In this document: positions 1 through 64,000 of the stretch, piece by piece
Layout of the letters: the number at the start of each line of letters is the position of its first letter
Numbering within the stretch: position 1 is the stretch's first letter
Source of the DNA: Desulfobacterales bacterium
GTDB lineage: Bacteria > Desulfobacterota > Desulfobacteria > Desulfobacterales > SpSt-501
Reading direction: 5' to 3'
Assembly: GCA_030834695.1 (NCBI GenBank)
Contig: JAUQXK010000111.1
Coordinates: forward strand, 1 to 64,000
DNA: 64,000 nucleotides
The notes under the pieces: generated by a model
The model's database searches: none
The model's input: only the letters and a program-made list of their open reading frames with translations
Told to the model about the DNA's origin: nothing
Position numbers and translations under genes: made by a program

Positions 1-932
1 GGATACCGGCTGCCATATATCTCTTGAATCTCTTCCCGGCTGAATTCGTAGGGTGTGTTGCAGTTGTGACAACGCATCTGGATGGGAAAAGGTCCGTTGT
101 CCCGCAGGTCCTTCAAGTCCTGGATCGGCAGCAAGGTGAGCAGGCGGTGAAGGCGCTCGTGGCTGCAGTGGCACATGAACTCCACCCGGTGGTCGGATAG
201 GATTTGCGGCGCGTAGTCGGCGAATGCTTCCAGCACCAGGGCTTCGGGTGTTTGTTCGCCGGAGAACACCGCCCCCAGCGACGGAAAGTTCAGGACGCGT
301 GTTTCCAGCTCGGCGGCCAACCCGTCTCCGGCGCCCGGCAGCGCCTGCAGGAAGAGAGCGCCCGCCCCGGTGGCTTCTCCCGCCCGGTCGAATTTGATGC
401 TCAAATTGAATGCGGTGGGGATTTGCTCCGACGCCAGGTAGTAATGCGTCAGGTCCTGAGCGATGTTGCCGTGGCGCAGTTCGACCTGGCCGGTGAACGG
501 CTGTTTGGCGCTTTGGAGATGTTTCGTCACCGAAAGGACCCCGGCGCCGAAGAACCGCGAGAGATCGAAATCTTCCATCGGCTTATCGACGGGGATCGGG
601 ACCTGCTTCAGGTAGCCCCGGACCTCACCGAAAGCGTTCGCCTCCACGCTGAGTCCCTTGATCGGCCCGGAGCAGTTGATCTGCATGGCCACGCGATCGT
701 CGCCTTTCAGGCCGGCGGCCATCAGCGCGATCCCTAGATACGCGCGGCCCAGCACCAATGTTTCCAGGATCCCCAACTCGTGGTTGGCGCGCATCTCGTT
801 GATCATGCGCGTACCGTTAAGCACGGCCCCGCGCATGGCGCCGTCGGCCAGCAGGAAGGCCGTGATCCGATCCCGCGCGCTGGCGCGGTACTGCTCTTTC
901 AACGTATTCCCGTACGGCTTCGTTTTTTTCAT
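1..932 (-). CDS. hslO: Hsp33 redox-regulated chaperone (C-terminus cut by window edge)
   Basis: Hsp33 is a cytosolic holdase chaperone that is switched on when its zinc-binding cysteines are oxidised. The frame stays open to base 1, so 310 codons are visible and the last few residues and the stop lie outside the window. The zinc-switch cysteines are present: Cys254 and Cys256 (MCHCSH) and Cys288 and Cys291 (RCHNCN), with the spacing expected for the family. The chosen ATG at 932 reads MKKTKPYGNTLKEQYR and has a GGAG ten bases upstream. It lies 129 bp downstream of asnS on the same strand; that gap shows no gene. Recognition rests on the cysteine pattern and the N-terminal domain sequence. Confidence 0.93.
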   Translation of the reverse strand, partial: MKKTKPYGNTLKEQYRASARDRITAFLLADGAMRGAVLNGTRMINEMRANHELGILETLVLGRAYLGIALMAAGLKGDDRVAMQINCSGPIKGLSVEANAFGEVRGYLKQVPIPVDKPMEDFDLSRFFGAGVLSVTKHLQSAKQPFTGQVELRHGNIAQDLTHYYLASEQIPTAFNLSIKFDRAGEATGAGALFLQALPGAGDGLAAELETRVLNFPSLGAVFSGEQTPEALVLEAFADYAPQILSDHRVEFMCHCSHERLHRLLTLLPIQDLKDLRDNGPFPIQMRCHNCNTPYEFSREEIQEIYGSRY

Positions 933-1061
933 TGGCTGTTCGCTCCGACATCCTTATGCGCCTGCAAAATTGGTTGCGGCGCGCTGCGGCCGAAAACCCG
1001 CCCCGCCGATGAGCGACATGGCCGCTTTGAACATACTTTGTTGCCGGAGAATAATAAGTCG

Positions 1062-2447
1062 TCAGAACTCCAGATGCTTGGGGGTGCGCGGAAACGGGAT
1101 GACGTCGCGGATGTTGGTCACGCCGGTCGCCATCATGAGAAACCGCTCGAAGCCCAGCCCGAAGCCGGCATGCGGCACCGAACCGAACCGGCGGATGTCG
1201 AGATACCACCAGTAGCTTTCGAGCTTCATGCCGTTCTCGAGGATCCGTCGTTCGAGCACGTCGTAACGCTCCTCACGCTGGCTGCCGCCCACGAGTTCAC
1301 CCACCCGGGGAACCAGGAGATCCATGGCGGCGACGGTCCGATCGTCATCGTTCAGGCGCATGTAGAACGCCTTGATCTCCCGGGGATAGTTGTAGACGAT
1401 GACCGGTTTCTTGAAGTGCTCTTCACAGAGGAAGCGTTCGTGCTCGGTTTGCAGGTCGGCGCCGAAATCGACCGGGAACTCGAAGGCGCGCCCCGACGTC
1501 TTCAGAATGTCGACGGCGTCGGCATAGGGCAGGCGCTCATAGGGTTGGGCGGCAATGGTTTCCAGACTCGCCATTAATTGCTTGTCAACGAATTTGGCGA
1601 ACAGATCGAGGTCTTCGCGGCAGTTCTCCAACACATGGACGGTCAGGGCCTTCACCAAGTCCTCGGCGAGGTCCATGTTGTCGCTGAGATCGGCAAACGC
1701 CATCTCGGGTTCGATCATCCAGAACTCGGCGGCGTGCCGCGGGGTGTTGGAGTTTTCGGCGCGGAAGGTCGGGCCGAAGGTGTACACGCTACCCAGGGCG
1801 CTGGCGAACAACTCGGCTTCGAGCTGGCCGGATACGGTGAGGCTGGCTTCCTTGCCGAAGAAATCGTCGGCAAACGGGCCATCCCCTTCGGGCGACGCGG
1901 GTGGATGGAGCGGCAGGGTCGTCACGCGAAACATCTCACCGGCGCCTTCGCAGTCGGACCCCGTGAGGATCGGACTGTGGAGGTAATGAAAACCGCGTTC
2001 CCTGAAAAAGCGATGAACGGCGAAGGCGGCCTCGGAGCGGATGCGGAACATGGCGCCGTATTTATTGGTCCGTGGCCGCAGGTGGGCGATCGTGCGCAGG
2101 AATTCGTCGGTATGCCGCTTCTTCTGAAGCGGGAAGGTTTCCGGGTCCGCGCCGCCCAGCAGCCGCAATCCGATGGCCCTGACCTCCCATTTTTGACCCG
2201 CACCGGGCGATTCCACCAGCGCCCCGTCGATCTCCACAGCGGCGCCGGTCGTCACGGCTGCGAGCTGGCCGAAGGCCGGACCGGTTTCCTCCACGATCAC
2301 CTGCAGGTTTTTGAGGCAGGAGCCGTCGTTCACTTCCAAGAAGGAGAACCCCTTGGAGTCGCGACGGGTGCGCACCCAGCCGCTGACCCGGACGCGGTTG
2401 AGCGCCGCAGCGCTGTTCAGCAGGTTTTTGATCAGCGTTCGTTTCAT
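1062..2447 (-). CDS. asnS: Asparaginyl-tRNA synthetase
   Basis: Class II aminoacyl-tRNA synthetase that charges tRNA(Asn) in the cytosol; 461 aa is the normal bacterial length. An N-terminal OB-fold anticodon-binding domain (about residues 15-110, with [20 protein letters not shown]) precedes the catalytic core. Motif 2 is seen as [20 protein letters not shown], a form typical of AsnRS rather than AspRS, and motif 3 as [12 protein letters not shown] near the C-terminus. The protein ends in [11 protein letters not shown], as in other AsnRS. The ATG at 2447 has GGAAG upstream. The asparaginase gene ends only 12 bp upstream, so the two are almost certainly cotranscribed. Confidence 0.97.
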
Positions 2448-2459
2448 GGTTTCTTCCCG

Positions 2460-3479
2460 TTAGCAGTTTCTCCTGAAAATTTGCCTGATCCTCGCAATGC
2501 TTCGGGTGGCCCCCAGCGCCGTCATCAGCAGGATGCGGGCCTTGGGACCCGAGAGCCGGCCGCCTAAAATGACTCCCTTTTTGACCAGGTCGGCGCCGCC
2601 CCCGGCATAGGCATACATCGGCCAGACGCCGCCCTCGGGGCAGCGGGTGGTCAGAACCACCGGGGTTCCTCGGGCGATCGCCCGCTCCACGGCGGGAACC
2701 ACTCCCGGCGGCACGTTGCCGGCCCCGAAACCCTCGAGCACCAATCCGGCCATCTCCTGGCGCAGGAGGTGGTCGATCAGGGTCCCGTCCATGCCCGTGT
2801 AGCATGAGATCATGGCCACCTTCGACTCGATCCGTTTGGTCCGTATCAGCGGGCGCTCGATGTCCGCCGCCGGAGACGAGCCCCGGGTCAGCCGGACGTC
2901 TTCGCCGGCTACGTAGGCGACAGGTCCGCTCTCGGGGGCTTCGAAGGCGTCGATGTTGAGCGAGTTGATTTTGATCACTTCCCGGGCGCTGAAAATTCGG
3001 TCCGTCATCAGCAGCACCACGCCGGTATCCGGCGGAAGCGGCAGCACGCAGGCCCGAACCCCGTTCAGCAGGTTGCGGATCCCGTCAAACCCCGTTTCGC
3101 TGTAATAGCGCATGGAGCCCGTGTAGACCACCGGTTTGCAGGAACGCAGCGTCAGGTCGGCCATGTAAGCGGACTCGACCAGTACGTCGGTGCCGTGAAT
3201 GACCACCGCACCGATCACCGACGGCACGGCCAGAGCCTTGTCCACGTCCCGGGCAAGCCGGAACATGTGTTCCGGGGTCATGTGCGGGCTCGGCAGGTTG
3301 GACCAGAGCACCGGCCTGAATTGCACCTGGTGCAGGTGCGGTGCCAGTTCGGCGAACAAACGGTCGACCTCGTCGCTGGGGACCACCCCGCGCTGGCCGG
3401 CCTGGGGCCGCATCGTGATGGTGCCGCCCGTGAAAAAAACGGCAACCGTAGATGCCGGTTCACCTGGACGAGTTTTCAT
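2460..3479 (-). CDS. L-asparaginase family amidohydrolase
   Basis: Cytosolic asparaginase/glutaminase-fold enzyme that would hydrolyse L-asparagine to aspartate and ammonia; 339 aa is the usual length. The first catalytic threonine motif is FFTGGTITM near residue 14, and the second active-site loop is [17 protein letters not shown]. The second motif usually reads HGTDT; here the position after the Asp is Val, but the Thr-Asp pair is kept. The C-terminal part has [12 protein letters not shown] and [10 protein letters not shown], typical of the family. The ATG at 3479 gives [16 protein letters not shown] and has a GGGGG stretch upstream; a longer frame extends to 3683 but would overlap the divergent CBS-domain gene and adds nothing recognisable. 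It lies directly upstream of asnS. Confidence 0.9.
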
Positions 3480-3627
3480 GCCGGGACGCCCCCCATCTGG
3501 CCATGATGCATTGCCTGTGCTACTATCTATCACAAAACCCTCCATTTTACACGCAGAGCCGAACGCTCGCAAAACCCTTGTGGGCGCCATCGGCCGCTTT
3601 GACCTCATGATCGAGGAGCCCCGTACC

Positions 3628-4272
3628 ATGTTGATACGGCATTTCATGTCCGAAGAGGTCGCCACGTTGACCCCCGACACCACTTGCCGGGAGGCGTATC
3701 GGAGGTTCAGGGAGGCCGGCGTCCGGCGTGCACCGGTCCTGATGGGCGACCGGTTGGTCGGGATCGTGAGCGAGCGCGATCTGCTGCGGATTCTGCCGGG
3801 AACGCTCGGTCAGATTTCCACCCTGGCCGGAGAAGAAGGCCTGCAGATCCCGGTAGAGACGGTCATGGCCCGCGAGGTCGTGACCGTCCATCCGAGCGAT
3901 CATCTGGAGGCCGCGGTTCAGCTGATGCTCAAGCACAAAATCGGAGGGATTCCGGTGGTCGAGGCAGGTCGATTGAGGGGCATCATCACCGAATCCGACA
4001 TATTCAAGGCCGTCTGGGGAATGCTTTCCTCCGCTCGCGGCAGTCGCATTATTTTCGAAGCACCGCAGGAGCTGAAGGAAGGGGAAATCGACTATGTCGG
4101 GCTGAGCATCGCACACGGGTGCAAGGTGCGGGCGCTGCTGCGCTACCCGCGCGAGCCGGGGGCCATGTATTTCATGCGCGTGGAGGGCCGAGACGTCGAC
4201 GCCTTCGTCCAGGCCCTCTGGCAGCACGCGGCCAAGGTTATCGCCGTGGAGAGAGGCAAAGGCGATGCGTGA
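3628..4272 (+). CDS. CBS-domain pair protein with C-terminal ACT-like region
   Basis: Predicted cytosolic ligand-sensing protein of 214 aa. Two CBS motifs are visible, residues about 6-60 (FMSEEVATLTPDTTCREAYR to LVGIVSERDLLR) and about 78-130 (VMAREVVTVHPSDHLEAAVQ to RGIITESDIFKAV). Such pairs usually bind adenosyl ligands such as AMP or ATP. The last 60 residues (EIDYVGLSIAHGCKVRALLR onward) look like an ACT-type regulatory fold. The ATG at 3628 has GAGGAG about nine bases upstream; an upstream in-frame ATG at 3607 lacks a comparable site. The target of regulation is not evident. It is divergent from the asparaginase gene and 98 bp before the VOC gene. Confidence 0.85.
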   Translation: MLIRHFMSEEVATLTPDTTCREAYRRFREAGVRRAPVLMGDRLVGIVSERDLLRILPGTLGQISTLAGEEGLQIPVETVMAREVVTVHPSDHLEAAVQLMLKHKIGGIPVVEAGRLRGIITESDIFKAVWGMLSSARGSRIIFEAPQELKEGEIDYVGLSIAHGCKVRALLRYPREPGAMYFMRVEGRDVDAFVQALWQHAAKVIAVERGKGDA

Positions 4273-4370
4273 AATAGCGAGACTGGAGCAAGGCTGTCTA
4301 CGCGACGATGGAAGTTGCTGCAACGCGCCTCGGCTGGAGGCAAACCGGTTGACGTGCCGGAGGGATAATG

Positions 4371-4757
4371 ATGCCGAAGATTAAGCTCGATCACTGCGTG
4401 ATCCATGTATCGGACTGGGACCGTTCCCATGCCTTCTACCGCGGCGTTCTGGGGGCGGAAATCCTGCCCAACGGGGCCGGGTGGGTCTACCGCTTCGGAG
4501 CTGAACAGCTGAACCTGCATGGGCCAGGCGTTCGGCCGGCGCCCCTGGCTCAACTCCCCGTCCAACCGGGCGGTAGCGACCTGTGCTTCGAATGGCAGGG
4601 TCCCATCCGGGAGGCGCAAGCCCATTTGGAAGCACACGGTGTGCCCGTCGAGCTCGGTCCGGTTCCCCGCTTCGGCGCCCGCGGCCAGGGCACCAGCATC
4701 TACTTCCGCGACCCGGACGGATCGCTGCTGGAGTTCATATCGTATTCACCGGCGTGA
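4371..4757 (+). CDS. VOC (glyoxalase/dioxygenase) fold protein
   Basis: Small vicinal-oxygen-chelate superfamily protein of 128 aa, made of two beta-alpha-beta-beta-beta modules. The N-terminal metal-ligand region is LDHCVIHVSDWDRSHAFYRG and the C-terminal one is TSIYFRDPDGSLLEFISY, where the terminal Glu is the usual metal ligand. Such proteins bind a divalent metal and act as lyases, isomerases, dioxygenases or resistance proteins, and the substrate cannot be read from the sequence. Two ATGs stand in tandem at 4368 and 4371; GGAGG lies seven bases before the second, which I chose. The 3' end abuts a truncated toxin gene on the other strand. Confidence 0.85.
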   Translation: MPKIKLDHCVIHVSDWDRSHAFYRGVLGAEILPNGAGWVYRFGAEQLNLHGPGVRPAPLAQLPVQPGGSDLCFEWQGPIREAQAHLEAHGVPVELGPVPRFGARGQGTSIYFRDPDGSLLEFISYSPA

Positions 4758-4839
4758 GCCGCTGGGTCGATTCGTGGTGAACGTGCATGGGGTCACTCAA
4801 CGCGATCAACACGTTGACATCCAGCAGAAAACCCGTCAC
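4735..4839 (-). pseudogene. VapC-like PIN-domain toxin, truncated N-terminal remnant
   Basis: A GTG at 4839 opens a frame reading TGFLLDVNVLIALSDPMHVHHES, the characteristic first strand and helix of a PIN-domain ribonuclease toxin with the first catalytic Asp (LDVN). Homology fades after about 27 residues and the frame stops at 4735, inside the 3' end of the convergent VOC gene. Normal VapC toxins are about 130-150 aa, so most of the active site is missing. The GTG overlaps the stop of the antitoxin remnant as GTGA, the usual toxin-antitoxin coupling. The family assignment is from the short motif only. Confidence 0.7.
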
Positions 4840-5138
4840 GTCGTTTCGTCCCGTAGCTGGTTGACGAATTCCATTGTCACGATGCCGGCCTTGGGCTGAA
4901 CCGGAAAAAGCGGCAGACCGTTACGGGTGCGGCTCGGCGCGGGTTGTGTCAGAGCTCGATTTCGGCGATCCGCCACTGGCTTCATTTCGGAGATCACGCA
5001 GTGGCTCTATAGCACCGATCATCAACAGGCCTGTCGCGCCAGGTCCGAAAGAACCTTGCCGAGCGTCGAGCCCTTCTGCCGAGCGATTTCCTTGGCGGCG
5101 ATCAGGACGTCTCCTTCAATATCCAAAGTGGTACGCAT
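4836..5138 (-). pseudogene. VapB-like antitoxin broken by a 75-bp insertion
   Basis: From ATG 5138 the frame reads MRTTLDIEGDVLIAAKEIAR then QKGSTLGKVLSDLARQ, the ribbon-helix-helix part of a VapB-like antitoxin (the MRTTLDIDDDVL group). Translation then meets two TGA codons from 5024 and a TAG shortly after. About 25 codons further on, in the same frame, the C-terminal half resumes as ALTQPAPSRTRNGLPLFPVQ to VNQLRDETT and stops at 4836, overlapping the toxin start. The extra ~75 bp holds a CCACTG/CAGTGG inverted repeat and a near-direct repeat GATC(T/G)CCGAAAT. Removing it would restore an antitoxin of about 75 aa. As it stands only a 38-aa N-terminal peptide can be made. Confidence 0.72.
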
Positions 5139-5314
5139 GGCTTCTTCCGGAAAAACTCCACAGCTAATGCTTGACGTTACAGCATCAACCATCAGATCTC
5201 AAGATGAGATGCTCAAACGCTCAGCCGATTCTGACCCTTTTACCACGCAATCAGGCTCCGCCAAGGCGACTCTACTCGTCGGACACGCCTTCCCACGTCA
5301 GGCGTTCCACCAAC

Positions 5315-5343
5315 TTGCCAACTTTGGCCGTCCCCGATATAAT
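5315..5343 (+). promoter_or_regulatory. Predicted sigma70-type promoter for the lipoprotein gene
   Basis: A -35 box TTGCCA (5315-5320), a 17-bp spacer and a perfect -10 box TATAAT (5338-5343) stand 36 bp before the start of the lipoprotein gene at 5379. This is one of the best consensus matches in the window. Confidence 0.7.
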
Positions 5344-5378
5344 TCAATCCTAACTACCCCGCCCCAGGAGAGTGAATC

Positions 5379-5651
5379 ATGCGCCTCCCGGTCCTCCTCT
5401 TGCTCGTCACCGCCCTTAGCGGCTGCGCCACCCCGCTGTACCGCGAAACGCCTCAAGGAAATTTTACCGGTGCTCTGGACGTGCGCTGGGTCAAGAACGA
5501 CTACTTCTTATTCCTGCCGGACAAGGACGACCCATTTACCTTTAAGCGTTCCAACGGCACGGCCATCCGCCCCGGTCCGATGTACACGGATGGAGGATCT
5601 ATCCCGATGTTTCCGGCACCCCCCGGAAAGGATAAAAGAACACCCCTTTAA
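5379..5651 (+). CDS. Short lipoprotein, possibly a truncated DUF1353-like protein
   Basis: Ninety residues starting with a lipoprotein signal peptide (MRLPVLLLLVTALSGCATPL) whose lipobox LSGC predicts lipidation at Cys16 and anchoring in the envelope. An AGGAG site precedes the ATG at 5379. The mature part contains YTDGGSIPMF, which recalls the TDxxSIP signature of DUF1353 proteins, but those are usually longer. Shortly after that motif the frame turns Pro/Lys-rich and stops, while the next frame stays open to 5688, so a 3' frameshift or truncation is possible. Function unknown. Confidence 0.6.
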   Translation: MRLPVLLLLVTALSGCATPLYRETPQGNFTGALDVRWVKNDYFLFLPDKDDPFTFKRSNGTAIRPGPMYTDGGSIPMFPAPPGKDKRTPL

Positions 5652-5658
5652 TTTTGCA

Positions 5659-7035
5659 TCAAAATGCAATGAGCTCCCGCCAGGATGATTCCACACGCTC
5701 GAAAACCCCTGTCCACGTCAGCGGGTTGAGTCGGCCGTGCGTGTCGGCCGGTCGGCCACATTCGAGGCTGCGGGTGAGCTGGCGGTTCAGGGATTCCGCC
5801 AGCCGTTCGACGAAGGCCGGCAGATCTTCCGCCTGGGGCGTGTCCGGGCCGATGAGCCGCGGCAGGGGCACGCGTTCCACCAGGCCCTCCGAATACAGCT
5901 CCTCCGGCATCCAGGAATCGATACCCGGCAGGTCGGTCACCACCACCCGGCAGCCGCAGGCCAGCGACTCGATCACGACCAGCGGCAGCCCCTCGTAAAA
6001 AGACGGCAGGACGAAAACGTCGGCAGCCTGAAGCACGCCAGCCAGTTGCTCCTGCGGCAGCGCCCCCAAAAAGACGACGTTGTCCAGGTCAGCGGCCTGT
6101 TGCCGGATGACATCGGCACCGGCGTCGCCGGCCGAGCCGGCCAGCAGCAGCTTGACGCGCTTGCCTCGGGGCGGCCGCACGTTTCGCATCGCCTCCACCA
6201 GCCAGGGCACGCCCTTGGGTGCGCTGATTTTTCCGGCATAGGCGATGACCAGCTCGTCGCGGTCGGCTGCTGGCGCGCAAGCCGGATCGCAGGTGAAGAG
6301 GTCCTCGCGGAAGCCGGCGCCGACCACGCGGATGCGCGTCTCGGGAATCCCGTATGCCGTTGCGATTCTATTCCGGTTGTCCGCATGCAGGGCGAACGCG
6401 CCATCCACCGCGGAGCAGGCTGGCATGACGAAGGGCGCGAGCTGGGCGGCGTTCGTCAGCTGGCGCAGCTCGGTGCCGTGGCTGTAGGCGCACAGGAGCG
6501 TGTCCGGGAAGAGGATCCGCGCCAACGCGGTCAGCAGCCAGAGGTGGTTGGACTGGATAATGTCCGGATGGAAATCAGCGGTGGCGCTATCCAGCGCAGC
6601 CGCGAAGGCCTGAAGATAGCCTTCCAGCATTTCGACAGTGAAAGTGGAGAAGCGGGTGGAAGGGTAGGGCATGATGTCGCTCATGCCGGGAATCGGGTAA
6701 GGAACCGGCGGGCGGTCGAAACGAACAGGAAACACATCGGCCGGCGCCAGTGGCGGCAAGTCCGGCAGGGGTTCGGAATCGGGCAGACCGATGACCGCCC
6801 GCTGGCGATAACCCGCCGACGTCCCACAGCGCACCATGGCCATCAAGGCCACACCGCTTCCGGTCTTGCCGGGCTGCTGGGACAGGAGGTGCAGGATTTT
6901 TTGCGGTTTTTCGGACCGACGCTCGCACCCCCGGCCAGACGGCTGGAATTCAAGCAGCCGCCGCGCCAGACCCCCGCAGGCGTCCATGGCGTTCACCAGG
7001 CGGCCACCTTTATCGGTCGAGCGGTATGCATCCAT
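5659..7035 (-). CDS. Family 4 glycosyltransferase (GT-B fold)
   Basis: Retaining GT-B glycosyltransferase of 458 aa, expected to move a sugar from a nucleotide-sugar donor onto a glycan or small acceptor at the cytosolic face. The N-terminal Rossmann half starts near residue 46 (ILHLLSQQPGKTGSGVALMA); the donor half begins at LVIAYAGKISAPKGVPWLVE and has the EX7E motif as SFYEGLPLVVIESLACG. The first 45 residues are unusual, so the true start could be internal. It is the last gene of a minus-strand run beginning with uvrA and lies 39 bp after the small gene at 7075. Acceptor unknown. Confidence 0.85.
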   Translation of the reverse strand: MDAYRSTDKGGRLVNAMDACGGLARRLLEFQPSGRGCERRSEKPQKILHLLSQQPGKTGSGVALMAMVRCGTSAGYRQRAVIGLPDSEPLPDLPPLAPADVFPVRFDRPPVPYPIPGMSDIMPYPSTRFSTFTVEMLEGYLQAFAAALDSATADFHPDIIQSNHLWLLTALARILFPDTLLCAYSHGTELRQLTNAAQLAPFVMPACSAVDGAFALHADNRNRIATAYGIPETRIRVVGAGFREDLFTCDPACAPAADRDELVIAYAGKISAPKGVPWLVEAMRNVRPPRGKRVKLLLAGSAGDAGADVIRQQAADLDNVVFLGALPQEQLAGVLQAADVFVLPSFYEGLPLVVIESLACGCRVVVTDLPGIDSWMPEELYSEGLVERVPLPRLIGPDTPQAEDLPAFVERLAESLNRQLTRSLECGRPADTHGRLNPLTWTGVFERVESSWRELIAF

Positions 7036-7074
7036 CAGTCCAATCGGAGCGAAAGCGGCGCCCGTGGCTCCCGT

Positions 7075-7410
7075 TCATGCGAAGTTGAGAATCATACTGT
7101 CCTGCGCCCGGTAGGGTTTACAGGGCAGGCCTGACCTCTGCGCGATATAGCCCGGAACCACCACGCCGCTGTCGAATTGGGCGTAGTTGACGAAGGTGCG
7201 GCCGTCGATGCGGACCTTCATCCCCTCCGCCGGCCGCTTCAACGGCACGATGGCATAGACGTCTTGAAATTGCTGTTTCAGGTCAGAATACCCGAGGTGT
7301 TCCGCCTTCCGGCCGATGCTGACTTCGCAGTAGTGCCGCGAATCTTCCGATATGGCCTGGCGAAAGTCTTCGCCGATCTGTTCCAGGGTTTTCTTCAGGT
7401 GATCGTTCAT
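7075..7410 (-). CDS. Conserved-looking small protein of unknown function
   Basis: I do not recognise this 111-aa protein. It starts MNDHLKKTLEQIGEDFRQAI and contains HYCEVSIGRKAEHLGYSDLK and, near the end, TFVNYAQFDSGVVVPGYIAQ. There is no signal peptide, transmembrane segment or clear metal motif (two isolated Cys). An upstream ATG at 7425 follows the Lon-like stop by one base, but GGAG nine bases before 7410 favours the second start. The tight spacing implies translational coupling to the protease gene. Confidence 0.65.
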   Translation of the reverse strand: MNDHLKKTLEQIGEDFRQAISEDSRHYCEVSIGRKAEHLGYSDLKQQFQDVYAIVPLKRPAEGMKVRIDGRTFVNYAQFDSGVVVPGYIAQRSGLPCKPYRAQDSMILNFA

Positions 7411-7426
7411 CGGTAGCTGCTCCATC

Positions 7427-9838
7427 CTATTCCATTTTCAGATCAAGCTCTTTTTTCATGCGGTAGGCGCGTTCGAAAAACGCCTTCAGCTTCTGCTGCA
7501 CGGCCCCGAACACCGTTCCCGGCGGGAAACGGTCGTCCGCATCCGCCTTCCCGGCGGGAATTCCGGTCAGGACCTCGATGCCCTCGGCCACCGTCGCAAT
7601 CCGGTAGACGTGAAACTGCTTCTTCTTGACGGCATCGATCACATCCCGGCGCAGCATCAGGTGCTGCACGTTGGAGCAGGGAACGATCACGCCCTGCTCG
7701 CCCGTCAAGCCCTTCTCCCGGCAGACCTCGTAGAACCCCTCGATCTTCTGGTTGACGCCGCCGATCGCCTGGATCTGCCCTTTCTGGTTGACCGAGCCGG
7801 TGGCGGCGATGCCCTGGCGGATCGGGATGCCGGAGAGGCTCGAGAGGATGGCGTAAAGCTCGCTGGCCGAGGCGCTGTCCCCGTCGATGTCGTCGTAGCT
7901 CTGCTCGAAGGTGATGCTGGTGGTGAGGCTGAGCGGATGATGCTGGGCGAACACGCGCCCGAGGTAGCCTGAAAGGATCAATACGCCCTTGTCATGGGTG
8001 CGGCCGCTCAGATCGGCCTCGCGCTCGATGTTGATGACGCCCGGCTTGCCCATGAAGGTCTCGGCCGTGATGCGCACCGGCCGGCCGAAGGAGTATTCGC
8101 CGATCTGGTAGACCGCCAGGCCGTTGATCTGTCCGACCACGGCACCTTCGACGTCGATCATGATGGTGCCGTCACGGTAGGACTCGTGCACTTTCTGTTC
8201 ATAGAGGCTGTAGCGGAAGCGATGCTCCTGAAACGCCCGGACGACGTGCCGTTCGGATATCACCCGGGCTTTCTGGCTGCGCGCCCAGTAATCCGCCTCC
8301 TTCAGCACCCCCAACAGCGGACCGAAACGGATGGACAGCTTGTTCTGGTCGGAGACGTATTTTTCGCCGAACTCGACAATGGCCGCCACGCCCCGCGGGT
8401 TGAACGGCAACAGATTCTCCTCGCGGCAGACCCGCGCGATGAAGCGGGCGTAGAGCTGCACCGTTTCCGGGGTGCGCGCCACTTCCTGGTCGAAGTCGGC
8501 CCGGACCTTGAAGATTTTGTTGAACTTGGCGTCGAAGTTTTGAAGCCACTCGAACGCCTCATAGCTGCCGAGCAGCAGGACCTTGGCCTCGAGCGGGATC
8601 GGCGCCGGGCGCAGCGAGGTGGTGCCGAAGGCCGATTCCTCGGGAACGTCTTCGATGGACAGGCTTTGGGTCTGCAGGGCGCGCTTGAGGGCCTCCCAGA
8701 CGTAGGGGTGCATGAGCAGCGATTCGATCTCCATGATCAGGTAGCCGCCGTTGGCGTTCAGCATGGCGCCGGCCTGCACCAGGGTAAAGTCCGTGTTGAC
8801 CGTGCCCATGTAAGCGCGTTTCTCGATGCGGCCGAACACGTTGAAATAGGTGGGGTTGCTTTCGAAGATGACGGGCGCCCCCTTCATCGGCTCACGGTGC
8901 ACCAGCACGTTGATCTGGTAGTTCTGAAAGAGCGCTTTCGGAGGCTGCTGCGGGCACTCGCCGGCGGCCGGCGGCTCGCCCTTCTCGGCCGGCATGAACA
9001 AGTTGAAATTTTCGACGATGTCCGCCTGCAGGTTGTCCAGATAGGCCAGCACCGGCCTGCGGTCCCTGAAATCGAGGCGGAGCGGTCCGAGGCGTTTCTT
9101 TACGAGCGCGATCACGGCCTCGTTCATGACGTGTTCGATGTCGGCGTGAAGCTGCTGGGTGAGTTTCTCGATCTTGCGGCCGGATGCTTCGATCTCCGCC
9201 TGCATCTGCCCGACCCTGGCATCGATGTCGGCCCGCATCGCGTCCGGGAGCTTCTGATAGTCCTCCGCCGCCAGGATCTTGCCGTCTACGATCGGCACGA
9301 CGGGGTAGTCCTTCTGGGAGGAATCGATGTGCAGGCTGCGCTCCGCGGCGAAGCGTTCGATCTTCTGGAAGATCGCCTGCTGCCGCGAGCTGAACCGCGC
9401 TTTGATTTCGGCCACTTTTTTCAGGTGGGATTCGGTATCGAAGGCCTTGGGGATCTCCTTCTTGAGATCGTTGACAATCCGCTGGATTCTCTTGGCGAAG
9501 GAGGTCCCCCGGCCGGGCGGCAGCGCGATGGCAAGCGGCCGGAATTCGTCCTGGAAGTTGTTGACGAGGCACCAGTCGTCCGGCGCCGCCTGGGTCCTGG
9601 CGTAGCGGGTGGCCAGGTCCCGGACGATGGTGGATTTGCCGGTGCCCTCCGAACCGGTGACGAAAATATTGTAGCCGGGGCTGCGCATGTTCAAGCCGAA
9701 CTCGATCGCCTGAACCGCCCGCTCCTGGCCGATCACCACGTCCAGAGGGGCCAGCTCCGAGGTGTCCTTGAATTTGAAGGCGACCGCTTCACAAACCCGG
9801 CGCAACTCGTTCGGCTTGAGTTCCAGGCGGTTGGGCAT
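7427..9838 (-). CDS. Lon-related ATP-dependent serine protease (AAA_32/LonB-like)
   Basis: Soluble 803-aa ATP-dependent protease of the Lon-related family that has an unusual N-terminal ATPase (AAA_32 type) instead of the classic Lon N-domain. Walker A is GSEGTGKST near residue 62. The C-terminal proteolytic domain has the catalytic Ser in DIDGDSASASELYAILSSLS and the catalytic Lys in IQAIGGVNQKIEGFYEVC, so the Ser-Lys dyad is intact. The central region is rich in charged helices, likely coiled coil. No transmembrane helix is seen, unlike archaeal LonB. It starts one base after uvrA ends (stop 9840), so the two are coupled. Substrates unknown. Confidence 0.92.
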   Translation of the reverse strand: MPNRLELKPNELRRVCEAVAFKFKDTSELAPLDVVIGQERAVQAIEFGLNMRSPGYNIFVTGSEGTGKSTIVRDLATRYARTQAAPDDWCLVNNFQDEFRPLAIALPPGRGTSFAKRIQRIVNDLKKEIPKAFDTESHLKKVAEIKARFSSRQQAIFQKIERFAAERSLHIDSSQKDYPVVPIVDGKILAAEDYQKLPDAMRADIDARVGQMQAEIEASGRKIEKLTQQLHADIEHVMNEAVIALVKKRLGPLRLDFRDRRPVLAYLDNLQADIVENFNLFMPAEKGEPPAAGECPQQPPKALFQNYQINVLVHREPMKGAPVIFESNPTYFNVFGRIEKRAYMGTVNTDFTLVQAGAMLNANGGYLIMEIESLLMHPYVWEALKRALQTQSLSIEDVPEESAFGTTSLRPAPIPLEAKVLLLGSYEAFEWLQNFDAKFNKIFKVRADFDQEVARTPETVQLYARFIARVCREENLLPFNPRGVAAIVEFGEKYVSDQNKLSIRFGPLLGVLKEADYWARSQKARVISERHVVRAFQEHRFRYSLYEQKVHESYRDGTIMIDVEGAVVGQINGLAVYQIGEYSFGRPVRITAETFMGKPGVINIEREADLSGRTHDKGVLILSGYLGRVFAQHHPLSLTTSITFEQSYDDIDGDSASASELYAILSSLSGIPIRQGIAATGSVNQKGQIQAIGGVNQKIEGFYEVCREKGLTGEQGVIVPCSNVQHLMLRRDVIDAVKKKQFHVYRIATVAEGIEVLTGIPAGKADADDRFPPGTVFGAVQQKLKAFFERAYRMKKELDLKME

Positions 9839-9839
9839 G

Positions 9840-12800
9840 TCACGCTCTTTCTTTGAAATGAGAGAGATACTGCTTCAGACTCCGGGCCGTATGGGAGATC
9901 CGGGCGCATTTCAACAACTCCTTCGGCGAGCCGCACGCGACGAGATGCCCGCCGTCCGCCCCGCCCTCCGGGCCCAGGTCGATGACGACGTCGGCCTCCT
10001 TGACGATTTCGAGGTTGTGCTCGATCACGGCCACCGTGTGGCCGGCGTCCACCAGGGCCTGGAGCACGTCGATCAGACGCCGGACATCGGCCAGATGCAG
10101 GCCCGTGGTGGGTTCGTCGAGAATGTAAAACGTGCGCCCGTTCGACGGCTTGGCCAGTTGCTCGGCCAGCTTGATGCGCTGGGCTTCGCCGCCGGAGAGC
10201 GTCGGGCTCGGCTGTCCCAGTGTCAAGTAGCCCAGCCCCACGTCGCACACGAACTGGACCGCCCGTCGAATGAGCGGAACCGCGCTGAAAAAGACCACCG
10301 CTTCGGCAAAGGTCATGGCTAGCACATCGGCGATGGTCTTGCCCTTGTACGGCACCTCCAGGGTCTCGAGGTTGAAGCGGCCGCCGCCGCAGACCTCGCA
10401 GGGCACGTAGACGTCCGGCAGGAAGCTCATCTCCACCTTGGGCCGGCCCTGGCCGCTGCAGGCTTCGCAGCGTCCGCCGGATACGTTGAACGAAAACCGT
10501 CCCGGGCCGTAGCCCCGGGCGCGTGCGGCCGGCGTCATGGCAAACAGCCGGCGGATATCGTCCAGAAAGCCGATGTACGAGGCGGGCACCGATCGCGGTG
10601 TGCGGCCGATGGGGCTGTGGTCGACCTCCAGCACGCGCGTGACCGCCTTCCACCCGCTGATGTCGCGGCAGGCCCCGGCCGTGTCCTGCCGGTCGAGCAG
10701 GCGGTTGCGCAGGCCCTTGAACAGGGTCTCCTTGAGCAGGGAAGACTTGCCCGAGCCGGAGACCCCGGTGACCGCAATCAGCCGGGCCAGGGGGAAGTCC
10801 ACGTCGATCCCCTTCAGGTTGTTGGCGGCGGCGCCCCTCAGGCCGATCGTCGGAACGCCCCGCGCCGCGCGCAGCCGGGAGGTGATGCGACGTTCGTGGC
10901 CGTCGATCAGGGCCCCGGTCACCGACAGCGGTTCGCGCCGGATTTCGGCCAGGGTGCCGGCGGCCACCACCTTTCCGCCGTCGCGGCCGGCGCCGGGGCC
11001 GAGGTCGATGATGGTGTCGGCCGCCCGGATGGTCTCTTCGTCGTGCTCGACGACCAGGATGGTGTTCCCGCGATCGCGCAGAGCCTTGAGGGCGTCCACC
11101 AGCACGTGGTTGTCCCGGGGGTGCAGGCCGATGGTGGGTTCGTCCAGGATGTAGCACACCCCGGTGAGGTTGGATCCCAGCTGGGCGGCCAGGCGCACGC
11201 GCTGGGCTTCGCCGCCGGACAGGGTGTTGCCGCTGCGGCCCAGGGAGAGGTAGGATAGCCCCAGCTGATTCAGAAGGGCCAGGCGGGACAGGATCTCCGA
11301 GACGACGGGCTCGGCCACGGGCTTCTGGTGAGCGGGGAATTTCAAGCTGCGGATGAGCTGCTGCGCTTCGCCGGCGGGCCGCTGCACCAGGTCCCAGATG
11401 GAACGGCCGCCGATCCGGACCGCCAGCGCCTGGGGCTTGAGGCGGCTTCCGCCGCACGAACGGCACACCGGGGCATCTGCGACCGTTTCATCCGCTTCGT
11501 CGGCGATGGTCATGCCGAGTCCGTTGCAGGCCGGGCAGGCGCCCTGCCGGCTGTTGAAGGAAAACAAGCGCGGGTCGAGCGGCTCCAGCCCGATGCCGCA
11601 GGCCGGGCAGACGCCGTGCAGGCTGAAGATTTCCTCGCGGCCGCGGACGTCGATGAGGCTGATGTGGCCTTTACCCTCCTCCAGGCCGCGGGCGATCAGC
11701 GCCTCCGCGGCGCGCGATGGAAGGCTTCCGATCACCAGTTCGATGGTGTGTTCGTGGTAGCGGGGGAGGGCCATCCCGGCGGTCAGCGGGGTAAACCGGC
11801 CGTCGATCCGCGCCTCGCCGAACCCGTTTTTCACGGCGCGATCGAGCACCTCCTTGTGAAAACCCTTGCGGCCCATTACCTTGAGCGCCAGCAGTTTGGC
11901 CGAACGCCGGCCGTATCGGCGGCGGATCTGCTCGGCAATGACCGCCTGGGTTTGGGCGGCCAGCGGCCGGCCGCAGCCCGGGCAATGCGGCGTGCCGAGC
12001 TTGCTGTAGAGCAGCCGCAGGAAATGGTAGGTTTCGGTCAGGGTGGCCACGGTGGAACGCCGGCTGGCATGGCTGATGCGTTGCTCAATAGCGACCGTCG
12101 GCGCCAGTCCGGTGACGAGATCGACGTCCGGGCGTTCCAGGATTTTCATGTACTGGCGCACATAGGGCGCCAGGCTCTCGAGATAGCGGCGCTGTCCCTC
12201 GGCGAAAAGGATGTCAAAGGCCAGGGTGGATTTCCCCGACCCGGAAACCCCGGTCAGGACGACCAGCTGCCGGTGGGGCAACGTCAGGCTGATATTCTGC
12301 AGGTTGTGCTCGCGGGCGCCTCTCAGCTCGATCACGCCCGCTGCCGGACGGGCGTGATACCCGCCGGCCGCCTCGGCGATGCGCGGCTCGGCGGACGGGG
12401 TCGCTTTTTTCAGCCGGCCCCGGCCGGTGAGATAAGCCTTCAGGAACCGGCCGGTATGCGAGCGTTCGACGGCGGCGATGGCCTCCGGCGGTCCGGCCGC
12501 TATGACCTCGCCGCCGGCATCTCCGCCTTCCGGGCCCAGGTCGATCACCCAATCGGCCGTCTTGATCACGTCCATGTTGTGCTCGATCACGAGCACCGTG
12601 TGGCCGGCCTCGACCAGACGCCGCAGGCAGGCCAGGAGGGTTTTGATGTCCTCGAAGTGCAGGCCGGTAGTGGGTTCGTCGAAGATGAACAGCTTGCGCG
12701 CCGCGCCGCCCTCGTCGGCTCGCAGGTAACGCGAAAGTTTGAGGCGCTGGGCTTCTCCGCCGGACATCGTGCTGAGCGACTGCCCGAGCCGCATGTAGCC

Positions 12801-15173
12801 CAGGCCGACTTCCGCCAGCGGCCGGAGGGCCGCGATCACCGCCTTGTCCTCCGCGAAGAACGCTAAGGCCTGGTCCACGGTCAGATCGAGGATGTCGGCA
12901 ACGGTCCGGCCGCGGTAGGCTACCTCCAGCACCTCCGGCCGGAACCGCCGGCCGTTGCAATCCGGGCAGGGCAGATAGACGTCCGAGAGGAACTGCATCT
13001 CAACCTTTTCGAACCCCTCGCCCCGGCAGGTCTCGCAGCGGCCGCCGGCGACGTTGAAGGAGAAATGGCTCGGGCCGAAATTGCGTCGTCGGGCATCGTC
13101 GGTCTCCGCCAGCCGTTTGCGGATGGGGTCGAAGGCCTTGGTATAGGTGAGCGGATTGGCCCGGGGCGTGCGGCCGACGGCGCGTTGATCCACCAGCACC
13201 ACTTCGTCGATGTGCTCAAGACCCTCCAGGGTCCGGTGCCGGCCGGGGCGGCCTTCGGGATCCCCCAGGGCGCGTTTGGCCGCCCGGTAGAGAACGTCTT
13301 CCGCAAAGGTCGACTTGCCCGATCCGGAGACGCCGGTCAGGCAGACCAGCAGACCGAGCGGGATGCCCACATCGATGTCTTTCAGATTGTTCTCGGCCGC
13401 GCCGCGGATGGTGAGCCAGTTACCGTTGGGAGCCCGCCGCTGCCCGGGTACGGGGATCCGGCGCAGGCCGCGCAGGTACTGGCCGGTCAGGGAGCCGTTC
13501 ACCTCGGCCGTCGGCCCGAAGTACATCAAGCGGCCCCCGTCCTCGCCGGCCTGTGGCCCGAGGTCCAGAATGAAGTCGCTTTCACGGATGATCTCGGGAT
13601 CGTGTTCCACCACGACGACGGTGTTGGCGAGGTCCCGCAAGCCTTTGAGGATGCGGACGAGGCGGTGGTTGTCGCGCGGGTGCAGCCCGATGCTGGGCTC
13701 GTCCAGGACGTAAAGGGAGTTGACCAGGGACGAACCCAGCGCCGAAGTCAGGGCGACCCGTTGGACTTCGCCGCCCGAAAGGGTGCGGGACTGCCGGTCC
13801 AGGGTCAGGTAACCCAGCCCCACGTCGCGCAGGTACGTGAGCCGGCGGCGGACCTCATCGCGGACCATGCGGCCGGCCTCATCGGCTTCGGGCACGACCA
13901 GGCGGTCGAAGAAGACCAGGGCCTGATCCACGTTCAGCGCATAGACCTCGGCGATGGTCAACCCGTCCAGACGGTAGAGCCGGGGCTCGTCCTTGAAGCG
14001 GGTTCCCTGGCAGCGCGTACAGACATCGTAGCTGCGGTAGCGCGACAAGAAGACTCGCACATGCATTTTGTACGTGCGGTTTTCGAGCCAGCGGAAGTAG
14101 CCCTCGATCCCGTAGTAGGACGGCGTGCCCGCGATGATCGCTTTCTGCTGGCCGGGCGTGAGGTCGCGGAAAGGCTGGTCCAGCGGGATTTTCTGCTTGC
14201 GGCAGAACGCCGCCAGGTCGTCGAACTCCATGCGGCCGTCCGATCTCCGGCCGAACGGCTTGATGGCTCCGTCCGCCAGGGACAGCGACCGGTCGGGGAT
14301 GATCAGATCCAGGTCGATCCCGATGGTGCGGCCGAACCCGCGGCAGGCGTCGCAGGCGCCGATGGGGCTGTTGAACGAGAAGAGATTGGGCAGCGGCGTG
14401 CTGTAGTTGATCCGGCAGGCGGCACATTCCAGCCGACGGCTGAAGACCGCGTGGCCGGCCGGCGGCATCCACACATCGAGCCGCCCGCCGCCGAAACGGA
14501 AGGCGAGCTCGACCGAATCCAAGGCGCGCTTCTTTTCATCGGACCGGAAAAGCCACCGGTCGGCCACAACGGCTATTTCGGTTTCGTCCGGCGCCGGATT
14601 CCACTCCTCGATGGACGTGATGCGGCCGTCGCGATACAAGCGGTCGAAGCCGAGCGGCATCAGCGTCCCGCGCAGTTCGTCGACACCGGCTCCGTTCAAA
14701 GGATAGGGAAACGTGATGATCACCGCTGCGCCGTCCGGCAGGCCTTGCAGCCGGCGCCAGACGTGCTCCGGCGTCTCGGGCTCCACCGGCCGGCCGCAGG
14801 AGCGGCAGTGCAGCCGTCCGAGGCGGGCATAGAGCAGTTTCACGTAGTCCGTGATCTCGGTCATGGTGCCGACCGTGGAGCGCGAGGTCCGCACCGGGTC
14901 CTTGCGGTCGATGGCGATGGCCGGCGGGATGCCGTCGATGCGGTCCACCTGGGGTCGGTTCATGCGGTCCATGAACTGGCGGGCGTAGGGCGAGAACGTT
15001 TCGATATAGCGCCGCTGCCCCTCGGCGTACAGGGTGTCGAACGCCAGCGATGATTTCCCGGAGCCGCTCACGCCCGTTACGACGGTGATCCGGTTCAAGG
15101 GAATTTCCAGGTCCAGGTTCTTGAGGTTGTGCTGGCGGGCGCCTATGATCTGGATGCAGTCTCGTTTCGTCAT
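9840..15173 (-). CDS. uvrA: Double-length (tandem) excinuclease subunit A
   Basis: DNA-damage recognition ATPase of nucleotide excision repair, here as one 1777-aa chain holding two UvrA-like halves (about residues 1-940 and 945-1777), thus four ABC ATPase modules. Four Walker A motifs of the form GVSGSGKS(S/T) and four LSGGE/MSGGE signatures followed by DEP(S/T)(I/T)GLH are visible. Both halves keep zinc-type pairs such as CRSCG, CAACR/CDACRG and CETCRG/CPDCNG in the first, CPGCG, CPACG/CPACNG and CEACSG/CEVCGG in the second. Ordinary UvrA is about 940 aa and works as a dimer, so this may be a covalent dimer. I chose ATG 15173 ([20 protein letters not shown]) over a TTG at 15212; no strong ribosome site precedes either. 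Confidence 0.95.
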
Positions 15174-15385
15174 CAGCCGGAAATCCGATCCCGTTTGGAA
15201 AACCGTTTTCAAATCGTGCGAGGTAAGGTAATCTCAAAAAGATGGATTTGCAAACCGGGCCGAACCGCTTGCATGCCGCCTGCCGAATGCCTATCTATTC
15301 CACAGGTATGGATTCACACCATCGTCGTCATCATGCGGAGAGAACGAACGGCGCGGCGGGTCCGGCCCGCAGGGGGAAGAACGTT

Positions 15386-16585
15386 ATGAATAGACGGTTC
15401 AATCATTTTCACGTGCTCGCGGTGCTGGTCGCGTGGCTGGCCATCTTTCCGGGTATCTTACCGGCTGCGGACGAGGCGCCCTTTCCGCCCGAGGTCGTTG
15501 CGGGAGCTGAGCATCTGCTGAGCCTGGTCGGCTCCGGCAACCAGGAAACCTTCCAGCCGGAGCAGATTGCAGGGTTCATGGAGTTCGTCACCCGTTCCAA
15601 GAAGAGCGGGATGCGCTATGCCGCCGAATCCGGCAACGGATTCTCCTCCAGCTACAATGAAGTGGACGTGCGCACCCGCCTGACCGATGTGCTGCAATAT
15701 GCCTTCAACCCGGCGATCCCCTGGTTTACCACGAGCCCGTCCTCGCTGCGCAGCACCTCCTGGAAGCAGACCGAGAAGCCCTGGACGAATCTGCCCCGGT
15801 TGTGGGAACTGCTCGGAAAAGACGACGCTCCGGTGGTGATTCGGGGACTGGAGACGGTTGAAAACACGCCGGACATATTTTCGGGGGGATATTACCGCTA
15901 TGACCTTCACCGGACGCTGATCGTATTCAACAGCGGGACGCGGCGGTCCGTGATTTCCATTTCCAAGCAAGCGGATGTGTCCGACGTCGGTCGCAAGGGC
16001 TATATTGTCGGAAACGACGAGGACTGGAACTATTTTTATTCCGGCGAGCCGGGCCTGAACGTCACCGGCCTTGGCTGGGTCAAGTCTTACATGTACGACT
16101 CGGCCGGGATTTCCGTTTACACCGAGGCCGGCCAGGACCAGGCGGTCGTGCGCGCAGCCAGCTTCAAATGGTTGCGGGCCGGCTGGTCCAACATCAACAT
16201 GGTGCAGAACGATCACATTTACCAGGGCATGATGCGATTCGCGCGGGCGTTCAAGGAGGTTCTGGAATCTCCGCGTTTGCCTGCCGTGAAGGCCTTTGAA
16301 ATCGACTGCCAGAAGATTGCGGGGTTTTCGGATTCCGCGATGCGGGACCAAATGACATCCCACCGCCAACAGCTGGCCCTGCGCGCGGAAAAGCTCGACG
16401 GCGGGGCCCGCCGCCATCTGCCGGAGGCTTTTCATTCCGAAGGCTACTGGCAGGGTCTGAGGCGCGAGGAAATGCAATCCACGCTGGTGCTGGAAACCCT
16501 CAAGCGCTACCTGGGAAAGTCCCCCGCAGACGGGCGTGCGCTAAGCTTTTTGCCAGTCTCTCAGTCCCCACACCAGGGCGGCTAA
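15386..16585 (+). CDS. Exported protein of unknown function
   Basis: A 399-aa protein with a clear Sec signal peptide (MNRRFNHFHVLAVLVAWLAI, then FPGILPAADE), so it is probably periplasmic. I do not recognise the family. The mature part is rich in aromatic residues (WFTTSPSSLRSTSWKQ, NDEDWNYFYSGEPGLNVTGL), has a single Cys (IDCQKIAGF) and contains no obvious catalytic motif. The ATG at 15386 follows AGGGGGAAGA; the frame is open further upstream but that part has no signal character. The last 45 bp overlap the 3' end of the convergent MFS gene. It is divergent from uvrA. Confidence 0.75.
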   Translation: MNRRFNHFHVLAVLVAWLAIFPGILPAADEAPFPPEVVAGAEHLLSLVGSGNQETFQPEQIAGFMEFVTRSKKSGMRYAAESGNGFSSSYNEVDVRTRLTDVLQYAFNPAIPWFTTSPSSLRSTSWKQTEKPWTNLPRLWELLGKDDAPVVIRGLETVENTPDIFSGGYYRYDLHRTLIVFNSGTRRSVISISKQADVSDVGRKGYIVGNDEDWNYFYSGEPGLNVTGLGWVKSYMYDSAGISVYTEAGQDQAVVRAASFKWLRAGWSNINMVQNDHIYQGMMRFARAFKEVLESPRLPAVKAFEIDCQKIAGFSDSAMRDQMTSHRQQLALRAEKLDGGARRHLPEAFHSEGYWQGLRREEMQSTLVLETLKRYLGKSPADGRALSFLPVSQSPHQGG

Positions 16586-17749
16586 TGCCAGAGCCGTAAC
16601 GACGGCCGACGTTACGCCCGTTCCCACGATGCCGAGCGCCAGCCAGATCGGCCCGCCCAGGAGCGCTCCGCCCACGCGCCCGAGCCCCGCCGCCGCATAA
16701 TAGGCCGCAACCATGGTCGCACGCGCCTGCGGGAGCAGTTCCGTCGCCAGCGACAGAATGGTGACGATGGTCATTTCGAAAATGCAGAAGTGCACGAACA
16801 ACATCGCCAGGGCGAGATGAACGGTGGTGGCCGCAAACGGCAGGACCGCATAGGTCAGGACGCACACCGCGACCCCGCCGATGGCGGCGCGTTTCAACCC
16901 GACCCGGTCGGCGAGTCCGGCCGTGAGAAACTCGCCGGCCAGTTCCGCCGCGCCGATGACGCTCGTGCCCACTCCGACCGCCAGCAGGCTCAACTGAAAC
17001 GCCTCTTCCAGCCACACGCCGTAAACGACGAACAGGTTATCCATGGCGAGATTGAAAAGAAACGCATAGCAGGCCAGGCCCCGCGCGGCCCGGTTTCCAA
17101 GGACCTCCCGCCAAATTCTTCCGAGATCGAACGCGGCAGGCGCCCCTGCCGAAGCGCGCCGTTCGACCGGGATCACTACCGTCACCATCAGCACGCCCGC
17201 CAGGCCGCAAACGCCGAGCGCCATGAAGGCCGCACGCCATCCGGCGCGATCGATCAGAAACGCCATGACGGGGATGCCGACCAGCGTGCTGGCGGCCCAG
17301 GCCGTCTCCAGAACGCCGACGACCAGCCCCCGCCGGCGGTAAGGAACGCGGGAGCCGACATAAGCCTGCAGGGCCGGGTCGAACAGGCTTTTGCCGAAGC
17401 CGCATAAAAACTGCGACAGGATGAGGACGCCGAAAAGGGGGAAGAGCCCGCCGGCCAGCATCCCCGCTGCGAGCGCCGCCATTCCGATGAGCATCATCCC
17501 GCGGTAGCCGAAACGGTCGGCGACGGGGCCGGCCACGACCCCGAGCAGATTGGTGGCCCAGTTCACCGCAATCAGAGCCGTGACGGCGGTGAGGGGGACG
17601 TTCAGGGTACGGCTGAGGTCCGGGGCAAACGGGTAGATAAACCGCCGGGCCGTGTTCAGCGCCGTACGGCAAACGATGCTGGCAGCGATCGTCATGGCGA
17701 GCCTGCCGGCTGATTCATCCGGGTTTTGCGGAAGCTGAGGCCGAGACAT
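16541..17749 (-). CDS. Major facilitator superfamily transporter
   Basis: Inner-membrane secondary transporter of about 402 aa with roughly twelve hydrophobic segments. The cytoplasmic loop between helices 2 and 3 carries the MFS signature as GPVADRFGYRGMMLIG, and the equivalent loop in the second half reads LADRVGLKRAAIGG. The substrate cannot be predicted; efflux of small molecules is common in this group. The ATG at 17749 has GAAGG upstream; a longer open frame reaches 17818 without a ribosome site. Its 3' end overlaps that of the convergent exported-protein gene by 45 bp. Confidence 0.88.
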   Translation of the reverse strand: MSRPQLPQNPDESAGRLAMTIAASIVCRTALNTARRFIYPFAPDLSRTLNVPLTAVTALIAVNWATNLLGVVAGPVADRFGYRGMMLIGMAALAAGMLAGGLFPLFGVLILSQFLCGFGKSLFDPALQAYVGSRVPYRRRGLVVGVLETAWAASTLVGIPVMAFLIDRAGWRAAFMALGVCGLAGVLMVTVVIPVERRASAGAPAAFDLGRIWREVLGNRAARGLACYAFLFNLAMDNLFVVYGVWLEEAFQLSLLAVGVGTSVIGAAELAGEFLTAGLADRVGLKRAAIGGVAVCVLTYAVLPFAATTVHLALAMLFVHFCIFEMTIVTILSLATELLPQARATMVAAYYAAAGLGRVGGALLGGPIWLALGIVGTGVTSAVVTALALAALVWGLRDWQKA

Positions 17750-17857
17750 GAGCAACCTTCGCGGCAACCGAGAAGTTCCCCGCATAACGGCCCTACCATA
17801 AACCGGTCGGCCGTTCAATTTGGAAACGACCTCTGCAGGGCTGTTTTAAATTCCGGG

Positions 17858-17885
17858 TTGACGCCGTGGCGGCGATGGTTAGAAT
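17858..17885 (+). promoter_or_regulatory. Predicted sigma70-type promoter for the EF-hand gene
   Basis: A -35 box TTGACG (17858-17863), a 16-bp spacer and a -10 box TAGAAT (17880-17885) lie about 46 bp before the EF-hand start. The gene pair EF-hand/aminopeptidase P has only 22 bp between its members, so this promoter may serve both. Confidence 0.55.
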
Positions 17886-17931
17886 AGCTGAAAAAATTCC
17901 GCCCCGGGCGGAACCCCTCAGGAGGACGTTC

Positions 17932-18231
17932 ATGAAGATCGTTGCGACCCTGTTGACTCTGGCCGTTTTAGGTTTTGCTGCGAATGCCGATTCGGCCTCT
18001 CCGCCTAACCAGGAAACATACAACATCACCAACGCCGAAAGCTACAACGCGCATTTCGGCAACATGGATCCCAATAAGGACGGCAAGGTCAACTGGCAGG
18101 AATTCAAGGACCATTTCCCGAAAGCGGATGAAAAAGCGTTTTCCGCGATCGACTGGAACAAGGACGGGGCCATCGACCACGACGAGTGGCACGACTTCAA
18201 GGCGGCCTACGACTTGAAGCACAAAGACTAA
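17932..18231 (+). CDS. Exported EF-hand calcium-binding protein
   Basis: A 99-aa protein with a signal peptide (MKIVATLLTLAVLGFAANAD) and two canonical EF-hand loops, DPNKDGKVNWQEF and DWNKDGAIDHDEW, each with the Asp/Asn ligands at positions 1, 3 and 5 and an acidic residue at position 12. It should bind calcium in the periplasm; whether it buffers or senses calcium is unknown. A full AGGAGG site precedes ATG 17932. The aminopeptidase gene follows 22 bp later. Confidence 0.87.
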   Translation: MKIVATLLTLAVLGFAANADSASPPNQETYNITNAESYNAHFGNMDPNKDGKVNWQEFKDHFPKADEKAFSAIDWNKDGAIDHDEWHDFKAAYDLKHKD

Positions 18232-18253
18232 ATTATCCGTCAGGGTCATCCCG

Positions 18254-19552
18254 ATGCGCTACGATCCCATCGATCCGCAGCTCTTCATCGAAAATCGGCG
18301 ACGGCTGGCCGCCCGGCTTCCGCCGAATTCCATCGCCGTGCTCAACTCCAACGACGTCATGCCCACCAGCGCGGACGGCGTGCATCCCTTTGTCCAGCAG
18401 ACCGATTTGTTCTATCTCTCGGGCATCGACCAGGAGGAGAGCACCCTCGTCCTCTTCCCGGATGCACGCGAGGAGAAGCATCGGCAGGTGTTGTTCCTGA
18501 GAGAGACCAGCGACCAGATCGCCCTCTGGGAAGGGTGGAAATACACCCCCGAAGAGGGGACGGCCGTTTCCGGCGTGAAGACCGTATTCTGGAATTCGGA
18601 GTTCCAATCCGTATTCCGGGGCTTGGCCGCCCAGGCCGAGCGGATTTTTCTCAATTCCAACGAGCATCCGCGGGCGGGTGCCGTCGTGGAGACGCGCGAC
18701 GCGCGCTTCGGCAAATGGTGCCGCGAGGCGTTTCCGCTGCACCACTACGGTCGGCTGGCGCCGATCCTGCATGATCTGCGTGCCGTCAAATCGCCCGTTG
18801 AGATCGAACGAATTCGGCAGGCGGTTGATATCACCGGACAGGCGTTTAGGCGGCTGCTGGGCTTCATCCGCCCGGGGGTCTGGGAATACGAGATCGAGGC
18901 CGAGATCTGGCATGAATTCCTGCGCCGGCGCTCGCGCGGCCCCGCCTTTCAGACCATCGTGGCCTCCGGCCCCGAGACCTGCACCCTGCACTACGTGAAA
19001 AACGACAAGCAGTGCCGGGAGGGGGACCTGGTGCTGATCGATTTCGGCGCCGAATATTCGAACTACGCCGGCGACCTCACCCGCACGGTGCCGGTTGGCG
19101 GGCGTTTCAGCCCCCGGCAACGCGCGGTGTACGACGCCGTGCTGCGTGTCCAGAAGGCCGCCATTCAGATGCTGCGCCCCGGCAGCACCCTGGAGACCGT
19201 CAACGAGGCGGTGGGCCGGATCGTGGAAGCCGAGCTCATCGGTTTGGGCCTGCTCGATCCCGCGGCCGTCCAAGCTCAACCTAAAGATAAACCGCTTTAC
19301 AAGAAATACTTCCCCCATGGCCTATCCCACCATCTGGGCCTGGACGTCCACGATTACGGCGACAGGTTCCGGCCGTTCGAGGCGGGGATGGTGTTCACCT
19401 GTGAGCCGGGCATCTACATCCGTGAGGAAGGCATCGGCGTGCGCATCGAAAACGACATCCTGATCACCGATCAGGGCCCGGTCGATCTCGCGGCGGACGT
19501 CCCGTGCGAGGCCGACGAGATCGAAGCGCTGATGCGCCGGCCTCAGGCCTGA
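18254..19552 (+). CDS. pepP: Aminopeptidase P (Xaa-Pro aminopeptidase)
   Basis: Cytosolic metallopeptidase of 432 aa that releases an N-terminal residue preceding proline. The N-terminal AMP_N-type domain (to about residue 150; FYLSGIDQEESTLVLF) precedes the pita-bread catalytic domain. All five metal ligands can be placed: Asp in LIDFGAEYSNYAGD, Asp in GDLTRTVP, His in HGLSHHLGLDVHD, Glu in FTCEPGIYI and Glu in VRIENDILIT. The length matches E. coli PepP. Its 3' end overlaps the convergent MscS gene by 10 bp. Confidence 0.93.
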   Translation: MRYDPIDPQLFIENRRRLAARLPPNSIAVLNSNDVMPTSADGVHPFVQQTDLFYLSGIDQEESTLVLFPDAREEKHRQVLFLRETSDQIALWEGWKYTPEEGTAVSGVKTVFWNSEFQSVFRGLAAQAERIFLNSNEHPRAGAVVETRDARFGKWCREAFPLHHYGRLAPILHDLRAVKSPVEIERIRQAVDITGQAFRRLLGFIRPGVWEYEIEAEIWHEFLRRRSRGPAFQTIVASGPETCTLHYVKNDKQCREGDLVLIDFGAEYSNYAGDLTRTVPVGGRFSPRQRAVYDAVLRVQKAAIQMLRPGSTLETVNEAVGRIVEAELIGLGLLDPAAVQAQPKDKPLYKKYFPHGLSHHLGLDVHDYGDRFRPFEAGMVFTCEPGIYIREEGIGVRIENDILITDQGPVDLAADVPCEADEIEALMRRPQA

Positions 19553-21663
19553 GAGGCTTCCGGCAGCACTCCGCCCGGGGTGCGCACATGGACATCGCGC
19601 TGGGGGAAGGGAATTTCGATTCCCGTCTTCTTGAACTCCTCGAAGATCGCGAAGTAAAGACTGCTTTTGACGGCCCGCTCCGCGTAGGCTCGAACGTCGA
19701 TGCAGACGACGAGATCGAAATTGAGCGAACTTTCGGCCAACTCCCCGAAAATGACGATCGGCTTTTCGTGCGGGTAAACCATGGGTTCCCTGGCGGCCAC
19801 CTCCAGCAGGATGCGTTTGACTTGTTGGGGGTCCGAGCTATAGGCGACCCCCACGGGCAGCGCAATCCACACCAGCGGGGACGACAGCGAGTAATTGACG
19901 ATGGTGTTGGACACCAGGTTGGAGTTGGGTATGAGGTACTCGAGATTGCCGCGGGTGCGCACGCGGGTCGAGACCAGATGGATGTCCGTGATGACGCCGA
20001 TGCCGTTGTCGACCTGGATCCAGTCTCCCTTGCGGACCTTCCCGCCGAAGATGATGATGAAGCCCGCGATCAGATTGGCCGCCATGCTCTGAAGACCCAA
20101 TCCGATGCCCACGCCGATGGCGCCGGCGAAGACCAGAAAAAAACCCAAATCGACCCCTACGGTATTCAGGGCGATGAGCAGACCGACGGCGAAAAATGCC
20201 AGCCGGATGATGGTGTTGATGGCATATCCCGGCCCCGTGTCCACTCCCAGGGCCGGGTAGATCCGATAGTCCAGATAGGCCTGCAGCATGCGTGACATGA
20301 AAATGAAGAAGAGCAGGATCAGCAGGGCCTTGACGATGATCCAGAAACTCAAAGGGCTTTGGCCGAGCTTAACGACCGGAAACGAGAAAACGCGTTCGAC
20401 CGGATCCAGGAGGCCGAGCATGTTCAGCAGCAGGGCTGCCGTCCCGACCGCCGCGGCATAGCCCAGAAACGCCTTGGCGGACTCGACCAGGAACTGGCCC
20501 CTTTCGTCATCCGCCGGCACCTTGGACGACCAGCGCTCCAGCCCGACCCGCAGGGCGTGGTAAAACAGGGCCAGAACGAGCAAGGCGCCCACGGTCAACC
20601 AGATGTTCACCAGCAGCACCCGGCCGAACTGCCGAAACCCGAAACACCATAGCAGGGCGAGCACAAACGAAAGCCCGATCAGCGGGAGATAGAATCTTCT
20701 TAGAATCCCGATGTAGTTCCGGTAGCTGTGGTACGGAAGGTCGGGCAGGAACGACAGAATGGCGCGCTTGTTGAGCATCAGCAGGAGAAAAAGACAGACC
20801 ACCGAGACCGTTATGGCGTACTGCAGAAAGGCCAGAACGTCTTTCCTGAAATAAAACGATTCCGCCCCCATGAACAGGGCGATACAGGCCGCGCCGTAAA
20901 GCAACAGGAGCCGGACGAGGGCGAAGACCTTCCGCCCGTTGGCTTTCGTTACCTGAAAGAGCCCGGCCGTCAGCAGTTCTCGAAAAAACCCGATCCCCAG
21001 GGCGGCTAAGGACCAGAGAACCAGCAGCCGCCCCAGGAGCACGAACCAGGCGGCCTGGTAGCTGATCAACGAATTGATCAACGCGTAGATTCCATAGAGG
21101 AACAAGGGAATGGCGGCCGCCACGACCACCCGCAGGATGGCCAGGAAAAAGGGATAGACGGCATCGGGAATGCGGTGGCGCACGGGCCCGAGGGCGGTTT
21201 CAATCCGGCGCATCACGCGAGCGCGGCCCATGAGGCTGTAGAGCACCGCCGCTACGAACGTGAGCACCACGAGCGACCCGGCCAGCCCCAACACCCGGCT
21301 CTGCGCCATCACCTGTTCGATCAGTTCCGGCGCCCTCAGGGGCAGCTCGAGCAGCCACGTGTAGAGATAGTCGATGGTCTGGAAATCCCACCCCAGGTTC
21401 GATCGCAGAAAAAGAGTGCGGGCCTGCTTTTGAATCTCGTCCCTGACCTCGGCGGCCTCCTTGACGATGGCCTTGCCCATGTCCTCGGATATGGATATGG
21501 AAGGCGGCTCCTTATCGACGGCGGCGTCTTTGGTTTCAGCGGCGAAAAGGCCGGCCGGCCAGCCGGCGGATAGAAGCCACACCAGGCAATAGAAGATCAA
21601 ACGGTTGGTTTGGGTCGGACGGTTTGGCAAAGTCAAATTCGCTCCCCATATAAGCCATATCAA
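19543..21663 (-). CDS. MscS-family mechanosensitive channel, long form
   Basis: Inner-membrane channel protein of about 706 aa that would open under osmotic down-shock. A signal-like segment (LIFYCLVWLLSAGWPAGLFA) leads a periplasmic stretch of about 80 residues, then some ten hydrophobic segments, then the conserved MscS core: pore helix FAGAIGVGIGLGLQSMAANL followed by the beta domain (KVRKGDWIQVDNGIGVITDI) and a cytoplasmic C-terminus. MscS itself is 286 aa, so this is a YbdG/MscK-like enlarged member. The start is uncertain: 21663 is a TTG and other TTG codons follow GGGGAG just downstream; no ATG lies before the signal segment. Confidence 0.9.
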   Translation of the reverse strand: MIWLIWGANLTLPNRPTQTNRLIFYCLVWLLSAGWPAGLFAAETKDAAVDKEPPSISISEDMGKAIVKEAAEVRDEIQKQARTLFLRSNLGWDFQTIDYLYTWLLELPLRAPELIEQVMAQSRVLGLAGSLVVLTFVAAVLYSLMGRARVMRRIETALGPVRHRIPDAVYPFFLAILRVVVAAAIPLFLYGIYALINSLISYQAAWFVLLGRLLVLWSLAALGIGFFRELLTAGLFQVTKANGRKVFALVRLLLLYGAACIALFMGAESFYFRKDVLAFLQYAITVSVVCLFLLLMLNKRAILSFLPDLPYHSYRNYIGILRRFYLPLIGLSFVLALLWCFGFRQFGRVLLVNIWLTVGALLVLALFYHALRVGLERWSSKVPADDERGQFLVESAKAFLGYAAAVGTAALLLNMLGLLDPVERVFSFPVVKLGQSPLSFWIIVKALLILLFFIFMSRMLQAYLDYRIYPALGVDTGPGYAINTIIRLAFFAVGLLIALNTVGVDLGFFLVFAGAIGVGIGLGLQSMAANLIAGFIIIFGGKVRKGDWIQVDNGIGVITDIHLVSTRVRTRGNLEYLIPNSNLVSNTIVNYSLSSPLVWIALPVGVAYSSDPQQVKRILLEVAAREPMVYPHEKPIVIFGELAESSLNFDLVVCIDVRAYAERAVKSSLYFAIFEEFKKTGIEIPFPQRDVHVRTPGGVLPEASQA

Positions 21664-21968
21664 CTGTATCCATGCATGCTAAGAGATCACCCCGACTCAT
21701 GTCAAGTTTTTCCGCCGAGGCGATTTTTTTGCGCTTTTTTCTTTAGCGGTTCCGCGAACGGCCGATATTAGCAACAGTATGCGGTAGGCTGCTGGGTTGC
21801 TTTCCCCCTCGGAAGCGACTTTTTCTCTATGGATCCTGTCCATCTTCTCGCAGCAGACCCCGTCAACTCAACGATCCGTTTGGGAATTTCCATAGCGGGG
21901 ATCCGATACCAATTCGGACAGGAATGGTGAAGGACCCGAATCGCTTCAACTGCAAGAAGGAGGTTGGC
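21664..21968. other. Intergenic region with weak sigma54-like element
   Basis: This 305-bp divergent gap is more AT-rich than its surroundings and has no credible gene. At 21786-21801 it contains AGGCTGCTGGGTTGCT, which has the GG-N10-GC spacing and the TTGCT of a -24/-12 (sigma54) promoter on the plus strand, but only the GGC of the -24 block matches well. No other clear promoter was found. Confidence 0.3.
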
Positions 21969-22742
21969 ATGAGCAAATCGATGGTTTTCGGAGCCTTTTT
22001 GGCTGCAGCCGCATTTTTTTTCCTATGCCAGGCATCACCGTGTCTCGCCGAAGAGGTAAAGATCGGAGCCGGTGCGGCGCCGACGGAAAACGTTTTCAAG
22101 AAAATCATGGGCCCGATGGAAAAATCCATCGGCGTGAAGGTCGTTCTGATTTCCAACGGTCCCTCCGATGCCCTGAAGGACCTCGACAAGGGCGCCGTGG
22201 ATGCCGCTTCGGGCGGCGTCACCTTTCCGGACTGGATGGCCATGATGGACAAAGAGGGCTACCAGATCCCGGACAAGAGCGTCTACAAGCATCGCGTCAT
22301 CGGCAAGGACCTGGTGAAGGTCCTGACGAACAAAGACGCGACGGTGAAACAGCTCTCGAAAGAACAGCTTAAGGGTATTTTCACCGGCGCGGTCAAAAAC
22401 TGGAAAGAAGTGGGCGGGCCCGACAAGCCGTTGGTTCTTTTCTTGGGCACCAAGATTCCGGGCACCCAGAGCGTGTTCCAGAAGCAGGCAATGGACGGCG
22501 CGGATTACGCCAAGGACGCCAAAGAAGGAACTACGGCCGATGACCTCAAGGCCAAAGTCGCGGCGACTCCGGGTGCGGTATGTTTGGGTCCGATATCGAT
22601 TGTCGACGGATCCATCAATGCCCCCGAAATCCCTGAAATCGGCCGTCCGATCACCCTGATCACCAAGGGCGAACCCTCGCCCGGGATCGTAAAAATGCTG
22701 GAATATATCCGCGGCGACGGAAAGAAATATATTGACGGCTAA
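21969..22742 (+). CDS. PstS-like periplasmic substrate-binding protein
   Basis: A 257-aa exported binding protein of the phosphate-binding (PBP_like) type. The signal peptide is MSKSMVFGAFLAAAAFFFLC through CLAEE. Family motifs include GAGAAPTENVFKKIMGPMEK at the N-terminus and the PstS-typical LKGIFTGAVKNWKEVGGPDK. No pstC, pstA or pstB gene accompanies it; instead a chemoreceptor gene follows 39 bp later on the same strand, which suggests a sensory rather than uptake role (inference). A full AAGGAGG precedes ATG 21969. The ligand may be phosphate or another oxyanion. Confidence 0.85.
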   Translation: MSKSMVFGAFLAAAAFFFLCQASPCLAEEVKIGAGAAPTENVFKKIMGPMEKSIGVKVVLISNGPSDALKDLDKGAVDAASGGVTFPDWMAMMDKEGYQIPDKSVYKHRVIGKDLVKVLTNKDATVKQLSKEQLKGIFTGAVKNWKEVGGPDKPLVLFLGTKIPGTQSVFQKQAMDGADYAKDAKEGTTADDLKAKVAATPGAVCLGPISIVDGSINAPEIPEIGRPITLITKGEPSPGIVKMLEYIRGDGKKYIDG

Positions 22743-22781
22743 CTTCGAACCGGGGGGCGCACCGATTCCGAGGAGATGCTT

Positions 22782-24269
22782 ATGAAACGGTTCAAACTGA
22801 AAACGTTGCGGTCCAAGATCCTGCTGTCCGCCGTCCTGATCACGACCCTTTCGCTGCTGGGCCTGGGAACCTTCATGGCCTTGCAGACGAAGGCGACCAT
22901 GTCGACCGTCCTGACATCTAAAGCAGAGTCCATGGCCACTTTTTTGGAAAAGGTGGGCATCCCCTACATTCTCAATTTCGACTACCCTTCTCTGGACGGA
23001 ATCGTGGCGCAGGCGGTCAAGGACTCCGAAGTGGAGTTCGTGGTCTATTACGATGCAAAGGGCAAGGTCCTCACCCAAAACAGCCAGGAGAAGCCCGTTA
23101 CCGATGATCTCCTGCTGTGGGAACGCGAACTCAAAGACCCGGACAGCAAAGCCATCGTCGGCCGCATGAAGTTTGCCTTCAGCCTGCGAGGGCTTTCGAA
23201 GCAGCTGCGACAGGACATTATGGCCATTGCGACCGCCTTGGGGGGCGGAGGGCTGATGGTCGTCCTGTCCCTGTTCTGGATCATCCGGCGGAGCATTAAG
23301 CCCCTGGACGGCGCCATCGACGAGATCACCGAAAGCTCGAAACAAGTTGCGTCGGCATCGAGTCAAGTATCATCCGCCAGCCAGCAGCTGGCCGACGGGG
23401 CCTCGCAGCAGGCGGCATCCATCCAGGAAACCTCTGCTTCATTGGAGGAAATGTCTTCCATCACGAATCGGAATGCCGAAAACACCGGGCGGGTGGATGC
23501 CCTGATCCAGCATGCCAGCCAAGTCGCAACCCAGGCGAACGCCGCCATGGTTGAATTAAACCGATCGATGCAGGATATCTCTGCGGCGAGCCAGGAGACC
23601 TCCAAAATCATCAAGACCATCGACGAGATCGCCTTTCAAACGAACCTGCTGGCGCTCAATGCCGCGGTCGAAGCCGCGCGGGCCGGAGAAGCCGGCGCCG
23701 GCTTTGCGGTCGTGGCCGATGAAGTCCGCAATCTCGCCATGCGGGCCGCCGATGCGGCGCGGAACACCGCCGGCCTGATCGAAAGCACGGTCAGCAAGGT
23801 CAAAGACGGCTCCGGAATGGTGGGCAAGACCAATACCGCCTTTTCCCAGGTGGCGGACGGCGTGCAGCAGGCGTCTGCGGTGATCGGCGAAATTGCGGCG
23901 GCCTCGCGCGAGCAGGCCCAGGGCATCGCTCAGATCAGCACCGCCGTGGCGTCCATGGACAAGGTGGTGCAACAGGCGGCGGCAAGCGCAGAGGAATCCG
24001 CCGCCTTGAGCGTCGAGATGAGCACGCAGGCGGACAAACTTCAAAACGTCGTCGATCGATTGGGCGCACTGGTCGGAAGCCGACGGCGAGGAAAAAACAC
24101 GGGTGCGCCGGAGACGCTGCGTGATGACGGGCCGGCAACGTCTGTTTCCAAAGTCCGGAGCGCCCGATTCGGAAAAGCGGCCGGCCGGAAGACGGCTGCT
24201 CCCCGATCCCCATCGCCTCCCCCGCAGGAGGTCATCCCTCTGGACGAAGCGGACTTCGAGGAGTTTTAG
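22782..24269 (+). CDS. Methyl-accepting chemotaxis protein
   Basis: Membrane chemoreceptor of 495 aa that would control a CheA kinase. TM1 is about residues 12-34, a periplasmic sensor of about 110 residues (Cache-like, with [16 protein letters not shown]) follows, and TM2 is near residues 145-165 ([16 protein letters not shown]). Only a short HAMP-like linker ([17 protein letters not shown]) separates TM2 from the signalling coiled coil. The hairpin tip is [20 protein letters not shown], followed by [21 protein letters not shown] basic, Pro-rich tail ends in the acidic EADFEEF. AGGAG six bases before ATG 22782 favours that start over 22776. It probably works with the binding protein upstream. 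Confidence 0.93.
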
Positions 24270-24330
24270 CGGTTCGGCGAATCGTACGGAACGGCCCTGA
24301 GGGGACAGCCTTCGGGAGCTTAATCGACCC

Positions 24331-24360
24331 CAGCGGCAGGATCTCGCGATCCTGCCGCTG
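24331..24360 (+). terminator. Rho-independent terminator after the chemoreceptor gene
   Basis: A perfect 13-bp stem (CAGCGGCAGGATC / GATCCTGCCGCTG) with a TCGC loop is followed by TCGTTTTG. It stands 61 bp after the chemoreceptor stop and also faces the end of the minus-strand EamA gene. Confidence 0.8.
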
Positions 24361-24441
24361 TCGTTTTGAGAAATATCCGAGAGGCGCTGCAGACCCGGTC
24401 GACGGGAAGGAGCCATGGCCGGAACCGGTCAAACCAAACGC

Positions 24442-25395
24442 TCAGGCCCTCGCCCGATAAAACACAATCATCCCGCTGACGATGAACCCCATCCCGCCGA
24501 TGTGAAACCATCGGATCGACTCATCCAGGAGCCAGACCGAGAGCAGCGCGGCGAAAGCCGGGATCAGGTTGACGAACAGGCCGGCGCGTTTGGGGCCCAC
24601 CAGATCCACCCCCTTGTTCCAGCAGGAATATGCGACGATGGACGGAAAGAGCGCCACATAAAAAAGGCTGAAAACCGCGCCCCGGTCGAGTGCAAACGGG
24701 CCGATGATCGCAAGCTCCGCCAGGTAAACGGGTAACAGGCCGGCGGCGCCAAGGGCAAACGTGGCCGTCAGAAAGCTCAGCGCATGGATGACGGGACGTT
24801 GCCGCAGCAGGGTCGAGTAAAGGCCGTAAAGCAGCACGGCGACGACCATGAGCAGGTCACCCTGCACGAAGGACAGGGCCAGCAGGGATCTCAGATCGCC
24901 CCTCAACACGATCAGGCCCGCCCCGAGAAGGCATAGAAACACGCCTTTCATCTGCCGGCCGGTCACGCTTTCCCGGTACATCAACCGGCTCAGCAGGACG
25001 ATGACGGCCGGCATGCTGGTCTGGATCAGGGCGCCATTGATGGCCGTGGTGGTGTGAACGGCGGTGTAGAGCAGGGTGTTGAAGCCGGAGATCCCCAGGA
25101 CCGCCAGCAGAAGCAACCGTTTCCAGCGTCGGGAGATCTCCTCCCAGTCCAGGGCGACCTGGCGCAGCGTAAAGGGCAGGATGAGCACGAGGGCCAGCGT
25201 CCAACGCCAGAAGGCGAACGCGACCGGCGGGATCGTGTCCGCCATCCCCCGCGCCAGAACAATGTTGCCCGCCCAGCACAGAGGGGCGACGCTGAGAATG
25301 AGATAGGGAGCGAACGTCTTGACCCGCATGGGAGCGGATCGCCGGTTGGGCGGGTGGCCGTGTGGCGAGCCCGTTTCCCTCTCACGGGGCGTCAT
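24442..25395 (-). CDS. EamA/DMT-family transporter
   Basis: Inner-membrane drug/metabolite transporter of up to 317 aa with ten hydrophobic helices in two EamA repeats (first from YLILSVAPLCWAGNIVLARG, second from VQGDLLMVVAVLLYGLYSTL). Substrate unknown; relatives export amino acids or other metabolites. The ATG at 25395 overlaps the stop of the ATP-grasp gene as ATGA, suggesting coupling; a second start at 25329 (MRVKTFAPYLIL) would give 295 aa with a more usual N-terminus. Neither has a clear ribosome site. Confidence 0.87.
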   Translation of the reverse strand: MTPRERETGSPHGHPPNRRSAPMRVKTFAPYLILSVAPLCWAGNIVLARGMADTIPPVAFAFWRWTLALVLILPFTLRQVALDWEEISRRWKRLLLLAVLGISGFNTLLYTAVHTTTAINGALIQTSMPAVIVLLSRLMYRESVTGRQMKGVFLCLLGAGLIVLRGDLRSLLALSFVQGDLLMVVAVLLYGLYSTLLRQRPVIHALSFLTATFALGAAGLLPVYLAELAIIGPFALDRGAVFSLFYVALFPSIVAYSCWNKGVDLVGPKRAGLFVNLIPAFAALLSVWLLDESIRWFHIGGMGFIVSGMIVFYRARA

Positions 25396-26081
25396 CAGCG
25401 GGCCAGCATGATGCGCGCGTCGGCGACCACGCAGCGTTCCGACGAGCAGAACACCGGATTCAGGTCGATGGAATCGATCCGGTCGCCGAGCGCCATGACC
25501 AGGTCCGAGAATCTCAGTACGGTTTCGGTCAGCTGAGAGAGATTGACGGCGGCCGCGCCGCGATGGCCGGTGAGCAACCGGCGGCCGCGCAGGCAGCCCA
25601 ACATCGACTGAACGTCGGAGGCCTTGAGCGGCGCCATGCGGGTGGCCGTGTCCTGGTAGACTTCAACGGCCGTGCCGCCGATTCCCAAGAGAATCACCGG
25701 GCCGAACTGGAAGTCGTGCTTCGCGCCGACGATGAGTTCGCGCCCCGACAGCATTTCCGCAACGATGACTCCTTCGAAGCCCGGCAACCGGCTGAAGCGT
25801 TCATAGGCATCCGTGAGGCCTCCGCTGTCCGCAATCCCCGGCTGGACTCCTTGGACATCGGATTTGTGCAGAATCTGCGGAGAGACCACCTTCGCCACGA
25901 CGGGGTAACCGATGCCGGCGGCGGCTTCGACCGTCTCCGCCGGAGACCTGGCCCAGGCGAATCGCGGGACCGGCACTCCGGACATTTCCAGCAGACGCAG
26001 AGCCTCCGGCTCCAGGACCCAGCCCTGCGGCCGGGCCGCTTCCATGATTCCAACCCCATCGGCGCTCAACATGGCCTGCAC
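25395..26081 (-). CDS. Acyl-CoA synthetase (ADP-forming) beta subunit, ATP-grasp
   Basis: A 228-aa ATP-grasp subunit (ATP-grasp_5 type) of the NDP-forming acyl-CoA synthetase, which turns acyl-CoA, ADP and phosphate into acid, CoA and ATP. Seen: the N-terminal lobe with MSGVPVPRFAWARSPAE, the lysine-bearing strand YPVVAKVVSPQILHKSDVQG, VGAKHDFQFGPVILLGIGGT, and the C-terminal metal-site region IDSIDLNPVFCS. The length is normal for a separate beta subunit. Its start overlaps the end of the alpha gene by 16 bp. Confidence 0.9.
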   Translation of the reverse strand: MQAMLSADGVGIMEAARPQGWVLEPEALRLLEMSGVPVPRFAWARSPAETVEAAAGIGYPVVAKVVSPQILHKSDVQGVQPGIADSGGLTDAYERFSRLPGFEGVIVAEMLSGRELIVGAKHDFQFGPVILLGIGGTAVEVYQDTATRMAPLKASDVQSMLGCLRGRRLLTGHRGAAAVNLSQLTETVLRFSDLVMALGDRIDSIDLNPVFCSSERCVVADARIMLAR

Positions 26082-27484
26082 CTCCGCATGGCTTCCATCA
26101 TAAAAGCCGCCCCGTCGATGGATGAGGCCACCGGCACATTGTTCAGTTCGAACCCCTCGATCAGGATTCGGTATTTCTCCACGTGCGGCACGTAGGCCAC
26201 CAGCGGTTTGCCGTTCTGCTGGTGGACGTAGCTCAACCGGGCGCCCAGGTCGGAGCTGATCCCCGGGGAGTAGGGCAACAGCAGGAGCAACACCGAATCC
26301 ACCTCACGGGCCTGGCTGAGCACGCTGAGCGCCGCCACGAAATCCTCGTCGACGGCGCTGCCCGTGAGGTCGACCGGGTTTCCCAGGGAAGCGATGTCGC
26401 GGATGTTGTCGGAGAGACCGGCGCGGAGCTCGCGTTGGACCGCTTCCGACAGGCGCGGTACCCTCAGCCCCAGGCCGGCACAGACGTCGGAAGCGAGGGC
26501 CCCGTGGCCGCCGCTCACCGTGATGATGCCGACGTTGCCGTCGATGCCGCGCGGATAATGACTGAGGGATTCGCAGAAGCAGGTGAGCTCGAACTCGCTG
26601 CGGGCTTCGACGATGCCGTGCTGGGCCAGGACGTCCGAGAACACCCGGTAATCACCGGCCAGGGAAGCGGTGTGGCTGCTCACGGCGCGGCTGCCCTCGG
26701 TCGTCTTGCCGGCCTTGAGGATGACGACGGGTTTAGGGATCCCCGCGGCCAGTTCCACGAAGGCGCGACCCTCGTTGCGGCCGAACCCTTCCACGTAAAA
26801 CGCGATCACCCGGGTTTCCGGGTCGGAGGCGAGGTGCCGCAGCAGATCGATTTCGCGGATCAGGGCCTTGTTCCCGATGCTGACCGCCAGCGACAGGCCC
26901 AGGCCCTGCTCGGTGAACTTCACCATTTGGTCCACCAGGACGCCGCCGCTTTGGCTCACGAAGCCGACGGGGCCGGGAGTGGGCCGCACCAGACGCTCGC
27001 CGGGCAGGAAAAAGGTATCGAAATGCCCCGGCGCATAGATGCCGAGGCAGTTGGGCCCGATGAACGGGAAATTTGCCTCGCGGGCCATGGCCGTGATTTG
27101 CTCCTGGAGGTCGACGCGGCCGATTTCGGCAAACCCGCCGGAGACGATCACCGCGCCGCCCACGTTCCGGCGGATGCATTGGGCCAGAATCTCCGGCACG
27201 TGGTCGGCGCGCACCGCGATGACGGCCAGGTCGATCGGGCCGGAGATCTCGTCCATCGAGCGGTAGACGCGGTCGCGCTTGAAGGTTCCGCCTTTGGGGT
27301 TCACCGGGTAGACCTTGACGGGGTAGCGCAGGTGGGTCTTGTTGTAGATGACGTTGGCGGGATGGCGCTCGTTGGAAAGCGACACCCCGGCCACCGCAAT
27401 GGTCTTGGGTTTGAAAAGCGGCGTGAAGTTCACCGATGGGCTCCGCATCAAAGGTTTTTGGATGAGCGACTCTCCGTTTATCAC
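26066..27484 (-). CDS. Acyl-CoA synthetase (ADP-forming) alpha subunit
   Basis: The 472-aa CoA-binding/ligase subunit that partners the ATP-grasp gene just downstream. The N-terminal CoA-binding Rossmann domain (KTIAVAGVSLSNERHPANVI) is followed by two succinyl-CoA-ligase-like domains, with GPNCLGIYAPGHFDTFFLPG and VSQSGGVLVDQMVKF. The loop SHTASLAGDYRVFSDVLAQH carries the His expected to be phosphorylated. The enzyme makes ATP from acyl-CoA, commonly in anaerobes that ferment acetate or amino acids. Start uncertain: GTG at 27484 or ATG at 27448, neither with a strong ribosome site. Separate subunits rather than a fused ~700-aa chain. Confidence 0.92.
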   Translation of the reverse strand: MINGESLIQKPLMRSPSVNFTPLFKPKTIAVAGVSLSNERHPANVIYNKTHLRYPVKVYPVNPKGGTFKRDRVYRSMDEISGPIDLAVIAVRADHVPEILAQCIRRNVGGAVIVSGGFAEIGRVDLQEQITAMAREANFPFIGPNCLGIYAPGHFDTFFLPGERLVRPTPGPVGFVSQSGGVLVDQMVKFTEQGLGLSLAVSIGNKALIREIDLLRHLASDPETRVIAFYVEGFGRNEGRAFVELAAGIPKPVVILKAGKTTEGSRAVSSHTASLAGDYRVFSDVLAQHGIVEARSEFELTCFCESLSHYPRGIDGNVGIITVSGGHGALASDVCAGLGLRVPRLSEAVQRELRAGLSDNIRDIASLGNPVDLTGSAVDEDFVAALSVLSQAREVDSVLLLLLPYSPGISSDLGARLSYVHQQNGKPLVAYVPHVEKYRILIEGFELNNVPVASSIDGAAFMMEAMRRCRPC

Positions 27485-27509
27485 AAAGTCCGTTGGCGCT
27501 GCAATGAGA

Positions 27510-27538
27510 TTGGCTTGAGGCAGCCGGTGTGCTATTCT
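27510..27538 (+). promoter_or_regulatory. Candidate sigma70-type promoter for the GTPase pair
   Basis: TTGGCT (27510-27515), a 17-bp spacer and TATTCT (27533-27538) lie 32 bp before the GTG start at 27571, in the divergent gap to the acyl-CoA synthetase genes. Only the overall layout is good; each box matches consensus partly. Confidence 0.4.
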
Positions 27539-27570
27539 CCGACCATTCGACCTGAAAATTCGAGAGGGAC

Positions 27571-29463
27571 GTGGATCTCGTGGATCTCGGGGTGTACCAT
27601 CATTTAAAAACCCTCCGCACGGAACTGCCCCGGCTGGCGGATTTGCTGAAGCTGGAGGGCGGACCGGAGCTTGCCTCCTGGTGCAAGATCGTGGACCTGC
27701 GGCTGCTGACCCGGTTCGATCCCCGGTTCCCGCCGGTCGCCGCGATTTGCGGGGGCGGTTCGGCGGGCAAGTCCACGCTTTTCAATTCACTGCTCGAAGG
27801 CCGATTTGCACCCACCGGCGGGCGGGCCGGCATGAATCGGCGGGTCTTGTTCTCCGTCCCGGAGCGCCTGACGGAGCAAACCCGGCTCATCGCCGCCCTG
27901 CTGGAGCCTTTTGCGGCCGATCCCGAGCCGCTCGAAAACCCGGAAGACCTGCTGCAGCCCGGCGGGCCGCTTTACCTCAAGACCCGGCCGGGGCGCTTCG
28001 ACCTCATCCTCATGGACACCCCGGACTTCGATACCGGTGCGGGCGGCCGTTATGCCAATCGCCCGAGCGCCCAGGGCGCCCTCGAGGCCGCCGATCTGCT
28101 GATCTACGTTTTCACCAATTCCAATTACAACAACCGCGACAACACCGATTTCATCGCCCGCATGCTCACCGGCATCGGCCGGCGCAAGTGTTTCCTGGTG
28201 TACCGCTGCTACCCGAGTTTCACGGCCGACGAGGTGACCGAGCATGCCAGGACCGTGGCGCGCAACATTTACGGCGCCGACGCCGAACGTTATGTGCTGG
28301 GGATCTTTCGCGCCGATGAGGACAACCGCATCGCCACCGGTGAACGCTTTATCGCTCTGCGGCCGGTGGACCCGCAGGGGCGCTCCTTTGCAGAGACCCT
28401 GAACGGGCTCGACGTCCAGCAGCTGCGCAGCGAGCTGCACGCCGACGTCTTGAGGGATGCCCTGCGCGACGCCCGCGATATGCTGGCCCGCGCACGGAGT
28501 TCACAGGCGGAGCTGCGCCGGTATGCCGACGGACTGCACGCGCTGCAGAACGGCTGTCTCCGGGAAGCGCTGCGCTACTTCCCCATGGATCGGGTGATGC
28601 GGCGGTTCGCCAAAATCTGGGCGGCCAGCGACCCGCCGGCGGTCAGGCTCATGCGGCGGACCGGCAGTTTGATCGAGTTTCCGCTCAAGGCCGTGATCGG
28701 CGCGGCCGGATGGGCCCGGGAGAAGCTCTCGGGCGAACCGCCGCCGGAGAAGCCTTCCGAATCGTTTGCCCGCAAACTGGAGGAGAACCTCGTCAGCGCG
28801 GCCACCACCTTGCACCAGCAGCTGCTGAGCCCGCGGGTATCGGGGTCGGCGGCCGATCGCGAACGGAAGCCTGCCGCCGGGGATGCGTTCGACACGGTGA
28901 AGGCGCATCCGGCGGCGGGGCCGGCCCAGGACTGGCTCCGGAAAAAGGAGTTCCATCCCATGCTGCAGGCCGTGCTCGCGCGCCAGGCGGAGATCGGCGA
29001 TGTCGGCGGCGATATGGAGCGCGAGCTGCGCGGTCTGGCCGATCATTTCCGCAGCCGGATGGGGCTGTGGGACAAGGTCGGGCAAACTTTTTGGGCCTTC
29101 CTGAACGTCCTGCCGGCCGCCGCCGCCGTGACCTACGTGCTGTCCACCGGGGACCCGGTCGGCGGCGCTGCCGTCAAGGTCAAGTTGGCCGGCCTTTTCG
29201 GTCTGAAGGACTTTTACGCCCTGGTGGCCATCCCCGTCACCCGCGGCATGAAGAAAGCCGATCAGAGACAGCTCCAGGCCATGCTCGGCCCCATCGCGCA
29301 GACCTGGTTCGACTGCAAGCTGAAAAATGTCCAGATGATTTTCGAGCAGGAGATCTCCGGCGACTTGCTGCAGACGGTGGCGCGGACCGGGGCCGAGGCC
29401 GAGCGGAGCATCGCCGCCGTGGAAGCGGCCCTCGCATCCGCTGCGAAAGGAGCCATGCGGTGA
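27571..29463 (+). CDS. Dynamin-like GTPase, first of a tandem pair
   Basis: A 630-aa GTPase-domain protein. Walker A/G1 is GGGSAGKS at residues 61-68, a conserved-looking Thr-containing segment follows, and the G3 region reads LILMDTPDFDTGAGG near residue 148, with the DTPD form of dynamin-related and YfjP-like GTPases. The G4 NKxD motif is degenerate (FLVYRCYPS). The C-terminal two thirds is helical; AFLNVLPAAAAVTYVLSTGD near residue 510 is hydrophobic and may bind membrane. GTG 27571 follows GAGGG. It ends with a GTGA overlap onto the second GTPase gene, so the two are translationally coupled and probably form a heteromer, like other paired bacterial dynamins (inference). Confidence 0.82.
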   Translation: MDLVDLGVYHHLKTLRTELPRLADLLKLEGGPELASWCKIVDLRLLTRFDPRFPPVAAICGGGSAGKSTLFNSLLEGRFAPTGGRAGMNRRVLFSVPERLTEQTRLIAALLEPFAADPEPLENPEDLLQPGGPLYLKTRPGRFDLILMDTPDFDTGAGGRYANRPSAQGALEAADLLIYVFTNSNYNNRDNTDFIARMLTGIGRRKCFLVYRCYPSFTADEVTEHARTVARNIYGADAERYVLGIFRADEDNRIATGERFIALRPVDPQGRSFAETLNGLDVQQLRSELHADVLRDALRDARDMLARARSSQAELRRYADGLHALQNGCLREALRYFPMDRVMRRFAKIWAASDPPAVRLMRRTGSLIEFPLKAVIGAAGWAREKLSGEPPPEKPSESFARKLEENLVSAATTLHQQLLSPRVSGSAADRERKPAAGDAFDTVKAHPAAGPAQDWLRKKEFHPMLQAVLARQAEIGDVGGDMERELRGLADHFRSRMGLWDKVGQTFWAFLNVLPAAAAVTYVLSTGDPVGGAAVKVKLAGLFGLKDFYALVAIPVTRGMKKADQRQLQAMLGPIAQTWFDCKLKNVQMIFEQEISGDLLQTVARTGAEAERSIAAVEAALASAAKGAMR

Positions 29464-31220
29464 AGCCGCTGGAACATCAGAAGGCGGCGCTCAGGGCCGT
29501 CGGGCGCATCGAGGGCCTCAGCGCCGAGATCGAGCTGCTGAAAGACCGGCTGGCGGCGGTGCCGCTCTGGCGCCCCGCCGCCGGCCTTGCCCGGCAGTGC
29601 GACGAAGCACTCAAGATGATCCGCGGAATCCGCATGCGGCTGGAACGCAACCTCGTGGTCACCGTCATCGGGCCGTCCGGGTCCGGGAAATCCACGCTGG
29701 TCAATGCCTTGGCCGGAGGGGATGACGTGTCGCCGGCCGGCCGCCAGCGGCCGACCACGGGCAGGCTGATCGTGCTGGGCGCCGGGGGCGAGGATGCCGC
29801 GGAGCTGGCGCACGACCTGGGCGGGGATTCCGTCGAGATCAAAGCGGTCCCCGCTCGAAGTTTTCCGCCGGGGCTGTGCCTGATCGACACCCCGGACACG
29901 GACAGCACGGCCTTCCCCGAGCATATCCCGGCGCTTGAACGCGTCATCGCCCAGTCGGACGTGCTCGTCTGCGTATTCGACGCCGAAAACCCCAAGCGGC
30001 GGGATCACGCCGATTTTCTGGCGCCGTTTGTCCGGCGGTTCGACGGTGAATCGCTGCTGGCGGTGCTGAACAAATGCGACCGGTTGGATGCGGATGAACT
30101 CCGCTCCCGGATTCTGCCCGATTTCCGGGAGTACATCCGGTCGGCCTGGAAGGGGGCGGTGGATCAGGCGCTGTGCCTCAGCGCCCGGCGTCATGTCCGG
30201 GAGCCGGACTGGGACCCGTCGGCGCCGCCGCGTCATGACGTCGATCAGTTTGAAGAGCTGCGCGATCGGGTGTTCGGGCCGGCGGGCCGCGGCCGCCTCG
30301 TGATCGACCGCCGCGTGGAGAACGCGCGGCAGCTGCACGCCGTCGTCCTGGGCGAAGCCGGCCGGGAGCTCGCAGCGGATCGCGAAACGCTCACCGCCGC
30401 ACGCCAAACCCTTGGGCGGGTTCTGATGGATGCCATGACGGCGGCCGCCGCTGCGGTGCGGGATCAGGGCTCGGTGAGCGGGGGCAGTCTGGGCGCTGCG
30501 GTTTACCAGCGGCTTTGCATGCGCTGGATCGGTCCGGTGGGATGGATGCTGGCCGTGTGGACGCGCCTGGTGGCCATCGGAAGCAGCATCGCCGCAATGC
30601 TTCGCCTCGGCCGCTCGTCCGACGGATCGTTTTCGAGCCGGCGGTCAAATCGATCGGCGTCCGCCGGCGCGATCGCAGCGGCGCTGCGGCGGTACCGCCT
30701 CGCAATGGTCGGTGGCTGGCCGGAGGTGGCCGAGCAACTGGTCCGCGGGCGTTTCGATGCGACCGTGCGCAACCTCGACACGGCGGCGACATCGGCCGCT
30801 CGGTTCGAAGAGCAGCTGGCAAGCCTTTGGGACCGAGCCATCGACCAGGAGGTCGATGCCATGGCCCGGCGCCTGGGGGGGGTGTGGCTGCAGTCCCTGA
30901 TCAACACCCCGGTCCTCGGCATACTGGGCTACATCGGGTGGGTCACGGTGCAGACTTTTTTCAGCGCGGATTACCTCAGCGGAGATTATTTCCTGCATGC
31001 GTTCTGGGTCATCGCCATTGCGCTGCTGCTGAGCTTTTTTGCGCTCCAGGCGATCGTCCGGATGACGGCGAGCCCTGAACGCATTATGAAGCGCGCTTTC
31101 GATCGACTGCAAAAGGAGGTTGCGGATCTGGACGGGCTGGCAGGGCACCCCCTGCAGACGCAACTGGAGGCCGTTCTGCACTTGGCCGCGGCCGCTTCCG
31201 GCGGGCAGGCCTCCGCTTAA
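29460..31220 (+). CDS. Membrane-anchored dynamin-like GTPase, second of the pair
   Basis: A 586-aa GTPase with complete motifs: G1 GPSGSGKS at residues 71-78, G3 DTPDTD at 143-148, G4 NKCD at 204-207 and a G5-like CLSAR. Its C-terminal part carries a hydrophobic stretch near residue 365 (WIGPVGWMLAVWTRLVAI) and two good transmembrane helices around residues 483-503 and 512-532 (FLHAFWVIAIALLLSFFALQ), so it should be an inner-membrane protein. The GTG start overlaps the preceding stop as GTGA. The split of a degenerate and a complete GTPase suggests one regulatory and one catalytic subunit. Possible roles are membrane remodelling or stress protection; none is proven here. Confidence 0.82.
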   Translation: MKPLEHQKAALRAVGRIEGLSAEIELLKDRLAAVPLWRPAAGLARQCDEALKMIRGIRMRLERNLVVTVIGPSGSGKSTLVNALAGGDDVSPAGRQRPTTGRLIVLGAGGEDAAELAHDLGGDSVEIKAVPARSFPPGLCLIDTPDTDSTAFPEHIPALERVIAQSDVLVCVFDAENPKRRDHADFLAPFVRRFDGESLLAVLNKCDRLDADELRSRILPDFREYIRSAWKGAVDQALCLSARRHVREPDWDPSAPPRHDVDQFEELRDRVFGPAGRGRLVIDRRVENARQLHAVVLGEAGRELAADRETLTAARQTLGRVLMDAMTAAAAAVRDQGSVSGGSLGAAVYQRLCMRWIGPVGWMLAVWTRLVAIGSSIAAMLRLGRSSDGSFSSRRSNRSASAGAIAAALRRYRLAMVGGWPEVAEQLVRGRFDATVRNLDTAATSAARFEEQLASLWDRAIDQEVDAMARRLGGVWLQSLINTPVLGILGYIGWVTVQTFFSADYLSGDYFLHAFWVIAIALLLSFFALQAIVRMTASPERIMKRAFDRLQKEVADLDGLAGHPLQTQLEAVLHLAAAASGGQASA

Positions 31221-31498
31221 GCCGGTTTCAGCTTGCCTTTGCGGTCCGCCTCCATCTGTTGGATCATCGCCACCCGTGCGAGCACTTCTTGGGTCGCCAT
31301 GGGGCGCTCCTCGAATTTGCCGCACCAGTTCCGGTCCGCCGTGACGGGCCAAACCGCATAACGAATCGTTACCGTAGAGGCCGCATCGATCAATTCGGGA
31401 TGCGGCGCGTTGCGATGGCATTCCCCGACCAGACCGCTGTCGGTGCCGCCGGTTTCCATCCAGTACTTGCATTTCTCGCAGATCTGATTCTCTTCCAT
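31217..31498 (-). CDS. Small Cys-motif protein, probably metal-binding
   Basis: A 93-aa protein with MEENQICEKCKYWMETGG, then GECHRNAPHP and WPVTADRNWCGKFEER. The pattern CxxCxYW, GxCxRxxPHP and DWCGKF/NWCGKF is shared by a group of small uncharacterised proteins and looks like a zinc or iron-sulfur site made of four cysteines. Function unknown. GGAAATGA precedes the ATG at 31498. Its stop overlaps that of the convergent GTPase gene by 4 bp. Confidence 0.7.
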   Translation of the reverse strand: MEENQICEKCKYWMETGGTDSGLVGECHRNAPHPELIDAASTVTIRYAVWPVTADRNWCGKFEERPMATQEVLARVAMIQQMEADRKGKLKPA

Positions 31499-31601
31499 AC
31501 CGGTTCATTTCCTAAATCTGAATGTCGTAACCAACACGGGTTTTCAATCCGCTGTCCTGGCACGTATTTCGGTCGCTTCGGCGGAAATCTTTAGGCATAA
31601 T

Positions 31602-33371
31602 TCAGCGGCGGCGGAGATAGCTGTTGTACTCCGCGGCGCTACGCTCCCAGGCGAAGTTCCTTTGAATGTGGGCAATGCCCTTGACCAGCATCGTGAAATA
31701 AGGCTGGGCCCCGCTCGCATCGACGGGCCGGCGATAGATCTCAATGGCGTCGGTCAGCGCCCGCTCCAGCGAACGGGCCATTTCCATAAAAAGTCCGTAA
31801 GCCCTGCGCTCGGCGACCCGGTCCCCGTCCGGCCGGGAGAGATAGCCGGCGGCATTGAAGGCTCTCCAGTCGCCGACGATGTCCGTGATGTCGTCCGGCT
31901 CGCGATACAGCAATCCGGTTGCCGCGGCGGACATGGGGTGCCAGCGGTCGGCGCGGCGCTCGACACTGGGGGTGAACGACGGGATCGATCGCAGCGGCAC
32001 GATCTGCTGGAGCAATCCGCCGGTTGCCCGGCCGATGCCGACCGCGCCGTTCAGGTAGAATTCATTCGCCATGCCGAACGGTTCATAAAAGGAGGGCATG
32101 ACGCCGAACGCGGCACCCTGGAGCGCGGCCAGATACCCTTCCTGGAAGATGAACGGCAACACCAGAATGTTGGCCGGATAGGCGCTTGCGAGGGAACGCA
32201 GGAAGGCCAGCCCCTCGCGCCCCTCGTCCCCCGGTATCGGGAAAAAGAGGAACTGCGCCCGGGCATCGTTGCCGGGCTTCTGCAGAAAGGCGCGAATCGC
32301 CTCAGCCGCAACGTCGTAACCTTTCTGCCGTGGATCGTCCCGGCCGGCCAGCACGAACCAGGGCAGGTTACCCGGATTCCTCGCCATCTCGACGAAACGG
32401 GCGATGTTACCCCAGACCGGTCGTCTCTCTTCGTCGGGGGCGAATCGCTCAAGGGCCGTCAAACAGGCTGCTTTCTGCTTGGATTTCCACCCGCGCAAGC
32501 CTGCGTCATCCAGCTGCCGCACGTCCGCCGACACGGCTTCCTCCGGAACGGATAAGGCCGTGAAAGGGCCGTTGTCCACGCCGATCAAACGCGGCGGCGT
32601 GAGCTCGCCCTGCAGGTGGTCGGCCATGATGCGCGACTGAAAAAGGTCCTCGGTCAAATCCCGTGCGAACTGCTTCGAGACGGTGAAGAGCGGCCTTTCG
32701 AGCAAGGGGATGGCTCGGCCCAGCATCGTGGCCCGATTCGCCGCGGCCGGCACGTCGTCCGGATTGATGCCGAACGCCCGCAAATCCTCCGGCGTGACGG
32801 GCCCGTTGTCGTAGCTGTTGTGCAGCGTGAGAAAAAGCCGCAGGCCGCCCGGCCGGTTCGGACCCGTGAGCGCCAGCGCGGCGCTGGCCGCCTGCCAATC
32901 CTGGAGAATCAGCGTCCATTCGGCGGCAGCTCCCAGTTCGCGCAGCGCGCGCGCGACGGCGGCCCCGAAAAAAAGCGAGTCCCGACGCAGTATCGCGCCC
33001 TGTTCGGTTGAATGGCTGCCGACGTCGTAGGGGTGTTTCCGGCCGCCGAAGAACCGCTCGTCCGCGCGCGAGGTGCGCCGGCCCTCCGGCAGGCGGTAGG
33101 CGGACGCGTCGAGAAAAAACCAGGGCCAGCGGTCGTCATGGCGGCGGATCCTCACCGTGACGGAATCTTCAAAGAACGGCACCGTAATGTCGCCGACCGG
33201 CCGCACCGGGAGGCTGCGGGTTTCAGGGATTCGGTAATGAAACGGGGTTATGACGGAGGTCGCTAGGCCGGAAGCCCTGCACAGATAGGCCGGCAAATGG
33301 TTCATCACGGCCGTGATGCCGCCGCAGCGGGCGTAGCGTGTCTCGTAGCTTACCAGAAGCAGCTCCCTCAT
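31602..33371 (-). CDS. Glycogen-synthase-like glycosyltransferase (GT5-type)
   Basis: A 589-aa GT-B enzyme resembling starch/glycogen synthase. The N-terminal half starts MRELLLVSYETRYARCGGIT, with the GGI loop in place of the KxGGL of GlgA; LILQDWQAASAALALTG and FLTLHNSYDNG follow, matching the HDWQ and TIHN regions of the family. The C-terminal half has FVLAGRDDPRQKGYDVAAEA and the donor-site segment GVMPSFYEPFGMANEFYLNG. It could make a glucan or modify a sugar with an unusual acceptor; no other glycogen gene is nearby. A full AAGGAGG precedes ATG 33371. Confidence 0.78.
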   Translation of the reverse strand: MRELLLVSYETRYARCGGITAVMNHLPAYLCRASGLATSVITPFHYRIPETRSLPVRPVGDITVPFFEDSVTVRIRRHDDRWPWFFLDASAYRLPEGRRTSRADERFFGGRKHPYDVGSHSTEQGAILRRDSLFFGAAVARALRELGAAAEWTLILQDWQAASAALALTGPNRPGGLRLFLTLHNSYDNGPVTPEDLRAFGINPDDVPAAANRATMLGRAIPLLERPLFTVSKQFARDLTEDLFQSRIMADHLQGELTPPRLIGVDNGPFTALSVPEEAVSADVRQLDDAGLRGWKSKQKAACLTALERFAPDEERRPVWGNIARFVEMARNPGNLPWFVLAGRDDPRQKGYDVAAEAIRAFLQKPGNDARAQFLFFPIPGDEGREGLAFLRSLASAYPANILVLPFIFQEGYLAALQGAAFGVMPSFYEPFGMANEFYLNGAVGIGRATGGLLQQIVPLRSIPSFTPSVERRADRWHPMSAAATGLLYREPDDITDIVGDWRAFNAAGYLSRPDGDRVAERRAYGLFMEMARSLERALTDAIEIYRRPVDASGAQPYFTMLVKGIAHIQRNFAWERSAAEYNSYLRRR

Positions 33372-33486
33372 CCCTATCCCTCCTTCCGCCAAGCTTGATC
33401 AGGAACGACGCATGTTTTTCCTCAACGCATCGGTGAAACTGGCCGATACCATCATTGAGCTAACGCCAACCGGTTAATTGTTCCAG

Positions 33487-33906
33487 ATGAATCGACGCTT
33501 GCGGTTCCCATTGCCGACGAACCATCGCATTTACATGAGCCGCTCAGGTTTTACGCTGATCGAGCTCATTGCCGTTCTGGCCATCCTCGCGGTACTGGCG
33601 TCGCTCTCCATTCCCCGTTTTATCGAAGTCGACACCAATGCCGGCCGGCAGGCGCTCGCGTCGTCGGTTGCTGAGCTCAACAGCCGGGAAAGCCTGACCT
33701 GGTCTCAGGTCAAACTCTCCTCAACCGGTTGGATCGACGATGCCGGAGTGTTTTCACAGATGGGCACCGATCTTGGTGCGGACTTCCGCTGGACCCCCTC
33801 GCCGGCCATCGACGGCGGCAATCTGCATTTCAAAGAACAGATTCTAAGGCTGGAACGGGAAGCATCGCTCTCCACGCGTGCAGGCAAATGGAAAGAAAAG
33901 AAGTGA
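33487..33906 (+). CDS. Orphan type II/IV pseudopilin-like protein
   Basis: A 139-aa protein with a class III prepilin signal: basic leader, Gly, then FTLIELIAVLAILAVLASLS with the conserved Glu at mature position 5. It would be cleaved and N-methylated by a prepilin peptidase and built into a pseudopilus or pilus. After the N-terminal helix comes a short soluble domain without the usual C-terminal disulfide cysteines. ATG 33535 (MSRSG leader) is an equally likely start; neither has a good ribosome site. No secretion or pilus genes lie nearby, which is unusual. Confidence 0.8.
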   Translation: MNRRLRFPLPTNHRIYMSRSGFTLIELIAVLAILAVLASLSIPRFIEVDTNAGRQALASSVAELNSRESLTWSQVKLSSTGWIDDAGVFSQMGTDLGADFRWTPSPAIDGGNLHFKEQILRLEREASLSTRAGKWKEKK

Positions 33907-33920
33907 CGATCGCAGCGAAC

Positions 33921-34334
33921 CTAAATGGACCGGAATCCTTTGTAAGTTCTCTGAAAGCTTGATTTGCGGTTGCGGATGAAATCGGCAAAATCCCAATCCG
34001 ACCGGTCGAGCCGATCCATGAACTCCGGTTGCACCACATACACTCCTGCCGGCAGCAGCGCCCCGTCGGCCAGCTCGACCTGAACGAGCCGACGGGCATA
34101 CATCGCGCCCTCGAATCGGTCCAGCCGGTCCCATGCCGGCGGCGGCACATCCCGGTAGACCACACCCTCGACCCGGCCCTCTGGGTCGGGAATCAGGCCG
34201 GGATAAGGCTCCCCTTTGACAGCCCGTCGACTGTAGCCTTTCAGGGCCCCTGGCATCGAAAAAAGGCTCAACCCCGATACGGCCTGCATGATGTCGTTGC
34301 ACATCAGCGTCCCGTAGGCAAATAGGTTCTTCAT
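33921..34334 (-). CDS. Gamma-glutamylcyclotransferase-like (AIG2/GGCT fold) protein
   Basis: A 137-aa protein starting MKNLFAYGTLMCNDIMQAVS, the YGTL substrate-binding loop of the GGCT fold, and with VEGVVYRDVPPPAWDRLDRF followed by EGAMYARRLVQVEL, where the Glu of the DxxEG-like segment is the usual catalytic acid. Such enzymes cyclise gamma-glutamyl amines or amino acids to 5-oxoproline. The substrate is unknown. It follows a DUF488 gene on the same strand and may be in its operon. Confidence 0.85.
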   Translation of the reverse strand: MKNLFAYGTLMCNDIMQAVSGLSLFSMPGALKGYSRRAVKGEPYPGLIPDPEGRVEGVVYRDVPPPAWDRLDRFEGAMYARRLVQVELADGALLPAGVYVVQPEFMDRLDRSDWDFADFIRNRKSSFQRTYKGFRSI

Positions 34335-34362
34335 AATCGCACCCAGACCGAACCGATGGCCT

Positions 34363-34749
34363 TCACTCGATCCTCGCGCCTTTCTGAACCAGGAGTTCGC
34401 GCAGCACCGAGCGATGGCAGTGGGCTTCGTCGGCGCAGTAGCACCCCACCGATAAATTGGTGTGGCGGGAAAGCGCCGCCAACAGATCGAGTGCATGGTT
34501 TGCCGCGGGCGCCGCCATTTCGCTCCGGTATTTCCGGACGAAGGCGGACCATTGCGCCGGCGTAGCGGCCCCCTGCCCTATTTTCATGGTTTCCACGCTT
34601 GGCGCAAGGTTCGGAAACCATACATCGTACCAATTTTGGGAAGAGAACTCGGATTTGGGAACGCCTCGGGGCGGGCGGCGAACCGTTCCGATGCGTATGC
34701 CTTCGTCTGCAAGCCTCGGACTGCCAAGTCTCACAATACGGATGGTCAT
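34363..34749 (-). CDS. DUF488 family protein
   Basis: A 128-aa DUF488-type protein (YeaO-like). The N-terminal strand reads MTIRIVRLGSPRLADEGIRI, LAPSVETMKIG sits mid-chain, and the C-terminal signature is NLSVGCYCADEAHCHRSVLR with closely spaced Cys and His. The function of the family is not established. A GAGG site precedes ATG 34749, which lies eight bases after the stop of the B3/B4-domain gene; the two are cotranscribed. Confidence 0.83.
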   Translation of the reverse strand: MTIRIVRLGSPRLADEGIRIGTVRRPPRGVPKSEFSSQNWYDVWFPNLAPSVETMKIGQGAATPAQWSAFVRKYRSEMAAPAANHALDLLAALSRHTNLSVGCYCADEAHCHRSVLRELLVQKGARIE

Positions 34750-34757
34750 CGGGCCTC

Positions 34758-35465
34758 CTAACTGCCCATGGATGGAAGATCTGGGTGCGGACGAGCACCA
34801 ATGATTTGCAGGGTGCGTACCGCAGCGTCGGGCGACACGACCCTCACGTAGTCGCGGATATCTTCGAGGTGCGCCCGGACCGCCGCAGCCGATATCCCGG
34901 CCGGAGCATATACGGCAAACAGGACATTGCGCGTCTCGGCACGGATCTGCGTGCGCCGGTCCGGGCCGTAGACGATGCTGGAGATCACGCCGGATCGATC
35001 CGCCATGAGCATATCGTTGGCTTTCAACACCTGTTCCTGTCCGCGCAGGAGCGTATAGCGCTCACTGCCGCCGGCGACGCTCAGCGTCACCGGCGGATCC
35101 AACCGGTCGAAATCATGCCCGGCGGTCAGGAGCAGATTCTTGACTTCGGCCATGAACATGGCTTCCACCAAAGCGGCGACGTTGGGGATTGACTTGCCCT
35201 TGAAGACGATCGATTCGAGCTGGGCCTGGACGTGATAGGTCTTCTTGAACTGCTTGTAGTAGGCCGTGTAAGCCGGGATGGCCGAGAACGTTTCGAGAAC
35301 CTTGCGGTCTTTTCCGGCAAACTGAGCCTGTAATCGGCTTTCCAGGCCTTGTTTCAGGCGTCCCAATTCAGGATGGGTGTCGGGGTTGTCGACGAATTGC
35401 ATCACCAGGATGCCGGCATGGGCATCCGGATAGGCCGCCTTCCAAGCTTCCGTGACGTTGAACAT
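34758..35465 (-). CDS. B3/B4 tRNA-binding-domain protein
   Basis: A 235-aa protein matching the B3/B4 domain of phenylalanyl-tRNA synthetase beta, found free in many bacteria and thought to act on mischarged tRNA or a related substrate. Seen: FKGKSIPNVAALVEAMFMAE (the core KSIPxV motif), then LRGQEQVLKANDMLMADRSG and SSIVYGPDRRTQI. The N-terminal 80 residues are helical. A good promoter lies about 50 bp upstream. It heads the run with DUF488 and GGCT-like genes. Confidence 0.82.
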   Translation of the reverse strand: MFNVTEAWKAAYPDAHAGILVMQFVDNPDTHPELGRLKQGLESRLQAQFAGKDRKVLETFSAIPAYTAYYKQFKKTYHVQAQLESIVFKGKSIPNVAALVEAMFMAEVKNLLLTAGHDFDRLDPPVTLSVAGGSERYTLLRGQEQVLKANDMLMADRSGVISSIVYGPDRRTQIRAETRNVLFAVYAPAGISAAAVRAHLEDIRDYVRVVSPDAAVRTLQIIGARPHPDLPSMGS

Positions 35466-35512
35466 GGCTGATGCTTTCTTGGAAAATCGCGTGGTTGTTG
35501 GATCTGGGCGAG

Positions 35513-35541
35513 ACTATAGCGGGAGTGCTCACGCATGGCAA
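35513..35541 (-). promoter_or_regulatory. Predicted sigma70-type promoter for the B3/B4-domain gene
   Basis: On the minus strand TTGCCA (35541-35536), a 17-bp spacer and TATAGT (35518-35513) give a near-consensus promoter, 48 bp before the start at 35465. It probably drives the B3/B4, DUF488 and GGCT-like genes together. Confidence 0.65.
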
Positions 35542-35674
35542 GATTTGAACGATAAACGGATGTGCGAACCAACACGTTGACGGCGCACAACCGCGACAGA
35601 ATGCTGGAGACCATTATGGCGGTATTCAGCTCACTCATGCCCCATACTGAATTCTACGCCTCAACTCCCGACCA

Positions 35675-36178
35675 CTATCTCTCCGATTGAAAGATCCGCT
35701 CGAACCATTGAATGGTCGCCTCGTCGGCGATGCCCAGGCGGCGGGCGACGGCTGGGGAGAAGACCTTGAAGTTGGCGGTGGCGCGGGCGCAGGCGTCGCC
35801 GCGCGGGTCATAAATCACGCCCTCGGTGATGGCGTCATTTTTCCCGTCCACCTCCCGCACACGGGCCTCGGCCCGCAACGCACGACCCACCGGCACCGGC
35901 TTAACGAACTCCACCGTCAGCGTGCGGGTCAGGGCGATGCGCTTCAGCAGGTGGATGGCCGACCAGCTCATGGTCTCGTCCAGAATGGTGGTGAGCACGC
36001 CGCCGTGGACGATGTTGCTCCAGCCGCAGAGATGCTCGGGCACCTCCAACTGCGAATAAACCGCCGCGCCGTCCGTGAGAAACTTCATCTGCAGGCCGGA
36101 AGGGTTCGTCGGGCTGCAGCCGAAGCAGTTATGGTTGCGGCTGCTTGGAAGTTCTCTTAGTTTTTTGGGTGGGTTCAT
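35675..36178 (-). CDS. PaaI-type hotdog thioesterase
   Basis: A 167-aa hotdog-fold protein likely to hydrolyse acyl-CoA or acyl-ACP thioesters. The N-terminus has NHNCFGCSPTNPSGLQMKF, a Cys-rich lead-in common to this subgroup, and the catalytic helix segment is NIVHGGVLTTILDETMSW. Its ATG lies inside the end of the HtrA-TPR gene, overlapping by 50 bp in another frame; no later start would keep the CFGC segment, so the overlap seems real. Substrate unknown. Confidence 0.85.
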   Translation of the reverse strand: MNPPKKLRELPSSRNHNCFGCSPTNPSGLQMKFLTDGAAVYSQLEVPEHLCGWSNIVHGGVLTTILDETMSWSAIHLLKRIALTRTLTVEFVKPVPVGRALRAEARVREVDGKNDAITEGVIYDPRGDACARATANFKVFSPAVARRLGIADEATIQWFERIFQSER

Positions 36179-37628
36179 CGTTCGGATAGATCCGGTTGAA
36201 AAGGTTGTCGGCCAGCTCCGAATCGAGCTTTTTTAAAATCTTGAACTGGTCCAGTGCGTCGGTTTTATCGCCCTTCTTCAGCATGGCGGCCCCGATGGCG
36301 TAGTGCGCCGGCGCGAACTCCGGGTCCACCCGGATCGCCTCCCGGTAAGCCTGAATTCCCTCTGCGTTGCGCCCGAGCCGGTCGAAAGCCTCTCCCATGG
36401 CATAGTAGGCCGGCGCAAAATCCGGGTCCAGCCGAATGGCGGTTTTCTGAGCGCCGAGGGCGGCCTCGAATCGTCCGAGCTGGCTGTAGGCGAGGCCGGC
36501 GTTGTAATGGGCCGGTGCAGCCTCGGGGTTGAGCCGGACCACGCTTTCGAACGCCCGGCGTCCTTCCTCGTAGCGACCCTGGCGTGAAAACACCAGGCCC
36601 AGATTGAAATAGGCCGCTTCGAACTGCGGGTTGATGGCGATGGCCTCCTGATAAGCGGCCACCGCTTCCGGTAACCGGCCCAGCTGGCTGAGATAGTTGC
36701 CGAGAAAAAAGTGCGCGGCCTCATCCCGAGGAGCGGCGGCGATCGCCTGTTTGAATGCGGTAACGGCGTCCTCCGGGTGGTTCAGGCCTGCGTAGCAGGA
36801 TCCCAGCCCGCTCCAGGCATCCGCGTCCGACGGGTCGGTCTCGGTGGCTTTCCTGAAGTACTCCAGCGCCTTGCGGTTCTCGCCATTGACTGAAAAGCTG
36901 AAACCGCTCTGGCACAGAGCCTCAGCGGCTTTCGGTTTGTTTCTGAGGTGACGGAAGGTCCACTCCGAAACCGACAGGGCGGCGTCCAGTTTCCGCAGGG
37001 CCCGGATCTGCCGGGCGGTGACGGCGAAATTCAGGTTCTGGCCCTGGATGAACTGAAAGGTCGCGATCCCGACCACCCGGCCCCTGGTGTTGACCACGGG
37101 GCTGCCGCTGGACCCGGGCGAGATGGGAGCGGACATCTGAAAGACGGTACCGACCGGCGGAATCTCCCGCACGGACGAAACGATGCCCTCGCTGACGGTC
37201 TGCTCCAGACCCATGGGACTGCCCACGACCACGACGCGTTCGCCGATTTCGGGCACCTCTTCATCCAATGGGATCCAGGCTGCTTCCGCCGGCGGGATAT
37301 CCACCTCCAGCCTCAGCAGGTCCGCCGCCCGGTTGTCAGCGACAACCGCCTTGACCGGATAAGACCGGCCGGTGGCGGTCCGCACATCGGCCGCGTACCG
37401 TCCGGCGAGCACATGAAAGTTGGTGATCAGATGCCCCTGTGGGTTGATGAAAAACCCGGTCCCGATGTTTGAGATGTTGTGCTCAAGGTCGTAGGCAACG
37501 ACCGTCGCCACCGCTGGCTGGATCTTCTTCACCAGCCGGACAAGGGGGGTCTGGGCCGCCTCCGCGCGCCCGCCGCCGACGGCCAGGAAGACCAGGAATA
37601 CCATTGATATGAAGAAACGCAGGTGCAT
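36129..37628 (-). CDS. Exported trypsin-like serine protease fused to TPR repeats
   Basis: A 499-aa protein with signal peptide (MHLRFFISMVFLVFLAVGGG through RAEA), a DegP/HtrA-type protease domain (about residues 27-210) and at least six TPR units (about 225-475). The catalytic triad is intact: His72 (NFHVLAG), Asp103 (AADLLRL) and Ser174 (PGSSGSP). No PDZ domain is seen; the TPR array replaces it, so substrate recognition must differ from DegP. A repeated element of the form AxxxLGxxxxxxGRxxEAxxA is plain, for example in DEAAHFFLGNYLSQLGRLPE. AAAGG precedes ATG 37628. Probably periplasmic; role unknown. Confidence 0.9.
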   Translation of the reverse strand: MHLRFFISMVFLVFLAVGGGRAEAAQTPLVRLVKKIQPAVATVVAYDLEHNISNIGTGFFINPQGHLITNFHVLAGRYAADVRTATGRSYPVKAVVADNRAADLLRLEVDIPPAEAAWIPLDEEVPEIGERVVVVGSPMGLEQTVSEGIVSSVREIPPVGTVFQMSAPISPGSSGSPVVNTRGRVVGIATFQFIQGQNLNFAVTARQIRALRKLDAALSVSEWTFRHLRNKPKAAEALCQSGFSFSVNGENRKALEYFRKATETDPSDADAWSGLGSCYAGLNHPEDAVTAFKQAIAAAPRDEAAHFFLGNYLSQLGRLPEAVAAYQEAIAINPQFEAAYFNLGLVFSRQGRYEEGRRAFESVVRLNPEAAPAHYNAGLAYSQLGRFEAALGAQKTAIRLDPDFAPAYYAMGEAFDRLGRNAEGIQAYREAIRVDPEFAPAHYAIGAAMLKKGDKTDALDQFKILKKLDSELADNLFNRIYPNDEPTQKTKRTSKQPQP

Positions 37629-37854
37629 GGCAACCTTTAGGGGTGCGGCTCGAGCCGAGCGCCGGCCGGACCTGAATACGAAATCCAAAGCCCCTGCCCG
37701 AGCGCAGCCGCTTGGGCGAAGGCAGGCGAAATCAGAAACAAATTCAAATGGCCCAAAAGTCATCACCCCTAAAGTATAAGCAACCCGCGTGAGACAATAA
37801 AGGGTGGTTCGAAGCGAATGGGCGAATCATTTACCGGGGCTCCGCGGAGCGTTT

Positions 37855-39009
37855 TCAGCAGGCCTGCTCCAGGATCATCTCGAGCTCCTGCGTCGTCAGA
37901 TCGATCGGGTTGCCGCGCATGCTGCTGGAGCGGATGGATTTGGCAATGAGATCCTGTGAATGCTCCAAAGCAAACCCATAGGTCGAAAGCCGCGGGACGC
38001 CCAGCCGGTCGCAAAGGCTCCGGAGCCAGGCGACGCCCTCGTCTGCGCCGGCGCTCGATTTCGCAGTGAGAATCCGGGCCAGCTCTTCGAAACGGGCGGC
38101 GGCCGGCGAACCGGATGCCCGCCGGCGAATGGCGGCGAGGTTGGCGGCGGCCACGAAAGGCAGAAGCCTGCCGCAGACGGCCCCATGGGGAGCCTTGAAT
38201 GCGCCGCCGAAGGGGCCGGCGATGCCGTGGACGGCACCGAGTTTGGCATTGGCCAGCGCCAGTCCGCCGCAAAGACTGGCCAGACACATATCCTCGCGGG
38301 CGGCGGGGTCAGCTCCGTTGCAGAAGGCCGGCAACAGGGACCGGGCCGCGCGCGCCAGGCCCTCGCGGCAGATCGCGTCCGTCAGGGGATTGGCGTTGCG
38401 GCTGAGAAACGCCTCCAGGAGCTGGGTCAGCGCGTCGAGACCGGTGGCGGCGGTCAGGTCGGCTGGCATGGAAAAGGTCAGCTCCGGGTCGACCACCGCC
38501 AGCCGCGGCAGCATGAAAGGGCTGCGCATGCTCACCTTGACCCCGTGGACGTTGGATTCGAGAACGGCGTTGCGGGTGACTTCGGCGCCGGTTCCGGCCG
38601 TCGTGGGAACGGCGATGAAAGCCGCCGACATGCGTTTAAGCGTCCGGCCGGATCCGATCACCTCCAAATAATCCATGGGATCGCCGCCGTTGGTGAGCAG
38701 GGCGGCGACCACTTTGCCGGCGTCGACGACGCTTCCGCCGCCCACGCCGATCACCAGATCGCAGTCGCCGGCGACGGCCTGGCGCACCGCAGCGAGGACG
38801 AGTTCGGTGGTCGGTTCCTGAGCGACCCGAAACAGGGTGTGCCGGACGTGATGGTTTTCGAGCTGCTGCAGCAAGGGGATGGACCGCTCCGGCCGGGAGC
38901 CGGTCAGTACGAACGCATGCCGGCCCAACGCAGCGGCTTCCGCTCCGATGCAGGCCGCTGCCCCGCGTCCGAACACGATGCGGGCGGCGCTGGCAAATTC
39001 GAAGTTCAT
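37855..39009 (-). CDS. Iron-containing alcohol dehydrogenase
   Basis: Cytosolic group III NAD(P)-dependent alcohol dehydrogenase of 384 aa, interconverting a primary alcohol and its aldehyde. The nucleotide site has LVIGVGGGSVVDAGKVVAAL and AVPTTAGTGAEVTRNAV; metal ligands are expected at Asp in TAATGLDALTQLLEAFLS and His in AVHGIAGPFGGAFKAPHGA. Substrate not predictable. GAGG precedes ATG 39009, and the ATG is followed by the typical FEFASAARIVFGRG. Confidence 0.93.
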   Translation of the reverse strand: MNFEFASAARIVFGRGAAACIGAEAAALGRHAFVLTGSRPERSIPLLQQLENHHVRHTLFRVAQEPTTELVLAAVRQAVAGDCDLVIGVGGGSVVDAGKVVAALLTNGGDPMDYLEVIGSGRTLKRMSAAFIAVPTTAGTGAEVTRNAVLESNVHGVKVSMRSPFMLPRLAVVDPELTFSMPADLTAATGLDALTQLLEAFLSRNANPLTDAICREGLARAARSLLPAFCNGADPAAREDMCLASLCGGLALANAKLGAVHGIAGPFGGAFKAPHGAVCGRLLPFVAAANLAAIRRRASGSPAAARFEELARILTAKSSAGADEGVAWLRSLCDRLGVPRLSTYGFALEHSQDLIAKSIRSSSMRGNPIDLTTQELEMILEQAC

Positions 39010-39551
39010 AATGTTTCCTCGCAGCGGATAGGCTAGCCTTCCCGAACGTGTCACTGGTTCCATCGAGGCGGAAGAGAGCCTGCCGACCTGACCGATACCA
39101 TTGCTGGCAGGCGGATTCAACGCCGATAGTTGCGGATTGACATTTTTGGGCCGGAAAATTGACGAAATTCGGCATTCGGGCCCTCTTTGATTTTTCGGCC
39201 TCCCGGGCAACGGCATGACCATTGATGAGCTTGTAAAAATTCGTACGGGGCAAATCTGTCATTTCGACCACAGGGAGAAACTCAATTTTTTTAACGCATT
39301 GCAGCTCAAATATTTCTCGCTGCGCTCGAAATGACATCTTGACGGGGCTTTTTGCAGACCCGTCCAGGTTGGTTAAAGACAATTCCTACGGTATCTGGCA
39401 CTAAATTTGAATATTTTATCAGGCAACTTCTCGGATGCGCGTGCATCTTCCGCGACGGGCTCTCTCGATTAAAAAAATTGGAGGACTGCACCGTCAGGAA
39501 AAACGGCATCATGGGAAGTTTTTCATTTTACCGTTCTTAAAGGAGGCCGCC
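39010..39551. other. Intergenic region carrying a palindromic repeat
   Basis: This 542-bp gap between the dehydrogenase and the flagellar-like gene is AT-richer than its surroundings and has no credible gene. Its main content is the inverted repeat at 39257-39336 described separately. Short open frames over it have no ribosome site. Confidence 0.5.
39257..39336. repeat. Intergenic palindromic repeat, 24-nt arms
   Basis: Left arm 39257-39280 (TGTCATTTCGACCACAGGGA, then GAAA) and right arm 39313-39336 are imperfect inverted copies; the right arm read backwards is TGTCATTTCGAGCGCAGCGA then GAAA. The GTCATTTCGAGCGCAGCGAG string is a familiar dispersed intergenic repeat in many bacterial genomes (from memory). 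Around it GACGGGGC (39341-39348) and ACGGGGC (39245-39251) may mark the element ends. Confidence 0.6.
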
Positions 39552-39905
39552 GTGATACAGCCGCTCAATGCCACTCTGTCGGCCCTACAGGCCTTCGGCC
39601 AAAAAATGGGCATTACCGCAGGCAACATCGCCAACGTCAACACCGACGGCTACAAGAAATCGCAAGCCATACTGGAAGAGGGCCGTCAAGGCGAAGTCGA
39701 AGTCCGGGAGCAGCGCATCGACACCCCGGGGCTGCCGCTGGGCCCGCCCGAAACCGGCGAGCCCGCGGCCCGCGAGGGTTCCAACGTGGCCCTTGAAGAG
39801 GAAATCCCCGAATTCATCACGGCCGTATATGGGTTCAAGGCCAACCTGAAAACCGTGCAAGCCCAGGATGAAATGCTGGGCCATTTGTTGAATATCGTTG
39901 CCTGA
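39552..39905 (+). CDS. Orphan flagellar rod-protein-like (FlgB/FlgC family) protein
   Basis: A 117-aa protein with both ends of the flagellar rod/hook family: N-terminal LNATLSALQAFGQKMGITAG followed by NIANVNTDGYKKS, and C-terminal EIPEFITAVYGFKANLKTVQ with QDEMLGHLLNIVA. The amphipathic ends form the coiled coils of axial proteins. It is shorter than FlgC and lies far from other flagellar genes in view, so it may be an accessory rod-like protein. GTG 39552 follows a full AAAGGAGG. Confidence 0.82.
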   Translation: MIQPLNATLSALQAFGQKMGITAGNIANVNTDGYKKSQAILEEGRQGEVEVREQRIDTPGLPLGPPETGEPAAREGSNVALEEEIPEFITAVYGFKANLKTVQAQDEMLGHLLNIVA

Positions 39906-40050
39906 CGTTCGGCTGCCGCCGGACCGGGCGACAGAGGCCATCCAACCCCCTTCTTATCCTGTTGCGCGGGCCGCACGGGCTCTGCTAAGTTCTATGCAGC
40001 AAAGAGCATGGATTCCCGTTGCCAAGGCCCCCCAGGAAAGGAAGGAAGGA

Positions 40051-40938
40051 ATGACGGTTCGACTTCCGAAAACACGTATTTTTCGATCTGCCCACGAGGA
40101 CGCCCGCATTGCCGGCAAACCGGTCGATGCCGTGCACTGCCAGTCTCCCAGCTTCCGGCTGGCTTTCCAGGATCCGGACTTTCTACTCAAAGACGAACTG
40201 CGGCCGGTGCGGCTGCAGCTTGAACTGCTCAAGCCCGAACTCACTCTTCAGGAGCATCATATCGAGTCGACGATCGTGGTTTTCGGCAGCGCACGGATCC
40301 CGGAGCCGCAGGCCGCCCGGGAGGCCCTGCGCCAGGTTGAAGGCGAACTGAATCGCGACCCCGAAAACCACCTTCTTCAGCAGAAACTTCGCCTGGCCGA
40401 GCGCCAGGCAGACAACAGCCGGTACTATGACGAGGCGCGCCGGCTGGGGCGCCTCATCGCCTCGCACGGCGACGATCACCGCTTCGTGGTGATGACCGGC
40501 GGCGGACCGGGCATCATGGAAGCCGCCAATCGCGGCGCCCACGACGCCGGCGCCGCGAGCATCGGCATGAACATCGTTCTGCCTCACGAGCAGCTCCCGA
40601 ACCCCTACATTACGCCGGATCTGAATTTTCGCTTTCATTACTTCGCCATCCGCAAGATGCACCTGATCATGCGAGCCAAATGTCTGATCGCATTTCCCGG
40701 GGGCTTCGGAACCCTGGATGAGCTCTTCGAGACCCTGACCCTGATCCAGACCGGCAAGGTCCGCAAGATCCCGGTCCTGCTCTTCGGGAAAGCATTCTGG
40801 GCTCGGGTCATCAATTTTCAGGCCCTGGTGGACGAAGGCACCATTTCGGAGCAGGACTTGAGTCTTTTCACCTATGTGGATACGGCGGAAGAGGCCTGGG
40901 GGATCATCGCGCGATGCGAAGTCGGGCCGGGGTGTTGA
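40051..40938 (+). CDS. LOG-family Rossmann-fold protein (nucleotide phosphoribohydrolase-like)
   Basis: A 295-aa protein of the LOG/lysine-decarboxylase-like family (TIGR00730 type), whose studied members cleave nucleoside 5'-monophosphates such as cytokinin nucleotides. Signature motifs are VVMTGGGPGIMEAANRGAHD and IAFPGGFGTLDELFETLTLI. An extra helical segment of about 50 residues (about 90-140, with DPENHLLQQKLRLAERQADN) splits the first part of the fold, making it longer than plant LOG. GAAGGAAGGA lies immediately before ATG 40051. Confidence 0.9.
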   Translation: MTVRLPKTRIFRSAHEDARIAGKPVDAVHCQSPSFRLAFQDPDFLLKDELRPVRLQLELLKPELTLQEHHIESTIVVFGSARIPEPQAAREALRQVEGELNRDPENHLLQQKLRLAERQADNSRYYDEARRLGRLIASHGDDHRFVVMTGGGPGIMEAANRGAHDAGAASIGMNIVLPHEQLPNPYITPDLNFRFHYFAIRKMHLIMRAKCLIAFPGGFGTLDELFETLTLIQTGKVRKIPVLLFGKAFWARVINFQALVDEGTISEQDLSLFTYVDTAEEAWGIIARCEVGPGC

Positions 40939-41098
40939 CGCTGTAAACCGGTCTGGCTCCGGCTGCGTCCAAACGAATATATGCGGCCGAATCCTTACCG
41001 GCCCGGGCCCGATTGGAAGCTGGTTATATCGACTTCTTCGGAAGCTTGAAACTCGAAACCGATTCAAATGGTTTTCAGGTGGGCACAGGATGGTTTTC

Positions 41099-41782
41099 AT
41101 GAAACGACAAATGATCTTGGCCGGCCTGATCCTAGCGATCATGATCTGCGCTCCGGCCTGGGCCGATATCTACCGCTGGAAGGACGCCAGCGGTGTGACC
41201 CACTTCAGCAACGAACCGCCTCCGCCGGGGGCGACCGTCCTCGAAACCATCGAGGAAGCGCCCTACGATGCCGCGGCCGACCGCCAGCGCATCGAGGACG
41301 AGCGACGGCTGAGGCTGGAACGCCAGAGCCTGGAGCTTGAGGAGCGCAAAGCCGGCCTGGCCGCCCGGGAACGCGAGGCACAGATACGGCTGGATGAGGC
41401 TGAGCGCCGGATGAACGAAACCCGGTCGGTTCAGCCGAAGTCGTCGGAATCCGTCGAAGATGACGACTGCGACCAGGATTACTACCTTCGCTACGGCAGC
41501 TGCGGCTATCCGGCTTACGGCCCCCGTTATTACCAGGGACGACCCGGGAGCCCGAATCCCTATCGCGGATATTACCGCGAAAACAACAACCTCTACTACA
41601 AGGACTCTCATCGTCCCGGGCCTCCGCCGGGACCTCCACCTCCTCCCCGGCCGGGTGTGAAACCCGCTCCGAAAACTGACAGCGCTCAAAATGCCGCCAA
41701 GGGGAAAAGACCGCCCGCCGCCGCAGAAGATGCTCCGCTGAAGGGAACCCCCTCCCCACAGGTCCCGGCAGCCCCGAAGTGA
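41099..41782 (+). CDS. Exported DUF4124-domain protein with Pro/Tyr-rich tail
   Basis: A 227-aa protein with signal peptide (MKRQMILAGLILAIMICAPA), the short N-terminal DUF4124 domain (DIYRWKDASGVTHFSNEPPP), a coiled coil of about 60 charged residues (DRQRIEDERRLRLERQSLEL onward) and a low-complexity tail rich in Tyr, Gly and Pro (GYPAYGPRYYQGRPGSPNPY, then polyproline). DUF4124 proteins are envelope proteins of unknown role. AGGA eight bases before ATG 41099 favours that start over 41090. Confidence 0.82.
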   Translation: MKRQMILAGLILAIMICAPAWADIYRWKDASGVTHFSNEPPPPGATVLETIEEAPYDAAADRQRIEDERRLRLERQSLELEERKAGLAAREREAQIRLDEAERRMNETRSVQPKSSESVEDDDCDQDYYLRYGSCGYPAYGPRYYQGRPGSPNPYRGYYRENNNLYYKDSHRPGPPPGPPPPPRPGVKPAPKTDSAQNAAKGKRPPAAAEDAPLKGTPSPQVPAAPK

Positions 41783-41848
41783 TAGGGATTATTTGCCGCG
41801 CTTCCCGGACTGGGGTGGAAATTGATCCCTATGGGTATCGTGGTGCGC

Positions 41849-42463
41849 TCAGCGGCGCAGAGCGAGACACAACCCATCTCTTTCCGGGGAATGGCCGGGT
41901 AAGAAGGCGAAAAGAGACACGGGCTGCCAGCCGGTATCGCTGAAAACGGCGCGGTTGAATTCATCCGCGTCGGGGAAAGCGACGTTGTCCGCTACGAGCA
42001 ACCCGCTCGGCCGCAGCAGCCGATGGCAGTCCCCCAGCGCGCGTGCGTAATCGATCTTGTCGATATCCATGAAAATCAGGTCAAAAGGCCCTTTCATCTC
42101 GGACATCCGCGGCAGCGCCTCGCCGCCGATGACGGTCGCGTGAGGTGCGAGGCCGGCGCGTTCGAGGTTTTTCCGAGCACGAGCAGCGAAGCCCGGATCG
42201 ATTTCGAGGGTTGTCAGCCGACCGGCGTTCACGGCGCAGGCCCGAGCCAGACAAATGGCCGAATAGCCCGTGGCCGTTCCCAGCTCCAGGATGGCTTGGG
42301 CGCGCATCGTGACGGAAAGGATGAAAAGCAGTTCCCCGACCACCGGTCCGACAATCGGAATTTTTTCGATCTGGGCTTCGTGCTCCAATTCCCGAAGCAG
42401 CGGGTCGTCCCGGCGGACGAGCCGGCTGAAGTAACTTTCCGGTTGGTCGACAATGCGTGACAT
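41849..42463 (-). CDS. SAM-dependent O-methyltransferase (family 3)
   Basis: A 204-aa class I methyltransferase similar to the cation-dependent O-methyltransferases of the catechol/CCoAOMT group. The SAM-binding motif is AILELGTATGYSAICLARAC, the second acidic residue is in LTTLEIDPGF and the metal-site region is DLIFMDIDKIDYARAL with LVADNVAFPD. It would methylate a small hydroxylated substrate in the cytosol. It starts nine bases after the unknown gene upstream, so the two form an operon. Confidence 0.9.
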   Translation of the reverse strand: MSRIVDQPESYFSRLVRRDDPLLRELEHEAQIEKIPIVGPVVGELLFILSVTMRAQAILELGTATGYSAICLARACAVNAGRLTTLEIDPGFAARARKNLERAGLAPHATVIGGEALPRMSEMKGPFDLIFMDIDKIDYARALGDCHRLLRPSGLLVADNVAFPDADEFNRAVFSDTGWQPVSLFAFLPGHSPERDGLCLALRR

Positions 42464-42472
42464 GGCGTCTCC

Positions 42473-43438
42473 CTAAAACAGCTGGGTCTGATCGCGCGAC
42501 AGCGCGTCGAGGTGGGTGATGAAATAATCGACCTGGCGTTTCAATGTATCGATTCGTTCCAGGTTGGCCAGCTTCCAGCGGTATAGCTCGTTCTGCAGCC
42601 GATGTCCGTCCCCGGCGAGGGCATCAATCATCTGATCGCGTGCCGGTTCCCAGAGCAGGAAGGCTTCCTCCGGGTTCAGGCCGATCCGGCGGAAATTCCA
42701 TCGGCAGTAGCGCTGCCACCACGGAGAAGGATGCTCGGCATTGGTGCCGGCCCCTTCAAAATAATAATAGCACCATTCCAGCTGGGGCAGCTGCATGTGA
42801 AGGTCGCGTGCGACGTCGCTCAGCGCGCGTTTGCCTTCGTTCGTATGGCGGTCGAAGACCACCCAATAGGGGAAAGCGGAGGTTGGGGATGCGGCCGGTT
42901 GGGGGCAGGGAAACGCCCCGCCCAGGGCCAAGTAGGCGGCAGCCTTGACTACCGCGCCGTCGTGCGGCCGGCCGCCGTCCCGGTAGCGGCGGGCGTTGGC
43001 GATCAGCGCCGCCCGCGGAGGGTCGGCGGCCTGGCTGGAGATCCATTCCCAAAAATCGTCCGGCTGTCGGACGGCTTTGGCGATCAGCCTGACGATCCGG
43101 TCCTCTGGGCTCTGGTCCAGTACGGTCTCGTCTCCATGTGCCAGCGCGTATCCCAAGAACCCGAGGCCGGTGGCATCCCGATATTTCGTCGCCTGGGCCA
43201 CCCGGATCAGCGCGGCGACCTTGCTGTGAAATTTCCGGGTGAATGCCAGTTCCGCGCCGAGCGGCCAGCAGTCCCCGAACACGATGAATGCCGTGCGTTT
43301 TTCGAACCACGCTTCCGTGTGAATGGCCAGATTTTCGATGAGTGCGCTGGCCGCGTAAACCCACTCGGCATGGCCGCGGCGAACGGCCTTCTGCAAAAGC
43401 GAACGATAACGGTCATCAAAGGGAGAGCGCGCTTTCAT
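42473..43438 (-). CDS. Protein of unknown function, cotranscribed with a methyltransferase
   Basis: A 321-aa soluble protein that I cannot place. It is Trp- and Arg-rich and mainly helical. Segments such as TVLDQSPEDRIVRLIAKAVR, PDDFWEWISSQAADPPRAAL and DGGRPHDGAVVKAAAYLALG look like conserved helical motifs; no Walker, zinc or signal motif is present. A structured intergenic region with a tiny reading frame (43604-43762) lies upstream on the same strand. Confidence 0.7.
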   Translation of the reverse strand: MKARSPFDDRYRSLLQKAVRRGHAEWVYAASALIENLAIHTEAWFEKRTAFIVFGDCWPLGAELAFTRKFHSKVAALIRVAQATKYRDATGLGFLGYALAHGDETVLDQSPEDRIVRLIAKAVRQPDDFWEWISSQAADPPRAALIANARRYRDGGRPHDGAVVKAAAYLALGGAFPCPQPAASPTSAFPYWVVFDRHTNEGKRALSDVARDLHMQLPQLEWCYYYFEGAGTNAEHPSPWWQRYCRWNFRRIGLNPEEAFLLWEPARDQMIDALAGDGHRLQNELYRWKLANLERIDTLKRQVDYFITHLDALSRDQTQLF

Positions 43439-43618
43439 GGAGATGCCGATGACCGCCCGGAATTCCTCGAGAGCGACGAGACGTTGCAGGAAGCCGACGG
43501 CCGGTCGGCCAGAGGCGGGTTGAAGTTACCATATATCGGATGCAACTCGGACCACCCCACAAGATTTTGTAACGTTTCATCTACGGGCGGTATCTATACG
43601 TTCGGTTTAAAAGAAATG

Positions 43619-43639
43619 ACCGCTTATCACCGAAGCGGT
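43619..43639 (-). terminator. Hairpin with T-tract after the six-codon frame
   Basis: A 7-bp stem ACCGCTT/AAGCGGT with a 7-nt loop, followed on the minus strand by CATTTCTTTT. It directly follows the stop of the mini reading frame and precedes the gene starting at 43438, so it could act as an attenuator. It is nearly symmetrical and could also work on the plus strand (TATTTTCC). Confidence 0.45.
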
Positions 43640-43659
43640 TATTTTCCTGGGCAGCCCAT
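43639..43659 (-). CDS. Possible six-residue leader peptide or mini-protein
   Basis: On the minus strand AAAAGGAGG, six bases, then ATG at 43659 gives MGCPGK and a TAA stop at 43639. The ribosome site and spacing are perfect, and a terminator-like hairpin follows at once. The codons sit in the CCTGGGCAG hairpin stem. It lies between the Rrf2 regulator and the unknown gene at 42473. Whether it is translated is unknown. Confidence 0.35.
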   Translation of the reverse strand: MGCPGK

Positions 43660-43729
43660 TTTACACCTCCTTTTAGGACTGCCCAGGACTTTTAAACCAA
43701 AACTCGGTGAAATATCTCTCTCCTCCTTG

Positions 43730-43762
43730 AACGGGATGGCTCTGCTTGGCAACCATCCCGTT
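43730..43762 (+). terminator. Hairpin with T-rich tail between Rrf2 gene and leader region
   Basis: A perfect 10-bp stem AACGGGATGG (43730-43739) / CCATCCCGTT (43753-43762) followed on the plus strand by CTCTTTT. On the minus strand it is the first structure after the Rrf2 stop but lacks a T-tract. Confidence 0.5.
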
Positions 43763-43787
43763 CTCTTTTCCGGCAGGCGGCACGCAC

Positions 43788-44228
43788 TCAGGATGGGGTG
43801 GCACAGATTTCCGGCCGGGCGTCCTTGCCGCTTTTCAGCAGGTCCGCAAACGTGATCTGATTCAGCCGCGCGAACAAGGCGTTGGAAGCCTCCATCCACA
43901 GATAGCGAGTGGGGCATTGATCCGCCCGGCTGCATTCCTCTGGGTTTTTGGAGCAATGGGTCAGGATCGAGCCGCCTTCCAGCAGGGCCACGACTTCCCC
44001 TACGGTGATTTGTTCGGGGGGCTTGTTCAACATATGGCCGCCCTTTGACCCGCGGAAGCTCTTGATATAGTGGGCCCTTTTGAGCGGCCGGATGATCTGT
44101 TCCAGATATTTCAGAGAGATGTTCTGCCGTCTGGCGATCTCCCCCAGCTGGATGGGCGTCTTGCCATGGTGCTGGGCCATATCCAGTATCAACCTTGTTC
44201 CGTACCTGCTGCGCGTGGATAGCTTCAT
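43788..44228 (-). CDS. Rrf2-family transcriptional regulator (IscR-like)
   Basis: A 146-aa DNA-binding repressor/activator. The winged helix reads MKLSTRSRYGTRLILDMAQH to SKGGHMLNKPPEQITVGEVV. Three cysteines in HCSKNPEECSRADQCPTR (spacing 6 and 5) match the iron-sulfur ligand region of IscR and its relatives, so it probably senses Fe-S or redox status. A possible promoter on its strand (TTGACG, 15-bp spacer, TATACG at 44311-44285) is weak in spacing. Targets unknown; the element at 43604-43762 downstream is a candidate for joint regulation. Confidence 0.9.
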   Translation of the reverse strand: MKLSTRSRYGTRLILDMAQHHGKTPIQLGEIARRQNISLKYLEQIIRPLKRAHYIKSFRGSKGGHMLNKPPEQITVGEVVALLEGGSILTHCSKNPEECSRADQCPTRYLWMEASNALFARLNQITFADLLKSGKDARPEICATPS

Positions 44229-44652
44229 AGACGTTCGGTCTCCCCGTTCATGCCGTGATGGACTGAATTGGTTTTTTTATGCAGCGTATAGAATTCGTTC
44301 AATGCCGTCAAGAAAGACCTGACTTGGGTGGCTTTCCGCATAACGCGGAACCCGGCTGGCCGGCTTCAGGATTATTGCTCCGGCAATAAACAAGCACACC
44401 TCCAGCCGAGGTCCTGCGGAGCGGGGTTGCAGCGCGCGCCGGCCGAAACCCCTGCCCACCGATGCGCTGCATATTAAGGGTTTCATAATTGTCTTTACGT
44501 CGTCATTCCGGCATGCTTTTAGCCGGAATCCGGTGAATTCAGCCCGTCCTGGATGCCAGATCACGTCCGGCATGACAGTACTATTTCGAGACGATTAATA
44601 ACCGAATGAGACATATTTTGTGCAGGAATAAAGTAATAAGGAAATATTCGGC
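44229..44652. other. Intergenic region with a second palindromic repeat
   Basis: This 424-bp gap between the Rrf2 gene and the end of the DnaJ-domain gene contains no credible gene. It holds the repeat at 44501-44576; the rest shows nothing I can name apart from the weak Rrf2 promoter mentioned above. Confidence 0.5.
44501..44576. repeat. Intergenic repeat of the GTCATTCCGGCATG type
   Basis: CGTCATTCCGGCATG (44501-44515), TTTTAGCCGGAATCCGG and TGGATGCCAGATCACGTCCG ending in GCATGAC form an imperfect inverted repeat. Strings of the form GTCATTCCGGC...GGATCCAGTCTGGCATGAC are common dispersed repeats in proteobacterial genomes (from memory). The arms would form a long imperfect hairpin. Confidence 0.55.
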
Positions 44653-45450
44653 TTAGGCGTTCGGCGTGAAAAACCTGGAAAAAACTTGCTTCAGCCGTTG
44701 AAGAAAAGGCCGGTGCAGGCGAACTTCCAGGAACAGGTCGCCGGGGTCCCCGCCGGCCTTGCCCGCTTGGCCCATTCCCGCAAGCCGGATGCGTTGCCCT
44801 TCGCGCACGCCGGGTGGGATTTGGACGATCAGTTTCTTGGCATGTTCCCGAAGGTAATAAGCGTAAGCGCCGCCGGCGGCGGCGAAGGACCGGTCCAGGT
44901 AGACGCGGTCCTGAATGTGAGCCCCGGATTCGGGCAGTTCGATGCCGCTCAGCCTGTGCACTGCCGATCGGACGATGCGGTTGAGCAGGCCGGGCGTAAA
45001 GGATCGCTTGAGTACAAAGCCGCGGACGGAGGCTCGCGGCCGCCTGAATTCGAAGCGCTGGTATTCTTGTCCGTAGAAATCCCGGAAAATGTCTTCAAAA
45101 CCCCGGAAGCCGAAGGCCCGGGCCATCTCCTCGAACACCGCATTGATGTCCGAGCCGCTGAAAATATCCTGTTGGCTGTGGGCGTTGCGGTACCGGCTGT
45201 GGCCCGAAGATCCGAACTGCTGCCTCAGGGCATCGTATTCACGCCGTTTGACGGGATTGGAAAGAACCGCATAGGCCTCGTTGAGCTGCTTCATGATTTC
45301 GGCCTCGGCCGGATGGTCGCGGTTGCGATCCGGGTGGTGTTCCAAAGCCAGGCGCCGATAGGCCGCTTTGATCTGCCGCGTGGAGGCCTGCGGCCCCACG
45401 CCCAGTCGGGTGTAGTAATCGTCTGTAGGCATAGGATTCTCAGTCACCAT
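44653..45450 (-). CDS. DnaJ-domain protein with C-terminal DnaJ-like substrate region
   Basis: A 265-aa Hsp70 cochaperone-like protein. The J-domain spans about residues 10-75 (DDYYTRLGVGPQASTRQIKA) with the essential HPD in LEHHPDRNRD. A Gly-poor middle contains FEEMARAFGFRGFEDIFRDF, and the C-terminus has a DnaJ C-domain-like strand LIVQIPPGVREGQRIRLAGM with AGGDPGDLFLEVRLH. The zinc-finger domain of classic DnaJ is missing, so it is CbpA-like. ATG 45432 is an alternative start. Confidence 0.88.
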   Translation of the reverse strand: MVTENPMPTDDYYTRLGVGPQASTRQIKAAYRRLALEHHPDRNRDHPAEAEIMKQLNEAYAVLSNPVKRREYDALRQQFGSSGHSRYRNAHSQQDIFSGSDINAVFEEMARAFGFRGFEDIFRDFYGQEYQRFEFRRPRASVRGFVLKRSFTPGLLNRIVRSAVHRLSGIELPESGAHIQDRVYLDRSFAAAGGAYAYYLREHAKKLIVQIPPGVREGQRIRLAGMGQAGKAGGDPGDLFLEVRLHRPFLQRLKQVFSRFFTPNA

Positions 45451-45561
45451 ATCGCTCCGGATAAGTCAACTCGGCTGGACAGGCATGCCTTTCGGGATTA
45501 AATTCTCGGAGCACTGCGAAGACCACGGAATGCTCGAAAGCTTGAAAGGAGAATGCACGCC

Positions 45562-45744
45562 ATGGCGAAAGACAACGCCGAAAACGTATGCCCGGGTATC
45601 GAGATGGTATGCCCCGGTTGTCAGCGGCCTTTGAAAATTCCCAGGATCCAAACCGACCCGGACAAGCCGCTGGTTTGCGGCGGATGCGGCCAGCGTTTCG
45701 ATTGCAGTGATTTATCGGCGCCGGGAACCCCCCGCGACGCTTAG
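45562..45744 (+). CDS. Small zinc-ribbon protein
   Basis: A 60-aa protein with two CxxC pairs, MVCPGCQRPLKIP and LVCGGCGQRFDCS, which should form one zinc ribbon. It resembles the zinc-ribbon domains found at the ends of larger regulatory or membrane proteins but stands alone. AAGGAG ten bases before ATG 45562 favours that start over 45553. Function unknown. Confidence 0.68.
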   Translation: MAKDNAENVCPGIEMVCPGCQRPLKIPRIQTDPDKPLVCGGCGQRFDCSDLSAPGTPRDA

Positions 45745-45770
45745 CGCAGCAAACAAATTTCGGTTAGCCC

Positions 45771-46361
45771 TCAGATAGCGCCCGCAGCGGCGAAGGCCGA
45801 CAGCACCAGCCATGCTTTGGCATCGAATTTAAGCGCAGAGTCGCTGCACAGGCGCCCGGCTTCCTCCGGTGACAGGAGCAGCACCTCGATGATTTCCGCT
45901 GCGTCGTTGCCGGCGGCGGACGGTTCGCCCTCGCATTCCGCATACACCATGACCACGGACTCATCCGTCATTCCAGCGGAGGAATAGAGGCATGGGCTCG
46001 CCCGCATCACCCGTGTCGCCTTCAGCCCGGTTTCCTCGAACAGCTCGCGGCGGGCAGCGGCTTCGACGGACTCGCCCGCCTCAACGAGTCCGGCCGGAAA
46101 ACCGTATTCGTAATCCGCCAGGGCGACCCGGTATTCGCGGGTGACGACCATTCGGGAGGCCGCCCGATGGTACGCCACGATAACGACGGCGTCGGGCGCT
46201 TCGAACCGGCCGCTGATGCAGCGCGGACGTTCGTTGCGAGTGGCTATCACCCAAGAACGGTTGACGCCGTCTGCGAAACGGTAATCCACCCTGAAAAGGC
46301 GCAGCCAGCGGGCATCCGCCAGAGGCTCTGCCGCGATGATTCCTGCCATTGGCTCGGCCAT
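45771..46361 (-). CDS. NUDIX hydrolase (ADP-ribose pyrophosphatase-like)
   Basis: A 196-aa NUDIX enzyme cleaving a nucleoside diphosphate linked to another group. The Nudix box is complete: GLVEAGESVEAAARRELFEE followed by TGL. A preceding beta sheet domain (WLRLFRVDYRFADGVNRSWV) and the downstream SAGMTDESVVMVYAECEGEP resemble the ADP-ribose pyrophosphatase group. The ATG at 46361 has GGAGG twelve bases upstream, rather far; an upstream frame to 46418 looks non-coding. Confidence 0.9.
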   Translation of the reverse strand: MAEPMAGIIAAEPLADARWLRLFRVDYRFADGVNRSWVIATRNERPRCISGRFEAPDAVVIVAYHRAASRMVVTREYRVALADYEYGFPAGLVEAGESVEAAARRELFEETGLKATRVMRASPCLYSSAGMTDESVVMVYAECEGEPSAAGNDAAEIIEVLLLSPEEAGRLCSDSALKFDAKAWLVLSAFAAAGAI

Positions 46362-46609
46362 AGCCGAAATGATCCTCCCCTCTTTACGGTGGCCCACTCT
46401 AAGGCCAAGTGCGGGCAATGGTCAAGAAGAGACATTTGGCTTCAAGTATTGCCTTGCACCGGCCGATATGGTTAGAAGTGATTTCACACCCCCGTCTGAC
46501 GCCCGCGGACCCCGCCAGGGGCGGGATTGCAGGCCTCTCGGAATGCTCACAGCCCATCGGGGTTGCTCCGCTTTCGAATCAGCGCCGGGGAAGGAAGGAA
46601 TCGGTCCCA

Positions 46610-47119
46610 TTGACTGAAGGCATCGATACTCAAGCAGTCGAAAAAAGCCGAAGCGGCCCGGACAACGAGCTGCGTTGCGGTGGCGACCGGCGTCGGAAAA
46701 TGTTGCCGCCGCTGCGCTATCTCATCGCCGGCGGGCGCCGGCGAGCGGTTCGCCGATTGGAAGACAGCCATCGCATCGTTCTTTTAGACCGATACAGTCC
46801 CAAGCTGTTTGCCGCTATTCTCGGCATCCTCTGCCTCAGCCTTCTCGACGCGGTCCTGACCCTCTACCTGGTCGAACACGGGTCCAACGAGCTCAACCCG
46901 ATTATGGATTATTTTCTGCGTAAGGGCCCGCTCATCTTCACCGTGGCCAAGTACGTTCTGACCAGCATCGCCGTGATCATTTTCCTGGTTCTGGCGAACA
47001 GCGTCGTGCCGCGATCCAACTTTCGAGCCAAGAAACTCTTCCCTTACGCCCTGCTGGCCTTCGGGGTTGTCATCGTCTGGGAGCTCATCCTGATCTTTTT
47101 CCTGGTCACCCGGGTTTAG
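46610..47119 (+). CDS. DUF5658-type membrane protein
   Basis: A 169-aa inner-membrane protein with three hydrophobic helices: LFAAILGILCLSLLDAVLTL, GPLIFTVAKYVLTSIAVIIF and PYALLAFGVVIVWELILIFF. The segment LYLVEHGSNELNPIMDYFL between the first two is the conserved feature of DUF5658. The N-terminal 60 residues are basic and hydrophilic. The start is a TTG at 46610 preceded by AAGGAAGGA at ten bases; ATG at about 46699 is the alternative. Function unknown. The radical SAM gene follows after 49 bp. Confidence 0.75.
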   Translation: MTEGIDTQAVEKSRSGPDNELRCGGDRRRKMLPPLRYLIAGGRRRAVRRLEDSHRIVLLDRYSPKLFAAILGILCLSLLDAVLTLYLVEHGSNELNPIMDYFLRKGPLIFTVAKYVLTSIAVIIFLVLANSVVPRSNFRAKKLFPYALLAFGVVIVWELILIFFLVTRV

Positions 47120-47168
47120 GAGAAATCCCCCGCTCCGCCGCACGCATGCATTCAATCAGGATTCGACA

Positions 47169-49076
47169 ATGCCATCGGTGGTCTTGTCACAGCTTCCCCT
47201 CCCCCGTCAGAACTTCGGCCGTCGGACCGGCAATATCCCGCTGGGTGCGGCCTGTCTGAAACAGGCCGCTCAGGACCTTCCCGGCGCGGAGGTCCGGATC
47301 CTGCCCCAAGACCTGGCGGCTTATCTCGGTGACGCGGCCCTGACCGAACATCTCATTGGCTTCAAATCGGGTATCTACGGGTTCACGGTTTTCAGCTGGA
47401 ACCTGCAGCGCAGTCTGTACGTTGCGGAAAAGCTGAAAACCGCCTGCGACTGCCGGATTATCTTCGGCGGCCCGGAAATCACCCCCGACAACGATCTGGC
47501 GCATTCGGAATTTGTGGATTTCTATGCTTATGGCGAGGGGGAGGCTGTTTTCCGCCGGTTGCTGCAGGATGCAGATGCCTGGTCGGCCGGCAGCGGAGCG
47601 GAAAGTTCCGCGGAATGGTTTCGGACCGCCGAGAGTCCCTATCTCAGCGGAATGATCGATCCCGCGATCGAGAATCTGATGCTGCTCGAGACCCAACGCG
47701 GCTGTCCATACCGCTGCGGGTTTTGCTTCTATAACAAATCGCGGCAAGGGCTTGTCTTCGCGGAAGCGAACAACCTGCTGCGTGCGTTGGCCTGGGCCGC
47801 TGAACACCGGATTGCGGAAGTCTACCTCCTGGACCCTTCTTTGAACGCCCGACCGCGCCTCGGGGAGCTGCTGGCAGAGATCGCCCGACGGAATACCGGC
47901 GGAGGCATCCGGCTGTTCAGCGAAATTCGGGCGGAGGCGGTCGATGACGAGCTGGCGGACCGGTTGGCGGCGGCCGGATTTTACTGGTTCGAAATCGGCC
48001 TGCAGAGCACCAACCCCAAGGCACTTAAATTGATGAACCGGCCGACTCACCTGCGGTGCTTTGTCGAGGGGGCGCAACGGCTCAAGGCGCGCGGGGTTAC
48101 GCCGAGCATCGACCTCATCATCGGCCTGCCCGGCGACGACCTGCAGGGCTTCCGGCGCAGTGTCGATTTCGTGGTCGATCACGGGCTTCAGGACGACGTG
48201 CAGATTTTTCCGCTGTCGATCCTGCCGGGCACCGACTTCCGGCGGCGCCATCGTGAATTGGGACTGCTTTTCGAAAACCATCCGCCCTATGCGGTAACCT
48301 CCAGTCGGGGGTTCAGCCCCGAGGATTTTCTCCAGGCATATGATTACGCCGAGAGCCGCCTGGATACGGTGTTCTTTCCGTTGCCCGACCTGGATGTGTC
48401 CTGGCGCGTGGATGCGGCCGGCGAGGTCGACGAAGCGGACGACCTTCGCGTAGCGATCGGAGGCCGCCGCTATGTGGCCAAACTGTTGCTGAACCGGGAG
48501 CGACCGCTCGACCAAATCCGGCGACTGGCCGGGCAGCTCACCCAGCCTTACCAACTGCTGGTGGGAGCCGGGGTCGGCGCCGCTTATTTGAAAAGCGTCC
48601 TGGCGATCGTCACCGCCGAAAACCCGTTTACACCCCTGGAAATCGTTTTTTTCGAGCCTTCCGCACCGCCCCGGACGCGCGAGCTTCTCGCGGCCGTCCA
48701 TCTGCAGCGGCCGCACTACCTGGACGGCGACCTGCGCTTCCTGTTTGCCAAGCCCGGCAACCGCGCGGCTCTGTTCACGCTGGTTTCGGTCGAGCCGGCC
48801 GGCCGGTTTCAGGGCGATATGGAGCGGCAGGTCTTTTGGTGGCGCCGGCCGTCGCTGCCGGAGATCGAAGATCTGCGGAAGTTCGAGGATCTGGACGGGA
48901 TCCTGATCGACGCACCCGTCCCGACTGCGCAGATCCTCGCCTGGCAGAATCGCCTCGGCCGGCAGGCGGCTGAAAGACATCACATCAGCTTCGCCGATGC
49001 GCGCCTGCAACGACGCTGGCTGGTGCTTGCCAGCCCGGATGAATATGTGGAGACCGTGATGCGCTGGGAAGCTTGA
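47169..49076 (+). CDS. B12-binding-domain radical SAM protein with long C-terminal region
   Basis: A 635-aa radical SAM enzyme. An N-terminal cobalamin-binding-like domain (about 5-150; CDCRIIFGGPEITPDNDLAH) is followed by the 4Fe-4S motif CxxxCxxC at Cys179, Cys183 and Cys186 (RGCPYRCGFCFYN) and the TIM-barrel core with FYWFEIGLQSTNPKALKLMN and DLIIGLPGDDLQGFRRSVDF. The last ~200 residues (after about 430) are a separate domain that I do not recognise. The B12 domain lacks an obvious DxHxxG motif. Substrate unknown; such enzymes often methylate or rearrange unactivated carbon. Confidence 0.88.
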   Translation: MPSVVLSQLPLPRQNFGRRTGNIPLGAACLKQAAQDLPGAEVRILPQDLAAYLGDAALTEHLIGFKSGIYGFTVFSWNLQRSLYVAEKLKTACDCRIIFGGPEITPDNDLAHSEFVDFYAYGEGEAVFRRLLQDADAWSAGSGAESSAEWFRTAESPYLSGMIDPAIENLMLLETQRGCPYRCGFCFYNKSRQGLVFAEANNLLRALAWAAEHRIAEVYLLDPSLNARPRLGELLAEIARRNTGGGIRLFSEIRAEAVDDELADRLAAAGFYWFEIGLQSTNPKALKLMNRPTHLRCFVEGAQRLKARGVTPSIDLIIGLPGDDLQGFRRSVDFVVDHGLQDDVQIFPLSILPGTDFRRRHRELGLLFENHPPYAVTSSRGFSPEDFLQAYDYAESRLDTVFFPLPDLDVSWRVDAAGEVDEADDLRVAIGGRRYVAKLLLNRERPLDQIRRLAGQLTQPYQLLVGAGVGAAYLKSVLAIVTAENPFTPLEIVFFEPSAPPRTRELLAAVHLQRPHYLDGDLRFLFAKPGNRAALFTLVSVEPAGRFQGDMERQVFWWRRPSLPEIEDLRKFEDLDGILIDAPVPTAQILAWQNRLGRQAAERHHISFADARLQRRWLVLASPDEYVETVMRWEA

Positions 49077-49166
49077 CCTTCGCGGCCACGGCCTTCGGAA
49101 TAGGGACGTGGTGGAAGCACTTAACGCGGAAGGTGCGATGGAGACGGGTAAACCCCATCCACTGGG

Positions 49167-49194
49167 TTGACTTGTCTTGATTTGAAGTTAAAAT
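49167..49194 (+). promoter_or_regulatory. Predicted sigma70-type promoter for the FmdB-like gene
   Basis: TTGACT (49167-49172), a 16-bp spacer and TAAAAT (49189-49194) stand 31 bp before ATG 49225. Both boxes match consensus at five of six positions. Confidence 0.65.
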
Positions 49195-49224
49195 AAGGCC
49201 GATTTTTTCAGGAAGGAGAACGCT

Positions 49225-49428
49225 ATGCCCATCTACGAGTATCAGTGCAATGCCTGCTGCCACTGCTTCGAGGAGCTGGTCTTTTCGTCCAACGCCCCGA
49301 TTCCCCGGTGCCCCAAGTGCGACTGCGCGGATGTTAAAAAACTCATGTCGGCCGGCTGCGTGCGCGCCGAGGGGATCCCCACGGGATCGGGCGGCTTCAA
49401 GGCACCCGCCTGCCGTCCTTCCGGCTGA
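49225..49428 (+). CDS. FmdB-family zinc-ribbon protein
   Basis: A 67-aa protein of the FmdB/CxxC regulatory type. It begins MPIYEYQCNACCHCFEELVF with the hallmark PIYEYxCxxC, and a second pair IPRCPKCDCADVKKLMS. It probably binds zinc; FmdB was linked to regulation of formamidase genes but most members are unstudied. GGAAGGAG precedes the ATG. Its own promoter and terminator make it a single-gene unit. Confidence 0.9.
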   Translation: MPIYEYQCNACCHCFEELVFSSNAPIPRCPKCDCADVKKLMSAGCVRAEGIPTGSGGFKAPACRPSG

Positions 49429-49498
49429 CGGATCTAGTTCTGCCCCTCGGTTCGAGGGGCTAAGCGATTCTTAATCTTTTCGAACTCTGATCAAATTG

Positions 49499-49538
49499 GA
49501 AATTGGGCGGCCAGCACACCGGCAGGCCGCCCAATTTC
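49499..49538. terminator. Shared bidirectional terminator
   Basis: A 14-bp perfect stem GAAATTGGGCGGCC (49499-49512) / GGCCGCCCAATTTC (49525-49538) stands between the FmdB-like gene and the convergent hydrolase gene, whose stop codon it touches. AT-rich stem bases on both sides allow it to act in both directions. A second hairpin GCCCCTCGGTTCGAGGGGC lies at 49442-49460. Confidence 0.7.
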
Positions 49539-50221
49539 TACACGTCAATCGTCTCTCCCGGTTTCATCACCGCTACCTTGGCGGCTGTTTCCTTTTCAAC
49601 GCGCGCGGCCCAGGCGTTGGGATCCTGCTTGATCACGTCGAAGGTGTTGTAGTGGATCGGCACCACCCGTTTGGGCTGGATCAACTTGACGGCCCGCAGG
49701 GCGTCGTCCGGCCCCATGGTGAAGTTGTCGCCGATGGGCAGGATGGCCAGGTCGATGCCCTCCTCGCCGATCAACTGCATGTCGCCGAAGAGCCCGGTGT
49801 CGCAGGCATGGTAGATTTTCTTGCCGTCCAGGTAAAACAGAAAGCCGCAGGGATTGCCGCCGTAGGAGCCGTCCGGCAGGGCCGAGCCGTGCAGGGCGAG
49901 CGTCAGCTTGACCCGGCCCCAGGGATAGTTGAACCCCCCGCCGATGTGCTGGGGGTGGACGTTTTTGACTCCCTGGGCCACCATCCAGTTCTGGATTTCG
50001 AAGTTGGAGATGACGGTCGCACCGGTGCGCTTGGCAATGGCCACCGTGTCGCCCACGTGGTCCCCGTGGCCGTGAGAGACCAGGATGTAGTCGGCCGAAA
50101 CCTTCTCGGCCTTGACCGGTGCCAGCGGATTGCCGGTGATGAAGGGATCGATCAGCAGTTTGGCCTTGCTGCCTTCGATCAAAAAACAGGCGTGGCTGTA
50201 CCAGGTGGCTTTGACGGTCAT
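49538..50221 (-). CDS. Metallo-beta-lactamase-fold hydrolase (UPF0173)
   Basis: A 227-aa metal-dependent hydrolase of the UPF0173 group. It starts MTVKATWYSHACFLIEGSKA; the metal motif HxHxDH is VSHGHGDHVGD, and later ligands are in the His of GGGFNYPWGRV-TLALHG, the Asp of KIYHACDTGLFGDM and the His of VVPIHYNTFD. The substrate is unknown for the family. AAAGGAGG precedes ATG 50221. The ATG overlaps the stop of a decayed upstream frame as ATGA. Confidence 0.92.
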   Translation of the reverse strand: MTVKATWYSHACFLIEGSKAKLLIDPFITGNPLAPVKAEKVSADYILVSHGHGDHVGDTVAIAKRTGATVISNFEIQNWMVAQGVKNVHPQHIGGGFNYPWGRVKLTLALHGSALPDGSYGGNPCGFLFYLDGKKIYHACDTGLFGDMQLIGEEGIDLAILPIGDNFTMGPDDALRAVKLIQPKRVVPIHYNTFDVIKQDPNAWAARVEKETAAKVAVMKPGETIDV

Positions 50222-50421
50222 GGCACCCTCCTTTCGGGTTGAGGTTCTTTCACGAGGCAAATCCCGGGCAGGCTGGCCAGCGCCACCAGCCCTTTCAGGA
50301 TCAAGTTGGCGGAAAAGATCGATCAGACGACCGCCGCGGGCAGGGCGCCGCCGAAGGCCCCCCAGCAGAAGATGAGGCTGTTGCTGGCCAGCACCCGCAT
50401 CCGCTGGAAGCGAGCGGCCAC
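50218..50421 (-). pseudogene. Membrane-transporter remnant, possibly VUT/YhhQ-type
   Basis: From 50421 the minus strand reads VAARFQRMRVLASNSLIFCW, GAFGGALPAAVV, an in-frame TGA (50325-50323), then SIFSANLILKGLVALASLPG ICLVKE, ending in a TGA that overlaps the hydrolase start. This looks like the last two helices of a membrane protein; the pattern recalls the C-terminus of queuosine-precursor transporters. The N-terminal part is gone: a TAG lies just upstream, next to the DUF2284 stop. The overlap suggests it was once the gene before the hydrolase in an operon. Confidence 0.45.
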
Positions 50422-50433
50422 CCGGCTTTGCGG

Positions 50434-50994
50434 CTACTGAATCATTAGAAAGCCATAGCGGTTTTGTTCATCCGTGACCTGCCGGCGCACCTCGATCGGG
50501 TACCCGAAGCGCCGAACCGTGGAGTAAACATCGATGGCCATTGCTTCCGGCGTCGGTCGTGCCGAAGCGGGCAGAACGCAGGTTTCACGCTGCCCAGAAC
50601 ACTTGGCGCAAAGCACGCAGCCGGCGGGGGACAGCAGGAATACCCGCTCGTAGCCGGATACGAAAACCTCCCGCTCCAGCTGCGACAGCCGGGCATTGGT
50701 CCGCCGGTTCCAGGCGACACGGTCTTCCGCCTTTTTGAACTGCACCACGATCCGGAAAAGGACGGCATCCCGATACTCTTTTAAAAACCGCTCGCATTCG
50801 GCAACCGTGGGAGTGTTCGGCGGGCAGCAGGCCTTGCGGCCGTAGCTGGAGCACCCGTACATGCACTTCATCCGCACCCATTGAGCCGTAATGATGCGTC
50901 GGGGGTCGATCCAGGTGAAATCATCAACGCCGTGAGCGGTCAGCAGGGAACCGACCTTTTTGCGGTCACTTTTAGATTGGGTTATAGCGGGCAT
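50434..50994 (-). CDS. DUF2284 metal-binding protein
   Basis: A 186-aa protein of the DUF2284 family of predicted metal-binding proteins. Cysteines cluster in RMKCMYGCSSYGRKACCPPN and in SPAGCVLCAKCSGQRETCVL, which fits two iron-sulfur or zinc sites. The C-terminus ends in YGFLMIQ. The role is unknown. GGAGG about eight bases before ATG 50994 supports the start. The gene is followed by the transporter remnant. Confidence 0.85.
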   Translation of the reverse strand: MPAITQSKSDRKKVGSLLTAHGVDDFTWIDPRRIITAQWVRMKCMYGCSSYGRKACCPPNTPTVAECERFLKEYRDAVLFRIVVQFKKAEDRVAWNRRTNARLSQLEREVFVSGYERVFLLSPAGCVLCAKCSGQRETCVLPASARPTPEAMAIDVYSTVRRFGYPIEVRRQVTDEQNRYGFLMIQ

Positions 50995-51280
50995 ACCGTG
51001 CCTCCCTCCAGAAACCCTCGTATAGTACAGGGACTCCTGGGTGTCAAAATAGGCCGCACGAAAACCAGCAGCATACAAAAATGTCAGAAAACGAAGCCTT
51101 ATTTTACATCCATGTCATATCTATTCGACGGCCCACCACCGTTCGCAAAGGGGGCGCTTTCAATTCAACCATCAGAAATTAAATAGAAATAATAAATTTT
51201 CGAGGCGGCGGGAAAGGAGTGGCATGGATGTTGTTTATATTATCGAGAGTGCATCAGGTGTCTTTGAAGGAGAATGGAGC

Positions 51281-51466
51281 ATGAAAGCAGAAACTGTCGA
51301 CAAAAAAGATGCGAAAATGGCAGAGGTTACGTGTAGCTGTTGCGACCGGGTTCTGACGAACCCGAAAGAAGCTGTGCGCAGCCGCAAGCGAGTCATGTGC
51401 GTGTCCTGCTACGAAAGCCTGTTGAACCCGTTTGAGAAGTGCTGCTGCAACGGTGCGGTGGTATAG
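51281..51466 (+). CDS. Small Cys-rich protein of unknown function
   Basis: A 61-aa protein starting MKAETVDKKDAKMAEVTCSC with cysteine groups CSCCDRVL, MCVSCYESLL and KCCCNG, eight Cys in all, likely a zinc or iron-sulfur site. Family not recognised. AAGGAG eight bases before ATG 51281 favours this start, but ATG 51224 in the same frame also follows AAAGGAG (shorter spacing) and would add 19 residues. An AT-rich stretch (AAATAGAAATAATAAA, 51180-51195) lies upstream. Confidence 0.6.
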   Translation: MKAETVDKKDAKMAEVTCSCCDRVLTNPKEAVRSRKRVMCVSCYESLLNPFEKCCCNGAVV

Positions 51467-51794
51467 ACGACGGACGGCAGACGGTATCGAGTGATGAAGA
51501 AACCGCTATCCCCGGCGCCGTGACCTCCTGGTTTTTCCGGGTGACGCCCTCCTGCGAGGCGTGGCGGCATTCCGCCGCAGATTCGCCTTGCGCTTGAAAT
51601 CGCCGTATTTTCCAAACCGGCCCGCCACGTGATCTCTCCCTCCCGATTGGCAGCATAAATGAACGGCCGCCCGGATGGTCAGTCGTTTATTTCGGCTCGC
51701 CTCATTGCGTTGGGGTTTTTTTACCGTTTTAGAAAACCCGCTTCGCCTCCATCTCGGCCGAACCGTATTTTAACGCAAGTCTCATACCGAGCAA
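51467..51794. other. Intergenic region without recognisable content
   Basis: I see no gene, clear terminator or promoter in these 328 bp. A Gly/Arg-coding open frame on the minus strand lacks a ribosome site. Confidence 0.4.
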
Positions 51795-52043
51795 ATGGTG
51801 CCGCCGCAGAATGGAGGCGAATACAGAAGAATCATAAACCCAATCCCGGAGCCTGTTCCAGTGTCCACCAAATTTTTCCGCAACGATCACACCCTTTGCA
51901 TGTTCGATCCTGAAACGTTTCAGATTCATCTTTATCAGCACGGGTGCTGGGTTGAGTCGGATGACCCCACGCTGCGTGAAGACATCCGCTTCCGCTCAGT
52001 TGAGGTCAGTCGCGACCAAGCCCTGCTATTGAGTCGGGCATGA
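51795..52043 (+). CDS. Doubtful small hypothetical protein
   Basis: An 82-codon frame whose second half, FFRNDHTLCMFDPETFQIHL then YQHGCWVESDDPTLREDIRF, looks like real protein (mixed composition, balanced charge), while the first 23 residues do not. A GTG at about 51858 (VSTKFFRNDHTL) is a likelier start. No ribosome site is obvious for either, and the opposite strand is also open. Unknown function. Confidence 0.35.
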   Translation: MVPPQNGGEYRRIINPIPEPVPVSTKFFRNDHTLCMFDPETFQIHLYQHGCWVESDDPTLREDIRFRSVEVSRDQALLLSRA

Positions 52044-52359
52044 GACCGCCGGCTGTCCGCCGAAGGGCTTCTCCGGTTGGCGGGACGGGCTCCTATGCCA
52101 CCGTGACGCATCGCCCCTGACGCCATTCCCCCTCCGCGCGTTCAATCCGCCCGCCCGCAGTACCCCGGCAATGGCCGTCCGCTGAATGCAGCGGGCGTGG
52201 GCCAACGCTTCCGGCTGCGCCAACGAACGCCTTCGCACCGGTTTTCTCGGGGCGGTGGCTGGCTAAAAAATCCTGTTCGAGTCGAGTTTTTTTTCGTATA
52301 GTTATCCCCGAGCGGCGACGTCCGGTCACGTTTTTTTCGATGTTATTCGGGGGGAGAGC
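52044..52359. other. Intergenic region upstream of the lipid cluster
   Basis: This 316-bp gap precedes the first gene of the cluster. It is GC-rich and featureless for 200 bp, then has an AT-rich part with TGTTCG, 17 bp and TATAGT (52274-52302), a weak candidate promoter, and a T8 run just before the -10. GGGGGGAG lies directly before ATG 52360. Confidence 0.35.
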
Positions 52360-52770
52360 ATGAATATATGCCATCAGGTCAAAATGCGGGTACCCTTCCA
52401 CGATCTGGACCCGCTGCAGATCGTCTGGCACGGGAACTATTTCAAGTATTTCGACATTGCTCGATTCGGACTCTTCAAGCAAGCCGGTATCGATCTCTAT
52501 CAGTATCTGATTCGACAGCAGATCGTATTTCCGGTGACCCGTTTTTCCACAAAGCATATCGTGCCCCTCCGGTTCGACGACGAGTTCATCTGCACGGCGA
52601 CCGTGGTTGAAGCGGTCTATAAGATCGCCATCGCTTTTGAAATCCGACTGGCGGAAAACGGCACGGTCTGCGCTCGCGGCAAGAGCGAGCAGCTGTGTGT
52701 CAAAGTGCCTGAAATGGAAATGCAGTTCGAAATTCCGGGCGACATCAGCCGGGCGTTGGGGTTCGCGTGA
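52360..52770 (+). CDS. Hotdog acyl thioesterase (4HBT type), first cluster gene
   Basis: A 136-aa hotdog-fold thioesterase of the 4-hydroxybenzoyl-CoA type, which releases an acyl group from CoA or ACP. The catalytic Asp segment is VPFHDLDPLQIVWHGNYFKY, and the fold continues with PVTRFSTKHIVPLRFDDEFI. Family members of this kind are regular parts of aryl-polyene and related lipid clusters. GGGGAG precedes ATG 52360. Its TGA overlaps the next start (TGATG), coupling it to the DAK2-DegV gene. Confidence 0.9.
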   Translation: MNICHQVKMRVPFHDLDPLQIVWHGNYFKYFDIARFGLFKQAGIDLYQYLIRQQIVFPVTRFSTKHIVPLRFDDEFICTATVVEAVYKIAIAFEIRLAENGTVCARGKSEQLCVKVPEMEMQFEIPGDISRALGFA

Positions 52771-54500
52771 TGGACCGGCAGCTGCAACGTGCTTTCGCCG
52801 CCGGTTACGAAAGACTTTCCGCCTGGGCGGACCTCCTCGATCTGATCAACGTGTTTCCGGTTGCCGACGCGGACACGGGCAGCAACCTGAGGATCAGCCT
52901 CGCGCCCCTGCATCGGCTCGACGGCGGCACGGATGTCACCGTCAAACGGCTTCTGGCATCCGCCTCGGGCAACTCGGGGAACATCGCCTGCGGCTTTTTT
53001 ACGGCGTTTATCGCCGAGAACCCGTCGAAGGACTTTTTCCGGGCCGCCAAGGCGGGCCGGGACAGGGCCTGGCAGGCGCTGGCCGACCCGAAGCCCGGAA
53101 CCATGTTGACGGTTTTCGACGAACTGTCGGCTCACTTCGCGAACGCGACCGGCGATCCATGGGATGCGACCTATTCCGCTCTCATGGAAAAGCTCGAGCA
53201 GGCCGTCCATACCACCGCCCAAATCCTTCCGGAGCTGGAGGCGGCGGGTGTCATCGATGCCGGGGCGTTGGGAATCTACCTTTTCATGGAGGGTTTTTTC
53301 GCTCGCCTGGCCGACCGGGTTGATGAGTTCCGTCCCGTTACCGAGACGTTCCAGCGGAGGCTGCAGCTGCCGGCCGATTTCCACCCGGAACGCCAGAAGG
53401 GGTTTTGTGTCGATACGGTTCTGAAGGTCGCAGAGGGCTTCGATTCCTCGACGGGAGCGCTGGCCCAATACGGTGAAAGCCTCGTCGTCCTTCGGGAGGA
53501 CGACCGCGTCAAGATCCACCTTCACACCGAGCGCCCGGACGATGTCCGGCGGCAGCTCGGCAATCTCGGCGGCATCGTGCAATGGAGCGAGCAGGACATG
53601 ACGCGGCCGGCCGGCTCGCGGACGGATCCCCTCAAGCAGGCCGCGGTGCATATCGTGAGCGACGCCGCGGGTTCCATCACCCGCCAGGATGCCGCTCGAT
53701 GGGGGATGACCCTGCTCGACAGCTACATTGTCGTCGGCGACCGATCGTTGCCGGAAACCCTGTTCTCACCGGCCGAATTCTATGCCTTGATGCGTCAGGG
53801 CGTCAAGGTGAGCACGGCCCAGGCTTCCATTTTCGAGCGTCACCAACGCTACCAGAGCATTCTGAGCCGCTTCGGTTCTGCGCTCTATCTGTGTGTCGGC
53901 TCGGTGTACACCGGCAATTTTCAGGCGGTATCAGCCTGGAAAAAACGGAGCGACCCGGACGGCCGGATGACGGTCATTGACACCGGTCTGGCCTCCGGCC
54001 GTCTCGGTCTCGCCGTCCTGGCCACGGCCCGCCATGCCAGCGACAGCGATCATCCCGAAAGGGTGGTTCGATTCGCCGAGGCAGCCATCCGGCAGTGCGA
54101 GGAATTCATTTTCCTCGACCGGCTCCAGTATCTCGTGGCCGGCGGCCGTTTGTCCAAGACCAAGGGTTTTTTAGGCGACCTGCTGCACCTGAAGCCGATT
54201 ATCAGCCCGACCGCCCAGGGGGCGGTGAAGGCCGGGACCGCGCGAGACCGTGACGAACAGGTCGCCTTCGCGATGCAGAAGCTCGCCGAACGCCTGACGC
54301 CGGGCGCCGGCGGGCTCGTCATGCTCGAGTATTCCGACAACCGGCAGTGGGTGGAAGAAGACGTGCAGAGACTGATCCAGAGCCGCTTCCCAGACAGCGA
54401 GACCATTCTCCAACCCCTGTCGCTGACGTCCGGCGCCCACATGGGGCCGGGGACCTGGGGAGTGGCTTTCTTGCCGAAGCCGCTTTTCTTGATGGAGTAA
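52770..54500 (+). CDS. DAK2-DegV fusion, probable one-chain fatty-acid kinase
   Basis: A 576-aa fusion. Residues about 1-190 are a DAK2 (DhaL-like) kinase domain with the metal-binding Asp motif PVADADTGSN at 30-39 and AGVIDAGALGIYLFMEGFF. About 205-275 resembles the FakA middle domain (ESLVVLREDDRVKIHLHTER). About 290-570 is a DegV domain that binds a fatty acid (VHIVSDAAGSITRQDAARWG, KVSTAQAS, LVAGGRLSKTKGFLGDLLHL). In Gram-positives FakA and FakB are separate proteins that phosphorylate fatty acids; here kinase and carrier are joined, so it could activate or recycle acyl chains for the cluster (inference). Coupled to both neighbours. Confidence 0.87.
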   Translation: MDRQLQRAFAAGYERLSAWADLLDLINVFPVADADTGSNLRISLAPLHRLDGGTDVTVKRLLASASGNSGNIACGFFTAFIAENPSKDFFRAAKAGRDRAWQALADPKPGTMLTVFDELSAHFANATGDPWDATYSALMEKLEQAVHTTAQILPELEAAGVIDAGALGIYLFMEGFFARLADRVDEFRPVTETFQRRLQLPADFHPERQKGFCVDTVLKVAEGFDSSTGALAQYGESLVVLREDDRVKIHLHTERPDDVRRQLGNLGGIVQWSEQDMTRPAGSRTDPLKQAAVHIVSDAAGSITRQDAARWGMTLLDSYIVVGDRSLPETLFSPAEFYALMRQGVKVSTAQASIFERHQRYQSILSRFGSALYLCVGSVYTGNFQAVSAWKKRSDPDGRMTVIDTGLASGRLGLAVLATARHASDSDHPERVVRFAEAAIRQCEEFIFLDRLQYLVAGGRLSKTKGFLGDLLHLKPIISPTAQGAVKAGTARDRDEQVAFAMQKLAERLTPGAGGLVMLEYSDNRQWVEEDVQRLIQSRFPDSETILQPLSLTSGAHMGPGTWGVAFLPKPLFLME

Positions 54501-54526
54501 TCTCATGCTGGCCCGGAGCCCGGAGA

Positions 54527-55273
54527 ATGATTGAACCACCCCAGCCCCCGCGCGGCGGCGTTTGCCAGAACCGGTTTGCGCTGGTGATTCCGGTATTCAA
54601 CCACGAACAGACGGTGGCCGACGTGGTGCATCGGGCGATGGCCCTTGAAGTTCCGGTGGTAGTGGTGGACGACGGCTCCACCGATACGACGTTCGAACGG
54701 ATCAAGGGCATTCCGGGGATCCGGATCCTGCGCCATCCATTCAACCGCGGCAAGGGCGCGGCTCTCATGACCGGAATTGCGCACGCGGCCAAGCTGGCTG
54801 ACTGGGTGATCACGCTGGATGCGGACGGTCAGCACGACCCGGATGATGCCAAATCCCTGATGCGTGCTGTCCCCTCGGGGCCGCGGCCCATCCTGATCGG
54901 CCGGCGGACGGGCATGCAGGGGGCGGAGGTGCCTTGGACCAGCCGGTTTGGCCGTGGTTTCTCCAACTTCTGGGTGCGGGTGGCCGGCGGGCCGGCGGTA
55001 AAGGACTCTCAAAGCGGGTTCAGGGTCTATCCCCTGCCGGAATGCCTGCACTTGGATGTCAAGGCTCGACGGTTTCAATTCGAAGTCGAAATCCTGGTCA
55101 AAGCCGGGTGGAAGGGGATTCCGGTGATGGAGTCGCCCGTCCGCGTGTCCTATCGGCCCGGGACTCCGAGAATTTCGCATTTCCACCCGTTTTTCGACTT
55201 TCTGAGAAACTTCGGCACGTTCAGCCGGTTGATCACCTACCGGGTGCTGAAGCTGAAGTTCCTAATGGAATGA
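54527..55273 (+). CDS. Family 2 glycosyltransferase (dolichol-phosphate-mannose-synthase-like)
   Basis: A 248-aa GT-A enzyme. The nucleotide-sugar site has FALVIPVFNHEQTVADVVHR and VVVVDDGSTDTT; the metal-binding acidic motif is ITLDADGQHDPDD; SQSGFRVYPLPECLHLDVKA and FQFEVEILVKAGWKGIPVME follow, the latter typical of DPM1/polyprenyl-phosphate enzymes. No C-terminal transmembrane helices are seen. It would glycosylate a lipid or polyene head group. GGAG eight bases before ATG 54527; its TGA overlaps the acyltransferase start as ATGA. Confidence 0.9.
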   Translation: MIEPPQPPRGGVCQNRFALVIPVFNHEQTVADVVHRAMALEVPVVVVDDGSTDTTFERIKGIPGIRILRHPFNRGKGAALMTGIAHAAKLADWVITLDADGQHDPDDAKSLMRAVPSGPRPILIGRRTGMQGAEVPWTSRFGRGFSNFWVRVAGGPAVKDSQSGFRVYPLPECLHLDVKARRFQFEVEILVKAGWKGIPVMESPVRVSYRPGTPRISHFHPFFDFLRNFGTFSRLITYRVLKLKFLME

Positions 55274-56208
55274 TATTGCCCGCAACGCTTATGCTATCCC
55301 TGTTTTACCGCTGCATGGCGCTCACCTCCCGGATTTTCGGACCGTGGCTGTTCAGCTGCGTTGCCAAAGGCATCGCCGCCGGATATTTCCTGTCTTTTCC
55401 GCGACGGGTGGGGATCAGCAAGCGGTTTTATCAAGCGCTTTTTCCCCAACTCAGCGGAGCCTTCCATCTGCGGTGCGTCTGGAAGCAGTTCCTGAATTTT
55501 ACGTCGGTATACCTCGATCGGCTCCTGCTCAGCGAGGACGGCAAGATCACCTGCACGCATGCCGGGTGGGAACACGTGGAAGCCGCTCTCGACCGGAACA
55601 CGGGCGGGATTATCCTGATGTCGCACCTGGGCAATTGGGAGATCGCCGCCCATTTCATGCGACAACGCAGAGAGCACCTGCGACTCATCCTGTTCATGGG
55701 GATGCGCGCCAAGGCCGAAATCGAGCGTCTTCAGAAAGAGGAACTGCGACGTAAGGGGATTCGTATCCTGGCGGTCGAAAAGGATTCCGGCGCCCCGTTC
55801 GACCTTATCGAGGGGCTACAGTTCATCCAGTCGGGCGGACTGATTTCGATGACCGGCGACAAGCTATGGCATTCGAGCCAGCGGTCCGTTCCGGTCGCCT
55901 TTCTCGGGCATGAAGTCCGTCTGCCGGAGACGCCGCATCTGCTGGCCATGCTGTCCGGCGTGCCGCTGTTCATCTTTTTTTCGCGCCGCACCGGCCGCCG
56001 GCGCTACCATCTGAGCATTGCGGAGCCGATCTACGTCGCCAAGGTCGGCCGCCGTGAACGAGCCGAGGCCATCCGGCGGTCGGCGCAAGCGTATGCCGAC
56101 CTGCTGGCGCAGAACCTCGGCGAGAACCCGCTGGAATGGTACCATTTCGAAACGTTTCTCGGCCCGCGGCTGACAGGAGCCGAAACCCCGCAGCCGAATA
56201 GGTTTTGA
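55270..56208 (+). CDS. LpxL/HtrB-like acyltransferase
   Basis: A 312-aa membrane-associated lysophospholipid/lipid A acyltransferase-type enzyme. A hydrophobic N-terminus (MILPATLMLSLFYRCMALTS) is followed by the catalytic HX4E motif in ILMSHLGNWEIAAHFM and a second conserved block GGLISMTGDKLWHSSQRSVP. It would transfer an acyl chain from ACP to a hydroxyl group. The GT2-acyltransferase pair next to ACP and KS is a hallmark of aryl-polyene-type clusters (family knowledge). It starts in the ATGA overlap with the glycosyltransferase stop. Confidence 0.88.
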   Translation: MILPATLMLSLFYRCMALTSRIFGPWLFSCVAKGIAAGYFLSFPRRVGISKRFYQALFPQLSGAFHLRCVWKQFLNFTSVYLDRLLLSEDGKITCTHAGWEHVEAALDRNTGGIILMSHLGNWEIAAHFMRQRREHLRLILFMGMRAKAEIERLQKEELRRKGIRILAVEKDSGAPFDLIEGLQFIQSGGLISMTGDKLWHSSQRSVPVAFLGHEVRLPETPHLLAMLSGVPLFIFFSRRTGRRRYHLSIAEPIYVAKVGRRERAEAIRRSAQAYADLLAQNLGENPLEWYHFETFLGPRLTGAETPQPNRF

Positions 56209-56270
56209 ATTTGACCGCGCAGTGGTGTATGGTAATCGGATCATTCCAGCAAAGGTGCAGAGAAGGTTCA

Positions 56271-56573
56271 ATGGAACGCAATGCCATCATTGTCGCTATT
56301 CTCAGGATTTTCACCGAGCGGTTTGAAATCGAGAACCCCGGTCTCGACGATAACCTGAGGGACGCCTACGAATTCGACAGCATCGATGCGGTCGAGCTGC
56401 TGCACGAGATTGAGGTGCTCCTCGGTACCCGGCTCACCCGCGCCGAAAAGAAAAACGCCATGGACATCCGTACCATCCGCCAGATCGCCGACTACATCGA
56501 AGCTCTGGCGGCCGCGCGCGCGGCGGAGGGAGCCGGCGGCGCTGCCGAGCGCCTGACCTCCCAGGAGTCTTGA
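56271..56573 (+). CDS. Acyl carrier protein
   Basis: A 100-aa carrier protein. The phosphopantetheine site is Ser37 in AYEFDSIDAVELLHEIEVLL, an atypical DSID instead of DSLD. It is slightly longer than fatty-acid ACP, with an Ala-rich C-terminal tail (ALAAARAAEGAGGAAERL). It should carry the growing chain for the two ketosynthases. AAGG precedes ATG 56271. The TGA overlaps the ketosynthase start (TGATG). Confidence 0.92.
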   Translation: MERNAIIVAILRIFTERFEIENPGLDDNLRDAYEFDSIDAVELLHEIEVLLGTRLTRAEKKNAMDIRTIRQIADYIEALAAARAAEGAGGAAERLTSQES

Positions 56574-57811
56574 TGGCGCGGCGAGTGGTCATCACGGGCG
56601 CCAGTGCCATCACGCCGATCGGCCGGAGCCGGGACGAGATCGTGCGCCACCTGGTGGAAGGCATCTCCGGGGTCAAAAAGCTGCGCAATGACGGGCTGCT
56701 GACCGAACACATCCAATCCGGCGTTTACGGCACCGTCGACTACCCGATCGAATACGACTTCAAACGCAGCCACGCCAAGACTATGGGGCCGGTTTCCTTC
56801 TATGCCTGCCAGGTTTCCAGGGAAGCCCTCCAGGCAGCGGGGCTCGACCCGGCGTTCATCACCTCGGGGCGTCTCGGGGTCGCCTTCGGCTCCACCCACG
56901 GCAGTCCGTCGGCCCAACGCAACATTTACAAGACGTTTTTTACCGAACGCGAACGCGGGGTGGCGGCGATCGGCGCAGTGGACTATCTAAAGTCCATGGT
57001 CCACACCACGGCGGTGAACATCACCAAGATGTTCGGCATCACCGGCCGCGTGATCTCCTCCTCCACGGCATGCACGACGAGCAGCCAGTCGATCGGGTTC
57101 GGCTACGAAGCGGTCAAGTACGGCATGCAGGACGCCATGCTGTGCGGCGGCGCCGATGAATACGACACGACGACGGTGGCGGTGTTCGACAACCTGCTGG
57201 CGTGTTCGACGGAGTTCAACGCCACGCCCCACCTGACGCCACGGCCCTTCGACGCCGCCCGCGACGGGCTCGTCGTCGGGGAGGGGGCCGGGGCCGTCCT
57301 GCTCGAGGACTACGAGCACGCCAGGAAGCGCGGGGCCCCCATTCTCGGGGAGGTCATCGGCTTCTCCTGTACCAACAACGGCGGCGACTTGATTCTGCCG
57401 AACGTCCAGGGCATTACCCGTACGCTCAAGCTCGCCCTAGAGCAAGCGGCCATCGGCCCCGGCGCGGTGGACTTCGTCAGTGCCCATGCGACGGCAACCA
57501 AGATGGGCGACGTGGTCGAGGCCCAGGCCATCGGGGGCATTTACGGAGACGGGCCGGTGGTGGCCGGCCTGAAGAGTTACATGGGGCACACGATGGGCTC
57601 GTGCGGGGCGATCGAGGCGATCCTAACGCTCTACATGATGCAGGCCGGGTTTATCCCGCGGACCCTGAACCTGGACCACGTGGACGAACGTTGCGCGATG
57701 ATTCGTCACGCGCTGCAATTGATCGAGCGACCGGTGCGCATCGCCGCGGTTCAGAACTTTGCGTTCGGCGGGGTCAACACCTGTGTCATGCTGAAGAGAT
57801 TCGACGGGTGA
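56573..57811 (+). CDS. Beta-ketoacyl-ACP synthase, complete active site
   Basis: A 412-aa condensing enzyme of the FabF/KASII type. All catalytic residues are in place: Cys167 (SSTACTTSSQSIG), His305 (SAHATATKMGD) and His339 (YMGHTMGSCGAIEA). It should extend acyl-ACP with malonyl-ACP. Sequence around the pocket (ATATK in place of GTGT, and TTSS after Cys) is unlike housekeeping FabF, in keeping with a specialised pathway. AGGAG precedes ATG 56573. Directly coupled to the ACP gene. Confidence 0.95.
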   Translation: MARRVVITGASAITPIGRSRDEIVRHLVEGISGVKKLRNDGLLTEHIQSGVYGTVDYPIEYDFKRSHAKTMGPVSFYACQVSREALQAAGLDPAFITSGRLGVAFGSTHGSPSAQRNIYKTFFTERERGVAAIGAVDYLKSMVHTTAVNITKMFGITGRVISSSTACTTSSQSIGFGYEAVKYGMQDAMLCGGADEYDTTTVAVFDNLLACSTEFNATPHLTPRPFDAARDGLVVGEGAGAVLLEDYEHARKRGAPILGEVIGFSCTNNGGDLILPNVQGITRTLKLALEQAAIGPGAVDFVSAHATATKMGDVVEAQAIGGIYGDGPVVAGLKSYMGHTMGSCGAIEAILTLYMMQAGFIPRTLNLDHVDERCAMIRHALQLIERPVRIAAVQNFAFGGVNTCVMLKRFDG

Positions 57812-57887
57812 TGACTTCACAAGAAGCCTAATTTCGGCGTTGCGCTTCGTCCCACGCTCGCCGTCATCCAATTCCAGGCGTGAAACA

Positions 57888-58676
57888 ATGGAACGCAATA
57901 GCCCCGCTGCCGGACGCCGGAGGCTTCAGACCTTTTTCGATATGGCCATCACACTCGCGCTGTGGGCGTATTTCACGGCGGGATTCGTTTTGCTCTTTGC
58001 ACCTTTCTATCTCCTGGCCGGCATCTTTGCAAGGAATCGCGAGCAGGCCTTTCAGCAGCTTAACAGTCGGTTCTATCGGGGCTTTTTTGCCCTGGCGCGC
58101 CGATTGATGCCCGGGCACCGCTGGCAGATCCAGCCCGAGGTGAGGGCGATCCGCTCATCGGTCGTGGTCTGCAACCACCAGTCCTACTTGGACTCGATCC
58201 TGCTGATATCGCTGTATGGCCGGCACAACACCATCGTCAAGAGCCGGCTCTTCGATATCCCGCTTTTCGGAAACATGCTGCAATGGTCCGGCTATATTCC
58301 TTCCTCGGCCGAAGGGCGGTTCGCCGAGATGATGATCCGGCGGATCGAGAGCATGGATGCGTTTCTCGCGGCGGGCGGCAATCTGATCGTGTTTCCCGAG
58401 GGCACCCGCAGCCGGGACGGACGCATCGGGCCGCTGAACCCGGGGGCCTTCAAGATCGCGCGGCGCTGCCGGACGCCGATCAAGGTCCTTTACGTCACCC
58501 ACACCGATCGCATGTTCCGGCGTGGCAGGTTTGCGTTCGACACCCGGGGGCCGAACACCATCCGTCTCGAGCTGCTCGGCGAGGTCGATGCGGCCGGCGC
58601 CGACGGAAAACGGGGCCTGGTGCGAGCGATGGACCGGGTGCGGGAAATGCTCGAATCGCGGCAGATGGCAGGCTGA
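57888..58676 (+). CDS. PlsC-like 1-acylglycerol-3-phosphate acyltransferase
   Basis: A 262-aa membrane acyltransferase. An N-terminal hydrophobic segment (ALWAYFTAGFVLLFAPFYLL) anchors it; the catalytic NHX4D motif is VVCNHQSYLDSILLI and the substrate motif is IVFPEGTRSRDGRIGPLNPG. It would esterify a hydroxyl group with an acyl chain. Together with the LpxL-like gene it gives the cluster two different acyltransferases. ATG 57888 is preceded by CAGGCG; gap of 76 bp to the ketosynthase. Confidence 0.9.
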   Translation: MERNSPAAGRRRLQTFFDMAITLALWAYFTAGFVLLFAPFYLLAGIFARNREQAFQQLNSRFYRGFFALARRLMPGHRWQIQPEVRAIRSSVVVCNHQSYLDSILLISLYGRHNTIVKSRLFDIPLFGNMLQWSGYIPSSAEGRFAEMMIRRIESMDAFLAAGGNLIVFPEGTRSRDGRIGPLNPGAFKIARRCRTPIKVLYVTHTDRMFRRGRFAFDTRGPNTIRLELLGEVDAAGADGKRGLVRAMDRVREMLESRQMAG

Positions 58677-58819
58677 AGGTTGAAGGCGTTTCAAGACCAT
58701 CCGAGGATGCCCTAAGTGGCAGATTCGTATCGCGCGAGAGGTGCTATGCCTTCAGCCTTCGGTTTTCAGCCTAATCACTTTAACCGCAAAGAACTCCGAA
58801 GCACGGGTTGGTAAGCGTC

Positions 58820-60310
58820 ATGAAGATCGTTTTGATGTCCATGCCCGACGTGGCCGCGGTGATCATGCACGAGAGCGCTTTTCACATGCCGAACAACGGC
58901 ATCGCCAGCATCGGCGCCAACATCGATCCCGGACACGAGGTGTTTATCATCGATCTGATCCGCAAGCGGCGCCGGGTCCGGCGCTACGTGACGGAAACGC
59001 TGCTGAGAATCCGGCCGGATGTGGTCGGGCTCTCGGCCATGGCCTGGCAGTACCGAACCTGCACGCAGCTCGTGCGGCTGATCAAGCGGCTGCTGCCGAA
59101 CGTCAAAATCGTTCTGGGCGGCTATCACGCCACGCTGATGCATGAAGAGATCGCGGTTTCGGAGGAGGCGCCCCTGATCGACTTCATCGTACGCGGCGAA
59201 GGGGAGGAGGTCTTCCGACGACTGATCAACGCCTTGAACGGCCAGGACCGGTTTGAGGAAATCCCGTCGCTCTCCTATCACCGCGGCAACGGATTCGTCC
59301 ATAACCCTCGGGGCGCGCTTCTCGATCTATCCCAGCTCAAGTTGCCCATCCGGGACCGGCGGCGGCTGACCTGGGGCTATCACATCATGAACGACAAGGT
59401 CGAAGTGATCGAGACCTCCCGGGGATGTACCCGCACCTGCAATTTCTGCAGCATGAATCATATGTACGGCCGCACCTTCCGGTCCTTTCCGATGGAGCGG
59501 ATCCTGGCCGACATCGATGACATCTACATCAACCGCCGCACCCGCTGGATCTTCGTGGCCGACGACAACCTGGTCCTGGAGCCGGACCGGGTCCTGGCGC
59601 TTTGCGACGCCATTATCGCCCGCAGGTACCGTGGCCTGAATTTTGTCGTGCAGGCCGACTGCATCACCATGTCGCGCCACGAGGAGATGGTGCGCCGCAT
59701 GGCCCAGGCCGGTTTCAAGACCATTTTTCTCGGCATCGAAAACGTGTCCAAGAAGAACCTCAAGGTGGCGGGCAAAGGCAATATCGTCGCAGCCTCCCGC
59801 CAGGCGGTGGCTAATTGCCACAAATACGGCATCATGGTGGTGGCCGGAATGATCTTCGGTTTTCCGGACGACGACGAAGAGGACATCATCGAAAACTACC
59901 GCTTCCTCAAAGCGATCGAAGCGGACACCTCCTACTGCCAGATTCTGACGCCCTACCCGAAGACCGGCATGCGCCAGTACCTGCTGGACGAGGGTTTGGT
60001 GACCAACGCCGACGACTTCACCCGCTACAACGGCATGTGGGCCAATGTCCGGACCCGCCACCTGAGCGCGGAGGAGCTGCAATACCTGGTCTGGTACCAC
60101 CAGCAGAAGGTGATGGGATGGTGGGAGCCGTCGGAGCGGGTTCGCCGGCGGGGACCGCTCTGGACCGGGATATGGATATACGCCTTCCGGCCCGTTCTGA
60201 AAATCATCCTGGGACGCCAGCTCCGGAAATACGGCTGGCGGGGACGCTACGAGCGACATTTCCGGCGGATTCCGGAGGTGAACCGCTTCCGCGATCTGGA
60301 TCTTGCTTGA
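58820..60310 (+). CDS. B12-binding-domain radical SAM enzyme of the lipid cluster
   Basis: A 496-aa radical SAM protein. An N-terminal cobalamin-binding-like Rossmann domain (about 1-150; KIVLGGYHATLMHEEIAV) is followed by the CxxxCxxC motif at Cys203, Cys207 and Cys210 (RGCTRTCNFCSMN), then the barrel with VVQADCITMSRHEEMVRRMA and TIFLGIENVSKKNLKVAGKG. The C-terminus is basic (RRRGPLWTGIWIYAFRPVLK) and may touch membranes. It resembles the HpnJ-type and other lipid-modifying branches. In this setting it may alter the acyl chain. An imperfect inverted repeat (AGGCTGAAGG near 58670 / CCTTCAGCCT near 58750) lies in the 143-bp gap before it. Confidence 0.9.
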   Translation: MKIVLMSMPDVAAVIMHESAFHMPNNGIASIGANIDPGHEVFIIDLIRKRRRVRRYVTETLLRIRPDVVGLSAMAWQYRTCTQLVRLIKRLLPNVKIVLGGYHATLMHEEIAVSEEAPLIDFIVRGEGEEVFRRLINALNGQDRFEEIPSLSYHRGNGFVHNPRGALLDLSQLKLPIRDRRRLTWGYHIMNDKVEVIETSRGCTRTCNFCSMNHMYGRTFRSFPMERILADIDDIYINRRTRWIFVADDNLVLEPDRVLALCDAIIARRYRGLNFVVQADCITMSRHEEMVRRMAQAGFKTIFLGIENVSKKNLKVAGKGNIVAASRQAVANCHKYGIMVVAGMIFGFPDDDEEDIIENYRFLKAIEADTSYCQILTPYPKTGMRQYLLDEGLVTNADDFTRYNGMWANVRTRHLSAEELQYLVWYHQQKVMGWWEPSERVRRRGPLWTGIWIYAFRPVLKIILGRQLRKYGWRGRYERHFRRIPEVNRFRDLDLA

Positions 60311-60356
60311 GCGGCTCCAAGACCAGCGTTGCGAGGTCCCATCATCCCCGCACAGC

Positions 60357-61160
60357 TCACTCGGCAACGGGTGGAAGAATTCCGCTTTTGCTTAAAAACG
60401 CACGGATGTCCGTTGCGAGGGGAATACGGTCCGGCAGCCAGCATCGATGCCCGCACTCGTAAAGGCGAAGCGTGCCTCTGGCAGCCGTCATCGCCAGCTT
60501 CTGACCCTCCTGCCAGGGGATGACCTCGTCGGTTACGCCGTGCAAAACGAGCACCGGTCCTGGAAAGCGGCGCAGCACGCTGGCGTTGTCAAACGGGTCT
60601 CGAATCAGGAATTCCGGCATGAAGTAACGATGGGCGAAGATGCGCAGGCTCGTGAAGGTCGATTGAAGGATCAAGGCGGCCAGATGCCGCTCGCGGGCCA
60701 GCGCGCATATCGCGCCGCCGCCGAGAGAAAAACCGTAGCCGACCATCCGGTCTTGATCCACGTCCTGCCGGCCGATAATGGCATCGTAGGCGTTGACGAG
60801 CGCAGCTTGAATGGCCGGCTCGGATGGCGAACCGTCTGATCGCCCGTAGCCGGGATACTCGACTAGAAGCACCCCCAGACCCCAACGCCGAAACTCGTCG
60901 AACTCGCCCAGCCATTGATCGATGAGCTCACCGTTTCCATGACTGAAGATCAACACCGGATGCCGGTCGGCCGAACGAATCGGCGGGAGGAACCAGGCAT
61001 CGACGGTCCCCGAAGCAGTGGCCACGCGATAGGCCGTTGCATCGGGCACCCGGGAAATCGGGCTTTCTGCCGCCGGTTCGTGCTGTCGGGGGAAGGTGAA
61101 GTCGCGCTGCATCAAGTAGAAAAAGGCGGCGGCGGCGATATAGCCGAGGGTCAACAGCAT
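60357..61160 (-). CDS. Membrane-anchored alpha/beta hydrolase
   Basis: A 267-aa alpha/beta hydrolase of the BEM46/YfhR type. An N-terminal hydrophobic anchor (MLLTLGYIAAAAFFYLMQ) is followed by the fold with HPVLIFSHGNGELIDQWLGE, the nucleophile elbow GYGFSLGGGAICALA (GxSxGG), DEVIP carrying the likely Asp and ECGHRCWL with the His. It may hydrolyse an acyl ester. It is the only opposite-strand gene in the cluster, ending 46 bp after the radical SAM gene. The start at 61160 has no strong ribosome site. Confidence 0.85.
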   Translation of the reverse strand: MLLTLGYIAAAAFFYLMQRDFTFPRQHEPAAESPISRVPDATAYRVATASGTVDAWFLPPIRSADRHPVLIFSHGNGELIDQWLGEFDEFRRWGLGVLLVEYPGYGRSDGSPSEPAIQAALVNAYDAIIGRQDVDQDRMVGYGFSLGGGAICALARERHLAALILQSTFTSLRIFAHRYFMPEFLIRDPFDNASVLRRFPGPVLVLHGVTDEVIPWQEGQKLAMTAARGTLRLYECGHRCWLPDRIPLATDIRAFLSKSGILPPVAE

Positions 61161-61344
61161 CGCTGCGGATTTAACGCGTCGTTTCGCCGCTTTCAAGGTG
61201 GCATGGTCCAGGAAGGGGTTCGATTCTCGATACCAGGTATGCCATTTGGCAGACAGCGTCAAGGTCGGAGAGCCTTCCGTGCCCGTATTGACGCGCCGAA
61301 GATCGTTGACAAAAATCGAGGGACCGGGGTAGCTTGGGCGCCCT

Positions 61345-62439
61345 ATGCGGGAAGTCTTTATCGTCAAGCATGCGGTTGCCACCGTCCTCGGAGATAGCCT
61401 CCAGCGGACCTGGACTCGGCTGCTGGCCGGGCAGAGCGCTTTCGGCGGCGGTGCACCGGCGGTCCGCTCGGCCGGGCTGGCGCCGGCTCGCGGCGAAAAC
61501 CGCGTCTGCGCCGTGGCTCGCAAGGTTTTGGAGGCCGTGGCGCCCGTGCCGGCCGAGGCCGGTCTGATATGGACCGGCATCAAGGGCAACGCCGAGTTCA
61601 TCGAAGCCGGCCAGGCCGCCGACATGCCCTGGCTGGCCGAGCACTACCGGCAATGGGCGGTGACGATGCTTGGCACCGGTCGCGGCGGCTTCGAGATCAA
61701 CGCGGCCTGCGCTTCTTCCACCGTGGGAATCGCCATCGCATCGCAGAAGATCGCCCGGGGCGAATACGGCTGCGCCGTCGTTTGCGGCGGGGACGTGGTG
61801 ACCGATTTCGTGGTCCGGGGGTTTTCCGTTCTGAAGGCGCTGACCCCTGCGCGGTGCCGGCCCTTCGACGTCGCTCGGAACGGGATGTGCATCGGCGACG
61901 GCGCCGTGGCGCTGCTCCTGGCGGACGCCCGGACCGCGCGTGCCCATCGCCTCCAGCCGCTTGCGAAAGTCGCCGGGTGGGGGATCGCGAACGACGCGAA
62001 CCACATCACCGGCCCGTCGCCGGACGGGGCCGGCCTCGTCCGGGCGATCGCAGCTGCGCTGGAGATGGCCGGGGTGCGGCCGGATGAGGTGCAGGCCTTC
62101 TGCGCCCACGGAACCGGCACGGCTTACAATGACGGCATGGAACTTGCGGCGATCCAGGCGGTGTTCGGCGCACGCTGCCTGCCGGTGTTTTCGATCAAGG
62201 GGGCCATCGGCCACACGCTGGGGGCAGCCGGCGGCATCGAGGCGGCCGTATGCGTCCACGCCCTCGCCGAACGGCGGATCCCACCCACCGCGGGGCTGGA
62301 AATCCCCGAGCCCCGGGCGGCCGGCCGGGTGTCGCAGCGGGTGCAGGACTTCGGCGGCCGGAACATTCTGACAGCCAACTCCGGTTTCGGCGGGATCAAT
62401 GCCGCGCTGCTGTTATGCGTGCCGCCGGATCGATCTTAA
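61345..62439 (+). CDS. Second beta-ketoacyl-ACP synthase
   Basis: A 364-aa ketosynthase, about 45 residues shorter than usual, mostly at the N-terminus and in the loop before the active site. The catalytic set is complete: Cys122 (INAACASSTVGIAI), His255 (AHGTGTAYND) and His290 (KGAIGHTLGAAGG). It differs clearly from the first ketosynthase, so the cluster has two non-redundant condensing enzymes. The ATG at 61345 gives MREVFIVKHAVATVLG. The short chain-length-factor-like gene follows 82 bp later. Confidence 0.92.
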   Translation: MREVFIVKHAVATVLGDSLQRTWTRLLAGQSAFGGGAPAVRSAGLAPARGENRVCAVARKVLEAVAPVPAEAGLIWTGIKGNAEFIEAGQAADMPWLAEHYRQWAVTMLGTGRGGFEINAACASSTVGIAIASQKIARGEYGCAVVCGGDVVTDFVVRGFSVLKALTPARCRPFDVARNGMCIGDGAVALLLADARTARAHRLQPLAKVAGWGIANDANHITGPSPDGAGLVRAIAAALEMAGVRPDEVQAFCAHGTGTAYNDGMELAAIQAVFGARCLPVFSIKGAIGHTLGAAGGIEAAVCVHALAERRIPPTAGLEIPEPRAAGRVSQRVQDFGGRNILTANSGFGGINAALLLCVPPDRS

Positions 62440-62521
62440 ATTTCTATGCAAGAAGACGGCAATTCGGCCTGCGAAGTCGGCTCCAGCTTGTCCGGATCCG
62501 GATGGTCCAGAAGAGAAACCC

Positions 62522-63217
62522 ATGCGAATCCATGTCATCGGCGGCGGCTGGGTCACGGCCGCGGGGTGCGGACGCATCGGCGGCGGCACCCGGCTGCAAC
62601 TGACACCGGGGACTCCCGCAGTCCCGCCACCGGCTGAAATCTACGCGCATCCGCCGCAGCGCTACCGGCGGTTCGACGGCTATTGCCGGATCGGGTGCGC
62701 AGCCATCGCCCTGGCTTTGCGGGATGCCGGAATGGACGGTGCTCAGGCCGCACGTCCCGTCGGGGTCATCGCCTCCACCCGCTACGGGTGCTTCGATACG
62801 GACCTCGCATTCCAGGCGACCGCCCTGCAAGACAACAGCATCTATGCGAGCCCGGGACTCTTCGCCTACACGCTGCCCGGCATCGTGCTCGCCGAGGCGG
62901 CCATCCTGTTCCGGCTGACCGGCCCGACCTTCACGGTCGGCGACCCCGCCGCGCAGCGAGGCCGACGCGCCATTCAGGTCGGGGTCGACCTGCTGGTATC
63001 GGGGGCCTGTCCGGTCGTTCTTGCCGGCTGGATCGACGCCGACAGCCGGCGCCTGCGACGCCGGGCGGAGGATGACGACGGGCTGCGCGGCGCGGTATTC
63101 GTCGTGCTTTCCGCCGGGGATACGCCGAAAATGATCCGCGAGATCACGCTGCAGGGCACGGAGCTGATCCTGGAGTCCGGGGAACGGGTCCGGTCGATTT
63201 TCGATGTGGCAGGCTGA
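62522..63217 (+). CDS. Ketosynthase-like protein lacking catalytic Cys (chain-length-factor-like)
   Basis: A 231-aa protein resembling the N-terminal half of a ketosynthase: RIHVIGGGWVTAAGCGRIGG, VGVIASTRYGCFDTDLAFQA, and GPTFTVGDPAAQRGRRAIQV where a ketosynthase would have the TACSS nucleophile region. The Cys is replaced (Ala by my alignment), and the C-terminal half with the two His is missing. Such Cys-less partners (CLF) form heterodimers with an active ketosynthase, which here would be the gene just upstream (inference). AAGAGA precedes ATG 62522. Confidence 0.8.
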   Translation: MRIHVIGGGWVTAAGCGRIGGGTRLQLTPGTPAVPPPAEIYAHPPQRYRRFDGYCRIGCAAIALALRDAGMDGAQAARPVGVIASTRYGCFDTDLAFQATALQDNSIYASPGLFAYTLPGIVLAEAAILFRLTGPTFTVGDPAAQRGRRAIQVGVDLLVSGACPVVLAGWIDADSRRLRRRAEDDDGLRGAVFVVLSAGDTPKMIREITLQGTELILESGERVRSIFDVAG

Positions 63218-63228
63218 GCGGTCCCTTT

Positions 63229-64000
63229 TCAAGCCTCATTGGAATCAACCGGTCTTCCGAACGCGGCCCGGGCCAACTCGCGGTTGCGCGGTCGAAAGGT
63301 GCCGTCGGCCATCTCCTTCTGGACCACCTGCTGGAAGAGCTTGAACATCTTGATGGCCTGGGTCTCGTCCGTATAGAAGGCGGTCCAGGCGTAATCCAGA
63401 AGCTCCTGCAGCCGTTCGGGCGCCATGCGGCGCGGCGTGTAGACGACCTTGTCAGCCGAATAGTCGTTCCAGTCATAGGAGAAAATCCGGCCGGCGCGAT
63501 TCAAGTCCTCCCAGGCCTGGGTATGTGGGAAGGGGGTCAGGACGGTGAACTCCGCGAGGTCGAGCTCGATCTCAAGCAGGAAATCGACCAGCCGGCGGAT
63601 GGAGTCTTCCGTGTGCTCGTCCAGGCCGAGCAGGATGGTGCCCTCCACGCCGATTCCGTGGTCGTGGTAGCGCTTGATCCGTTCCCGGATGTAATCCGAG
63701 GTATCGAATACGGCCTGGTAGACGTACCAGGCGCCGGCGCGGGCCGCGAGATCCAGGACCTCGGGCTTGTCCTCGATGGGGTGGCTGATCCATTTCTTCT
63801 TCAGCGGGATCATCTCGCGGAAGAGATCCAGCTCCCACTGGGTGTCCTGCGCGAGGGAGTTGTCCACGATGAAAAGGCGGTTGTTCTCGATTCCGGCCAT
63901 TTCGGCGATCGCCCGGTCGATCGGCCGGGGGCGGAATTTTCTACCCCCCAGGTAGGCCACGGCACAGGGGTAGCAGTTGTACCGGCAGCCCCGGGAGGCA
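63229..64000 (-). CDS. Radical SAM protein (N-terminus cut by window edge)
   Basis: The C-terminal 257 residues of a radical SAM enzyme; the frame stays open to base 64000. The 4Fe-4S motif is visible right at the edge as RGCRYNCYPCAV. Downstream come FIVDNSLAQDTQWELDLFRE, DTSDYIRERIKRYHDHGIGV, EGTILLGLDEHTEDSIRRLV and LAEFTVLTPFPHTQAWEDLN, typical of B12-domain radical SAM proteins such as HpnP/HpnJ relatives. An N-terminal cobalamin domain probably lies outside. It is convergent with the chain-length-factor-like gene, 11 bp away. Confidence 0.9.
   Translation of the reverse strand, partial: ASRGCRYNCYPCAVAYLGGRKFRPRPIDRAIAEMAGIENNRLFIVDNSLAQDTQWELDLFREMIPLKKKWISHPIEDKPEVLDLAARAGAWYVYQAVFDTSDYIRERIKRYHDHGIGVEGTILLGLDEHTEDSIRRLVDFLLEIELDLAEFTVLTPFPHTQAWEDLNRAGRIFSYDWNDYSADKVVYTPRRMAPERLQELLDYAWTAFYTDETQAIKMFKLFQQVVQKEMADGTFRPRNRELARAAFGRPVDSNEA

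Follow-up and report, generated by a model that had tools for sequence, protein, structure and literature searches.

A putative aryl-polyene-class gene cluster with six radical-SAM enzymes, a DAK2-DegV fusion and a probable dialkylresorcinol branch in a Desulfobacterales bacterium

Gene content of the cluster

The window, meaning the whole 64,000-nucleotide stretch that was analyzed, cuts through a gene cluster of approximately 50 kb; its genes from 52360 onward form the left end, about a quarter of the whole, and the cluster runs on along the same contig from the window's right end to about 102,700 (Table 1). Every gene type that a first-pass annotation had named between 52360 and 64000 was present, with Pfam support for each at its place. 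The description of these genes as mostly coupled by start/stop overlaps proved too strong; between 52360 and 60310 only two of seven junctions overlap (TE1/DAK2-DegV and ACP1/KS1, both TGATG, with start codons as chosen in the analysis), the other five being gaps of 17, 26, 62, 76, and 143 bases.

Table 1. Coordinates of cluster features and the evidence for their assignment.
Feature	Position	Strand	Evidence
TE1, 4HBT-type thioesterase (ApeK-like)	52360-52770	+	PF13279/PF03061; ECs4334 match, 60 bits
DAK2-FakA_M-DegV fusion, predicted one-piece FakA+FakB-like acyl kinase	52770-54500	+	PF02734, PF21645, PF02645
GT2 glycosyltransferase, corresponding to a part of ApeJ	54527-55273	+	PF00535; ECs4333, 96 bits
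LpxL-type acyltransferase, corresponding to a different part of ApeJ	55291-56208	+	PF03279; ECs4333, 51 bits
ACP1	56271-56573	+	PF00550; DSI serine motif
KS1, ApeR-type ketosynthase, Cys-His-Lys-His	56573-57811	+	PF00109/PF02801; ECs4341, 297 bits; tree
PlsC-type acyltransferase (ApeD-like)	57888-58676	+	PF01553; ECs4327, 54 bits
rSAM1, B12 radical SAM, nearest BchE/HpnR-type models	58820-60310	+	PF02310 + PF04055; CxxxCxxC at 203
Alpha/beta hydrolase	60357-61262	-	PF00561
KS2 ketosynthase, Cys-His-Lys-His	61345-62439	+	PF02801, PF00109; active-site columns
KS-like1, short, without active-site Cys	62522-63217	+	PF00109 partial match; Ala in Cys column of alignment
rSAM2, B12 radical SAM, 424 aa	63229-64503 (past window end, 64000)	-	PF02310 passes; CxxxCxxC at 173
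Protein beside LolA, LolA/LolB-fold lipoprotein	64544-65206		Fold search
HAL (aromatic ammonia-lyase family)	97131-98681		
AMP-ligase	98704-100224		
KS6/KS7	100242-102705		

Several window proteins fell short of specific family models. The best NCBIfam model for rSAM1 was BchE (184.5 bits, under the cut-off of 481) and for KS2 it was AmcF (201 bits, under 325), while rSAM2 passed for its B12 domain and not for its radical-SAM domain PF04055 (24.4 vs 29.5); rSAM2 is 80% identical in a genome of the same genus (G002) and 74-78% identical in five genomes of other families. KS-like1 probably partners KS2 as a chain-length-factor-type protein in truncated form. Since rSAM1 and KS2 adjoin in G002, where the hydrolase between them is missing, the latter is probably a lineage-specific insertion outside the system. 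The DAK2-DegV fusion matches FakA/kinase and DegV/FakB chains in the PDB, and residues D33, D35, N39, H250, H252, T349, S353, R460, and H557, which we take to be putative catalytic and binding sites, are invariant in 10 aligned sequences, the host's included.

Past 64 kb, the contig holds all of the genes for which the first-pass annotation had proposed a search (ketoreductase, dehydratases, AMP-ligase, LolA, and MMPL exporter), as well as a predicted aromatic ammonia-lyase and proteins of the DarB, DarG, and DarH families. The radical-SAM enzymes of the cluster number six, of which four are B12-type, and it also has FabG, four ACPs, and dehydratase domains PF22818 and PF07977 over their cut-offs; the ApeP domain PF22817 was under its own (22.3 vs 27), and ECs4339 matches the same protein at 34 bits. 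The features of the aryl-polyene class include an ApeO-type ketosynthase with a Cys-less partner, which is present as KS7 and KS6: KS7, KS5, the fused ketosynthase of the isolates, and ApeO group together in the ketosynthase tree (support 98/96), and the neighbouring KS6 carries Glu in place of Cys and is missing both His. KS1 groups with ApeR (100/100). The set formed by GT2 and LpxL (ApeJ), the PlsC type (ApeD), and thioesterase (ApeK) is complete, and the export set of MMPL exporter, LolA, and LolB-like lipoprotein is present, the lipoprotein having a predicted structure (pLDDT 91.7) whose best PDB folds are LolA/LolB. Candidate starter genes are the HAL-family enzyme, with an ASG motif, and the AMP-binding enzyme.

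Evidence for a dialkylresorcinol branch comes from NCBIfam models. DarB scored 508 against the StlD/DarB family cut-off of 450, with StlD as best PDB match, and did not reach the narrower resorcinol_DarB model (429 vs 550); DarH passed its equivalog (452 vs 300); and DarG passed its family model (133.5 vs 70) and scored under the flexirubin DarG model (125.5 vs 170). HAL passed no NCBIfam cut-off, and its score of 307 against 700 for the FlxA tyrosine ammonia-lyase equivalog counts against a flexirubin reading.

Conservation in related genomes

Among 58 genomes (the host and 57 relatives), DAK2-DegV and rSAM5 occurred together in 12, alone in one each, and were both missing in 44 (Fisher p 1.9e-10), and every genome with DarB was rSAM5-positive (7 of 13 vs 0 of 45; p 5.7e-6); these values overstate independence, because the genomes share ancestry, the host genome is counted, and two of the 18 rSAM5 genomes described next (G461 and G462) coincide in contig position with G020 and G014. 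Many of the genomes compared are MAGs. The fusion was present in 17 of 18 rSAM5 genomes picked from 80 fetched loci, one copy being split in two frames, and Desulfosarcina widdelii holds both genes 1.2 Mb apart. TE1, DAK2-DegV, GT2, and LpxL stand side by side in 10 of the 12 relatives with the fusion. When the 44 shorter loci were left out, ApeI-ACP3-rSAM4-rSAM5 appeared in all 36 full-length loci, with KS3 and KS4 in 35 each. The cluster core is present in four cultured species, and gene order is kept in genomes of several families, which indicates that the cluster is not a chance grouping. By these comparisons, the radical-SAM set and the fusion are both conserved parts of the cluster, in agreement with the earlier suggestion that a fatty-acid-kinase-like protein belongs to it.

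HAL was found in just 3 of the 80 loci and in none of four isolate regions of ~60 kb, so an aryl starter is not generalised to the whole family; HAL homologues (33-41% identity) adjoin DAK2-DegV in G048, G030, and a stretch of a Spirochaetes MAG (L193). DarH passed its cut-off in 12 of 20 and DarB was present in just 7 of 13 rSAM5-positive genomes, figures that count against the reading with a dialkylresorcinol branch.

Proposed pathway and alternatives

Taken together, these results suggest that the region probably belongs to a cluster of the aryl-polyene class that carries a dialkylresorcinol (flexirubin-type) branch and is adapted to anaerobes, with an envelope lipid as putative product; the cluster is shared by many sulfate-reducing bacteria, which live without oxygen. 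The earlier interpretation as a lipid or polyene assembly cluster is thereby partly supported, in its polyene frame, its ladderane link, and its conserved kinase-like member, and is sharpened by HAL, AMP-ligase, and DarB/DarG/DarH beyond the window. We infer product, substrates, and kinase step alike from gene families. The ammonia-lyase, putatively acting on aromatic amino acids, and the AMP-ligase would supply and activate an aryl starter, from which the type II enzymes (ApeO-like KS7 with Cys-less KS6, ApeR-like KS1, FabG, ApeI/ApeP-like dehydratases, and four ACPs) would build a conjugated chain, with the six radical-SAM enzymes possibly tailoring chain or rings without O2. DarB would provide a resorcinol partner that DarH may esterify to the polyene. 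TE1 might free the acyl acid and DAK2-DegV re-activate it as an acyl phosphate, whose chain the LpxL/PlsC acyltransferases could then move onto a GT2-glycosylated lipid anchor, and MMPL exporter, LolA, and LolA/LolB-fold lipoprotein would carry the product to the outer membrane.

The kinase step has a possible, though not a probable, alternative in salvage, whereby TE1 would remove wrongly primed chains from ACP and the kinase would return the resulting free fatty acids to general phospholipid synthesis, with no activation of the polyene. In Gram-positives, FakAB acts on free fatty acids, phosphorylating them for use by PlsX/PlsY, an activity that fits such a role, as does the adjacency of TE1 and DAK2-DegV. 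A proofreading role has also been proposed for the thioesterase ApeK (PMC8253772). However, a general salvage kinase would be expected more widely, whereas the fusion is tied to the cluster, in which it follows the thioesterase for release and precedes the genes for attachment.

It is unlikely that the radical-SAM enzymes instead work on a plain acyl chain by desaturation or cyclisation, as has been put forward for anammox bacteria, making this a ladderane-type or polyunsaturated-hydrocarbon cluster with the right-hand aryl genes as a separate neighbour cluster. The ladderane link noted earlier was borne out in that some parts of the cluster are kin, by sequence, to genes suspected in ladderane lipid making: rSAM3 passes TIGR04072 (rSAM_ladder_B12; 373.5 vs 360), a ladderane-associated model that also finds proteins above its cut-off in 21 of the 392 genomes from the phylum to which G455, labelled as a Planctomycetota MAG, belongs, and that is therefore probably not ladderane-specific, and the presumably Kuenenia-like candidate locus L231 has about ten parts in common with the cluster, some weakly, holding KS/KS-like pairs, AMP-binding enzyme, SPASM and TIGR04072 radical SAMs, FabG, MMPL, GT2, and deacetylase. 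The SPASM enzyme of L231 is 46% identical to one in Desulforhopalus, and the isolates lack HAL within ~60 kb, one cultured isolate having a weak amino-oxidase-type gene adjoining rSAM3. Rattray 2009 described synteny shared by Kuenenia and Desulfotalea psychrophila and suggested polyunsaturated chains as the product there; in Desulfotalea it found polyunsaturated hydrocarbons rather than pigments, which counts against a pigment (PMC2649909). In contrast, no phytoene-desaturase-like gene was found among 50 contig proteins scanned (83494-84777 lay outside the scan), nor did G000 yield any full-length Kuste3343-type SPASM radical SAM, its best match covering 89 residues (E 9.9e-15); DAK2-DegV, rSAM1, rSAM2, and rSAM4 are the best match of no open frame in L231, and rSAM5 matches over just 58 residues; and in the 58 genomes DarB was confined to those with rSAM5. 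Most improbable is a chance neighbourhood of two or three independent clusters (left, middle, and DAR/HAL blocks) on one contig. The blocks are apart in D. widdelii and on different contigs in several MAGs, and some rSAM5 genomes are without DarB or DarH, yet co-occurrence is kept where linkage is lost, and Desulforhopalus, D. japonicum, and Desulfofustis each carry left, middle, and DAR genes in one unbroken stretch.

Aryl polyenes shield E. coli from oxidative stress (PMC8253772) and xanthomonadins shield Xanthomonas from photo-oxidation (PMC3949708); a conserved aryl-polyene-class cluster in anaerobes raises the question of the product's role there, and of the means by which tailoring and anchoring of polyene lipids proceed in the absence of O2. 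Attachment is only a proposed step for the E. coli aryl polyene (PMC8253772), and the DAK2-DegV kinase gives a testable proposal for it. Through the link to the anammox candidate genes, the radical-SAM steps could be studied in cultured organisms. More speculatively, and we hold this rather doubtful, the sulfate-reducer and anammox clusters may be two branches of one anaerobic pathway class, in which shared radical SAMs (TIGR04072 type; SPASM type in isolates) would perform a common step on ACP-bound polyene, DAK2-DegV would define a novel way of attaching polyketide-type lipids by means of acyl phosphates, and the part of DarA in anoxic resorcinol formation would fall to the rSAM6 that adjoins DarB; if so, cultivable sulfate reducers could serve as a surrogate for ladderane chemistry.

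Comparison with known systems

No cluster with the same gene set and a known product was found in the literature searched, and partly similar loci are in print. The ladderane candidates of anammox bacteria (Kuenenia kuste3335-3352) resemble the cluster in KS/KS-like pairs, AMP-binding enzyme (family level), TIGR04072 radical SAM, FabG, MMPL, GT2, and polysaccharide deacetylase; unlike it, they include an amino-oxidase/phytoene-desaturase-type gene and separate methyltransferases, and rSAM3 is only 32% identical to its Kuenenia-like counterpart. When ladderane candidate genes were expressed in E. coli, neither ladderanes nor two of the radical-SAM proteins were detected (PMC4790861). The similar loci of Desulfotalea psychrophila are known from published description rather than our own comparison (PMC2649909), and antiSMASH "ladderane" calls of unknown function have been reported in Desulfobacterota (PMC9902471).

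The flexirubin cluster (Chitinophaga pinensis flx and dar; Flavobacterium johnsoniae) as described in PMC3992019 shares ammonia-lyase, acyl-CoA ligase, several KS, reductase, dehydratases, thioesterase, LolA, GT, PlsC-type acyltransferase, polysaccharide deacetylase, exporter, and DarB. In contrast, the present cluster has the radical-SAM enzymes and the fusion (the main text of that paper uses neither "radical SAM" nor "kinase"), its HAL is far under the FlxA cut-off, and its DarB adjoins rSAM6 instead of an identified DarA. The arcuflavin cluster (xanthomonadin-dialkylresorcinol hybrid, Azoarcus sp. BH72) is similar in KS, KS-like, DH, KR, GT, AT, deacetylase, exporter, LolA, AMP-ligase, and ACP and, within its dar set, in ABC transporter, BtrH-like protein, ACP, and KS; its starter comes from a chorismatase (XanB2 type), and its published gene table includes no ammonia-lyase, radical SAM, or DAK2-DegV (PMC3949708).

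The fusion resembles FakA/FakB of Gram-positives in its DAK2, FakA middle, and DegV domains and in the kept putative site residues. FakA and FakB are separate subunits there, whereas the fusion is one polypeptide, tied to a polyene-type cluster and far under the FakA equivalog cut-off (91 bits vs 975).

The aryl-polyene frame that the first-pass annotation had proposed is supported by the Ape proteins: 12 of 19 proteins of the E. coli O157 ape region have homologues in the cluster, among them ApeR, ApeO, ApeQ, ApeK, ApeD, ApeM, ApeI, ApeP, ApeL, and ACP, with ApeJ represented by two separate proteins (letter names given by gene order, PMC8253772). Against the aryl-polyene reading, the cluster holds no match for the E. 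coli proteins at the ApeA, B, C, G, H, N, and AcpT positions, the one at the ApeN position showing no sequence match to the LolA/LolB-fold protein. Radical SAM, DAK2-DegV, ammonia-lyase, and DAR proteins, all present here, are not annotated among those 19. What the cluster adds to the textbook aryl-polyene clusters is the six radical-SAM enzymes and the one-piece DAK2-DegV fusion.

Extent and gene content of the cluster

The cluster is cut by the window, which covers bases 1-64000 of contig C46 (104,138 bases, from a 5.65-Mb genome, with contig numbering equal to window numbering), and further cluster genes continue rightwards on this contig. Contig genes were called with a codon-usage script and 50 proteins were scanned against Pfam. 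Every gene type that the first-pass annotation had named in the left part, from 52360 onwards, was recovered in its place by the Pfam scans; the start/stop overlaps said to couple most of these genes were found at two of the seven junctions between 52360 and 60310 (thioesterase TE1/DAK2-DegV and ACP1/KS1, both TGATG), the others being gapped by 17-143 bases with the start codons chosen in this analysis, on which the gaps depend. The ketoreductase (FabG), dehydratases (ApeP- and ApeI-like), AMP-ligase, LolA and MMPL genes sought past 64 kb are all present on the same contig. From 52360 on, the contig encodes six radical-SAM enzymes, four of them with a B12 domain (rSAM1, 2, 3 and 6), and four ACPs. 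The alpha/beta hydrolase looks inserted, since it is missing at the same point in the same-genus genome G002.

Features of contig C46, with family-model scores given as score vs cut-off
Feature	Position	Strand	Remark
B12 radical-SAM protein	47169-49076	+	635 aa; ~3.3 kb left of cluster
alpha/beta hydrolase	60357-61262
lipoprotein	64544-65206	-	no Pfam match
LolA	65203-65823	-
FabG	65886-66620	-
ApeP-like dehydratase	66659-67108	-
ACP2	67441-67707
rSAM3, B12 radical SAM	67814-69163		passes TIGR04072 rSAM_ladder_B12, 373.5 vs 360
ApeI-like dehydratase	69270-69644
ACP3	69647-69937
rSAM4	70008-71048		pair with rSAM5
rSAM5	71079-72059		pair with rSAM4
KS3	72108-73358
KS4	73368-74633
TE2, thioesterase	74635-75114
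dehydratase-phosphopantetheinyl transferase (DH-PPT)	75093-76637
esterase	76664-77650
protein	77679-78107	-	no Pfam match
GT25	78131-78958
MMPL exporter fused to methyltransferase	78966-82019
polysaccharide deacetylase	82019-82933
PEMT	82940-83485
gene	83494-84777	-	outside Pfam scan
PagL	84837-85445	-
DUF4410	85733-86302
ABC transporter	86315-88413	-
rSAM6, B12 radical SAM	88748-90046
DarB-type KSIII	90059-91204		passes StlD/DarB family, 508 vs 450; below narrower resorcinol_DarB, 429 vs 550
KS-like	91357-92364	-
KS5	92361-93554	-
ACP4	93551-93805	-
DarH	93849-94865	-	passes DarH equivalog, 452 vs 300
DarG-type	94852-95280	-	passes DarG family, 133.5 vs 70; below flexirubin DarG, 125.5 vs 170
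tryptophanase/tyrosine-phenol-lyase-type enzyme	95628-97076	-	beta-eliminating lyase; L005:11628-13076; passes tryptophanase subfamily, 590 vs 285
aromatic ammonia-lyase (HAL)	97131-98681	-	below FlxA, 307 vs 700
AMP-ligase	98704-100224	-
KS6	100242-101465	-
KS7	101458-102705	-
FMN-reductase/SCP2 protein	102979-103977	-	near contig end; not assigned to cluster

The protein tabulated as a lipoprotein has a predicted structure (pLDDT 91.7) whose best PDB matches are LolA-/LolB-type proteins, and its Cys17 is invariant in 30 aligned sequences; from the fold match and this cysteine we read it as a putative LolB-like lipoprotein. rSAM1 and rSAM2 scored below the cut-off of every radical-SAM model listed for them. 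The B12 radical-SAM protein left of the cluster has a 66% homologue on the same side in G002 and was not found in the mapped stretches of the other 11 relatives. No match was found among viral contigs.

Conservation and co-occurrence with the predicted acyl kinase

Scanning named genomes with an rSAM5 alignment identified 290 relatives, and the best 80 loci among them were examined. Most bear delta-proteobacterial or Desulfo- labels, six are from Spirochaetes MAGs, and the cultured members include Desulfosarcina widdelii, Desulfatitalea alkaliphila, Desulfogranum japonicum, D. mediterraneum, Desulfofustis glycolicus and Desulforhopalus sp. Among the 36 full-length loci within these best 80 of 290, ApeI, ACP3, rSAM4 and rSAM5 each occur in all 36, KS3 and KS4 in 35 each, TE2 in 34, DH-PPT in 33, rSAM3 and ACP2 in 29 each, FabG and ApeP in 26 each, LolA in 25, rSAM2 in 22, and the MMPL-methyltransferase and deacetylase in 18 each. 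Both blocks of the cluster lie close together, within ~57-60 kb, in four cultured species, which we take to be sulfate reducers; the core is carried by Desulfofustis glycolicus DSM 9705, Desulfogranum japonicum DSM 18378 and Desulforhopalus sp. IMCC35007. An AMP-ligase-type gene adjoins DAK2-DegV in Desulforhopalus (Pfam-confirmed) and Desulfofustis, a frame of similar length occupies this place in D. japonicum, and in D. alkaliphila such a gene lies elsewhere in the region.

DAK2-DegV, a one-piece FakA+FakB-like fusion, was sought in 58 genomes (the window's own and 57 relatives) and matched at E<=0.001 in 21, with both domains covered in 13, own included; of the 12 relatives among these, 10 have it alongside TE1, GT2 and LpxL (exceptions G043 and G049). 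Counting the window's own genome, the radical-SAM enzyme rSAM5 occurs in 28 of the phylum's 395 genomes, at 70-81% identity in the others; of the 58 genomes above, 13 have it. Both are found in 12 genomes (own included), DAK2-DegV alone in one (G056), rSAM5 alone in one (G028) and neither in 44 (Fisher p 1.9e-10, which treats genomes as independent although ancestry is shared); because of this co-occurrence we reject the reading that DAK2-DegV or the radical-SAM genes are chance neighbours. The fusion was also present in 17 of 18 genomes picked from named rSAM5 loci, 16 times as a single frame and once split in two (G462), the sole exception being a MAG labelled Planctomycetota; two of the 18, G461 and G462, share their contig positions with G020 and G014 and are dependent samples. 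Desulfosarcina widdelii keeps rSAM5 and DAK2-DegV ~1.2 Mb apart, the fusion together with the rest of its block.

DAK2-DegV scores below the FakA cut-off (91 vs 975). Nine residues (D33, D35, N39, H250, H252, T349, S353, R460 and H557) are invariant in 10 of 10 aligned fusions, and presumably correspond to the nucleotide/metal and fatty-acid/phosphate sites of FakA and FakB. The gene is disrupted in three relatives, in two frames in G014 (L045) and by one in-frame stop each in G022 (L031) and G049 (L044), which may reflect assembly error or decay.

The six Spirochaetes-labelled MAGs (L095, L096, L101, L118, L134, L138) carry rSAM5 at 79-82% identity, and DAK2-DegV was present in five of the five searched; the cluster may thus have moved between phyla. 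The phylum of G455, a Planctomycetota-labelled MAG, includes four distant relatives of rSAM5, and no other cluster gene was found in the 14-20 kb around them.

Putative aryl starter and resorcinol branch, and a proposed route

HAL was found in three of the best 80 of 290 rSAM5 loci (E 1e-15) but was absent from all four isolate regions (~57-60 kb each), and homologues of 33-41% identity lie beside DAK2-DegV in G048, G030 and the Spirochaetes stretch L193; the ammonia-lyase therefore occurs in several lineages and is not universal. The tryptophanase-type enzyme adjoins HAL and had no match in the best 80 of 290 loci at E 1e-15; both enzymes would consume an aromatic amino acid.

DarH was above cut-off in 12 of 20 genomes, own included. 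DarB is present in 7 of 58, comprising 7 of 13 with rSAM5 and 0 of 45 without (p 5.7e-6); the dialkylresorcinol part looks like an optional branch following the cluster. The gene for rSAM6 adjoins that for DarB in the window's own genome, G002, Desulforhopalus, D. japonicum and Desulfofustis; in the last three, among four cultured species, DarH also lies within the region, and in D. alkaliphila it is on a separate contig. In the gene table for Azoarcus the neighbour of DarB is darA (PMC3949708). We hypothesize that rSAM6 replaces DarA. NF053538 was rejected as a DarA model because this accession denotes another family.

What the data establish is gene content, conservation, residue identity and one protein's predicted fold; protein families suggest starter supply, polyene assembly, export and a resorcinol branch. 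Hypothetically, TE1 would release an acid that DAK2-DegV would turn into an acyl phosphate, from which LpxL and PlsC could transfer the chain onto a GT2-glycosylated anchor; the radical-SAM reactions may be methylation, anaerobic oxidation or ring chemistry. The literature searched, which omits most subscription papers, assigned no product to this cluster in the parts available, and full-text searches found no paper on aryl polyene together with fatty acid kinase, or on arylpolyene, ladderane, resorcinol and Desulfo together.

Comparison with aryl-polyene and ladderane systems

Nineteen proteins from the ape region of E. coli O157:H7 Sakai were compared with the cluster set (phmmer, E<1e-3, search size 5000), with ape letters assigned by gene order, in part after PMC8253772. 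Twelve of the 19 matched: ApeR to KS1 (297 bits), ApeQ to FabG (208), ApeO to KS7 (188), ApeJ to both GT2 (96) and LpxL (51), ApeK to TE1 (60), the two ACPs to ACP4 (58 and 20), ApeD to PlsC (54), ApeM to MMPL (50), ApeL to LolA (18), and ApeP and ApeI within the set at 34 and 26 bits; nothing matched the seven that occupy the ApeA, B, C, G, H, N and AcpT positions. The aryl-polyene frame proposed in the first-pass annotation is thus supported, with homologues of ApeR, J, K and D among the left cluster genes.

In a tree of 21 ketosynthases, KS1 groups with ApeR (100/100), and the ApeO group (98/96) takes in KS5, KS7 and the fused ketosynthase of the isolates. KS3 and KS4 come together with their counterparts from Desulforhopalus in a single group (100/100) and keep all active-site residues; KS3 was rejected as a chain-length factor, its Cys, His, Lys and His being retained. 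KS6 has Glu where Cys is expected. In the cultured species, an ApeO-type ketosynthase is fused to a Cys-less partner (~720 aa) beside ACP2 and rSAM3 (L198:3936-6092; L189 and L201-L202 regions), with Asp replacing Cys in the second half of both fusions checked; in the window's genome, KS7 and KS6 are unfused and ~30 kb away from ACP2/rSAM3.

Kuenenia ladderane candidate genes are listed by Rattray et al. (PMC2649909), who also describe synteny with Desulfotalea psychrophila and suggest polyunsaturated chains in that species. Of 392 genomes in the phylum of G455, TIGR04072 matched 58 at 1e-60 and 21 above cut-off. The gene order of one locus, L231 in G552, matches that of kuste3335-3352 as described in PMC2649909 and PMC4790861, and the positions given for Kuste3348 as Ser163, Asp328 and Asn333 (PMC2649909) are likewise Ser, Asp and Asn in the KS-like protein of L231; from gene order and residues we infer that this genome is Kuenenia. 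HZS_alpha (PF18582) was rejected as an anammox marker: it matched three of five genomes, and two of them had 11 and 12 copies. On contig L236, from the phylum of G455, an rSAM2-like gene (57%) adjoins an rSAM3-like one (38%), with ACP, GT2-like and LolA-like genes, possibly a further branch of the system.

The window cluster shares with L231 two KS/KS-like pairs, an AMP-binding enzyme (matched only at family level), a TIGR04072 radical SAM (32% to rSAM3), FabG (43%) and, by partial or weak matches, MMPL, GT2 and deacetylase; KS2 joins a Kuenenia-like ketosynthase weakly (80/84, long branches). The SPASM radical SAM of L231, 46% identical to one in Desulforhopalus, has no full-length homologue in the window's genome, and L231 holds an amino-oxidase/phytoene-desaturase-type gene not found for the window cluster in the Pfam scan of 50 contig proteins. 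Because parts are shared, a full-length SPASM homologue is missing and L231 has this extra gene, the ladderane-type likeness raised in the first-pass annotation holds, as judged from sequence, as kinship of parts and not as membership of a ladderane cluster. Our overall reading is of an anaerobe-conserved cluster of the aryl-polyene/flexirubin kind, kin to the ladderane candidate genes, with an unexpected predicted acyl kinase.
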